DNA of 64,000 bases from Shinisaurus crocodilurus. Its lineage: Eukaryota > Chordata > Lepidosauria > Squamata > Shinisauridae. The notes below the pieces were generated by a model, which did not search any database, was not told where the DNA came from, and saw only the letters and a program-made list of their open reading frames with translations. Location of the stretch: contig CM037880.1 of the NCBI GenBank assembly GCA_021292165.1, forward strand, positions 224,098,467-224,162,466. Direction: 5' to 3'. Below are positions 1 to 64,000 of the stretch, in pieces; positions within the stretch are counted from its first letter, which is position 1; each line of letters opens with the position of its first letter. Both the position numbers and the translations under genes were made by a program.

Positions 1-1
1 G

Positions 2-1210
2 ATGGCATTTCATTTTGATGTAAAAACTGCTTTTCTGTATGGTGAATTACAAGAGGAAATCTACATGCAGCAACCAAAAGGTTTTGTAGAAAATCCCAGT
101 CTTGTAAGTCGTCTGAACAAGTCCATATATGGGTTAAAGCAAGCAGCTCGATGCTGGAACCAGAAACTAGACAGAGTTTTGATTAGTTTGGGATTCAAAC
201 AAAGCAAGGCTGATCACTGTCTGTATACAAATCACACAGAACAGGGAAACTGGGTGTATTTGTTGGTCTTTGTTGATGATATATTGCTGGTAACACAATC
301 AGTAAGTCAAAAAGACAAAATTGCACAAGAATTGCAAGCACACTTTGAACTGAAAGATCTAGGTTTGGTACAACACTATCTTGGAATGCAATTATCTCAA
401 GATGAGGAAGGTTCTTTCATGGTTGAACAAAGTGGAAAAATTCAGAAATTGCTGGAAATTCATGGGTTGGAGAATTGTAACCTAGTTACCACTCCAATGA
501 CTCTTGAATACCAAAAACACACAGATAACACTGAGTTTGAAGATATTGGAAAATATCAGAGTGTTATTGGAAGCCTGCTATCTTTGGCAAATGTGAGTAG
601 GCCAGACATCAGCAATGCTGTGAACATACTTAGCAGGAGAACGCAAAATCCTTCTATGTATGATTGGCTAGCTGTGAAACGTGTGTTAAGGTATTTAAAA
701 GGTACCATGAATTGCAAACTGAAATTGTCAACACACACAGAGGGAGATTTTTGTGTGTACACTGATGCTGACTGGGGGTCTGCTACAGATAGGAAGTCTA
801 CAAGTGGGACTGCATTAATGTATGATAACAGTCTAATTGACTGGTACACTTGCAAACAATCTTGTGTGGCTGTATCTAGCGCAGAATCTGAATTCATCAG
901 TTTATCTCAAGCATGTAATGAGATTGAGTGGTTCAAACAATTGTTTGCTGATATGCACATACCAGTAGACAAGGCTGTTACAATTTTTGAGGACAACCAA
1001 GCTTGCATAAGCATGGCTCTCCATGAAAAATGTAGGCCAAGAACCAAACACATTGATGTTCATTACTCTCATGTAAAGGACTGTGTGCAAAAAGGGTGGG
1101 TAACACTCAAGTACTGTGCAACACGGGATATGGTGGCAGATCTTTTCACAAAGCCATTGCCTGTAGTAAGACACAGGAAACTAATGACGGCACTAGGCCT
1201 CATTGAGTAA
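2..1210 (+). CDS. Ty1/copia retrotransposon Pol, C-terminal part (RT + RNase H), open at the window edge
   Basis: This is the end of a copia-type Pol polyprotein, which copies element RNA into DNA. The frame is already open at the first base, so the start lies outside the window, and it runs 402 codons without a break to TAA at 1208-1210. Reverse transcriptase: 'DVKTAFLYGEL' near residue 7, 'YGLKQAARCW' near 43 and the catalytic FVDD box near 90. Connection and RNase H: 'RYLKGT' near 230, 'DADWGSATDRKSTSG' near 257, 'SSAESEF' near 293, 'EDNQACISMA' near 330, 'RTKHIDVHY' near 345 and 'ADLFTKPLP' near 378. The unbroken frame and typical copia spacing suggest a recent insertion. Copia elements are uncommon in amniotes. 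Integrase and gag are not in the window. Confidence 0.93.
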   Translation: MAFHFDVKTAFLYGELQEEIYMQQPKGFVENPSLVSRLNKSIYGLKQAARCWNQKLDRVLISLGFKQSKADHCLYTNHTEQGNWVYLLVFVDDILLVTQSVSQKDKIAQELQAHFELKDLGLVQHYLGMQLSQDEEGSFMVEQSGKIQKLLEIHGLENCNLVTTPMTLEYQKHTDNTEFEDIGKYQSVIGSLLSLANVSRPDISNAVNILSRRTQNPSMYDWLAVKRVLRYLKGTMNCKLKLSTHTEGDFCVYTDADWGSATDRKSTSGTALMYDNSLIDWYTCKQSCVAVSSAESEFISLSQACNEIEWFKQLFADMHIPVDKAVTIFEDNQACISMALHEKCRPRTKHIDVHYSHVKDCVQKGWVTLKYCATRDMVADLFTKPLPVVRHRKLMTALGLIE

Positions 1211-1244
1211 ATGTAAACAAGATGTATCACAGCTTGTGTGGGGA

Positions 1245-1752
1245 TGTTGTGACATGTATCACATTCACCAGCTGTGGCACATTGTTTACACATGGAAGGA
1301 ACAGAATGGCTGGTAAACAAGTTTGTTATGTCTTTCTATGAATCTCGTGCTTTCGCAGGGGTTACTAGAGTGTATGGGAAACAGTATGAGCCTGTCACAT
1401 GGTTTGTATGTTCTGGTGACGTACTGACTTGTTGTTTTTCTGTCTGAATCCATTTTAGAGAGATGCTGAACTTCTCTCTTTCTCTTGTCTTCTGACTAGT
1501 GCTTGCTGGACTAATGCAATCATGTAACGTCTTTGTTGAGTGGAGTAAACCTCAGCTTGCTCCACTGGATTAAATGCTTGCTATGCATTGTACTCTGCAC
1601 ATGGACTGTAACTAGGAAATGTATACTCTGTAGCATATACTTTGCTATTCAAATAAACAGGTAGCTAAATAGACCTGTGGAGTTTACAGAGTTATTTCCT
1701 TGCTACTTGAAGTAATCTGCAAACGGAGGAAGCTGGGCTGGTGTCAGATTAC
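1245..1752 (+). repeat. probable 3' LTR of the copia element
   Basis: Just after the Pol stop, a short purine run (GGGGA, 1240-1244) is followed by TGTTGTGACA, which fits a polypurine tract and the LTR 5' end. An AATAAA lies at 1652-1657. The most plausible 3' end is TGTCAGATTACA at about 1752, giving TGT...ACA ends. The 5' LTR lies outside the window, so neither the exact end nor the target-site duplication can be verified. Confidence 0.5.
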
Positions 1753-1917
1753 AGGGAGCTGGCTGACAACCGAAACGTTGGAAAGCTGTGCAGGGAGAGG
1801 GGGAGAAGGATCTGAACTTCTATGTGTGGATTTATGGGCGTCTGCACACAGGAATAGGATTTTAAATCTTCCATCTCACACACGCGAGGCACTCTGCTTT
1901 TCCTCATTCCCCCTACA

Positions 1918-2077
1918 GACTTTTGCATCTGAAAAGCCGTAGACAGGCGCTATGCCCCATCCGATACTTTATGCACATTTCGCCTCCTCCCAGCCCCCCA
2001 ACTGGCCTTACTTGGTTTACACATGAGGAGGCGTGTGTGTGTGTGTGCAGGAACCCTCAAAGGCTCTTTTCTTCACA
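1918..2077 (-). repeat. truncated solo LTR, U3 end only
   Basis: This matches the first 180 bp or so of the complete solo LTR at 28301-29217, including the (GT)n tract and the segment ending at TTCACA (2077 is the LTR's own first base). The remainder is missing because the palindrome arm ends at 1918. Confidence 0.7.
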
Positions 2078-2229
2078 GTTTGTTTAAATGTCTGTCTGTC
2101 TGCCTCTCTCTCCCCCCCCCTCTCCCTCTCCCCCACTTGGGGGGGGCACTTGCTGAACCCTCCAAATGAAAAAAGACACCACTGTCTTTGTGGTGACCCT
2201 GATTCAGATCAAGACCATGGTGCTCCCGG

Positions 2230-2923
2230 CAGGGATGTTGAAGAGTCCTTGGTTTCGAGTCACGAGTCAAGTCACGAGTCTTTGGACCCGAGTCTCGAGT
2301 CCGAGTCCGAGTCCTTGGTCCAAAATGGTGACTTACGAGTCACGAGTCACGAGTCACTCCCAAAGCTGACTCCACGAGTCCCTATTAAAATCAATGGGGG
2401 TTTTCCCCAACAAAATAAGGCTATTTCAGAGGTGTGTGGCTTAAATAAATTCTATGCACAAGTGTGCCTTTTTATTTCAACACTCTGCCACTGATTTTGA
2501 CAAGAACAGACCAGGCAGACAAACCCAAAATAACCAGGCAGGCAGAGGAGGCAGGGAACCCCAAAACAGGCAGGGAGAGGCCTTTGTCTTGGACAATTCA
2601 AACTGTGGAACTGGTCAAGAAGAGACCAGGCAGGCAGAGGAGGCAGGGAACCCCAAACAGGCAGGCAGAGGCAGCCAAACCCAAAATGTCTGAAAGGTTG
2701 CATTTTAGGAAAATGATTTTAAAAAATAAACTTGCTGTACTTCCTAAAACCTATCCATGTTGCATTTGAGGAACACGATTTTGGAACGTGAGCCCTTGGT
2801 CTCGAGTCCCGAGTCGAGTCTCGAGTCCCATTAAAAATATTGGGACTCGAGTCTGACTCGAGTCACAGGCGGGACTCAGTCCGACTCACGAGTCGAGTCC
2901 TGGAGTCCGAGTCCCCATCCCTG
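2230..2923. mobile_element. non-autonomous hAT-like element rich in GAGTC repeats
   Basis: The ends are CAGGGATG...CATCCCTG. They are flanked by GCTCCCGG on the left and a similar GCTTCCCG on the right, consistent with the 8-bp duplication of hAT elements; the mirror copy in the right arm shows it better. Both ends are built from many degenerate ACTCG/GAGTC units. The middle (about 2400-2770) holds (CAGGCAGAGG)-type repeats. No transposase frame is visible. Confidence 0.6.
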
Positions 2924-3497
2924 GCTTCCCGGGGGGTGTTAAACCTGCCCCCCACCTGTTTTCATCCCAAAGTTGCACCCCCCCCAAAGGGGGTTAAAAA
3001 GGGGTGGGCACTTCTTTGGCTCCAGTGGAGTCTTTTCTCTCTCTCTCTTTTTAACCCCCTTATGGGTGTGTGTTGAATTTTGGGACAAAAGCAGCTGGGG
3101 AGAAGGTTTACCCCTCCCCCCACTGGAGTGCCATGGTCTCAAACCAAATCGGGGCCACATGCACTTACACTGAAGTAAAACAAGGCGCATATCCCTGCCT
3201 GAGCCAGCTTCTCTTCTTCCTTGAAAGGCGAGTCAAGTGGGGGACCACCAGGCTCAGGCCTGCAGCAGCAGCAGCCCACCTACCCACGGGGTCTCTGATT
3301 GGCTGGCTGCCTGCCTGCCTGCCTCAAACTAGCCAATGAGCCAGCCAGGAAAGGATGAGTGTCCTGTATGATGTCTTGCACTTTTTTAAAAAAAAAAAAA
3401 AATTGCCAGCGTGGGGGAGCGTACTCCCAAGGAATGATTTGGACCAGGAGCTACTTCGTGGCCTGCAACAGCAGGCAGTGAAGGGAGGAAATGTTAA

Positions 3498-3610
3498 ATC
3501 ATAGAATTACTGAGTTGGAAGGGGGGCATTTAGGCGATCAAGTCCCACCCCCTGCTCAGTGCAGGAATCCAGTTTAAAGCATCCCTGACAGGTGGCTGTC
3601 CAGTCTCAGC
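3498..3610 (-). repeat. CR1 LINE 3' end fragment
   Basis: The antisense CR1 3' signature is visible: ATCATAGAAT, then GAGTTGGAAGG and CCCCTGCTCAGTGCAGGAATCC. The mirror copy is at about 25375-25492. Confidence 0.65.
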
Positions 3611-3862
3611 CTGTCAACCACTGGATTTAAATTTACTTGTTTCATTCTCACTGTAAGTGAAATAAAATAAAAGACCGAGAGCCCAATATCTCTGTGACGG
3701 ATTCTCAAGGAACCCAGGTCTTGATGTGCAGCCACCCTCACCCCACGGTCTTGCTTCCTTAGCTGGGGCTGGCCTCTGCCCTGCTCTCTGCCTCAAGCCC
3801 CTCCTAGCTCCCGGGGCCTGGCAAAGAAGTTGGAGAGACAACAGAAGCTTGCTCAAAAGAAG

Positions 3863-3868
3863 TTTATT
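3863..3868 (-). terminator. poly(A) signal of left F-type lectin gene
   Basis: AATAAA on the minus strand, about 70 bases past the stop codon. It is conserved in the right-arm copy at 25126-25131. Confidence 0.65.
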
Positions 3869-3939
3869 GGATGACCACCATTGATTTAATCTCCCTTGGC
3901 AATCCCCCCACACACCCACGAAAGATGCAAAGCTGGCGA

Positions 3940-6900
3940 TCAGAGGCACCGCTGGTGACCCGACTTCGTCCCATAGACCTCCACCTCACACAGCGTCATG
4001 TATTCTGCCCGGCCAGGGATGTGGACGCTAACGTAGCGGCCCTTGAGCCCTTTGCAATAGAGGGTACTGATGGAGCCCCGGCTGATGTCTGTGACGGTCC
4101 CACAGCTGCAGAGAGAGAAGGAGGGTCAGCCGTGGGGCGGCAGCAATTCTGACTGACTCAATCTAAGCCAGTGTTCTCCAACCTTGGGTCCCCAGATGTT
4201 TTTGGCCTACAACTCCCAGCATGCCCCAGCCAGCGTAGCTGGCTGGGGCATGCTGGGAGTCGTAGGCCAAAAACATCTGGGGACCCAAGGTTGGAGAACA
4301 CTGATCTAAGCAGTAGGTGAATGCATTCGTATGTATAACCTCTGACATTCCTAAAACTACTAAGAGGGCATTGTGCCCCCCCCCACTCCCACCCCCAGAC
4401 ACAGAGGTGGCATGCCTGGAGTCTATCAGGTGTTGCTCTCACCGTTGCTAGCTACTCTTCTAGTCTAGATTACTTATTCTGGAATAACAACCACCCACTG
4501 TTTCCATCTCTGTTCCCAGTCCCTCCTGTGGATCAAAGCCACTTTTTCACCCAGAAGAAGCATACTCTCTCCCTCTGCCCATCATTATGAAGACAAAAAG
4601 GGGAGCCATGTGCAACCCGAGAGGTTTTTGCTTCAGGGAGTGGGGCAGAGTGGGGGAATGGAACTTACAGGGGGTCGGATTTGCCCAGGCCAGCCACGGA
4701 ATCTCCCACGTGGATCTCGGCACCCTGGAGTCTTTCGCCACAGCAGTCCTCACGGTTTTTCACCACCACAGTGGAGATGACGTACTGATCGCCCAAGTCC
4801 ACGTACCACCAGGGGTCCATGTCCTGTTTCGTGTGGGCGCAGGAGATTCGTTTAGAGAAGTCCCCACCACAATCGCCATCCACAGCTTTTCCTGCCACTG
4901 TATTGAGCGGGGTTTCGTAGGTGGAGGACTGAAAGGCTGGACGGCCTCTGGCCAAGTTCTGAGCTAGAGACATGATGGAAAGAAGGTGGGGTGGGAAGAG
5001 AAATGGTCGTCGTTAGAGATGGTCATGGACCCCTCCTTCTCTGGGCAAGCGCAGACCAGGGGGGAGCACGTGGAAAGCCATTGGGACACCCCCTTTCAGT
5101 GGAGATTGTGGGGAAGGGATTGGTATGGGGGGATAGCATCCATGCTTGTTGAGAGGCTGTGCTATTTCACAGATGGCCATGGAGGGACGTTTCTTGATGG
5201 AAGGTGTGAAGAAAAGCATGCAGAGTCTCTGTGTTGTCGTCGTCGTCGTCCCCCACGCACACACATGTAAATAAGTGTAATGACTTTGGATGAGGGTGAA
5301 CAAACTGAGGCTTAATCCAGACAAGGAAGAGGCGAGAAAGAGGACGGTCCGGAAACTTCAGCTGGTTCAAAATAGGGCAGCGAGATTATTAACCGGGACT
5401 GGCCGACGAGAACATATTATGCCAGTGCTTTCTCATCTGCACTGGCTGCCAGTCTGTTTCCGGGCCCGATTCAAAGTGCTGGCGCTAACATTTAAAGCCC
5501 TAAACGGCTTGGGGTCAGGGTATCTGTAGGATCGTCTCCTCCCATATGTACCTGCCCGGACACTAAGATCTGCATCAGCGGTCCTTCTCTGAGAGCCCCT
5601 GCCAAAGGAAGTGAGGCAGGTGGCTACCAGGAGGAGGGCCTTTCCTGCTGTGGCACCCCGGTTATGGAATGAGCTCCCCAAAGAGGTTCAGCCTGGCGTC
5701 TACTTTGTATTCTTTCCGGCACCAGGTGAAGACCTTTCTGTTCTCCCAGGCATTTTAATCATCTTAATCATTTTAATCTTGTAATTGTTTTTAATTGCAT
5801 TATTGTAACTGCTGCTGCTAGCTCTGCTGTTTGTTTTTAATCTGTGGTTTTAAATTTTATATTTTATGTTGTATTTTATGATTTTAACTGTTGTAAACCA
5901 CCCAGAGAGCTTTGGCTATTGGGCGGTATAAAAATGTATTAAATAATAAACAAACAAACAAATAAATAAATAGGTGGTCCTGGTTAGTCAAAAGGGAGAT
6001 CGAGGAAATGGGACTCAACCTGTGCTGGGTGGGGTTACAGGTGAGTGGCGCAAATCAAAATGCACCAGCCTCTGAAAATGCGCCATCCAGGATATAGGGA
6101 CATGTCCACATTAACCTTTATGGTTCTATGAGGCTTTGGCAGCAGACCCAGGCAACAGAACCAGGCAAGTATCGCCCTCTGGCAATGGCTATGCCATGTC
6201 TCTTGTTCACCGGACAAGAAACCAAGTGTTTGTCTTCCTCTGTCAGGTGTTGGAGGCTGTGCAGGAAACATAAAGGCCCTTGGCTGATGTCTCAGCTTTG
6301 AGCTTCACTATGAGGTTTGGTCTCCAGTTGTGCAGAGGAGCCACAATGGAAGGGCTTCCTTTGAAGAACATTGGCACTCAGCTACTAGAAATATTGAGTG
6401 AGTTTGCACATCACGGCAACCAGCCCTGCAAATAAGGTACCGTGGAGAGAAAGCTTAGCGGAGCACACACTTTGCCCCGCATTCTAGCTGCATAATCTCT
6501 GCCTGTGGCCGGAGAGCTCTGCATACTGATGGTTTCCCCCAAGCACTCTCAATGGTTTTTCAAGCACCCTCAATCGCCCTTCCGATTGTGGCTCCGCACC
6601 CTCTCCTGCCTGGCCAGACCGGTTCGTCCTGTCAGCAGAGGGAGGGGTCAGGGGATCGAGCGGGGCGGGGGGAGAAGCAAGGGGGTAAAAGAAGCAGCCA
6701 AGGCTTCTGAAGGTTGTTGGAAGCAGGATGCTAAGGAGCACAGAGCGGGTCACCAGCTCAGGCCAGCCCGGACACTAAACCCCCAAGCAGACTGCCTGGG
6801 TACATTGCCGTAAGTCCGTTCAATTTGCTAGCTTTTAGACTAGGTTAGATTCTTTGGTGTTAGCATAGAACAGCTTAGGTTCTTTTTTGTGTTGTAGTTC

Positions 6901-7635
6901 TGACCGTGTGTAACAAGCTACTTCCTCTTGTCAAATTCAATTACCTTATCTCCCCATTCCAATTTGTATTGTTTACCCTTCAATAAAGTGCTTTCATTTT
7001 TGACTGAAGCATAGTTTCACTTTGACTCAGTGCTCAAAATCCAGTGTTTGTGACCTGAACTGAACTGGGGATCACAAGCAGGAGCCCTGAGCTGTCCAAA
7101 TAGCCGCTGCGCTCCCGTTCTTGCAGAAAAGGACCGGCGGCGGTCCTTCACAGCTACACAGAGTGGGTTGTTTGTGAAACAACCCATGGTATGCCCGACA
7201 GATGATCAGGCTCACCGTGGGTTGTCCCCTGTCCTTCCCCCTCAGTCCTTTCGTGGGTATCCCAGGGGGCCCTGTGGCAGGACCCAACTTGTCTGCCACC
7301 CCTGCTGTGATTGCCCTTTTGCACTTGCTGTGCCCCCCCTTTTACCCATTTTTTTTTCTTTTTTCAGAATCGCTTTTTGTGATTGCCGATTTGAGAGCCC
7401 CTCCAAAGAGCCCAAGAAGCAGCATATACGTCATCCGTCTGGGGGAAGCAAAAAAAGAAAAGCTCCATTCTGGGGGCCACCATTTTGTGTTTGGGGCTGC
7501 CCCCCCCACACACCACAATTTCCCCTCTTTTCCCCAGTTCTTACCTATGCCAGAGAACTCCATCTTGCAGCTCTGGGCCTCCCCAGGTCCTGCCAGTAAT
7601 GCCAGGACCAGCAGTGAAGTCCATAGGATGAGCAT
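3940..7635 (-). CDS. secreted F-type lectin (fucolectin), left-arm copy
   Basis: Predicted fucose-binding lectin of 183 aa. Coding exons on the minus strand are 7635-7545 (signal peptide), 4963-4669 and 4105-3940; all four splice junctions are GT/AG and the phases join cleanly (91+295+166 nt). Residues 1-20 form a signal peptide (MLILWTSLLVLALLAGPGEA), so the product should be secreted. Residues 33-174 are one F-type lectin domain. It carries the fucose-binding signature His74, then Arg101-x-Asp103, then Arg108, at the same spacing as eel fucolectin, plus the adjacent cysteines 104-105. Established role of the family: fucosylated-glycan recognition in innate immunity. The start ATG directly follows a strong splice acceptor (CCCCTCGCAG), so an upstream non-coding exon is likely. 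Intron 1 holds an L2 fragment and an LTR-like block; intron 2 holds a foldback MITE. Residues 66-70 differ sharply from the right-arm copy. Confidence 0.88.
4169..4303. mobile_element. foldback hAT MITE (135 bp) in lectin intron 2
   Basis: Two inverted arms of about 65 bp form a near-perfect hairpin with CAGTGTTCTCC ends. It is flanked by a perfect 8-bp duplication ATCTAAGC (4161-4168 and 4304-4311), as expected for hAT transposition. Six further copies lie in this window. Confidence 0.9.
5290..5960 (+). repeat. L2-clade LINE, 5'-truncated RT tail and 3' UTR
   Basis: Translated fragments read 'NKLRLNPDKEEARKRTVRK', 'NRAARLLTGTGRREH' and 'HWLPVCFRARFKVLALTF', typical of the C-terminal end of L2 reverse transcriptase. 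An L2-type 3' end follows (GGCGGTATAAAAATG and an A-rich tail near 5925-5972). Stops and a missing segment make it non-functional. The mirror copy is 23075-23712. Confidence 0.82.
6480..7075 (+). repeat. LTR-like block with AATAAA, family unknown
   Basis: A GC-rich stretch is followed by an AT-rich one containing CAATAAAGTGC near 6981, then about 90 bases resembling an R-U5 end. It is also present in the right arm (about 20770-21370). No TG...CA ends or target duplication could be fixed. It could equally be a processed 3' UTR. Confidence 0.3.
7140..7330. repeat. DNA-transposon fragment related to 32378-32790
   Basis: Motifs 'acagatgatc', 'gtgggttgtc', 'cccaggggg' and 'ttgcccttttg' occur in the same order as at 32457-32570. 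No ends or duplication were resolved. The mirror copy is at about 20510-20690. Confidence 0.4.
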
Positions 7636-7779
7636 CCTGCGAGGGGGTGCATGTGGAGAGGGGAGTGAAGAAGAAGTCAGTGAGAGGGAGCAGATGCTAG
7701 GCCTAAGGCAGGGGTCCCCAATGGAGTCCCTGTGGCATCCACAGGCACCCCCAGCATCTGTGAAGGGGTCCCCCTTCAC

Positions 7780-8280
7780 AGGCATATATCCATTTTTAAA
7801 AAATATAGGTACATGGATTTGTATATATCCATAGCAATGAATACATATGACATGCATACAATGTCCTAGCAATTATACATAGGCTTCAACAAAAGCCCGT
7901 TCTTAAGAATGTCTTTAAGTCTAATTTGTATGTAAGTCAGAACAGCATAGCGTTCTATACGTTAAAATCGGCATTTACGCAAATGGCATAAATTACACAA
8001 ATTGCGTAGTGTACTACGCTATGTACTCTATGTAAATGGCATAGCGCCGGGGAGCCCAGAAGTCCGTTCTTAAGTACGGGTTGTCTGTAAGTCGGACGTC
8101 CTTAACTCGGGGACTGCCTGTACCAACAGTGTTCAGATCCAGAAGAATGGAATTTTAGAGGACAAATTGGAAACTGGACATAAAACTGGACAGAACTGAA
8201 AATAGAGGGCAGTCCTGGACAAAATAAGTCATCTGGCCACCCTATTTCAAATCAGATGAAATAGGCACTGTAGATCTGCC
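7780..8280. other. intergenic, repeat-like but unassigned
   Basis: This stretch upstream of the left lectin gene contains a segment beginning 'caggcagtccccgagttaag' (read on the minus strand, about 8123 downwards) with an internal imperfect palindrome around TACGCTATG. A second repeat-like stretch (8150-8260) ends 'ctggccaccct'. Both recur only in the other arm within this window. No coding potential was recognised. Confidence 0.35.
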
Positions 8281-8392
8281 CATCATGGTTTTCGGCTCTT
8301 TAGCAGGCTGCATGGGGGTAGAGCAAACATGGCAGACCCCCTCCCATGATCGTTGGCAGCCATGAAGGTGATCTCTTTAAGATGCCTTAGAG

Positions 8393-8513
8393 CAGTGTTC
8401 TCCAACCTTGGGTCCCCAGATGTTTTTGGCCTACAACTCCCTGCATGCCCCAGCCAGCTATCCTGGGAGTTGTAGGCCAAAAACATCTGGGGACCCAAGG
8501 CTGGAGAACACTG
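8393..8513. mobile_element. foldback hAT MITE (121 bp)
   Basis: Same hairpin family as 4169-4303, with a shorter loop. Flanks CCTTAGAG and CCTTAAAG are an 8-bp duplication with one mismatch. Confidence 0.9.
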
Positions 8514-8645
8514 CCTTAAAGCAAGGCTAAGCAGTCTTGCCTAAAAACCTTGTAGGTCACGTATACAAGGCTAGTCCTAGCAACACCAAAGCTAATCACA
8601 GCTGTACATATTCAAAAAGCTCCAGGTGGGCAAACCCCAATTTAA

Positions 8646-9029
8646 TTATGCCAGCCCTATGGTGATGTTTCCACACATAATGTAGTAATCACCAGTTGAG
8701 GGGTAAGACATGGAATTTCTAAACTTCTGGAAAGGCCTCTGTTTGGGAACAGCTGTAGGCTCAGCACTCTCCTGAGTGGTTTGTCCACCCAAATTTCCTC
8801 CTTTTTGCATCCGTGTGATGACTTGGGCTAAGAGTTGTCCCAACTCTATTGATTCAGCCGGACAGATCTCTTGGACCCATTGCGGAATCTTCCTGTAACC
8901 CTTTTGTGGCTTTGTAGTATTGCCACGTGGCGCCCTTTTGAGCCCTTGAAGCTTTTTGTCTGAACAGTATGAGAGCTCTGGGTTTCTCAGACCCTCAGTG
9001 TGCCGATTCATGGCATCGGTTCCATTCAT
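8646..9029 (-). pseudogene. unrecognised 127-codon frame, present in both arms
   Basis: The open frame starts MNGTDAMNRHTEG and ends CGNITIGLA. It has no domain I recognise. In the right arm the corresponding frame shifts after about residue 73, so at least one copy is broken. It sits directly downstream of a SINE, so the frame may have extended further upstream before that insertion. A retroelement origin is possible but not shown. Confidence 0.25.
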
Positions 9030-9052
9030 GGCTGTTGGACCAGTAACGTACC

Positions 9053-9250
9053 GGGAGGGTCTATGGCTCAGTGGCAGAGCCTCTGCTTTGCATGCATAAG
9101 GCTACAGGTTAAATCCCTGGAATCTCCAGGTAGGACCAGAAAGAATCCTGCCTGACGCCCTGGCGAGCCACCGCTGCCCTTCAGCGTCGACAGTGCTGGG
9201 CTGGATGGATCCGTGGGGGGCTGGCTCGGTAGAAGGCGGCCACCTCTGCT
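9053..9250 (+). repeat. tRNA-derived SINE
   Basis: Pol III internal promoter boxes are visible: A box TGGCTCAGTGG (9064-9074) and B box GGTTAAATCCC (9108-9118). The body that follows contains 'gccctggcgagcc' and 'gggctggatggatcc'. The anticodon region resembles TGC (Ala-like). Confidence 0.65.
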
Positions 9251-9630
9251 CCTCTGACCATGATGCTGAACCACCCCCCAGGTCTCTTGGCCTCCCCCAC
9301 TGCTGGCAGGATTCCACCTGCTTTTTGAAGTGCAGCGGACACCAAAGTTCTTCTGTGGCCACCGATGGCCAGGTATCACCCAGGTAGACCTGGTTGCCTC
9401 TGCTGGTCCTCGTAACCCAGATAGAACCTGCCAAGAGGCACAGAACGCCACTGTTCTGCCACTCCGCCCTATCTCGCTCACTCAGAATGTTATTGTTTAT
9501 AGCCAATGGCCATCACACATATATACATAGAATATAAAATTAAAAAAAAAACAGGTTGAACATTTAATATAATGAAACAAAATGCTATAAAATAATCCAG
9601 GTTTAGAAACATTCTTTCTGTATGGCCCCC

Positions 9631-10248
9631 TTATGGTTTGGCAGTAGTTTGGTTTATAAAGGCTGCCCTTATTTTCCTTGCAGCTAACGCAAATAAAGCT
9701 ATCCTGTAGCTAATAAATTTGTCCACATCAGACAACAACCATCTAATTTTAAAATCGTCTGATTGACCTTCTAAAGTAGTCTGAAAAGGAAGAATAAATC
9801 TGGCCCTGGGTGATTTATATAGTGGACAATATAGAATATAATGTACCAGATCTTCAATGTGCCCTGTTTCACATATGCAAAAACGCACTCGTGCAGGTCT
9901 GTTAGAAAACCTTCCAGCCAAATACTCAGTGGGCATTGTTTCAAATCTGAGCTGGGTCAAAGCATGCCTAACAGGGAAGAAGGTTAGCTCTTGCAGATAG
10001 CTTGCCCTTTTGTGTTCTATTTTAATCTTGGCATACCAAGTGGCAGATTTGCAGTTTTTTATATATTCAAGATCTCTTTTGGCATCTTCGCCAAACACAA
10101 TATCTCGGATCTTATGATCAGACACATCCTGCATTGTCGTTGCTAAGGGAATCGAGTAACTCAGCATCAAGCATCTGCAAGAGTTTGCCCAGCCTTCTCT
10201 ATTCTGCAACTCCAAAAAGCATAGTTTTGCTAAATGGTTTTCTGACAA
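9631..10248 (-). pseudogene. non-LTR retrotransposon ORF2, C-terminal part
   Basis: A 205-codon frame ends in a Cys/His module (CICETGHIEDLVHYILYCPLY, read in part) typical of the region after the reverse transcriptase in several LINE families. No RT or endonuclease domain is present, so the copy is 5'-truncated. The right arm carries an almost identical frame at 17573-18190. The clade is not determined. Confidence 0.65.
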
Positions 10249-10607
10249 TGATGTTAATTTTTTCCAATATAATATTATGGATTTGTGTATACGTGCATTC
10301 AGGGAAGGGAGACCTAGTTCAGTTCACTCCGTCCTATCAGTCTCCCAGACTCCCCACGGTCTGGCCACCAAAGTCCTTGCCTTGTCCAAGGCAGAGATCT
10401 GCTGTAATCTCTTTTTTCTGAAAGCACTTATTTTTCCCACAGAGACCCTAAAAGTTTCAGTGCGCCCAATTCTTCAGCTTCAGGAATGGGTTATTCAAAT
10501 CCAAGGAGAGGGATCTTTTGTAACTCTAGACTATTTTCAGGAGGACCTCCATCTCCAAAGTGTAGTCTCCTACTCTGCACCCCCTTTCCTATTGTGTGTG
10601 TTCTGTG

Positions 10608-11275
10608 CAGGGCTGGATTAAGAGCATTATGGGCCCGGAGCTGAGGAGGGCGCGCGGCTGAAGAGGGTGCAGAAACGCTGCGCTCCTCTTTGCTGCCGCT
10701 GCGCCGCCCCCGCCAGGCCTCTGCCTCCGCTGCACCGCCCCCACCAGGCCTCCGTCTCCCCACCCTCCCGCCCACCCGCCGCTGCCGCCGCACCCTCCTG
10801 TCCCGCTCGCCGCTGCGCCTCCCCCCACCCTCCCGCCGCCGCCGCCATCACCACCACCCCGACCCCCTCCCCGCCACCTACCTTCTCCACGTCGTGTTGC
10901 TTCCGGAGCCCCGCCCGCGTTGTTTTGGCGGGAGGAACCAGGGCAACAGGGCTTAAACAGCCCTGTTGCCATGGTTTCCCCGGCAAAAAACAGCGCGGGG
11001 GTCCCGTCGCGTCACTTCCTCCTCCTCGCCGGCGGCAGCGGCAGCGGCGGCAGCAGCAGCAGCAGCCGCCAGGGCGGGGGGAAGGTAGGTTGGTGGTGGC
11101 GGCGCAGGGTTTTTTTTTTTTTTTGCAGAGCAGGGCTGCTTTGGAGAGGGCCCCCCGCTAAATATTATTTCGCCTGGGGCGCCAAACTGCCCTGCACCGG
11201 TCCTGATTGTGGGCCTATTTTCTGGTAGGGGCCTGGAGCTGCAGCTCCAATAGCCCCTATCTTAATCTGGCCCTG
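10608..11275. mobile_element. GC-rich non-autonomous hAT element, left arm only
   Basis: Terminal inverted repeats CAGGGCTGGATTAAG and CTTAATCTGGCCCTG are flanked by a perfect 8-bp duplication GTTCTGTG (10600-10607, 11276-11283). The right arm has the uninterrupted empty site near 17218, so insertion followed the inverted duplication. Inside are very GC-rich CCGCC/CCTCC runs and a segment shared with the hAT at 33876-34705, ending 'cctgcaccggtcctg' before the outer end. The long frames here are low-complexity and not genes. Confidence 0.87.
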
Positions 11276-11283
11276 GTTCTGTG

Positions 11284-11734
11284 AGTGTACAATTCAGCCT
11301 AATTTTGGACAGTATTTGTTGGGAGCTCAGCCCCTTTAGTGCAGCCTTCCCCTGGCCAACCAGTGGGTAGATTGGCTGAGACTCCTGGCTGTTCTTTCCG
11401 AAGTTTCCTCTCTATGCCCCACATCAGTCAGCCATGTTTTCCAGAAGATTGATTCAGCTGAGTTGTTTAGGTAACCTTATGCCTTTTGCAGTGCCAACCT
11501 TTTATGTCACTATATGTCCCAGATATCTTATTGTACACCCCCCTTTAAAGCTGTTTTAAGTTGTTTTTTAAATTTTTTGTGTTAACAGCTTTTATTATGT
11601 TTCCTTTTGTAATTTTGTGAACTACTCAGAGACGTGGCTTTTGGGAAGTGTAGAAATGAAATAAATGAAATGAAAACATTTTCCCTGAGAGGAAATGGGA
11701 GGAAGCAGAGTGCACACACAGGTGCTAGAAATTG

Positions 11735-11783
<49 letters not shown>

Positions 11784-12466
11784 CGCACATCAGCTATAGG
11801 TAACCCCATCCTATTCCTGCCCTCCCCTTTTATTGTATTAAGTGTGCACAAGGATTAGTCGGATCTGTTTGGACAGGCCCCCGTGGGACCCTCCCCCACT
11901 CTTTTTCTTTCCCACTCTTGCAAGCTCACCCCAAACCCTTCTTTTCCCTTCCCAGAAGTCTTTGAGCTCCCTATTTGTCCAACCTCCTTGGACTCAGAAG
12001 CCCAGCCCAGATCAGCCTGGATGTTACACACATGTCCGGGTCATGCACCGCAGCCCTCAGTTCAGCTGCCAAGAGAACTAAACTAGCTTCCCCGCACCCT
12101 TGTTCTCTCCACATCTGTTGCACACCGTGTATGTTTTGTTCGCTTTGCCTTTTTGTAATGGACATCCTACCAAGTTAATTTCCCCAATAATGGGTGAATA
12201 TTTTAAATTCTCAGGTGTGTTTAATAAATTCCACTGTTAACTGAGGAAGACAGTATGTGTGTGTGAGTCGTTGATTTGCCTCTTCCCAGACAAACTTTTG
12301 CCAAGGTTAAAAGACACCCTAACAACCGTGTGTCTTGAGAATGTGCACAAGTTTGTACACATGTCTTGAGGAGCAGATTTGGTAACAGCTCTCCTTTCTT
12401 CTGGGGGATGGAGGATTTGATGGGCTCCAGGTATCAGGTCCATTGTCCCCCCCACACACAACTCAC
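11284..12466. other. non-genic left-arm DNA with L2 tail and microsatellite
   Basis: Contains an L2-like 3' tail ('gaactactcagagacgtggc', about 11570-11680), a (TG)n(AG)n microsatellite at 11734-11784, and otherwise no recognisable gene. The same content is at about 16260-17210 in the other arm, with the microsatellite longer and mainly (CT)n. Confidence 0.5.
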
Positions 12467-12590
12467 CTTGAATCTACTTCTTGGGTCAAGCAGAACCGTC
12501 AGTTGCCCTCCTTGGCGGTTTTGCAATGACAGCTTATTTTCTTCAAACTGGTGTGGAGACCGCAGTGATGGCACCTGGATCCTGGACCTT
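12467..12590 (-). pseudogene. short segment homologous to the 3' end of the envelope-like remnant
   Basis: Read on the minus strand, this aligns with 36140-36262, including 'cagtttgaagaa' and the final CAAG|GTGAGT that looks like a splice donor. The rest of the envelope-like frame is absent here. The mirror copy is 15870-15994. Confidence 0.4.
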
Positions 12591-13211
12591 CTTTTGAGCA
12601 GTCCAGGTTTTATCTCCTTTCCAGTGGGCGGCTCTTGCCTGGCTCATAAAAACCAAGCCAATCATGTTGGGCCAAGGTTGAAATGATCAAGATCAGGGTT
12701 TTCTCTTCCCATGTGGTTTCTTTCTTGCTTTGGGTGTTGGCACTTGTGGATTATGTTATTCAACCCACACCCAATTGAAGAATGACTTTCCCCCCTTCAA
12801 CTCCTCCTCCTTCAACTCTTCCAATATCCAACTGGTTGTTGGCTCTCTCCTTAAGAATATCTCCACTTTCCCATTTAAGTCATGTTGAGCACCAACAAAT
12901 ATATACAACTATTGATTTTAGCCAGGTGCCAAACACAGCCATCCAGTTCCAAAGTCAATACTCAAGTGGATGGATTGGGGATTGCCCTTCTCTGTTGCAA
13001 TGATGACCAAAGGAACATAAGGAGAGCCATGCTGGATCAGACCACAGACTCTTTTTATATTTTTAATATCTTTACTGCTTCATTTTTTTTGTTGCATTAT
13101 TGCTATGTGTGTTTTTAGATACAGACTACCTTTTCTCAAACACATGCTCAATGTAATAAAAATATTATAAAACCTTAAAATACATAATCCTATATAATGC
13201 CATAGTATATT

Positions 13212-13850
13212 CATCATCAGGCGATCACTCGTGACCGAGTAAGATTGTCTTCCTGGATAAAAGGAGGAAATTCTAAAGAAGATTGTGTAGACTCTAGCGA
13301 TGGGTCCGTAAGTGACTGTGGAGGCCAATTCTAGATCCACACAGCTTCCCACAGTGAGGACACAGGTTACCAGATAGAAGATGGTCCTGTAAAGGATTCA
13401 TTTGACGTGCTTTTCGCTTAGCACGTTTCTCCCTTTCACCTTGCACTCGGGCTTCTTCAAAGTCCATGGAACCTTTGTGAAAGGCCAACCTCCATTTAGA
13501 TCGTTCATGGGCCAGAGCTTCCCAGTTTTCGATGTTTATATTGCATTTTTTTAGATTAGCCTTATGAACATCTTTAAACCTCTTATATTGACCACAGATA
13601 TTCCGCTTTCCATCCTTGAGTTGGGAGTAAAGTAACTGCTTTGGGAGACGGCAGTCAGGCATTCGAACAACATGACCGGTCCACTGAAGTTGGCGTTGAA
13701 GGATCATTTTTTCAATGCTAGTAGTCTTTGCTTCTTCCAGTACACTGACATTTGTTCGCCTATCTTCCCAAGTAATTTGCAGGATTTTCCGGAGGCAACG
13801 TTGATTAAACCTTTCAAGGAGGTGGAAGTGACGTTTATAGATAGTCATAA
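13212..13850 (-). pseudogene. LINE (endonuclease-RT type) 3' fragment, left arm only
   Basis: The minus-strand frame reads 'LERFNQRCLRKILQITW', 'LQWTGHVVRMPDCRLPKQLL', 'FKDVHKANLKKCNINIENW' and a terminal C2H2-like 'CPHCGKLCGSRIGLHSHLRTH', then a stop, about 100 bases of 3' UTR and a (GAT)n-type tail at 13212. The family is often annotated as endonuclease-reverse transcriptase; I could not fix the clade. The right arm lacks this block. Related copies are 49530-49925 and the tail at 25923-26035. Confidence 0.75.
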
Positions 13851-14003
13851 TTATAAATCCCTTGATCAAATAGTGACTACGCAGGGAGCACTCCAAGCAA
13901 ACAGCCTTGAAGATTCCAGGGCCGTGCCCAGAGCGTGCTCTTTCTTCAAACGTGATCTTAGGGTGTGGGCAGGCGTATATGGGAAGAGCCGATCCTTCAG
14001 GTC

Positions 14004-15099
14004 TAGCCCAGCATTCTGTTCACACAGTGGCCAATAAGATGGTCATGGGAAGCCCACGAGCAGGACAGGAGTGCCACAGCACCCTCCTACTCACGTTCCC
14101 CAGCAACGGGTTCTGAGAGGCATATTGCCTCCAATATTGGAATTGGTTTTGGAATGGAAACTGCCTTGGTCACCCTGTTGGATGACCTCTGCTGGGAGAG
14201 AGGCAGGGGGTGTGTGACCCTGTTGATTCTCTTGGTACCTCTCAGAGGTTTTCGATACCATTGGCCATGGTGTCCCTCTGGATAGGCTGTCTGGGCTGGG
14301 AGTTGGAGGCACTGCGCTCCAGTAGTTCCACTCCTACTTGGATGGCCAATTCCAGAAGGTGGTGCTGGGGGATTATTGCTCTGTGCCTTGGCAGCTGTGC
14401 TATGGGGTTCCACAGGGCTCTGTTTTGTCCCCGTGCTGTCGTTCGACAACTACATGAAACCGCTGGGAGAAGGTTATGCAGAGGTGTGGGCGGAGGTGTC
14501 ATCAATATGCGGATGTCACTCAGCTTGCTCTCTCCTTTTCAACAAATCCAGCTGAGGCAGTGACCACTCTGAATCAGTGCCTGGGAACGGCAGTGGACTG
14601 AATGAGGGCAAATAAACTGAGACTCAATCCAGACAAGACGGAGGTACTGTCAGTATCACTCACCTACCCGAATGAGTGATATTCAGCCTGTTCTGGGGGG
14701 GGGGGTTTGCATTCCCCCTAAAGGATCGGGTTCGTAGTTTGGGGGTGCTCTTGGATCCAGAACTGTCGCTAGAGGAACAAGTGGACTCGGTGGCACGGAG
14801 CACCTTTTATCAGCTTAGGCTGATATACCAACTACGTCCTTCTCTGGACAGGGATAGCCTAGCTACAGTTATCCATGCTCTGGTCACCTCTCGCTTGGAT
14901 TACTGCAATGCGTTATATGTGGGGCTGCCTTTGAAAACGGTCCGGAAACTCCATGGCAGCAAGATTGCTAACAGGGACTGGCCAACGTGATCATATTAGG
15001 CCACTGCATTACCATCTGCACTGGCTGTCAGTCCATGTCCAGGCCCAATTCAAAGTGCTGGTATTAACTTACAAAGCCCTAAACGGCTTGGGGCCAGGT
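14004..15099. other. spacer at the centre of the palindrome
   Basis: This is single-copy between the two arms. It opens with a fragment (14004-14100) of the 'gctggatcagaccc...gacaggagtgccacagcaccctcc' repeat, whose body also occurs at 40300 and 43470, and then runs into the L2 element described next. Confidence 0.8.
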
Positions 15100-15250
15100 G
15101 ACCTGAGGGATCGGCTCTTCCCATATACGCCTGCCCACACCCTAAGATCACGTTTGAAGAAAGAGCACGCTTCTGGGAACGGCCCTGGAATCTTCAAGGC
15201 TGTTTGCTTGGAGTGTTCCCTGCGTAGTCACTATTTGATCAAGGGATTTA
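14190..15250 (+). pseudogene. L2-clade LINE reverse transcriptase remnant
   Basis: Pieces of L2 RT in order: the region before and including a '(G)VPQGSVL'-like box near 14405-14430, 'NKLRLNPDKTEVL' near 14610, 'RVRSLGVLLDPELSLEEQVD', 'VTSRLDYCNALYVGLPL' near 14890, and 'HWLSVHVQAQFKVLVLTYKALNGLGPGDL' (in part) near 15020-15110. Several frameshifts and stops. The inner edge of the right arm (15100) lies inside this element, and the left arm ends with the same L2 segment inverted (13852-14003). Confidence 0.85.
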
Positions 15251-15869
15251 TAGTATACTATGGCATTATATAGGATTATGTATTTTAAGGTTTTATAATA
15301 TTTTTATTACATTGGGCATGTGTTTGAGAAAAGGTAGTCTGTATCTAAAAACACACATAGCAATAATGCAACAAAAAAATGAAGCAGTAAAGATATTAAA
15401 AATATAGAAAGAGCCTGTGGTCCGATCCAGCATGGCTCTCCTTATGTTCCTTTGGTCATCATTGCAACAGAGAAGGGCAATCCCCAATCCATCCACTTGA
15501 GTATTGACTTTGGAACTGGATGGCTGTGTTTGGCACCTGGCTAAAATCAATAGTCATATATATTTGTTGGTGCTCAACATGGCTTAAATGGGAAAGTGGA
15601 GATATTCTTAAGGAGAGAGCCAACAACCAGTTGGATATTGGAAGAGTTGAAGGAGGAGGAGTTGAAGGGGGGAAAGTCATTCTTCAATTGGGTGTGGGTT
15701 GAATAACATAATCCACAAGTGCCAACACCCAAAGCAAGAAGGAAACCACATGGGAAGAGAAAACCCTGATCTTGATCTTTCAACCTTGGCCCAACATGAT
15801 TGGCTTGGTTTTTATGAGCCAGGCAAGAGCCGCCCACTGGAAAGGAGATAAAACCTGGACTGCTCAAAA

Positions 15870-15994
15870 GAAGGTCCAGGATCCAGGTGCCATCACTGCG
15901 GTCTCCACACCAGTTTGAAGAAAATTAGCTGTCATTGCAAAACCGCCAAGGAGGGCAACTGACGGTTCTGCTTGATCCAAGAAGTAGATTCAAG
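15870..15994 (+). pseudogene. short segment homologous to the 3' end of the envelope-like remnant (right arm)
   Basis: Aligns with 36140-36262 and ends in CAAG|GTGAGT. It is the mirror copy of 12467-12590. Confidence 0.4.
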
Positions 15995-16687
15995 GTGAGT
16001 TGTGTGTGTGTGGGGGGGAACAATGGACCTGATACCTGGAGCCCATCAAATCCTCCCTCCCCCAGAAGAAAGGAGAGCTGTTACCAAATCTGCTCCTCAA
16101 GACATGTGTACAAACTTGTGCACATTCTCAAGACACACGGTTGTTAGGGTGTCTTTTAACCTTGGCAAAAGTTTGTCTGGGAAGAGGCAAATCAACGACT
16201 CACACACACATACTGTCTTCCTCAGTTAACAGTGGAATTTATTAAACACACCTGAGAATTTAAAATATTCACCCATTATTGGGGAAATTAACTTGGTAGG
16301 ATGTCCATTACAAAAAGGCAACAAAAACATACACGGTGCGCAACAGATGTGGAGAGAATCAAGGGTGCGGGGAAGCTAGTTTAGTTCTCTTGGCAGCTGA
16401 ACTGAGGGCTGCGGTGCATGACCCAGATGTGTGTGTAACATCCAGGCTGATCTGGGCTGGGCTTCTGAGTCCAAGGAGGTTGGACAAATAGGGAGCCCAA
16501 AGACTTCTGGGAAGGGAAAAGAAGGGTTTGGGGTGAGATTGCAAGAGTAGGAAAGAAAAAGAGTGGGGGAGGGTCCCACGGGGGCCTGTCCAAACAGTGG
16601 GTGGTGCGATCCGACTAATCCTTGTGCACACTTAATACAGTAAAAGGGGAGGGCAGGAATAGGATGGGGTTACCTATAGCTGATGTG

Positions 16688-16689
<2 letters not shown>

Positions 16690-16755
<66 letters not shown>

Positions 16756-16756
16756 C
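16690..16756. repeat. (CT)n(CA)n microsatellite
   Basis: About 40 bp of CT followed by about 20 bp of CA. The left-arm equivalent (11734-11784) has a different unit count, a simple marker for telling the arms apart. Confidence 0.9.
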
Positions 16757-17572
16757 AATTTCTAGCACCTGTGTGTGCACTCTGCTTCCTCCCATTTCCT
16801 CTCAGGGAAAATGTTTTCATTTCATTTATTTCATTTCTACACTTCCCAAAAGCCACGCTCTCTGAGTAGTTCACAAATAGTACAAAAGAAAAACATAATA
16901 TAAAAGCTGTTAACACACAAAATTTAAAAACAACTTAAAACAGCTTTAAAAGGGGGGGGTGTACAATAAGATACTGGGACATATAGTGACATTAAAAGGT
17001 TGGCACTGCAAAAGGCAATAAGGTTAACACACTCAGCTGAATCAAATCTTCTGGAAAACATGGCTGACTGATGTGGGCATAGAGAGGAAACTTCGGAAAG
17101 CAACAGCCAGGAGTCTCAGCCAATCTACCCACTGGTTGGCCAGGGGAAGGCTGCATTAAGGGGCTGAGCTCCCAACAAATACTGTCCAAAATTAGGCTGA
17201 ATTGTACACTCACAGAACACACACAATAGGAAAGGGGGTGCAGAGTAGGAGACTACACTTTGGAGATGGAGGTCCTCCTGAAAATAGTCTAGAGTTACAA
17301 AAGATCCCTCTCCTTGGATTTGAATAATAACCCATTCCTGAAGCTGAAGAATTGGGCGCACTGAAACTTTTAGGGTCTCTGTGGGAAAAATAAGTGCTTT
17401 CGGAAAAAAGAGATTACAGCAGATCTCTGCCTTGGACAAGGCAAGGACTTTGGTGGCCAGACCGTGGGGAGTCTGGGAGACTGATAGGACGGAGTGAACT
17501 GAACTAGGTCTCCCTTCCCTGAATGCACGTATACACAAATCCATAATATTATATTGGAAAAAATTAACATCA

Positions 17573-18190
17573 TTGTCAGAAAACCATTTAGCAAAACTAT
17601 GCTTTTTGGAGTTGCAGAATAGAGAAGGCTGGGCAAACTCTTGCAGATGCTTGATGCTGAGTTACTCGATTCCCTTAGCAACGACAATGCAGGATGTGTC
17701 TGATCATAAGATCCGAGATATTGTGTTTGGCGAAGATGCCAAAAGAGATCTTGAATATATAAAAAACTGCAAATCAGCCACTTGGTACGCCAAGATTAAA
17801 ACAGATCACAAAAGGGCAAGCTATCTGCAAGAGCTAACCTTCTTCCCTGTTAGGCATGCTTTGACCCAGCTCAGATTTGAAACAATGCCCACTGAGTATT
17901 TGGCTGGAAGGTTTTCTAACAGACCTGCACAAGAGCGTTTTTGCATATGTGAAACAGGGCACATTGAAGATCTGGTACATTATATTCTATATTGTCCACT
18001 ATATAATTCACCCAGGGCCAGATTTATTCTTCTTTTTCAGACTACTTTAGAAGGTCAATCAGACGATTTTAAAATTAGATGGTTGTTGTCTGATGTGGAC
18101 AAATTTATTAGCTACAGGATAGCTTTATTTGCGTTAGCTGCAAGGAAAATAAGGGCAGCCTTTATAAACCAAACTACTGCCAAACCATAA
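17573..18190 (+). pseudogene. non-LTR retrotransposon ORF2, C-terminal part (right arm)
   Basis: Mirror of 9631-10248; it keeps the same 205-codon frame and the Cys/His module, with a few substitutions (for example Arg/Gln at the residue after 'NRPA'). No RT domain, so not autonomous. Confidence 0.65.
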
Positions 18191-18579
18191 GGGGGCCATA
18201 CAGAAAGAATGTTTCTAAACCTGGATTATTTTATAGCATTTTGTTTCATTATATTAAATGTTCAACCTGTGTTTTTTTTAAATTTTATATTCTATGTATA
18301 TATGTGTGATGGCCATTGGCTATAAACAATAAAATTCTGAGTGAGCGAGATAGGGCGGAGTGGCAGAACAGTGGCGTTCTGTGCCTCTTGGCAGGTTCTA
18401 TCTGGGTTACGAGGACCAGCAGAGGCAACCAGGTCTACCTGGGTGATACCTGGCCATCGGTGGCCACAGAAGAACTTTGGTGTCCGCTGCACTTCAAAAA
18501 GCAGGTGGAATCCTGCCAGCAGTGGGGGAGGCCAAGAGACCTGGGTGGTGGTTCAGCGTCATGGTCAGAGGAGCAGAGG

Positions 18580-18775
18580 TGGCCGCCTTCTACCGAGCCA
18601 GCCCCCCACGGATCCATCCAGCCCAGCACTGTCGACGCTGAAGGGCAGCGGTGGCTCTCCAGGGCGTCAGGCAGGATTCTTTCTGGTCCTACCTGGAGAT
18701 TCCAGGGATTTAACCTGTAGCCTTATGCATGCAAAGCAGAGGCTCTGCCACTGAGCCATAGACCCTCCCGGTACG
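18580..18775 (-). repeat. tRNA-derived SINE (right arm)
   Basis: Mirror of 9053-9250. A and B boxes are readable on the minus strand within 18701-18770. Confidence 0.62.
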
Positions 18776-18792
18776 TTACTGGTCCAACAGCC

Positions 18793-19175
18793 ATGAATGG
18801 AACCGATGCCATGAATCGGCACACTGAGGGTCTGAGAAACCCAGAGCTCTCATACTGTTCAGACAAAAAGCTTCAAGGGCTCAAAAGGGCGTCACGTGGC
18901 AATACTACAAAGCCACAAAAGGGTTACAGGAAGATTCCGCAATGGGTTCAAGAGATCTGTCCGGCTGAATCAATAGAGTTGGGACAACTCTTAGCCCAAG
19001 TCATCACGGATGCAAAGAGGAGGGAAATTTGGGTGGACAAACCACTCAGGAGAGTGCTGAGCCTACAGCTGTTCCCAAACAGAGGCCTTTCCAGAAGTTT
19101 AGAAATTCCATGACTTACCCCTCAACTGGTGATTACTACATTATGTGTGGAAACATCACCATAGGGCTGGCATAA
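18793..19175 (+). pseudogene. unrecognised frame, frameshifted right-arm copy
   Basis: Mirror of 8646-9029. It keeps the first 70 or so residues, then the frame shifts near 19010. No domain recognised. Confidence 0.25.
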
Positions 19176-19307
19176 TTAAATTGGGGTTTGCCCACCTGGA
19201 GCTTTTTGAATATGTACAGCTGTGATTAGCTTTGGTGTTGCTAGGACTAGCCTTGTATACGTGACCTACAAGGTTTTTAGGCAAGACTGCTTAGCCTTGC
19301 TTTAAGG

Positions 19308-19428
19308 CAGTGTTCTCCAACCTTGGGTCCCCAGATGTTTTTGGCCTACAACTCCCAGCATAGCTGGCTGGGGCATGCAGGGAGTTGTAGGCCAAAAACA
19401 TCTGGGGACCCAAGGTTGGAGAACACTG
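19308..19428. mobile_element. foldback hAT MITE (121 bp, right arm)
   Basis: Mirror of 8393-8513. Flanks CTTTAAGG and CTCTAAGG. Confidence 0.9.
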
Positions 19429-20194
19429 CTCTAAGGCATCTTAAAGAGACCACCTTCATGGCTGCCAACGATCATGGGGTGGTCTGCCATGTTTGCTCTA
19501 CCCCCATGCAGCCTGCTAAAGAGCCGAAAACCATGATGGGCAGATCTACAGTGCCTATTTCATCTGATTTGAAATAGGGTGGCCAGATGACTTATTTTGT
19601 CCAGGACTGCCCTCTATTTTCAGTTCTGTCCAGTTTTATGTCCAGTTTCCAATTTGTCCTCTAAAATTCCATTCTTCTGGATCTCTGAACAGTGTTGGTA
19701 CAGGCAGTCCCCGAGTTAAGGACGTCTGACTTACAGACAACCCGTACTTAAGAACGGACTTCTGGGTTCCCCGGCGCTATGCCATTTACATAGAGTACAT
19801 AGCGTAGTACACTACGCAATTTGTGTAATTTATGCAATTTGTGTAAAATGCCGATTTTAACGTATAGAATGCTATGCTGTTCTGACTTACATACAAATTA
19901 GACTTAAAGACATTCTTAAGAACAGGCTTTTGTTGAAGCCTATGTATAATTGCTAGGACATTGTATGCATGTCATATGTATTCATTGCTATGGATATATA
20001 CAAATCCATGTACCTATATTTTTTAAAAATGGATATATGCCTGTAAGCACCACAGTGGGGACCCCTTCACAGATGCTGGAGGTGCCTGTGGATGCCACAG
20101 ACACCCCATTGGGGACCCCTGCCTTAGGCCTAGCATCTGCTCCCTCTCACTGACTTCTTCTTCACTCCCCTCTCCACACGCACCCCCTCGCAGG

Positions 20195-23100
20195 ATGCTC
20201 ATCCTATGGACTTCACTGCTGGTCCTGGCATTACTGGCAGGACCTGGGGAGGCCCAGAGCTGCAAGATGGAGTTCCCTGGCATAGGTAAGAACTGGGGAA
20301 AAGAGGGGAAATTGTGGTGTGTGTGGGGGGGCAGCCCCAAACACAAAATGGTGGCCCCAGAATGGAGCTTTTCTTTTTTTGCTTCCCCCAGACGGATGAC
20401 ATATATGCTGCTTCTTGGGCTCTTTGAGGGGGCTCTCAAATCGGCAATCACAAAAAGCGATTCTGAAAAAAGAAAAAAAAATGGGTAAAGGGGGGGGGGC
20501 ACAGCAAATGCAAAAGGGCAATCACAGCAGGGGTGGCAGACAAGTTGGGTCCTGCCACAGGGCCCCCTGGGATACCCACGAAAGGACTGAGGGGGAAGGA
20601 GGACAGGGGACAACCCACGGTGAGCCTGATCATCTGTCGGGCACACCATGGGTTGTTTCACAAACAATCCACTCTGTGTAGCTGTGAAGGACCGCCGCCG
20701 GTCCTTTTCTGCAAGAACGGGAGCACAGCGGCTATTTTGACAGCTCAGGGCTCCTGCTTGTGATCCCCGGTTCAGTTCAGCTCACAAACACTGGATTTTG
20801 AGCACTGAGTCAAAGTGAAACTATGCTTCAGTCAAAAATGAAAGCACTTTATTGAAGGGTAAACAATACAAATTGGAATGGGGAGATAAGGTAATTGAAT
20901 TTGACAAGAGGAAGTAGCTTGTTACACACGGTCAGAACTACAACACAAAAAAGAACCTAAGCTGTTCTATGCTAACACCAAAGAATCTAACCTAGTCTAA
21001 AAGCTAGCAAATTGAACGGACTTACGGCAATGTACCCAGGCAGTCTGCTTGGGGGTTTAGTGTCCGGGCTGGCCTGAGCTGGTGACCCGCTCCGTGCTCC
21101 TTAGCACCTTGCTTCCAACAACCTTCAGAAGCCTTGGCTGCTTCTTTTACCCCCTCGCTTCTCCCCCCGCCCCGCTCGATCCCCTGACCCCTCCCTCTGC
21201 TGACAGGACGAACCGGTCTGGCCAGGCAGGAGAGGGTGCGGAGGTTTCGGTGTCACCTTGCCCCTCGGAAGGGCGATTGAGGGTGCTTGACAAACCATTG
21301 AGAGTGCTTGGGGGAAACCATCAGTATGCAGAGCTCTCCGGCCCCAGGCAGAGATTATGCAGCTAGAATGCGGGGCAAAGTGTGTGCTCCGCTTGGCTTT
21401 CTCTCCGCAGTACCTTATTTGCAGGGCTGGTTGCCGTGATGTGCAAACTCACTCAATATTTCTAGTAGCTGAGTGCCAATGTTCTTCAAAGGAAGCCCTT
21501 CCATTGTGGCTCCTCTGCACAACTGGAGACCAAACCTCATAGTGAAGCTTAAAGCTGAGACATCAGCCAAGGGCCTTTATGTTTCCTGCACAGCCTCCAA
21601 CACCTGACAGAGGAAGACAAACACTTGGTTTCTTGTCCGGTGAACAAGAGACATGGCATAGCCATTGCCAGAGGGCGATACTTGCCTGGTTCTGTTGCCT
21701 GGGTCTGCTGCCAAAGCCTCATAGAACCATAAAGGTTAATGTGGACATGTCCCTATATCCTGGATGGCGCATTTTCAGAGGCTGGTGCATTTTGATTTGC
21801 GCCACTCACCTGTAACCCCACCCAGCACAGGTTGAGTCCCATTTCCTCGATCTCCCTTTTGACTAACCAGGACCACCTATTTATTTATTTATTTATTTGT
21901 TTATTATTGTGGAGGAAGAGGGGGGGCTGGCTGACCCGCCAGACTCCCCACCTTTCCTCCCTGCAAAAGGAAACCCAGCACTTGCCACCATGTGGCCCGG
22001 AAGGGGGGGGCTGGCTGACCCGCCACCACCCCACCCTTGCCTGCTGGCAAAGGAACCAAGACCCCCAGAGATCTCAAGGTACCAGATTGCCAGCCTCAGC
22101 TGTCTCCTGCAATCCTACTTGGATCTCTGTTTAGGGACTCGCCTTCATATTTCTGTAACCTGGATTTAGATACTGAACTCACAGAGCACTACAAAACCCA
22201 TTTGGGGTGAAACCAAGACAAGGTTTATTTCTGGTAGCATCTTACAACAAGATTAGGGAAATGAGAGAAGCACACAAAATAGAGAGACACTTTAGTACAC
22301 AGTAAAGCTGCAAAATAAGAAAACCTGATTCCTTAAAATCTCTCAAGCACACACCTGTTACCTGAGGGTGTCTTCTTCAAAGGGTTAGATCCAGCACAGC
22401 CTTGCCGCCCGATAGAGAATTACCACACCTACCCGAAGGTCCAAGATGGGTAAACTCTTACAAGGCTTGCTTTCACCAGTCCTTCAAACCAGCCAATTTT
22501 ACCAGGGGCTGCCTGGGGTCGATTCTTGAGGGGGCCCCCCCTAAAGGCTCGGGCCCCTCGCTGGCACGCTGCCATGCCGGGCACGCTACCAAAGGGACTG
22601 ACCAAGACTGACCAAGAACAAAGGCTTACACGTGGGGGAAAAGCTCTCCCCCCTCCCCTTTTCTGTAACCTTCTTGCTTCAGCCAATCAATTTGAACTTC
22701 ACCTGGCCAGGCAGGGGGGAGGGAACTGGACCAGGCAGGGGGAAGGGAACTCCTGAGTCATGGCTTGAACTATTTGAATTACATCTGCATATGAACGCTT
22801 TCAGCCTGGCTCCTCCAGACCTCTGGGCGCCAGGCCCCATCCTATGTTCCATGCACCTTTCGCTTCCTCCCAGCCCCCGCCTGGTTCACTCATGAGGAGG
22901 CGTGTGTGTGTGTGTGTGTGTGTGTGTTTGTGTTCCTGCATGCATGCATGCATGCATGAACCCTAAAAACTCTTTTCTCTACACTCTAACTATGCACACC
23001 CCACCCCAGCCGGTTCACACCTGAGGTGTGTGTGTGTACCCCCAAAGGCTCGTTTCTCCACAATTATTTAATACATTTTTATACCGCCCAATAGCCAAAG

Positions 23101-25054
23101 CTCTCTGGGTGGTTTACAACAGTTAAAATCATAAAATACAACATAAAATATAAAATTTAAAACCACAGATTAAAAACAAACAGCAGTTACAATAATGCAA
23201 TTAAAAACAATTACAAGATTAAAATGATTAAGATGATTAAAATGCCTGGGAGAACAGAAAGGTCTTCACCTGGTGCCGGAAAGAATACAAAGTAGATGCC
23301 AGGCGAACCTCTTTGGGGAGCTCATTCCATAACCGGCGTGCCACAGCAGGAAAGGCCCTCCTCCTGGTAGCCACCTGCCTCACTTCCTTTGGCAGGGGCT
23401 CTCAGAGAAGGACCGCTGATGCAGATCTTAGTGTCCGGGCAGGTACATATGGGAGGAGACGATCCTACAGATACCCTGACCCCAAGCCGTTTAGGGCTTT
23501 AAATGTTAGCGCCAGCACTTTGAATCGGGCCCGGAAACAGACTGGCAGCCAGTGCAGATGAGAAAGCACTGGCATAATATGTTCTCGTCGGCCAGTCCCG
23601 GTTAATAATCTCGCTGCCCTATTTTGAACCAGCTGAAGTTTCCGGACCGTCCTCTTTCTCGCCTCTTCCTTGTCTGGATTAAGCCTCAGTTTGTTCACCC
23701 TCATCCAAAGTCATTACACTTATTTACATGTGTGTGCGTGGGGGACGACGACGACAACAACACAGAGACTCTGCATGCTTTTCTTCACACCTTCCATCAA
23801 GAAACGTCCCTCTATGGCCATCTGTGAAATAGCACAGCCTGTCAACAAGCATGGATGCTACTCCCCCCATACCAATCCCTTCCCCACAATCTCCACTGAA
23901 AGGGGGTGTCCCAATGGCTTTCCACGTTCTCCCCCCTGGTCTGCGCTTGCCCAGAGAAGGAGGGGTCCATGACCATCTCTAACGACGACCATTTCTCTTC
24001 CCACCCCACCTTCTTTCCATCATGTCTCTAGCTCAGAACTTGGCCAGAGGCCGTCCAGCCTTTCAGTCCTCCACCTACGAAACCCCGCGCAATACAGTGG
24101 CAGGAAAAGCTGTGGATGGCGATTGTGGTGGGGACTACTTTAAACCAAGCTCCTGCGCCCACACAAAACAGGACATGGACCCCTGGTGGTACGTGGACTT
24201 GGGCGATCAGTACGTCATCTCCACTGTGGTGGTGAAAAACCGTGAGGACTGCTGTGGCGAAAGACTCCAGGGTGCCGAGATCCACGTGGGAGATTCCGTG
24301 GCTGGCCTGGGCAAATCCGACCCCCTGTAAGTTCCATTCCCCCCACTCTGCCCCACGCCCTGAAGCAAAAACCTCTCGGGTGGCACAGGCTCCCCTTTCT
24401 GTCTTCATAATGATGGGCAGAGGGAGAGGGTATGCTTCTTCTGGGTGAAAAAGTGGCTTTGATCCACAGGAGGGACTGGGAACAGAGATGGAAACAGTGG
24501 GTGGTTGTTATTCCAGAATAAGTAATCTAGACTAGAAGAGTAGCTAGCAACGGTGAGAGCAACACCTGATAGACTCCAGGTATGCCACCTCTGTGTCTGG
24601 GGGTGGGAGTGGGGGGGGCACAATGCCCTCTTAGTGGTTTTAGGAATGTCAGAGGTTATACATATGAATGCATTCACCTACTGCTTAGATCAGTGTTTTC
24701 CAACCTTGGGTCCCCAGATGTTTTTGGCCTACGACTCCCAGCATGCCCCAGCCAGCTACGCTGGCTGGGGCATGCTGGGAGTTGTAGGCCAAAAACATCT
24801 GGGGACCCAAGGTTGGAGAACACTGGCTTAGATTGAGTCAGTCAGAATTGCTGCCGCCCCACGGCTGACCCTCCTTCTCTCTCTGCAGCTGTGGGACCGT
24901 CACAGACATCAGCCGGGGCTCCATCAATACCCTCTATTGCAAAGGGCTCAAGGGCCGCTACGTTAGCGTCCACATCCCTGGCCGGGCAGAATACATGACG
25001 CTGTGTGAGGTGGAGGTCTATGGGACGAAGTCGGGTCACCAGCGGTGCCTCTGA
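20195..25054 (+). CDS. secreted F-type lectin (fucolectin), right-arm copy
   Basis: Predicted 183-aa fucose-binding lectin. Coding exons are 20195-20285, 24032-24326 and 24889-25054, with donors GTAAGA and GTAAGT, acceptors CTCTAG and CTGCAG, and phases that join exactly. It has a signal peptide (1-20) then a single F-type lectin domain (33-174) with His74, Arg101-x-Asp103, Arg108 and the Cys104-Cys105 pair. Cysteines 62, 72, 130, 146 and 168 are also conserved between copies. Against the left-arm gene it has Pro28 (Ser), Arg50 (Leu), Tyr66 (Phe), Phe67 (Ser), Pro69 (Arg), Ser70 (Ile) and Asn142 (Ser), with one silent change. Intron 1 gained a solo LTR; intron 2 has a MITE. The ATG follows a strong acceptor, so a 5' non-coding exon is expected but was not found. 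Fucose specificity is inferred from the family motif. Confidence 0.9.
21908..23062 (-). mobile_element. solo LTR, right arm only
   Basis: Ends are TGTGGAG...CTCCACA with a perfect 5-bp duplication ATTAT on both sides (21903-21907, 23063-23067). Sense is minus: U3 has (CA)n, the poly(A) signal AAATAAACC lies on the minus strand near 22227, and U5 ends at 21908. The left arm has the empty site near 5945, so insertion followed the inverted duplication. Same family as 28301-29217 and 38664-39536. Confidence 0.88.
23075..23712 (-). repeat. L2-clade LINE fragment (right arm)
   Basis: Mirror of 5290-5960, with the same C-terminal RT fragments on the minus strand. The solo LTR at 21908-23062 separates it from its A-rich 3' tail. 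Confidence 0.82.
24691..24825. mobile_element. foldback hAT MITE (135 bp) in lectin intron 2 (right arm)
   Basis: Mirror of 4169-4303, with a perfect 8-bp duplication GCTTAGAT on both sides. Confidence 0.9.
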
Positions 25055-25125
25055 TCGCCAGCTTTGCATCTTTCGTGGGTGTGTGGGGGGATTGCCAAGG
25101 GAGATTAAATCAATGGTGGCCATCC

Positions 25126-25131
25126 AATAAA
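25126..25131 (+). terminator. poly(A) signal of right F-type lectin gene
   Basis: AATAAA 72 bases past the stop codon, identical in placement to the left-arm gene. Confidence 0.65.
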
Positions 25132-25374
25132 CTTCTTTTGAGCAAGCTTCTGTTGTCTCTCCAACTTCTTTGCCAGGCCCCGGGAGCTAGGAGGGGCTTG
25201 AGGCAGAGAGCAGGGCAGAGGCCAGCCCCAGCTAAGCAAGACCGTGGGGTGAGGGTGGCTGCAGATCAAGACCTGGGTTCCTTGAGAATCCGTCACAGAG
25301 ATAATTGGGCTCTCGGTCTTTTATTTTATTTCACCAATGAGAATGAAACAAGTAAATTTAAATCCAGTGGTTGA

Positions 25375-25492
25375 CAGGCTGAGACTGGGCAGCCACCTGT
25401 CAGGGATGCTTTAAACTGGATTCCTGCACTGAGCACGGGTTGGGACTTGATCGCCTAAATGCCCCCCTTCCAACTCAGTAATTCTATGATTT
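25375..25492 (+). repeat. CR1 LINE 3' end fragment (right arm)
   Basis: Mirror of 3498-3610, ending 'aattctatgatt'. Confidence 0.6.
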
Positions 25493-25919
25493 AACATTTC
25501 CTCCCTTCACTGCCTGCTGTTGCAGGCCACGAAGTAGCTCCTGGTCCGAATTCTTCCTTAGGGGTACGCTCCGCCACGCTGGCAATTTTTTTTTTTAAAA
25601 AAAAGTGCAAGACATCATATGGACACTCATCCTTTCCTGGCTGGCTCATTGGCTAGTTTGAGGCAGGCAGGCAGCCAGCCAATCAGAGACCCCGTGGGTA
25701 GGTGGGCTGCTGCTGCTGCTGCAGGCCTGAGCCTGGTGGTCTCCCACTTGACTCGCCTTTCAAGGAAGAAGAGAAGCTGGCTCAGGCAGGGATATGCTCC
25801 TTGTTTTACTTCAGTGTAAGTGCATGTGGCCCCGATTTGGTTTGAGACCATGGCACTCCAGTGGGGGGAGGGGTAAACCTTCTCCCCAGCTGCTTTTGTC
25901 CCAAAATTCAACACACACC

Positions 25920-25922
<3 letters not shown>

Positions 25923-25952
<30 letters not shown>

Positions 25953-26035
25953 GCGATCACTCGTGACCGAGTAAGATTGTCTTCCGGGATAAAAGGAGGA
26001 AATTCTAAAGAAGATTGTGTAGACTCTAGTGATGG
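25923..26035 (-). mobile_element. LINE 3' tail insertion with (ATC)n, right arm only
   Basis: A 113-bp insertion flanked by ACACCCAT on both sides (25915-25922, 26036-26043). The left arm has the empty site near 3065. On the minus strand it is the last part of the 3' UTR of the LINE seen at 13212-13850, ending in (GAT)n, an extremely 5'-truncated copy. Confidence 0.82.
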
Positions 26036-26179
26036 ACACCCATAAGGGGGTTAAAAAGAGAGAGAGAGAAAAGACTCCACTGGAGCCAAAGAAGTGCCCA
26101 CCCCTTTTTAACCCCCTTTGGGGGGGGTGCAACTTTGGGATGAAAACAGGTGGGGGCAGGTTTAACACCCCCCGGGAGC

Positions 26180-28138
26180 CAGGGATGGGGACTCGGACTC
26201 CAGGACTCGGGACTCGAGACTCGGGACTGAGTCCCCCCTGTGACTCGAGTCAGACTCGAGTCCCAATATTTTTAATGGGACTCGAGACTCGACTCGGGAC
26301 TCGAGACCAAGGGCTCACGTTCCAAAATCGTGTTCCTCAAATGCAACATGGATAGGTTTTAGGAAGTACAGCAAGTTTATTTTTTAAAATCAGGCCAGTC
26401 AGTCTGACATCAATCCCCGGGAAGATTTTGGAGCAGATTATAAAGAAGTCAGTCTGCAAGCACCTTGAAAACAATGCAGTGATTACTAGAAGCCAGCATG
26501 GATTTGTCAAGAACAAATCCTGTCAGACTAATCTGATCTCATTTTTTGATCGGGTAACCTCCCTTGTGGACTGTGGGAATGCTGTGGACATCATATATCT
26601 GGACTTCAGCAAAGCTTTCGACAAAGTGCCTCATGATATCCTGATTAGCAAGCTAGCTAAGAGTGGGCTAGATGGAACAACTATCAGGTGGATCCACAAT
26701 TGGCTACAGAATTGGACTCAAAGAGTGCTTATCAATGGTTCCTTCTCAAACTGGGGAGAGGTAACAAGCGTGGTACCACAGGGCTCGGTCCTGGGCCCAG
26801 TGCTCTTCAACATTTTTATTAATGACTTGGATCAGGAGGTGCAGGGAATGCTTATCAAATTTGCAGATGACACAAAGTTGGGTGGAACAGCTAATACTCT
26901 GGAAGACAGAAACAAAATTCAAAGTGACCTCGATAGGCTGGAGCGCTGGGCCGAAAACAACAGAATGAAATTTAATAGGGATAAATGCCAAGTGCTGCAC
27001 CTAGGGAGAGGAAACCAAATGCAGAGTTACAGAATGGGGGACACTTGGCTCAACAATACTACAAGATAGAGAAGGATCTTGGAATTGTGGTAGATCATAA
27101 ACTGAATATGAGCCAGCAATGCGATGTGGCTGCAAAGAAGGCAAATGCAATTTTGGGCTGTATTAATAGATGTATAGCTTCCAAATCGCGGGAAGTGATA
27201 ATTCCCCTTTACTCGGCACTGGTTAGGCCATATCTTGAGTACTGCATCCAGTTCTGGGCACCTCACTTTAAGAAGGACATAGACAAACTGGAGAGGGTTC
27301 AGAGGAGGGCAACAAGGATGATAAAGGGACTGGAAACAAGGCCCTATGAGGAGAGACTGAAAGAACTGGGCATGTTTAGCCTTCAGAAGAGGAGACTGAG
27401 GGGAGATATGATCGCACTCTTCCAGTATTTGAAGGGATGTCACACAGAGGAGGGCCAGGATCTCTTCTCGATCATCCCAGTTTGCAGGACACGGAATAAT
27501 GGGCTCAAGTTACAGGAACCTAGATTCCACCTAAACATCAGGAAAAACTTCCTGACTGTCAGAGCAATAAGACAATGGAATCAACTACCTAGGGAGGTCG
27601 TGGGCTCTCCCACTCTGGAGGCATTCAAGGTGCGGCTGGACAGACATCTGTCAGAGATGCTTTGACCTGGATTCCTGCATTGAGCAGGGGGTTGGACTCA
27701 ATGGCCTTGTAGGCCCCTTCCAACTCTACTTTTCTATGATTCTATGATTCTATGAATCATTTCCCTAAAATGCAACCTTTCAGACAATTTGGGTTTGGCT
27801 GCCTCTGCCTGCCTGCTTTGGGGTTCCCTGCCTTCCTCTGCCTGCCTGGTTATTTTGGGTTTGTCTGCCTGGTCTGTTCTTGCCAAAATCAGTTGCAGAG
27901 TTTTGAAATAAAAAGGCACACTTGTGCCTAGAATTTATTTAAGCCACACATCTGAAGTAGCCTTATTTTGTTGGGGAAAAAACCCATTGATTTTAATAGG
28001 GACTCATGGAGTCAGCTTTGGGAGTGACTCGTGACTCATAAGTCACCATTTTGGACCAAGGACTCGGACTTGAGACTCGGGTCCAAAGACTCGTGACTTG
28101 ACTCGTGACTCGAAACCAAGGACTCTTCAACATCCCTG
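26180..28138. mobile_element. GAGTC-rich hAT-like element split by a CR1 insertion
   Basis: Mirror of 2230-2923. Ends CAGGGATG...CATCCCTG with 8-bp flanks CCGGGAGC and CTGGGAGC (one mismatch), supporting a hAT origin. A CR1 (26392-27754) sits inside. Confidence 0.65.
26392..27754 (+). pseudogene. 5'-truncated CR1 LINE, right arm only
   Basis: The plus strand encodes CR1 reverse transcriptase pieces: 'NKSCQTNLISFFDRVTSLVD', 'DFSKAFDKVPHDIL', 'VPQGSVLGPVLFNIFINDL' and 'FADDTKLGG' (catalytic FADD), then 'HLEYC'-like and '[19 protein letters not shown]'. A frameshift near 27065 separates the two long frames (26428-27069, 26985-27665). The 3' end carries the CR1 TTCTATGATTCTATGA repeats. Short flanking AATC and an empty site in the left arm near 2713 show that it came after the duplication. 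Confidence 0.9.
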
Positions 28139-28300
28139 CTGGGAGCACCATGGTCTTGATCTGAATCAGGGTCACCACAAAGACAGTGGTGTCTTTTTTC
28201 ATTTGGAGGGTTCAGCAAGTGCCCCCCCCCCAAGTGGGGGAGAGGGAGAGAGAGAGAGGGAGGGAGAGAGAGAGGCAGGCAGGCAGACATTTAAACAAAC

Positions 28301-28327
28301 TGTGAAGAAAAGAGCCTTTGAGAGTTC

Positions 28328-28367
<40 letters not shown>

Positions 28368-29217
28368 CTCCTCATGTGTAAACCAAGTAAGGCCAGTTGG
28401 GGGGCTGGGAGGAGGCGAAATGTGCATAAAGTATCAGATGGGACATGGCGCCTGTCTACGGCTTTTCAGATGCAAAAGTCATGAGTTCCCCTCCCTGCCT
28501 GGCCAGGTGAAGTTCACCCTGATTGGCTGAGAAGCAGCAAAGCTACAGGAAGGAGGAGGGGACGGGGAAAGAGCTATATTTCCCAACCGTGTGGTTTTTG
28601 TTCTTTGTCTTTGGTCATCGCATGGCTGCCGGCTGTTGGAGCAATGGCGGTAAGCCAAGGAGAGGCCCAAGCCTTCGGGAGGCCTCAGGATTTGACCCCA
28701 GGTAGCTCCTGGTGAAATTAGCTGAATGAGGGCTCTGGTTAAGGCAAGCCTTGTGGGAGGCTACCCATCTCGGACCTTCGGGTAGGTGTGGTAATCCCCC
28801 CCAGGCAGCAAGGCTGTGCTGGATCTAACCCTGGAAGAGAACTGACCCTAAGGTAACCGAGTTGTGTGCCTGAGAGATATAAAGAAGTAGGTTTTGTTAT
28901 TTTGCAGCTTTACTGTGTACTAAAGTGTCTCTCTAATTTTGTGTGCTTCTCTCATTTCCCACCTTTTGTTGTAAAGTGCTACCAGAATAAACCTTTCTTG
29001 GTTTTACCCCACATGGGTTTTGTAGTCGCTCTGCTTGGTTCAGTAACTAAATCCAGGTTACAGTCAGGAAGGCAAGTCCCTGAACAGAGATTCAAGTAGG
29101 ATTGCAGACAGCTGAGGCTTGGCAATCTGGTACCTTGAGATCTCTGGGGGTCTTGGGTCCTTTTGGGTAGGAAAGGGTGGGGGTGTGGCGGGTCAGCCAG
29201 CCCCCCCTTCCTCCACA
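28301..29217 (+). mobile_element. complete solo LTR spanning the right palindrome edge
   Basis: TGTGAAG...CTCCACA with a perfect 5-bp duplication CAAAC (28296-28300, 29218-29222). U3 holds a (CA)n tract; AATAAACC near 28987 is the poly(A) signal; U5 follows. A 5-bp duplication and TG...CA ends point to an endogenous retrovirus or other LTR element; no internal coding region remains. The palindrome edge at 28480 lies inside it. Confidence 0.88.
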
Positions 29218-29621
29218 CAAACAAACAAAAATACTCTCTTGCAACGAAGTGGCACCATGGCTGCTACTGTGCCGGTCCATCTCTCTGTGTTCTGTCAGTC
29301 TCCTTCTCCAGCAGCCCGGCAGGGCCAATCGCAGATGCACAGATGATTTCCCCTCAAAATGGCAATGGGGCGGGGGGGGGGGGGGAAACAATTGTCGTAA
29401 ATTACTCATATAAACTTTACTGTATACAGCCATAGGCCTTTACAAATCGTTAAAATGTTAAATTCATAAAACAGTGCCATTTAAAAGTATTATAAAACTC
29501 AACAAATCTACATAAAACAAACTGTTTTACCTTCCTCTAAAAGTTTAAACCCTGAAATCTAAAATATTAACATTCATGATACATTATTGTTTTTAATAAA
29601 AGAAGAACGTAGATTCCTAGG

Positions 29622-29850
29622 AACTGTTGCAGGTGGTGAAGTATTTTAGAAAAAACTTTTGTTGATCTGAGGGATTTACAAATGCTGTAGTTTTGTCGGT
29701 ATATTTACAATAGCAGCAATGTCCACAGGGGTGGTGTCCAATAGGCCTGTCCAATGTTCAATATTTGACTCTCACAGGCCAAATCCCTAGGATCAACAAA
29801 AGTTTTTTTCTATAGTACTTCACCACCTGCAACAGTTCCTTTGATATTTA
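29622..29850. repeat. inverted repeat of about 60-bp arms
   Basis: 'aggaactgttgcaggtggtg' at 29621 and its complement ending 29850 enclose about 110 bp. 'aacttttgttgatc' and 'gatcaacaaaag' are paired. It immediately precedes the Penelope-like endonuclease and may be two head-to-head pieces of that element. Confidence 0.7.
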
Positions 29851-30275
29851 TGCAATCCAGTGTAAATGCCTAAAAATATATGTAGGAAAAACCATCAGAC
29901 TTTTAAAAAAACGTATAGGAGAGCACCTTAGTAATATATTACATTAGTAATATAAAAAACAACAAACAAGGTGCACCACTAATTCAACATTTTATAGAAC
30001 AGCAACATTCCCATACAGATCTTACATTTTGGGCTCTGGATAAAATTAACGCTAAAAATGAAAAACAACTATTAAGAAGGGAAATAACAATAGATCATTA
30101 AATTAGATACTTTAAAACCAAAGGGTCTCAATGAGGATTTGGAGCTGTTCCCATTAATGTGACTCTACAAATTACTGTAGTTCTACAAAAAAGCTGTGTC
30201 CTGACTGGATGCCCTTGACATTTTGCCAACCAGATAACACCTAAGAAAGAAAAAAACTGTACCAAAATATAATAA
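29840..30275 (+). pseudogene. Penelope-like element, GIY-YIG endonuclease remnant
   Basis: Translation from about 29850 gives 'DIYAIQCKCLKIYVGKTI' followed by 'KKRIGEHLSNI', the start of the GIY-YIG endonuclease that follows the RT in Penelope-like elements. Further downstream 'DLTFWALDKIN' and 'RREITIDH' match the continuation in other frames. Frameshifts and stops break it. It is cut at 30275 by LTRs; the probable 3' UTR resumes at 32109. Confidence 0.7.
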
Positions 30276-31045
30276 TGTGGAGAAAGCCTAACACAAGTCT
30301 GCACACACACACACACACAGTCTTCGCCCAAGGGAGGGGGCGAGGAAGGGGGGATGAAGTCACAGGAGAAGTAGCCAGACAGACCGTCATCCCCAACAAA
30401 GAAGAGTCTCGGTAGAGATCCACAAAATCAAGGAAGGACCATCAAGAACCATCAAACTATCAGGGCAGTCTCAAAGAGCTGTAAAGTACCAGTACGTCAC
30501 CTTCTTCCCGGGCAGGAATAAGCCCACCTGATACGAAGGGGCAGGCATAAGCCCCCACCTGACCTGGAGGGTGGGGAGAGCGGGAACTCAGGGGTAGAAA
30601 ACCCCTCTCCCTTCCGGTAAAGGGTTGTTGGGAACCCAGGGTACTTCGGGGCCAGATTCGTCCTCCAAGCGGCAGCCGGAGTAAGCCATTCTCATCCCCG
30701 GATCGGCCGACCCGGAGCCAGGCTGAAACTGACTAGGCGTAGAGTCTCTGATCTGAGGTAATTGACCAGATTCAATCCGCTAGCCTAGGAGCCTGTTCAT
30801 TGAGTAACGCAGGGGTCAACTAAGGTTGTGTTGACATTGTAGTATTCCTGGAGAGCTGTTAGTTCCGCTCTGTGTTTTGTGTAAACAAACAAAAGCCTTA
30901 TTTGGTCATTTAAAGGGCTTTGGTTTCCTCTTGTGCGCGAAAGCCTCTCAGGTGGTCGCCAGCGCTCGTACGGGCTGTAACTCAGTGCCGGTTAACCCGT
31001 TAAGCGCCGAACTCACGCAAAGGATCCTGCTAGTGATCCTTCACA
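30276..31045 (+). mobile_element. LTR, first of two in tandem
   Basis: TGTGGAG...TTCACA, 770 bp. It aligns along its length with 31084-32108 (for example 'ggttaacccgttaagcgccgaactca' in both). Contains a (CA)n tract and 'aaacaaaagccttatttgg' where the sister copy has AATAAAAGCC. Confidence 0.75.
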
Positions 31046-31083
31046 CTATCCCTCCTCTCAGGATTTAGTAATTAAAATAAAAC

Positions 31084-32108
31084 TGTGGAGAAAGCCCAAC
31101 TGTAAAAGGAACATGAACACACATTTCCCTGCCAAGCTCTGTCTGCATAAACCTCTCCACAGGGGGTGGGAGGGGAACTGGAGGTGCTGGCTCTGCCAGA
31201 CGAAACCTGCAGACCAACAAGGAAGTTCTCGGTCGGAATCCACAAAGGAGAGTTGTGGACCATCAAGAAGACAGGGCAGCCACTATGAGCTGTAAAGTAC
31301 ACCCCGGACCAGAAGACTTTCCCGGGCAGGCATAAGCCCACCTGCCACACAGGGGGCAGGGATAAGCCCACCTGACAGGCAGGGGGCGGGAGAGCGGGAA
31401 AAGGTGGGGAAGAAACCCCCCCACCCCCCGTGCACATCTTCTGGGGGTTGTTGGGAACACGGGTCGCTTCGGCAAGTTCATCCCCAGTAGTGGCTGGGAT
31501 AAGCTGTTCTCTTACCCGGATCAGGCGGATCCGCAGCCAGGCATGAAACTGACCAGCGCAGAGTCTCTGGTCTAAGGTACCTGACTTTCCTCAATACGCT
31601 AGCCTGGGAACCCATTCATTGATAAAACTCGGAGATCACGTCAGGTCATGTTGACGTTGTAGCATACCTAGAAAGCTATTAGAGAGCCAGTGTGGCATAG
31701 TGGTGAGAGTGTTGGACTGGGACTCGGGAGATCCGGGTTCTAGTCCCTGCTCGGCCATGAAACTCACTGGGTGACTTTGGGCCAGTCACTGACTCTCAGC
31801 CTAACCTACCTCACAGGGTTGTTGTGAGGGTAAAATGGAGAGGAGGAGGAGGATTATGTAAGCCGCCTTGGGTTCCTTGCAGGAAAAAAGGCGGGGTATA
31901 AATGTAATAAATAAATAAAAATTAGTTCCGCTCCATTTAACTTGTAGTAAATAAAAGCCTTATATGGTCATACAAAGGGCTCTGGAGTTTCCTTTTGCTG
32001 CGCAAACCTCCTAGTCAATTTCAATCGCTTGTACGGGCTGTAGCTCAGTGCCGGTTAACCCGTTAAGCGCCGAACTCATGCAGAGGACCCGGGTGCTGGT
32101 CCTCCACA
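31084..32108 (+). mobile_element. LTR, second of two in tandem, carrying a SINE
   Basis: Perfect 7-bp terminal inverted repeat TGTGGAG...CTCCACA. About 787 bp without the SINE at 31683-31920. Poly(A) signal AATAAA near 31950. It is separated from the first LTR by only 38 bp (31046-31083), too short for any internal region. I could not find matching duplications outside the pair. Confidence 0.78.
31683..31920 (+). repeat. tRNA-derived SINE inside the second LTR
   Basis: tRNA-like head with A box (TGGCATAGTGG) and B-box-like 'gggttctagtccc', then a body 'actcactgggtgactttggg' and a GGCGGGGTATAAATG tail with (AAAT)n. Flanked by ATTAG on both sides. The sister LTR gives the empty site. Confidence 0.88.
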
Positions 32109-32377
32109 AAAGCGAAACAAGTTCTTCATCCGAGATTGCTCACTGGATGTTGGAAATTTGATTTTTAGGTGTCAGACACTGAGAGAAGAAAGAAGATATC
32201 CTTTTTTCTTTTGTGATGTGAGAATATGGTGGGGGTTGATGGGTAGTATTTTTGCATAAATATATCTGGCTGTCACAGGTCCAAGTGAGCAAGACAGCCA
32301 GGGGGATTTTGGTGGTTATCTCAAACAAAGGTGACCAAAAAAAGTCATGTAGGCATGTCTGCTTACACAATGGGTGG

Positions 32378-32790
32378 GTTCAGACAACACAATAAGCCAC
32401 ACTGTGGAACAAGCTACACAGTGTGGCTTATAAGCTACCCTACCCAAAATGGGCCAGACAGATGATCCGGCACATCGTGGGTAGGGCGCCCCCCTCCCTC
32501 CCCGTCGGTCCTCCCACAGTTATCCCAGGGGACACCACAGGAGCAAGCAGTTTTTGCCCTCTTGCCAAGTGGTTTGCTTATAGTTGGGCTTGACCCACAA
32601 TGGGTTGTGTTGTCTGGGTTCAGACAACATGACAACCCACATTTCATTGGTCAAACAACCCCAACTACTAGCCATGGGTTGTCAGGGTGGCTTAGAACCC
32701 AAAGATAACCCACCCTCACACCCATCCTGAGTTTGCACAACATGACAACCCACCGTGCCCACAGTGGGTTGTCGTGTTATGAGTGGATAT
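32378..32790. repeat. foldback DNA-transposon fragments
   Basis: Repeated 'gggttcagacaaca' (32378, 32618) with internal inverted pieces such as 'cacactgtgg' and 'acagtgtggctta', and 'caacccac' with 'gtgggttgtc'. At least two overlapping copies. No coding sequence. Confidence 0.5.
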
Positions 32791-33560
32791 AGTTATAATC
32801 ACCTGGTTGTGACTGTGGCTCACAAGGAAGGCCACGGCAGGCCCCAACGGGAACTTGGGAAAGATTGGATCCATGAGAAATGGACGGCCTCGGCAACCGG
32901 ACTGGCGCACAGGATGGGGTTTCAACGCTGACGGCACTTGTGAACTGAGCAAGATGTGGAAATAAATGCCAGAGTAACACAGGCTACCCACATGCAGGGG
33001 CAACCCCAGAGGGGAAGGGGTGTCTCAGCATTTACCAAATGTCTTGGCCAGCACCACAAGTGCAGCAAGCATAGGTCCCCTGTTAGGACCAGGGTGCACG
33101 AGGCACCCAAGACAAAAAAAACCAGAATCCAAGCAGGAACCCATTCGCCCTCAAGATCCTTTTTGGTAACAGAGAGCGACCCCAAAAGGAAGCAAGAATT
33201 GGCTGTGGTCCAAAGAGACTCTAGTGCAATTGGCACTAAACCAAAATTCCAAGGGAAGCAACCCAGAAAAGCCCAATTTAAAGAAGGATCACGCTTGATC
33301 CCAGGAGGGCTTTGCAAATTCTGGTTTCCACAGGAAAGTAAAGGGAAAAGGGGGAATTGAGGAAAAACCAAGTCCTCAGGCCTTAGTCCTGCTGCCTATG
33401 GAACCAATAGTTTAAAAACCCAGGGTGTTCCAGCAGCAAAGACAAGGGGAGGTCACCCTGGGCAGGCTTATGTAAATTGGGATCCAATTAGGCATCACCA
33501 AACCAAGCGGGGCGGTGTTGTGGGGGTTGGAACTTCACCATTTCTCTCTCTTCACCCTGT
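32791..33560. other. no gene recognised
   Basis: A 134-codon plus-strand frame (32956-33360), rich in Lys/Arg/Gln, has no recognisable domain. It could be decayed retroviral sequence upstream of the envelope-like remnant, but nothing seen proves that. Confidence 0.3.
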
Positions 33561-33568
33561 GTAGCCAG

Positions 33569-34536
33569 CATGTGGGGAACCCTAGTTATGTGGGGAATCT
33601 TGCAAGGAGTTGTGGGCGACTGGGAAGTCACCAACAGATGGAAGTGCCATGATGTGGCGTGGTCAGAAATCGAGACGGCGTGCAAGCTGACCAACCTAAC
33701 CTGAGAACAGGTCCCAAGAAAGGCATTAAAATCCTCCTTCTGGGTAAACGTGCGTCACGATGCAGCTTGTAAGGCAGAACACAGGATCCATTGTACACAA
33801 GGCGGGGCGGAGATCCAGACCACCTTTTGCTTTACCGGCAATCGCGAGAGCTCCAGGGCACAGTTGCAATGCGTGCAGGGCCGGCGCTACCGCTAGGCAA
33901 ACTAGGCGCTTGCCTAGGGCGCGCGGCTGAAGAGGGCGCGCGGCTGAAGAGGGCGCGCGGCTGAAGAGGGCGCGCGGCTGAAGAGGGCGCGCGGCTGAAG
34001 AGGGCGCGGAAACGCTGCGCTCCTCTTCGCTGCCGCTGCGCCGCCCCCGCCAGGCCTCCGCTGCGCCGCCCCCACCAGGCCTCTGCCTCTCTCCCGCCGC
34101 TGCCGCGCCTCCCCACCGTCCCACCCGCCCGCCCGCTGCTGCACCTCCCCCCGCCCACCCGCCCGCTCGCCGCTGCGCCTCCCCCCGCCCGCTCGCCGCT
34201 GCGCCTCCCCCCGCCCGCTCGCCCCGCTCGCCGCTGCGCCTCCGCTAGCCCGCTCGCCGTGCGCCTCCCCCCGCCCGCCCGCCCGCTAGCCTGCCGCTGC
34301 GCCTCCCCCCGCCCTCCCGCTCGCTGCCGCTGCGCCTCCCGCGCCATCGCCACCCCCCGACCCCCCCGTCACCTACCTTCTCCGCGTCGCGTCGCTTCCG
34401 GAGCCCCGCCCGCGTTGTTTTGGCGGGAGGAACCAGGGCAACAGGGCTTAAACAGCCCTGTTGCCATGGTTTCCCCGGCAAAAAACAGCGCGGGGGGTCC
34501 CGTCGCGTCACTTCAGGAGGAGGAGGAAGAGGAGGC

Positions 34537-34570
<34 letters not shown>

Positions 34571-36262
34571 GCCAGGGCAGGGGGGGGGAAGGTAGGATGG
34601 TGGTGGCGGGGGTTTTTTTTTTGCAGAGCAGGATTGCTTTGGAGAGGGGCGGGGGCACCAAATATTATTTCGCCTGGGGCGCCAAACTGCCCTGCACCGG
34701 TCCTGAATGCGTGCCCTTCTTCAACGCCAACCAAGGGGTGGATGTTTCTGGAGAGCCTGTCTGCCGCAGGCAGTCACCACAGCGACTTGGGCAGTCAGTT
34801 TGCTAGTCCACTTCCAAATCATGGTGCTCAGTGAGGAGAAGAGGCAGAAAGGCAAGGAGATCCTGCTCACTCTCACCACCTCCACAGGACTAATTTACCG
34901 GAGATCTTTGCAGGACTGGAAGCATTTTAAAGCTCATGTTTCCATGAAGCAGCGGTGAGAGCAAGGCATTTTGGACTGGGGTTTGATGCTAAGTGAAGTG
35001 CATTGTGGAGCCAGTAGGAAACATATTCCATTTAATTCCATGAGTTATGATGCTGTTATTGACCTCCAAAGTACACCAGGCCCTTACATCCTCAGGGTCA
35101 GGCAGAGGGTTCTGGAAATAGATCCTCTAATCAAAAAGGCAACCATGTTGTCCAAATTAGAATACCCGATAATTAGGTCACACATGCTCAAAATGAATCA
35201 ATTCCAAGAAGTAATTTGACAACCAAAAAGATCCATAAAACAGGTCATTATACCACTCCATAAATTGAATATCTCCTACGAGTTTCCACAATGTGCGCCA
35301 CCCCTGACCACGAGTCAGCAGGGCTGGGGGAAATGGGAAGACTTGTGGCAAAGGATGTCTAGGAAGACCAGAAACACCAGGAGTGTCGGAGAAGCCTTAA
35401 GCTTGGGCGTAGGCTTCTTAGACGCTGGGGACATTGAGATTGTGGACAATAAGCTGAAGTACGCCATCGAAGGGATTGAAGAACTGGCAGAGCCAATCAC
35501 CAGGGCACTGGCCCACACGGTGGAAGTACCCCGGGTCATTTCTGTAATCCTCCCATTGTGGGAAGGGGTAATAGAAAAGGACAATTTCAAGATTGTAAAT
35601 ACTGTCATGTCTTTGCAACGAAATGTCTCTTTAGCAATGTCGTGCATGCAGGTTCAGGGACTAGTCCAATAACTAAGAATCTCATTGATTCACATGGTTA
35701 CTAACCAGGTAATCCTCCAAGAGGTCAAAAATGTAATTGCACCCTACCTGTCTGAAGGGAACAAAAGCTAGACGAATGGTGGGAGCTCAGGAATGCCACA
35801 CACAACAGCAAGGGCCAGGAACTCACTCTGTTCCGAGCCACCGTGGAAGCCAAGGAAGCAATGAAGGTTTTTCGGGTTGTTCCCTTGGGCATCCCAATCA
35901 GTAAAGGCATGGTCATGTATGCACAAGAACAACAACACTGGGCACGCCTCAGGGCGGGGGTTTGGGAGACCATAAATGTCAGAGGGTGCCAACATCACCC
36001 AGGGCTAGACTTTGTGTGCAAAGACCAGACCTTTGAGGCTCCACACAACTGCTTCTCCTATGGGGCGAGAAACACATCCTACTGTTCATTTATTCTCAAG
36101 AAAGAGTCCAGTTCAGGGGGTAAAAGCAGGGCTGCACAGAAGGTGGTCCAGGAATCAGGTACGGTAACATCACCGCTGTCTCCATGTCAGTTTGAAGAAG
36201 CTGCGATTGCCAAATTGCCAAGAAGGGCAACCAACACTTGTGCTTGTGCCACGAGAGTCAAG
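33569..36262 (+). pseudogene. decayed envelope-like (probable endogenous retrovirus) reading frame
   Basis: A splice-acceptor-like CTGTGTAG (33558-33565) precedes an ATG at 33571 with a short hydrophobic leader and Cys/Trp-rich sequence. The frame stops after 44 codons and continues in pieces. A 135-codon block (35265-35672) has the layout of a retroviral transmembrane-subunit ectodomain: 'GVGFLDAGDIEIV', 'ALAHTVEVPRV', then 'LQRNVSLAMSCMQVQ'. A Cys-containing block follows (35843-36262), ending at AAG|GTGAGT. The frame is broken by several stops and frameshifts and by a hAT insertion at 33876-34705. No gag or pol lies beside it. The envelope call is inferred from layout; an extinct host gene is possible. 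Confidence 0.42.
33876..34705. mobile_element. GC-rich hAT element inserted into the envelope-like frame
   Basis: Ends CAGGGCCGGCGC and GCACCGGTCCTG with a perfect 8-bp duplication AATGCGTG (33868-33875, 34706-34713). Near the left end a 17-bp unit (gcgcgcggctgaagagg) is repeated five times (about 33919-34005). A (GCA)n tract lies at about 34536-34569. Long frames across it are low-complexity Pro/Arg/Ala and not real genes. Related to 10608-11275. Confidence 0.9.
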
Positions 36263-36409
36263 GTGAGTTGGGGAGGCCCTTTGGTCATCACAGGTAAAAT
36301 CCCAGAATACCCCCTCCCCCAGAAAGAGTCTCGAACACCCTTCCCCAATCTGGTGCACTCCAGGTATATTTGAAACTCCCAGAATTCCCAGCCAGCATGG
36401 CCAACGGTG

Positions 36410-36535
36410 GTCTAGAGCAGCTTTCCCCAACCCGGTGCCCTCCAGATATTTTGGACTATGGTTCCTTCCCATAAGGCCCAGCCAGCATAGCTGATGGCCA
36501 GGGATCCTGGGAGCTGTAGTCCAAAACAACTGGAG
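36410..36535. repeat. older relative of the foldback MITE
   Basis: 'cagctttccccaacccggtg' and 'ggagctgtagtccaaaacaa' resemble the MITE arms but are diverged and lack the right terminus. Confidence 0.55.
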
Positions 36536-36812
36536 GCTTCTAGGTAATCAGCAAGCATATCTACCCTACCCATTTAAATTGAACCCAATTTAACCTTCAA
36601 GGCTTTGCTCATAGAGTACAGGAAGTTGTGTTTTTTGAAGGTCCATTAAAAGTCTTGTTAGGGATCTCCAGCCCTTTGGAGAAAAACAGTCCTTGTAGTA
36701 GTGAACCAAGACTGAAACTGGTTTACAATTGTAAAGTGCAGACATGCCAGGAAGCTCAGTCCAACGGCTGCCTTAAATCTGCCTCTCTTGTCATTTAGAA
36801 TCTCTGCTCTTT

Positions 36813-37330
36813 CATAGAATCATAGAAAAGTAGAGTTGGAAGGGGCCTACAAGGCCATCGAGTCCAACCCCCTGCTCAATGCAGGAATCCAGGTCAAAGC
36901 ATCTCTGACAGATGTCTGTCCAGCTGCACCTTGAATGCCTCCAGAGTGGGAGAGCCCACCACCTCCCTAGGTAGTTGATTCCATTGTCTTATTGCTCTGA
37001 CAGTCAGGAAATTTTTCCTGATGTTTAGGTGGAATCTAGGTTCCTGTAATTGAGCCCATTATTCCGTGTCCTGCAAACTGGGATGATCGAGAGAGATCCT
37101 GGCCTCTCTGTGTGACATCCCTTCAAATACTGGAAGAGTGCGATCCTATCTCCCTCAGTTCCTCTTCTGAAGGCTAAACCTGCCCAGTTCTTTCAGCTCT
37201 CCTCATAGGGCCTGTTTCCAGTCCCTTTATCATCCTTGTTGCCCTCCTCTGAACCCTCTCCAGTTTGTCTATGTCCTTCTTAAAGTGAGGTGCCCAGAAC
37301 TGGACGCAGTACTCAAGATGAGGCCTAACC
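36813..37330 (-). repeat. CR1 LINE 3' fragment
   Basis: Antisense copy beginning ATCATAGAAAAGTAGAGTTGG and running through the CR1 RT C-terminus (the complement of '[11 protein letters not shown]' is readable near 37200-37260). Confidence 0.85.
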
Positions 37331-38054
37331 AGTGTGTCCCGTCTTTATACTGGTTTTCCCTCTGCCTTTTTTTAGGCCTCTTTAAACTGCCACCCAAGTT
37401 TTCATCTGGTCTTGTGTCACACATATCGAAAGAACCAGGGGCCAGTTCTGAAAGGGGCTCAGCAGCGCACAGGCAAATGCAGCTCCTCCCCTTCCCCAGC
37501 ACACGGCGGGCTGCCCTCCCCTTCCCCAGACTTTTGCCCATGCTGCCAAGGGAGAGCCGGACGGACCCCACCAGCTCTGGCACTGGCTCCCTCTCACTGC
37601 CCTCTTCGCTTCCTCCTTGCAGGACGCTCGCCTGGTCTTTGCGGCATGGGGTGGCCCAGAGCCGCAAGCCAGAGTTGCAAGGCGTGGGAAAGGAGAAGAA
37701 ACGGAGGAGGGTTTTCTGCGGGCTATCCCCAAAATCAAATAGTGCCCTCCCCCCCCCCATGGGGAACTCCTGCTCCTCCCCAAACTGGTGACCTATATGC
37801 TGCTGTTGTGACAGCAAAAACCTGAGAGAGACATCGCAATGACAGCTCACAATTTCCCATAACCCACTGCTAAACACAAAGGGTGAACTGCATTTTCATA
37901 TTTAGGTATCATATATTTGTGCGCTTTGATTTGTGCCACATTCCAGGATTCACAAGTGCCGGTCTGTCCTCCGGAGTAAAATTGCCAAGTCTGCTTCCAG
38001 GACGGGAGAGGCTCAGATTTCATGTGCACAGTGAGGAAACCGGGAGAGGCCGTG

Positions 38055-38265
38055 TTTTCATTACACTTTTATCCTGCCTTTCAACTAAGCAATTCCAAGC
38101 ACCAATTTTATCTTCACAGCAGCCCCGTCGTGACACATGCGGGGCTGAGATAGGAGTGGCTGGGCCAGCATCGCTCAAGCAGCTTCATGGTGGACCAAGA
38201 TTTGAACCCAGAGCTCCCCAGCCCAACACTCGAACCACAACGCCGCACCAGCCCTTGCCTGCCTT
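38055..38265 (-). repeat. tRNA/CORE-type SINE, antisense
   Basis: 'ggaccaagatttgaacccaga' (B-box region, antisense) with 'atcctgcctttcaac' at the tail end. Confidence 0.5.
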
Positions 38266-38663
38266 ATCACCATCTTCCTTTCAGCCGCTCCACCTCACGC
38301 CCGGCTGCCCTGGAGCTCTGGTCACCTGCAGACACTTCAGGCAGGCTCCCTCACTGCTCGGCAGGTTGTTCTGGCTGAGGAGCTTATCCGGCATTTACAC
38401 ACACGTGGTGGTTCATTGTCGCTTGACAAACGGTTGTCTGTATTTCATCTCACGTGCCTACACCTCCAAATCTCCCTTCCCCGCTACCCAGCCCCTTCCC
38501 CATTAGAATGAGAGCGGCCGGAGAGGGGATGGCTGAATGCTGGCGGTGCCTTCAGGAGCACGGTCTATCACCCAGCTTGGTATGGAGGGGGGTGTCCATT
38601 CTAATGGCTTTGCATGTGCACGCGCACACACTGAACCCACGCTTGCCCAGAAAAGAAGGATCC

Positions 38664-39536
38664 TGTGGAGCTTTTGGGGGTTCCTACATACACACACACA
38701 CGCACACACCTCCTCATGTGTAAACCAAGTGGGGCCAGTTGAGGGGGCTGGGAGGAAATGAAAGGTACATAAAGCATCGGATGGAATGAATGGCGCCTAG
38801 ATGCCTAGAGAAGTTGGCCTAGGGCTTTCATATGTAAATAGTTCAGTTGGCCTAGGGCTTTCATATGTAAATAGTTCACCTGCCTGGCCAGGTGAAGAGC
38901 ATTATGATTGGCTAAGAGGCAGCAGAGCTACAGGGAGGAGGGGAGGGGAGGAAAAGGTATATTTCCCAAAGTGTGGGTTTTGGTCTTTGTTCTACCCGGC
39001 TGTGGTAATGGCGGTAAGCCAAAGACCCCAGGCAGCTCCTGGTGAAATTAGCTGGACTGAGGGCTCTAGTAAAAGCAAGCCTTGTGGGAGTTTTACCCAT
39101 CTCAGACCTTCAGGTAGGTGTGGTAATCTCCCTCGGGCAGTGAGGCTGTGCTGGATTTAACCCTTGAAGAGAACACCCTCAGGTAACAGGTGTGTGCCCG
39201 AGAGATATTAAGGAATCAGGTTTTATTGTTTTGCAGCTTTACTGTGTACTAAAGTGTCTCTCTCTTTATTTTGTGTGTTTCTCTTATTTCCCTAATCTTG
39301 TTGTAAAATGCTACCAGAATAAACCTTGTCCTGGTTTTACCCCACATGGTGTTTGTGGATTGCTCTGCTTGGTTCAGTATCTAAATCCAAGTTACAGAAT
39401 TGAAGGCGAGTCCCTCAACAGAGATTCAAGTAGGATTGCAGACAGCTGAGGCTGGCAATCTGGTACCTTGAGATCTCTGGGGGTCTTGGTTCCTTTGGAG
39501 TAGGAAACCAGCCAGCCCCCCCCCCCTTCCACCACA
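38664..39536 (+). mobile_element. solo LTR in the lectin pseudogene intron
   Basis: TGTGGAG...CACCACA, 873 bp, with a perfect 5-bp duplication GATCC (38659-38663, 39537-39541). Same family as 28301-29217. AATAAACC lies near 39318. A 30-bp internal segment ('gttggcctagggctttcata...') is tandemly doubled at 38813-38876. Confidence 0.9.
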
Positions 39537-39889
39537 GATCCATTAAAAACCTTTCTCCTCCCCACCTTCTTTCCACCACACTACTGTCTCTGGCTCACAA
39601 CTGGGTCAAAGTCGGCCTTGCCTTCCAGCCTTCCTCCCTCCCTCCCATATCAGAGCACTGGACTAGCAAGCAAAGCTGTGGATGGAAACTGTGACGGGGG
39701 CCGGCGTAATGTGCAATCCTGCACCCCTGCTCTGCTGGAGAGGGAGCCCTGGTGGCACGTGGACTTGGGCAGCCAGCACACCACCTCCACTGTGGTGGTG
39801 GGAAACTGCGGGGACTGGTGGGGCACAAGAATCCGAGATCCACGTGGGAGGCTCTATGGCCGACCAGAGTGGTGACCGGGCTCCAGTGG

Positions 39890-41215
39890 CACCCCGCCCA
39901 TAACAAATATATCCCAGGGCACACACTCAAGATCACTCAATATGGACTAGTTAGCTTGTGGCTCTCTTTCGTACTCATAATCATGCGTGGGTGGGGTGGA
40001 CAGTGGGGAAAAGGTGGGTTCTGCCCACTCCTTCAAGGCAGGCCTTCTGTGGAATGGGCAGCTGTGGCCCACCTTGCAGGCTGTGGTGATAAGTGAAGTT
40101 CTGTCAGAAAAATTCAACCAGGCCAGAAGAAAATTGGGGGGCAAGGAGAGAAAAGTTATGAAATAATTGTTCGTCCGTAAACCTCTGAACCAGATCCTTT
40201 TGCCTCTCCCCCACCCCAATAACCAGGAGGGGCTGTGATTATTTGCTGGCTAAACAAGATTTGACATCCAGTGGGGGGGGGGATGGGACATAACTCTTAG
40301 GCAAGAACATAGGAGTAGCTGTGCTGGATCAGACCCAAGGTCCACCTGGGCCGGCATTCTGTTCAACCAGCTGCCTGTGGGAAGCCCACAAGCAGGACAG
40401 GAGTGCAACGGCACCCTCCTGCCCATGTTTCCCAACAACCGGCACACAGATCATTGTGCTGACCGCACCAAGCAGGGCTCAGGGAGAAAGCAGAAGTCTA
40501 GGTTTCCTGCCAGCACATGGTGCAGACAGAGAGGGCCAGTGGCTCAGAAGTGGGGAGCCGACTGACAAGTGAGCCACGAGAGCCGCCTCCGTCAGCACCC
40601 TAGAGGCTGGAAAGCATTGCTGCGCCCCGACGATCTCGGCTGTGGGTGCCCCTTGCCTGCCTGGACTTGCTTCTTGCCGTGCTGGGCCAGGAAGCATCTA
40701 AGCCAGCCTTCCCCACTGGCTGGAGGATGCTGGGAGTTGTAGTGCAACACATCTGGAAGGCACTAGGTTGGGAAGGCCGATCGAAGCTGCGGGTTACCCC
40801 ACGAGCCTACTCTGCTGCCACCTAGTGGAGCTGTTGTGTTACTGCAGCCTGCTGCGGACAAAATGGGAGGTGCACGAAGGGGGGGGGTCGAGGTGCCCAT
40901 TTCTAAAACAGGGGTGGGGGAGGTCTTCTGCCCTAGCAGACCACACAGATACACAGCCCCAGGAAGTTTCACATGGATGTGGCCCCCGGCAGAGGAAGCC
41001 ATGGGAGGGGGCAAGAGGGATGCCCTTGGCTGGCCAGTCTCCTGCAGGCAGGCAGGCAGGCGGGAGCAAGCAAGTAAACTCCTCCAGAGCAGCTGTCCGG
41101 GAGGGGCCTTCCCGCCACGCTCTGCCTGCCCCAGTGGCTTGTGCCTTCCCTCGGTAGCCAGCTGCCTCCCACTTCTCGCCAGGACAAGCAGCAGCCCCAA
41201 ACCCTGCCCATCCCT
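39890..41215. other. intergenic, with two repeat fragments
   Basis: 40300-40450 is a copy of the 'gctgtgctggatcagaccc...gacaggagtgcaacggcaccctcc' LINE-like repeat (plus strand). 40695-40775 is a diverged foldback fragment ('ctgggagttgtagtgcaaca'). No exon is recognised in the rest. Confidence 0.5.
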
Positions 41216-41223
41216 CATCCTTG

Positions 41224-41400
41224 ACTGTGGCAACCCACTATGCTGGCTCAGCTTGTCTGAGCGTGGAAAGCTAAGCAGGGTCGGGCCTGGTGATTACTTG
41301 GATGGGAGACCCCCTCCTCTAGTTTCCTGCATTGAGCAGGGGGTTGGACTCGATGGCCTTGCAGGCTCCTTCCAACTCTATGATCTATGAAATCTATGAA
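41224..41400 (+). repeat. 5S rRNA-derived SINE with CR1-type tail
   Basis: The head matches 5S rRNA ('ggaaagctaagcagggtcgg', 'ttacttggatgggagacc'), including the pol III internal promoter region. It is fused to a CR1 3' end ('ttggactcgatggccttg', 'tccaactctatgatctatga'). Same fusion point in two other copies (58045-58215, 62287-62457). Confidence 0.88.
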
Positions 41401-42094
41401 GGAGGCCCATCTCCTCGGGGCCGCACCTGGGGTGGGGTGGGGGTGAGAGAGCTGTGCCCCTGCCCTGCTACCCCGATTTCCCAGCAGCTGTGCTCTGGGG
41501 CAAATGCCTGCGCCCCACAGGCAAGAGCAGCTTTTGAGTACACGCAGGACTTCCCCCCCTCAAATTTGGGTGGGGTGGGGAGGGGAGGGCAGGGGAGACA
41601 AACAGGTACTCGAAACTTCACCAGAAAACGTCAGCACCACCTGCCGGTCTCAGCTTCGCATGTCAGTGGCAACCGGACCCCGCCCCCTGCAGAGAGCCTG
41701 CCCTGCAAGTCCTGGCCAGGCCGCCCATTTGCGGGTGGCTTCCCATCCTTGAGGAGAGTTTGGAATGTGTCAAATCTGCACAGTGTCTGGCAGGGCCGCT
41801 ATAGGACTGAAGGACCTTGTAAAAGGTCCGGGGCCCAAAGCCATGAATCTCCCCTTAAAAGACCTCCCACAACAGAGCCGAGACCCCTCAACAGTGACCC
41901 GTGGCCAGGCAGAACTGACGGGCCAATGTCCCGACTCGGCTCCGGGCAGTTTCCCACGTTCCTGTGAGTCCACGTCTCGTATTTCAGGCTTCCAGAAGGA
42001 GCGTTCCTGTCCTCAAACCCTCCCAGCTGAGCCGCCCCAACTGCTCCGCGAGCATCTCCCTGCCGGCAACGAACTGTGGGGCCACGCAGCCGTT

Positions 42095-42496
42095 AGGGAC
42101 ATAGAAAATAAATTTTATTCTCCGTTTAGGTGTCTACACTGTAGTTGCATCACTAACCACGACCCTCATGGGAAGAATGCAGCTCACGTTACTCGACACA
42201 GACAACAGAGAAGCCTCTGTCCGTAGCCAGAGTCCGCGCTCGCCGCCGCACGGGGGGGGGGGGAGGGGCGGCAGCAGCAGCAACAGCAGCCCAGGCTTGG
42301 CTCTTTGACATACTCAACAGAAACAAAAAAATATCAAATTCCAGAGACAGACACCCCCCACCCCACCCCACCCGGCCACCCTCCTGCCTGCTGCGGGCGG
42401 GCGGCAGAGCCTTGCAGAGGCAGGCAGGCAGGCAGGCAGGCAGGGGCAAGGCTGCGGCCTTGGCGGCGCTCGAAGCCAGAGGTGGTGACGTTGAGG
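42095..42496 (-). other. 3' UTR of the CK2 alpha gene with poly(A) signal
   Basis: From the stop at 42497 to about 42095. AATAAA on the minus strand at 42119-42114, in 'gagaataaaatttattttc'. A (CAGG)n microsatellite at about 42417-42443 lies in it. Confidence 0.75.
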
Positions 42497-54201
<11,705 letters not shown>

Positions 54202-54236
54202 GTTGTCCCAGCGTGATGGTCAGCACCTCAAATGCT
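54202..54236 (-). other. 5' UTR end of the CK2 alpha gene
   Basis: A pyrimidine-rich acceptor (TTTGTTTTTAG) on the minus strand places the exon start at 54236, 35 bases before the ATG. At least one non-coding exon must lie upstream; it was not found. Confidence 0.7.
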
Positions 54237-55191
54237 CTAAAAACAAACAAACAACACAGAGACACACAAAGAGATTGGAGCAAGAACAGAACTTATCAGG
54301 CACAGAAATAAGGGAACGGTGGGGAAAGCAAAGAGACCCAACCTTGAACCTGAATCGAGGAACCCTGCCTCAAGACTTTTGCTCAGGAAAAGAAAAAAGT
54401 CACTTAAGCAGCTCCACACAGAATTTTTCTTCTTCTTCCCCTTTGTATGCTTATAAGCATTAGCGAGGACAGAGTGGGTAGTTATAGCGAGCCCTGAAGG
54501 CGAGGAAATAGCGGGAAGAAGCACCAGAGGCTCTAAGGGCGAGTTCGCACGATCACCGCAGCCCACTGCGCGAACCAGGTCAACGTTACGTCACGGGCAA
54601 TGACAGAGAAGACGCACACCCCGCCCCCCGGCTTTCTGAGCCTTTGATCAAATACCCTCAAACTCAGACCTGGTGGAGCAGCATGCACTGTGAGCGGACA
54701 AGAGCCGCCGCGCTGCATCCTGAGCTTCCCAGGAAGTCATAACGTTCACCAGATTTGGTGCCTGCTTGGGTGTGGGGATTTTACAGACTTGGGAACACGG
54801 CAGCAATTCAACTGCTGGGCCAATTTTGGGGAACTGGGGTGGGTGGGGCATAAGATGCTGCCCGATATCATTGGCCCATCCAGCTCAGTCTGATCCGCGG
54901 TGGCTCCCCAGGATTTCAGGCAGAGGGGTCTTTCCAACCCTGCTTGGAGAGGCTGCTGGGGACTGACCCGGGGACCTCCGGCACGCCGAGCAGGGGCTCT
55001 GCCACTGAGCCACCACCCTTGCTATGTGGGCGGGGGGAGGGGGCAGCAGCCTGTCATCTCAGAGTAGAGCTGGCAGGGCTCCTGGAGCCTGGACCCCACC
55101 TGGAGTTTCACCCGGGGCAAGGCTCACCAGGCTCAGCCCTGGAACGTGGAAAACGAGAGGCATCCGCCCGTGCTCCTTACTGAATCAGGGC

Positions 55192-55226
<35 letters not shown>

Positions 55227-57090
55227 CTGGGGCCCGGGCAGCTCCCTTTCCGGAACGCAGCCCCCGCTCAAGACCTCCACCGCCCACCAGGCTCACACCC
55301 TCCGACATATCCTGTTGGGGCTGGTCAGCAGCTCTCCATCATCGAGGCTGGGGAGAAGCAGCCAGTGCTGCCGCCGCCGCTGCTGCTGCCTTGCTTCCAA
55401 GGAGGCCCAGCGATGCCCACAGAGCTGCGTTGGGGCTTGCTGATCCAAAAGCCGTCTCAGCTCCTAGCAGCACAAACACTCCCCCCTCCTTGCACCAAAC
55501 CCGCAGACTCTCCGCCCCGGAGGCCAATTAAGCCAGCAGCAGAAACCAGCTCTCTGGTTCCCAACGCTCCGCAGCAATTAAGAGCAAGCCCTGAAGTGCC
55601 CTTCCTGAACCAGGCAGCTGCAGGCCCAGCCCAATGCCCGCTGCGGGGAGGAGAGAGCCATCCTGGCCTCGGGCAGCCCAGGGTCAGAACAGGGACCGCA
55701 GAGGAGAGGGCAGAGTCACTCTTCCGGGCGCCTGGTAACTGCCCCTGGGCAACGTTGCCTGGCCCAACCATGTCATTCCAGAGGACACCTTTTGCAGGGA
55801 GGTAAGCACACCTGGGACGAGGGTGCCTCCTCTGCTGCGTGGCCCCAGTAAGGCAGGATGCAATCCCGATTTTAATACCGATGCTGCAGGCCAGCAGGGC
55901 AAGTTGGGACACCCGACCTACCTGCCGGGCCGCTTTCTGGCTGGGATGTACGTCAGCCCCAAACACTAACCATCCTGCTGCAGACTTGGCAGCCTTCCCA
56001 ACCCTGCCCTGGTCTCCAGGCTCAGGAGGAAAGTGGTGGGAATTCTGCGGCCCAAACCAGGCAACGTGTTATGGAGTCACGTCACTTAGTTCCACCAGGG
56101 GAAAAGGTACTTGCAAGGCCCATCCAGAAATGAACAGGGAATGAGCGGGGTGCAGGTGCAGAAACAACAAGGCACAACTGAGGACAGCCGGAACCAAGAA
56201 CTTCATTTTAATATATAGCATCTCTCAACTTTGGTGTCCTGCAGGAGCTCCAGCCAACCTCCAGTGGCCTCCTCTGCGGGAACGGGAGCAGCAAAGTGCC
56301 AGAAAGGACTGTCCTAACACAGGAGCCCCTCAGATTCTGCCACTTCCCATAACCACCAACAGGAAACTCAACGTGGCTTAAATAGAGTCAGAACAAAGAG
56401 AAGGGCAACAGTTGGTAACCGCCCCCCCCCCAAATGCAATAGAACACCCACCTGTTATGTATAACCATTTCAAATGGCCAATTTATTATACAGTAAGATA
56501 AAATTCAACTGTACATGGTACAGCTCAATAAGCCCATAAACAAAAAATGGGATACAATTAAACCAGGATTGAGCTTTGACTGGAGGAAGAATTCACTTTA
56601 CTGCTGGATAACTTCTGATGAAGATCCACAGAACGGATACACTCTGGCATGCCTGTCCCTGTGTATTCTTAGACTTGTGCATTCTTAGAATGTATCTCCC
56701 TGTGTGCATTTTGTAAGCTCACTCTGGGTTTAACAGTACCCTCCACATTTTTGTTCATGGGCTTATTGAGTTGTACCACACATAGTTGAAATGTATCTTA
56801 CTGTATAATAAAATGCTCATTTGAAATTATTATACGTAACAGTTGGGTACTGTATAGCAATTCTGGGGTGTTAACGAGTCAGGTCAGGGCTCATACTCAG
56901 AAAACAGGGAGTGGGATGCCGATGCAGTCACAAAGCGATCTCTCCACTCCTACTAGCACTGTAGCCTGCCTCTACTAGTGTAAGACTATTGGAGAGTTTG
57001 GAAACATACCCATTCTGAAGACCGTCCTCACCTCCAGCCCGGAAAAGAAGGCGTAAAAGAAGAGCTGTGCTAGATCACACCAAAGGGACA
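54237..57090. other. upstream or first-intron DNA, no gene seen
   Basis: 54885-55020 is an antisense tRNA-type SINE ('ctgacccggggacctccggc', 'gctctgccactgagcc'). 55194-55227 is (GGCA)n. 55300-55500 is GC-rich but has no clear promoter. 56440-56880 is AT-rich with an internal repeat ('ttgagttgtaccac', 'gtacagctcaataag' inverted about 230 bp apart). Confidence 0.45.
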
Positions 57091-57099
57091 TCAAGCCCA

Positions 57100-57480
57100 G
57101 CTTCATGGGATGACCACTTTGGGTTCTAGTATTATGAGAGAGGGAGAAATAAACTCTCCCTGTCCACTTTCTCCACACCATGCAGTAATTTTGTACTCCT
57201 CTATCGTGCCTCCCCTTACGTACCTTTTCTTCAAGCTAATCAGTCCCAGCTGCTGTAACGGTTTCTCATAGGTGAGCTGCTCCAGCCCCTTGATCATTTT
57301 AGTTGCCCTTTTCTGCCCCTTTTCCAACTCTACAATATCCCTTTCGAGGTGCAGTGACCAGAACTGCACACAGTATTCCAAGTGTGGTCGCACCATAGAT
57401 TTGTATAAGGGCATCACGATATTGGCAGCTTTCATTTTCTATTCCTTTCCTAATGATCCCCAACACAAAAGCTGAGGGCT
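57100..57480 (-). pseudogene. CR1-like LINE RT fragment, divergent subfamily
   Basis: The minus-strand frame gives '[13 protein letters not shown]', 'KRATKMIKGLEQLTYE' and 'LGLISLKKRYVRG', clearly CR1 RT C-terminus but more diverged than the other copies here. Confidence 0.85.
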
Positions 57481-57714
57481 CATGGTCGCTATATTGGGTC
57501 ATCTGGAGGGACCAGGAAGGCCCCATCCTCAATCCCAAGCCCCAGTTAGCAGGGTTAGGAAATGCCTCTTGGCTGAGGCCTGGCGGTAGAGACCGTGCTG
57601 GAACAAGGGTCCACTGCTCCAGGCAGCAGCTTCACCTGCATTTTGCCAGCCTGGGCAGGTGAGCAGTTAGGTAGAGCAAAGGTCTAATGGCAGAGCAGTA
57701 CTGTTCCTGTAGGC

Positions 57715-57850
57715 CAGTGTTCTGCCAACCTTGGGTCCCCAGATGTTTTTGGCCTACAACTCCCAGCACGCCCCAGTCAGCTACGCTGGCTGGGGCATGC
57801 TGGGAGTTGTAGGCCAAAAACATCTGGATACCCAAGGTTGCAGAACACTG
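57715..57850. mobile_element. foldback hAT MITE (136 bp)
   Basis: Hairpin with CAGTGTTCTG ends and 8-bp flanks CTGTAGGC and CTGTAGGT (one mismatch). A short LINE tail ('gatcactcgtgacc') follows at 57859. Confidence 0.9.
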
Positions 57851-58044
57851 CTGTAGGTGATCACTCGTGACCTGAGTAAGATTGTCTTCCAAGTTCCAAG
57901 CACTTATTTGTGTGTTTATTACCTTTTATCCCGCCTACCCAGTAAAATTATTGCTCAAGGCGGCAAATGACAAGATGACACCTCAAGTACACATCTCTAG
58001 GTTTCCATTGGGCTCAGGCACAACCCTTTCTTTGGTAGCAACCA

Positions 58045-58215
58045 TAGATTTCATAGATCATAGAGTTGGAAGGAGCCTACAAGGCTATTGAGTCCAACCC
58101 CCTGCTCGATGCAGGAAACTAGAGGAGGGGTCTCCCATCCAAGTAATAACCAGGCTTGACCCTGCTTAGCTTTCCACGCTCAGACAAGCTGAGCCAGCAT
58201 AAGCCACAGGCCAGG
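58045..58215 (-). repeat. 5S rRNA-derived SINE with CR1-type tail
   Basis: Antisense copy of the chimera at 41224-41400, with the same junction ('aactagaggaggggtctcccatcc'). Confidence 0.87.
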
Positions 58216-58549
58216 TCCCAGTGGTTCCCAAGGTCTTAACCAACAGAGGACAGCCTTTTTACAGACATGAAAAAAGCAAGCAGATTAATGCCTCCGACCC
58301 ACACGGTGCAGTTCAGCTGGCTCAGTTTGCAGAAAAGTCAGGCGAGGTAATGCCGGGCACACTGACCTGATTGCTGGGACGCAACGAATGAGAGGAAGCG
58401 TGACACTGAAAGTAACGGAAACGTCAGGAAGGTATTTACTGCCAAGGGCATCAGAATTCAGAAAAACCACCCTAAGAATTTGTGCAGCAAGTGTAATCAA
58501 GCCCCAGGATTCCACCAACAGGATTGGGAAGAATTCCAGCTGGATTAGG

Positions 58550-58770
58550 CACAGAGGAAGCAGCCTTATACGGAGTCAGACCCCTTCGGTCCTTCTAGCC
58601 TGGTGCTGTTGACACTGACTGGCAGGAACAGCTCTCCAGGGTGTCAAGCCCTGGAGACGCCAAGGATCGATCCGGGAGTCTGGGGCCCCCTCAGGATTCT
58701 CCTTCTCTAGGCAGGGCAGGGAAAGAGTCCCTGTCTGAAACCCTGGGGAGCTGCTGCAAGCCAGCTCAGC
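58550..58770. repeat. tRNA-type SINE body fragment
   Basis: 'gcagccttatacggagtcagacc' and 'aaagagtccctgtctgaaaccctgggg' are typical of reptile tRNA SINE bodies and also resemble 9130-9200. Boundaries are approximate. Confidence 0.45.
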
Positions 58771-58784
58771 GCAGACCAGGGGGT

Positions 58785-58908
58785 CAGCAATTTGTGGCCC
58801 TCCAAGTGTTCTGGCCCAAAACTCCCATCAGCCCTGGCCACCATAGCCAGTGGTGAGGTATGATGGGAGTTGTAGGCTGAAACATCTGGAGAGCCACAAG
58901 TGGCCCAC
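58785..58908. repeat. older foldback element
   Basis: 'tttgtggccctccaagtgttctgg' and 'catctggagagccacaagtgg' are imperfect inverted arms enclosing 'aactcccatcagccctggcc'. A diverged relative of the MITE family. Confidence 0.5.
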
Positions 58909-58922
58909 TCCAGGCGCAGGTA

Positions 58923-59894
58923 ATGGTGAGACGGATGGGCCAGCGGACTCCCTATGAGGCAGCCACCTCCTTGTGCTCCATCCTCTACAGAAACATTCTT
59001 GTTAGAAAGACACCAAAAAGCTCACTACAACCACAGCAGCAGCCGCCACCCGCGATGCTCTCCCACTTAGAAGGGAGGGCAGGCACGAGCATAAACTGTG
59101 GTGATCTGAGTGGGGCAAGGCCTAGAGCCACATATGTCCACCAGGACCATCCAAGTGGGACACGGCCTTGGATTCAGTCCAACTCTCAGAGCCCTTGTAC
59201 TACACAGCTTGGCCAAGAACGCCCCAAAGTTAACTGCACACCACATGACAAAACAGCAGCCCAGCAAGGCTTCCTCCAAGCATTAGGGATGCAGCCTGGA
59301 AAGCCCGCCCTGGTTTTGTCTCCATTTCCACATGCCCCTGCTAGCTTTCTCAGTCCAGCTCCACAACAAGCCTTTCAGTGCAGCTCCCTGCATCCAGTTA
59401 AGCCATGCGGCCAACCAGGAATGAGCCTCTTGAATGAAGTCTGGAGCCTCCACAGCCTGGGAGCCAAATGTGCATCACGCTGGAGGAAGCCAGCAAGAGG
59501 GGCGGCTACAGCTATCAAGCTGCCTGGGTGGAAAACTCTCCCTAAAGGAGGCTGCAGCATGCAGGTGCACAGCTCGGACTGGGAGGGACGGAAGTGGGGA
59601 GCTCTCTGGCTCAAAGGAAGCCAGCTGAGAGGTGCCTCAGCGCCAGTGGTCAGAGCACTCCTGATGAAAGGGCCCACCTGTGGGTCTGAGCTGTTCCACA
59701 TCAGGGAGGTGGGGGGTTTGACTGCCCGAAGCCTCTCCGTACTACAGTACCAACAACAACAACCCTGCTTGCAGAAAACTAACATAGCGGGGAGAAGGGC
59801 TATAGTCCTGGAGACTGGTACTTTTCTGTGTGCAGGAATTCATTTATTTAGGGAAGTCATGCAATCAGCTGAGCTCCCACCTGCAGCAGTCTGA
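58923..59894 (+). other. 323-codon open frame of unknown status
   Basis: The longest frame in this part of the window that is not explained by a repeat. It has no recognisable domain, signal peptide or membrane segment and a composition rich in Ser, Pro, Gln, Leu and Gly. It is antisense to the region upstream of CK2 alpha. Chance is likely, but 323 codons without a stop is longer than expected. Confidence 0.15.
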
Positions 59895-59923
59895 AGTGGT
59901 CAAACCCAGACATGGGTTTATGC

Positions 59924-60269
59924 CAGTGCTTCTCAAATAGTGGGGCGGGCCCCCCAGGGGGGGCGCGAGGCTCCGTAAAGGGGGGCTCGTTTGACCTCAG
60001 TTAAAAGTTTTTTTAATATTGTGTTCCTTTAAATTCTGTGCTCCTTTAAATCTTTTCTGCTACAGTTAATAAAGCTATTCTTTGTTGTAAATTGATCCAC
60101 ATTTCTTTCTTTTTTAATTCTCTTATACGTTAATAAGGATACAGTGTTATGCAGAGGTGTACGTATAACAATTTTATAGACAAATGATACTATTTACAGT
60201 CGCGCGGGGGGCGCGAAATGTTTTCTTCTTCCTAGGGGGGGCATGACAGAAAATAATTGAGAAGCACTG
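59924..60269. mobile_element. non-autonomous hAT element (346 bp)
   Basis: Terminal inverted repeats CAGTGCTTCTCAA and TTGAGAAGCACTG with a perfect 8-bp duplication GTTTATGC (59916-59923, 60270-60277). Carries the G-rich 'ggccccccagggggggcgcg' block near one end and its relative near the other. Confidence 0.93.
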
Positions 60270-60867
60270 GTTTATGCTCTCAGGGCTAAACCACACATGG
60301 GGGGGGGGGAATCCATGCTCAAATTCTGCCCCCCACCCCCACTTTCCCAAGTTTAAAGCAGCTGTGAAGGCTCAGGTTTTGACCACAGCGGTGGTGCTGG
60401 GAGAAGGGGCTGTAATTCGACACCCCCACATGCAGTTCTCCGACTGCAACTGAATTGCCCCTGGCCAAGCTGCAATTACTGGAAGAAAAACATATCCCTA
60501 TATTGCCATGCCTGTATTCCTCACACCCACCAGGCTAATAGCAGACAGGGAAGGGAGATAATTTAGGTTGGGAAAACAATTCAGATAACGTTCAGAGCTC
60601 TCAGCAGCTGGTTCAAACAAACCACCAAGATCCCCCTGCTGAACACACAAGAGGGCTCAGCCGGGCCGCCCCAAGTCACACCCACTCCTGAGTGCCACAA
60701 AGCCCTGAGATGCAACAGGGCAAAGCAAACATACTACACTGTCCATAAGGGAAACAACTAGAGGGCTGGGAACACATCTCAAAGTGCTAAACACTAAAAG
60801 TTCAAGGAGACGCCATGACATTTTTAGGCACCACCCCTCCTCCATGACAGAGAGATGGGGGTGGGTA

Positions 60868-61440
60868 GAATCATAGAAAAGTAGAGTTAGAAGGGACCCA
60901 CAAGGCCATCGAGTCCAACCCCCTGCTCAATGCAGGAATCCAGGTCAAAGCATCTCTGACAGATGTCTGTCCAGCTGCACCTTGAATGCCTCCAGAGTGG
61001 GAGAGCCCACCACCTCCCTAGGTCGTTGGTTCCATTGTCTTATTGCTCTGACAGTCAGGAAGCTTTTCCTGATGTTTAGGTGGAATCTGGGTTCCTGTCA
61101 CTTGAGCCCATTATTCCGTGTCCTGCAAACTGGGATGATCGAGAAGAGATCCTGGCCCTCCTCTGTGTGACAACCCTTCAAGTACTGGAAGAGTGCGATC
61201 CTATCTCCCCTCAGTCTCCTCTTCTGAAGGCTAAACATGCCCAGTTCTTTCAGTCTCTCCTCGTAGGGCCTTGTTTCCAGTCCCTTTATCATCCGTGTTG
61301 CCCTCCTCTGAACCCTCTCCAGTTTGTCTACGTCCTTCTTAAAGTGTGGTGCCCAGAACTGGACGCAGTACTGAAGATGAGGCCTAACCAGTGCCGAGTA
61401 AAGGGGAATTATCACTTCACGCGATTTGGAAATCTCTATC
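60868..61440 (-). pseudogene. CR1 LINE 3' fragment
   Basis: Antisense. The minus-strand frame contains '[20 protein letters not shown]' and '[19 protein letters not shown]', close to the copy at 26392-27754. Confidence 0.9.
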
Positions 61441-61599
61441 ACCAAGCGCCAAGATCAGATCATTAGATCTCAGCGGAACCAGGAGTCTGAGATCCAGCAG
61501 CCAGCCCTGGAGCAATGCCGCAGGTGAAGCAAGAGTTTCCCAGAGAGAAACCAAGCACAGCTTCTTCAGCACAAGATGGTGCCCTGCTGCTTGCTTGCT

Positions 61600-61975
61600 T
61601 ATTTATTTATTTATGTATTTATGTATTTAGTGCCCTGCCTTTCTACCAAAATATGGCACTCAAGGCGGCTTACAGAACCAATTAAAATTGATTAAAACAA
61701 TACATTACAATGCAATAAAAACATAACAATTACAGAAGAAATATTATTAAAAACAGCACCCAACCCACCAAACCCACTTATAGGTTAAAGGCCTTCTTAA
61801 ATAAAGCAGTCTCTGCCTGCCGGCAGAAGGTCATCAAAGAGAGAGCAAACCTTTGGGAGGGAGTTCCACAGCCTGGGAGCAGCCACCGAAAAGGCCCTCT
61901 CTCGAGTCACCACGAAATGTGCCTCTGAAGGCGGCAGTTTTGAAAGAAGGGTCCCAAGCCCACTTTGATGAAGCT
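61600..61975 (-). repeat. L2-type LINE 3' end
   Basis: (ATTT)n, then 'ctgcctttctaccaaaatatgg', 'caaggcggcttacag' and 'ggagttccacagcctgggagc', in the antisense order of an L2 3' region. Confidence 0.65.
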
Positions 61976-62286
61976 ATAACACATCAGAGTTGAGCTTCTA
62001 CAGAGATCTTTCCTTACAAATAAATAACTCAGCTAACTCTGGATTCCAGACCAGAGGCAGGGAGTGGGTGGTCTCCTGCCTATACACGGGGTTCTTGTTA
62101 GAATTATGGAGATCTCAGGTTTCATTTAAAGGGGGGAAACTTGAAGGGTACCCTGTTTCAGGGTACAGTGGTTGGGGAAGAAGGGCCTGAATAAGAAGTG
62201 TTGCCTTTCCCCTTTGCCTGGTTTCCAAGATGTGTGAGTTCATCTGCCTCTAGTTTTTGAATACAAAAGGCCAAGAGATCCATAAC

Positions 62287-62457
62287 AGGCCTGTGGCTCA
62301 CGCTGGCTCAGCTTGTCTGAGCGTGGAAAGTTAAGCAGGGTCAGGCCTGGTTATTACTTGGATGGGAGACCCCTCCTCTAGTTTCCTGCATTGAGCAGGG
62401 GGGTTGGACTCGTCATAGCCTTGTAGGCTCCTTCCAACTCTATGATCTATGAAATCC
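62287..62457 (+). repeat. 5S rRNA-derived SINE with CR1-type tail
   Basis: Third copy of the chimera, with the head 'gtggaaagttaagcagggtc' and the same CR1 tail. Confidence 0.88.
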
Positions 62458-63634
62458 ACCCAAACATCCAGGAAGAAGAAAACAAGCAAGGCAGGCCACC
62501 AGAAAGAACAACATTGTAAATGGCTGAAACAGGACAGCCAAGCTACACTCAAGACAGAAGGGGGAAAGGATCACCTCCCAAACTGAGCTGGGGGACAAAT
62601 TCTCCCCAGCAATGGCAATCAATCAGATCCCGATCATCGCAGCAATGCCTATCCCCCACTATTCCCCACTATTCCCCACACAAGAACAGTTCACAAAGCT
62701 GGGGGCCACACATTTTAGCCGGCCTTGACAGCAATCAAAACTTTGTAGTCACCGGGACCCTGCCTGTCCCCCCCGCCAAAAAAGAGCAGGCCCCATTGTC
62801 ACGGACCTCCAAAACCCAGCTCAAGGTCAAGGACAATCTACTGCTCTGCTCCCCAGCTCTAAACTCGGAGGCACCATGAGCTCATTACTAACGCACCCCA
62901 CTTCTGAGGCACGAAGAGCACCTCGAAAGGAAAGCACAGCACAGTGGCAGGGATAGGGAGCACTGCCTTCCTGCCCTGGTGACTGGAATCCTAGAGGCAC
63001 CCGGCCAACCTCCACAGGAAACAGGACGCTGTAGAATAGATGGACCCAGCTGGGGCTGACCGAGCTCTTCCAAGGTCCTTAAAAGGCCGTCAGTGGCCTC
63101 AGTTAAGATCAGTATCCTTCCTTTTATTTCTCAGCAATAAAGAATCACTTCCTAAAAACTATGGCGCCAAAGACTATGTTGGCACTTCACTGATGGATTA
63201 CAACAGGAAAAGAGTTCTGCTGATACAGATCTGGATACATATGAAGGAGGAGGTTCTCTACAGCCTCCATTCGTTTGGACACCAACCCATTCCAGACACA
63301 CCAGGGAACCCTGGAAGCATGGCAAGGAAACTGAGCCAGGCTACTCATATCTCTGACTGCCCTCTGTTGACTGGCAAATGAGCGCAACATTGATCTAGCA
63401 GAGATTGTCAGCGCCAAGGTTTTCCTTTCACTCGGAAGCCACAGCCCTGGGTAACTCACAGGTCAAAGATATCCTCTCAAGCTTCAGATCTCCCTCCAGC
63501 TGCAGCAGCCATCGGCAGCCCTGCTTGTGTAGAAGTAAATTTTGTCCAGGTTTCAGTTTAACAGAAAGGCCTGGAAGGGCAAGTCAGACCCTTGCCTTGA
63601 CCTTCCAGGAAAATGCCTTGAGGGCCAATCACAA
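62458..63634. other. nothing recognised
   Basis: About 1.2 kb of single-copy-looking DNA. Frames of up to about 119 codons show no known domain and no convincing splice-site pairs. Confidence 0.5.
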
Positions 63635-63637
63635 AAT

Positions 63638-64000
63638 CATAGAAAAGTAGAGTTGGAAGGGGCCTACAAGGCCATCGAGTCCAACCCCCTGCTCAGTGTA
63701 GGAATCCAGGTCAAAGCATCCCCAACAGATGGCTGTCCAGCTTCACCTTGAATGCCTCCAGAGTGGGAGAGCCCACCACCTCCCTAGGTAGTTGGTTCCA
63801 TTGTCTTATTGCTCTGACAGTCAGGAAATTTTTCCTGATGTTTAGGTGGAATCTAGGTTCCTGTCACTTGAGCCCATTATTCCGTGTCCTGCAAACTGGG
63901 ATGACCGAGAAGAGATCCTGGCCCTCTTCTGTGTGACATCCCTTCAAGTACTGGAAGAGTGCGATCATATCTCCCCTCAGTCTCCTCTTCTGAAGGCTAA
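63638..64000 (-). repeat. CR1 LINE 3' fragment running off the window
   Basis: Antisense, starting 'atcatagaaaagtagagttgg'; nearly the same sequence as 60868-61230. Confidence 0.9.

Follow-up and report, generated by a model that had tools for sequence, protein, structure and literature searches.

Introduction

In the passages on Anguilla anguilla agglutinin (AAA, PDB 1k12) of a review, His27 and Phe45, together with Leu23 and Tyr46, are described as forming the C6 pocket for fucose (PMC5712786). According to the same passages, Tyr46, which lies in the loop CDR2, can touch larger ligands at their glycosidic oxygen, and galactose may be admitted where Leu23 and Phe45 are replaced by serine (PMC5712786). 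The review's parts on eels and oysters present the Japanese eel fucolectins eFL-1 to eFL-7 as many copies that vary in CDR1 and CDR2, residues of the pocket among them, and the oyster bindins as F-type lectin domains with variation in the fucose pocket (PMC5712786). Since loop-varying isoforms are known from eels and oysters, the kind of finding reported here is not new. Among the matches listed in our literature search there was no paper on the evolution of the pocket in squamate fucolectins, which does not prove its absence from the literature, and F-type lectin together with Anolis gave no match.

Here, we analyzed two closely similar fucolectin genes of Shinisaurus crocodilurus. The window, i.e., the whole stretch of 64,000 nucleotides under analysis (C5:224098467-224162466), is part of a 2.19-Gb assembly. 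Positions are those of the window unless a chromosome or locus is given.

Results

An inverted repeat with two fucolectin genes

Each arm of an inverted repeat carries one complete fucolectin gene of three exons, and in the gene models of both copies the GT-AG introns are placed identically. The left as well as the right copy has a coding length of 552 nt including the stop codon and encodes a product of 183 residues. Outer matches that are weaker or shorter (1918-2581, 2625-2718 and 13852-14003) were left out of the arm comparison.

2714..13209, no strand: left arm, compared stretches (10608-11275 without partner)
15254..26392, no strand: right arm, compared stretches
7545..7635, minus strand: left fucolectin exon 1 with the signal peptide, 91 nt; Ser at codon 28, Pro in the right copy
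4669..4963, minus strand: left fucolectin exon 2, 295 nt, with CDR1, CDR2 and the His/Arg/Arg triad
3940..4105, minus strand: left fucolectin exon 3 with the stop codon, 166 nt; Ser at codon 142, Asn in the right copy
20195..20285, plus strand: right fucolectin exon 1
24032..24326, plus strand: right fucolectin exon 2
24889..25054, plus strand: right fucolectin exon 3

The two proteins are identical at 176 of 183 residues. Scores for the F-type lectin profile PF22633 were 79.0 and 82.0 bits in the two copies (cut-off 27.8), those for PF00754 39.2 and 42.9 bits (cut-off 28.2), and sequence comparison of the left copy gave 2e-68 with 3cqo and 1.1e-27 with 1k12. Both copies contain the fucose-binding triad (His74, Arg101, Asp103, Arg108; H-x26-R-x-D-x4-R) with the spacing of the AAA triad 52/79/86. 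The HX24 formula given in the review misses both copies, and the AAA residue numbers in the same source also yield 26 (PMC5712786). The contiguous cysteines Cys104-Cys105 are kept and the cation motif h2DGx is present as AVDGD at residues 57-61 in both copies, and neither these two elements nor the triad differ between left and right. By sequence profile, triad, cysteine pair and cation motif, both genes are F-type lectins (fucolectins). The closest homologues by identity are squamate fucolectins, at up to 71%. In the left gene, the reading frame and the splice sites are intact, as are the signal peptide, the triad and the cysteines.

The lectin array and its neighbours

Seven fucolectin loci in mixed orientation (+ - + + - - +) lie in C5:223995562-224123517, which comprises the loci L009 to L013 and the window. 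The array's eighth lectin locus is a decayed exon 2 remnant at 39648-39836 (plus strand; PF22633, 33.8 bits) that lacks the binding histidine and the Asp-Cys-Cys motif. In L009, exon 2 (4563-4853 of the locus; C5:223995562-223995852, plus strand) has an open frame in which Gln, Cys and Ser/Thr replace the fucose triad and the cysteine pair is broken; judged from these residues, L009 is probably a fucolectin that lost fucose binding or a decaying gene. In BLAST pieces that sum to 3.9 kb, L011 and L013 share about 94.5% identity; lying in opposite orientation, they perhaps represent an older inverted pair. A foldback element, about 135 bp in length, sits in intron 2 of the window genes (4169-4303 and 24691-24825). 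Since L011 and L013 have copies of about 93% similarity between their exons 2 and 3, its insertion probably predates the split of these genes.

The window also holds an open 402-codon copia-type reverse transcriptase frame (2-1210, plus strand; PF07727, 146.6 bits). Casein kinase II alpha exon pieces (about 43.8-52.6 kb, minus strand) adjoin the lectin array; the one piece that was tested gave 3.5e-28 with 5osl and 30.2 bits for the Pfam kinase profile, slightly below the cut-off, and the others were taken from the ORF list. Outside C5, lectin stretches at C4:249.213 Mb and on contig C1179 are near-identical, the two longest pieces having 7/3323 and 11/3153 mismatches, and C1179 is probably a leftover haplotype contig. 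A second recent duplication was found in a distant lectin cluster at C4:249.055 and 249.1425 Mb (L017 and L018; 98.3% over 8.4 kb), where the matched portion of exon 2 gives an identical translation.

Coding differences and their position in the sugar pocket

From left to right, the two genes differ by S28P, L50R, F66Y, S67F, R69P, I70S and S142N and by one silent change at Thr75. The original prediction had counted eight sites in 552 coding bases, seven of them amino-acid changing, and a recount from the spliced models returned the same figures. Its statement that four changes (codons 66, 67, 69 and 70) fall within 13 bp, with a fifth at residue 50, was likewise borne out, and its coordinates, including the right-arm site, were correct on re-mapping.

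4846..4858, minus strand: four-replacement cluster, left F66 S67 R69 I70, in the CDR2 loop by alignment
24137..24149, plus strand: matching right cluster, Y66 F67 P69 S70
4906..4906, minus strand: codon 50 Leu (right Arg), CDR1
4830..4830, minus strand: sole silent coding difference (Thr75)

The clustered bases 4858, 4855, 4849 and 4846 of the left copy correspond to 24137, 24140, 24146 and 24149 of the right copy, and CDR1 and CDR2 together hold five of the seven replacements.

In the alignment to 1k12, the register of which is clarified by the loop WYKHGSC of the paralogue L010, the left residues F66 and S67 fall on Phe45 and Tyr46 of AAA. Lys68 is an extra residue, and positions 69-70 align on His47-Gly48, directly preceding Ser49 (a cation ligand), Cys50 and His52. 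The serine of the left copy thus occupies the position of Tyr46. Residue 50 aligns three residues beyond Glu26, the CDR1 apex residue of AAA. The cluster had been placed in a loop that sets the wider specificity around the pocket; it does lie in CDR2 by alignment, but as residues 66 and 67 fall on C6-pocket positions, this loop belongs in part to the primary site. The difference between these young duplicates is real and well placed to alter the sugar bound, and altered glycan binding by the left lectin is plausible from the aligned positions.

At the six sites that differ in exons 2-3, mean family entropy is high (p = 0.004) in 73 homologues, i.e., the first 75 of 111 after P0043 and P0067 were dropped for gaps. 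Such variability fits tolerance as well as diversification. Ile70 occurs in 0/110 homologues with a residue at that position and Arg69 in 0/31.

Divergence of the arms and clustering by chance

Over 9775 aligned bases the arms show 156 mismatches (1.3 to 2.2% across four aligned segments) and 47 gap runs, and the unmatched stretch of the left arm measures 668 bp. The mismatches divide into 8/552 coding (1.45%) and 148/9223 noncoding (1.60%), rates that are equal (p = 1.0). Complex gap-linked replacements are located at 2893-2884, 6591-6586, 11612-11596 and 11479-11464. Divergence amounts to 36/2564 (1.40%) in intron 1, six of these differences belonging to the replaced block at 6591-6586, and to 8/561 (1.43%) in intron 2. 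The original prediction had named equally high and clustered intron divergence as speaking against it, and this was found in part: intron divergence is as high as that of the coding sequence, and intron 1 has a cluster of its own.

3425..3440, no strand: noncoding control, five arm differences in 16 bp
6441..6456, no strand: intron 1 control, four arm differences in 16 bp

If differences are spread uniformly over exons 2 and 3 (taken as 465 positions), four of seven within 13 bp are expected with p = 0.002; the value rises to 0.014 for the 2.9-kb gene segment and to 0.11 for a cluster anywhere in the compared arms. Among 28,959 random noncoding windows of 552 bp, drawn from the three arm segments of sufficient length (the fourth is too short), a cluster of four in 13 bp was present in 11.5% when mismatches near gaps were removed and in 21.6% when all were kept. 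We therefore rejected the cluster as statistically exceptional by itself; its position on a specificity loop is the unusual part. When the exon map was slid along the noncoding columns, at least five hits fell into CDR1/CDR2 codons at 0.6% of the 9223 offsets with gap-clean mismatches and at 2.0% with all mismatches, and at least five loop hits combined with at most three elsewhere occurred at 0.4%. These percentages are optimistic because the offsets overlap and the loop limits (46-53 and 65-70) were fixed after the differences were known.

Polarity of the changes

In the protein tree, the two window genes are paired at 100/100, and the order of the next relatives is without support. The window genes were compared with six paralogues (L009-L013 and the broken copy L021). 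At codon 70 the right base is common to all six and at codons 66 and 69 it is shared with L012 only, while the left base at these three codons occurs in none of them. At codon 67, L010-L013 have A and L009 has G, matching neither window copy, and only L021, a broken copy on C3, has the right base. Codon 142 is a right-side change, codon 28 leans to the left, and codons 50 and 75 were assigned to neither side. These comparisons place the changes at codons 66, 69 and 70, perhaps that at 67 too, in the left lineage. With codon 67 depending on L021 and codons 66 and 69 on L012, a left origin of all four in one event is not proven.

A symmetric count assigned five coding changes to the left (codon 67 being counted on L021 alone), one to the right and two to neither. 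For the noncoding sequence, mismatches up to 8 columns from a gap were dropped and the count covers the 22 of 148 differences that are alignable to paralogues: 11 left, 6 right and 5 neither (p = 0.33). On this count we rejected a faster rate throughout the left arm. An earlier count of 16 left, 6 right and 7 neither had used the right arm as sole query and included a complex cluster.

Tests for selection

For the pair, dN was 0.0169 and dS 0.0077. The resulting dN/dS of 2.2, on a single silent change, exceeds 1 but not significantly (binomial p = 0.40), eight changes giving little power, and the whole-gene ratio was rejected as proof of selection. The replacement rate (7/418) equals the noncoding rate of 1.60% (p = 0.84). 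Within the gene, 5 of about 33 replacement sites in CDR1/2 changed versus 2 of about 370 elsewhere (Fisher p = 5e-5), which becomes p = 0.035 when the cluster is counted as one event. Outside the loops, 3/486 coding bases differ, below the noncoding rate but not significantly so (p = 0.09).

Of the 15 pairs among six array genes, 11 had replacement ratios of 1.1-4.2 for CDR1+2, where no more than 8-9 silent sites are available; L009 was left out of these codon counts, as its loop lengths differ and the triad is absent. Two pairs of the L010/L011/L013 group gave ratios of 0.39 and 0.29. For the window pair and for L011-L013, which has one replacement, the ratio is undefined as there is no silent change. 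CDR2 is identical (WYKHGSC) in L010, L011 and L013. Diversifying selection, as originally predicted, is thus not confirmed by the ratio of the pair, by the coding rate or by these paralogues.

Search for a donor of the left loop

In the array (C5:223.98-224.16 Mb; seven fucolectin loci and the remnant), the left loop was not found besides the left gene, and the less closely related lectins on C4 and contig C1179 have loops that differ from it. A genome-wide search with the 20-base left tract, allowing up to two mismatches, returned one exact match, the tract itself, and two one-mismatch sites on C1, with no lectin similarity within 3,020 bases around each. With the reversed pattern as control there were 12 matches, which puts near matches of the left tract at chance level. 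The conversion from a third lectin that the original prediction had offered thus found no donor among the lectin loci examined or in the 20-base search. With the left 15-mer as template and up to two mismatches, only the 15-mer itself was recovered in the window and the compared lectin loci, and a templated origin from nearby DNA was rejected. The right-copy exon 2 matched nine places in the assembly, both window genes included, the next best at 80%.

Discussion

We favour, with moderate confidence, a recent inverted duplication after which three or four bases of the left CDR2, all inside 13 bp, were altered in a loop that is freely variable in the family. A single clustered mutation, or else a short run, would explain this most simply. 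Diversifying selection, by which new glycan targets drove several independent replacements in the left CDR1 and CDR2 while the remaining protein was held, is possible as the cause of the loop difference, although we consider it the less probable course. The concentration of replacements in the loops argues for it if the four changes are independent (p = 5e-5), as do the rare slid exon maps that reproduce the pattern (0.4%), the frequent loop excess in older paralogue pairs (11/15) and the precedents that the review reports for oyster bindin pocket sites and eel isoform loops (PMC5712786). It is opposed by a whole-gene dN/dS and a replacement rate that do not depart from neutral or noncoding values (p = 0.40 and 0.84), by loop boundaries drawn with the differences already known and by L010, L011 and L013, which have no loop excess. 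The lesson is that four clustered replacements should not count as four votes for selection. That a redundant left copy drifts under relaxed constraint, the loop being its most tolerant part, is improbable: the excess of left-derived coding changes (five, codon 67 by L021 alone, against one on the right and two on neither) and residues at 69 and 70 that are absent from the homologues with these positions filled are consistent with it, but the left gene has remained intact and differs at few bases outside the loops (3/486, under the noncoding rate, n.s.).

That a third lectin donated a short gene-conversion tract appears very improbable. A one-lineage cluster with identical flanks does resemble such a tract, the array offers five other lectin loci besides a remnant, and a donor may be lost or unassembled, but the left loop is in no examined lectin locus, its 20-base tract is unique in the 2.19-Gb assembly, and both one-mismatch sites on C1 are non-lectin, with 12 matches for the control. 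Least credible of all is an artefact, be it a sequencing error or the joining of two haplotypes into an apparent inverted repeat. The arms are 1.6% apart with 47 gap runs and a 668-bp unmatched stretch, whereas the haplotype-like pair of C4 and C1179 differs far less; exon 2 has no further near-identical copy; and L012 has two of the right-cluster bases, another being common to six paralogues.

Under the favoured course, inverted duplication in the squamate fucolectin array would have produced two intact F-type lectin genes. Thereafter the left CDR2 would have changed by a clustered multi-base mutation or a few mutations, setting F-S-K-R-I in the left against Y-F-K-P-S in the right copy beside the fucose-binding His74. 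With this loop, the left lectin is predicted from sequence to have probably a more open and more basic C6-methyl pocket and a shifted glycan preference. More speculatively, and in our estimate rather unlikely, one multi-base mutation in one arm rewrote CDR2 in a single step and at once yielded a different glycan receptor (Ser for AAA Tyr46, with gained Arg and Ile), while its twin retained the older loop. The two lectins are naturally near-isogenic, with most of their differences in the pocket loops, and could serve in a glycan-array comparison to test the role of CDR2 in F-type specificity.

Compared with known systems, the pair resembles the fucolectin-like proteins of other squamates (Podarcis, Lacerta, Rhineura, Anolis and snakes), which are secreted, about 180 aa long and up to 71% identical; unlike here, Ile70 is found in none of the 111 homologues and Arg69 in none with the column filled. 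With AAA it shares the F-type family, the adjacent cysteines, the cation motif and the CDR2 pocket positions, but Lys68 is extra here, and Phe-Ser (left) or Tyr-Phe (right) stand against Phe45-Tyr46. For the oyster bindins, the review's account reports positive selection at eight pocket sites and recombination, whereas the whole-gene dN/dS of our pair is not significant (PMC5712786). Finally, eel AAA and the seven isoforms are given there as 68-78% identical (PMC5712786), while the pair described here agrees at 176 of 183 residues, with most of the difference in the loops.
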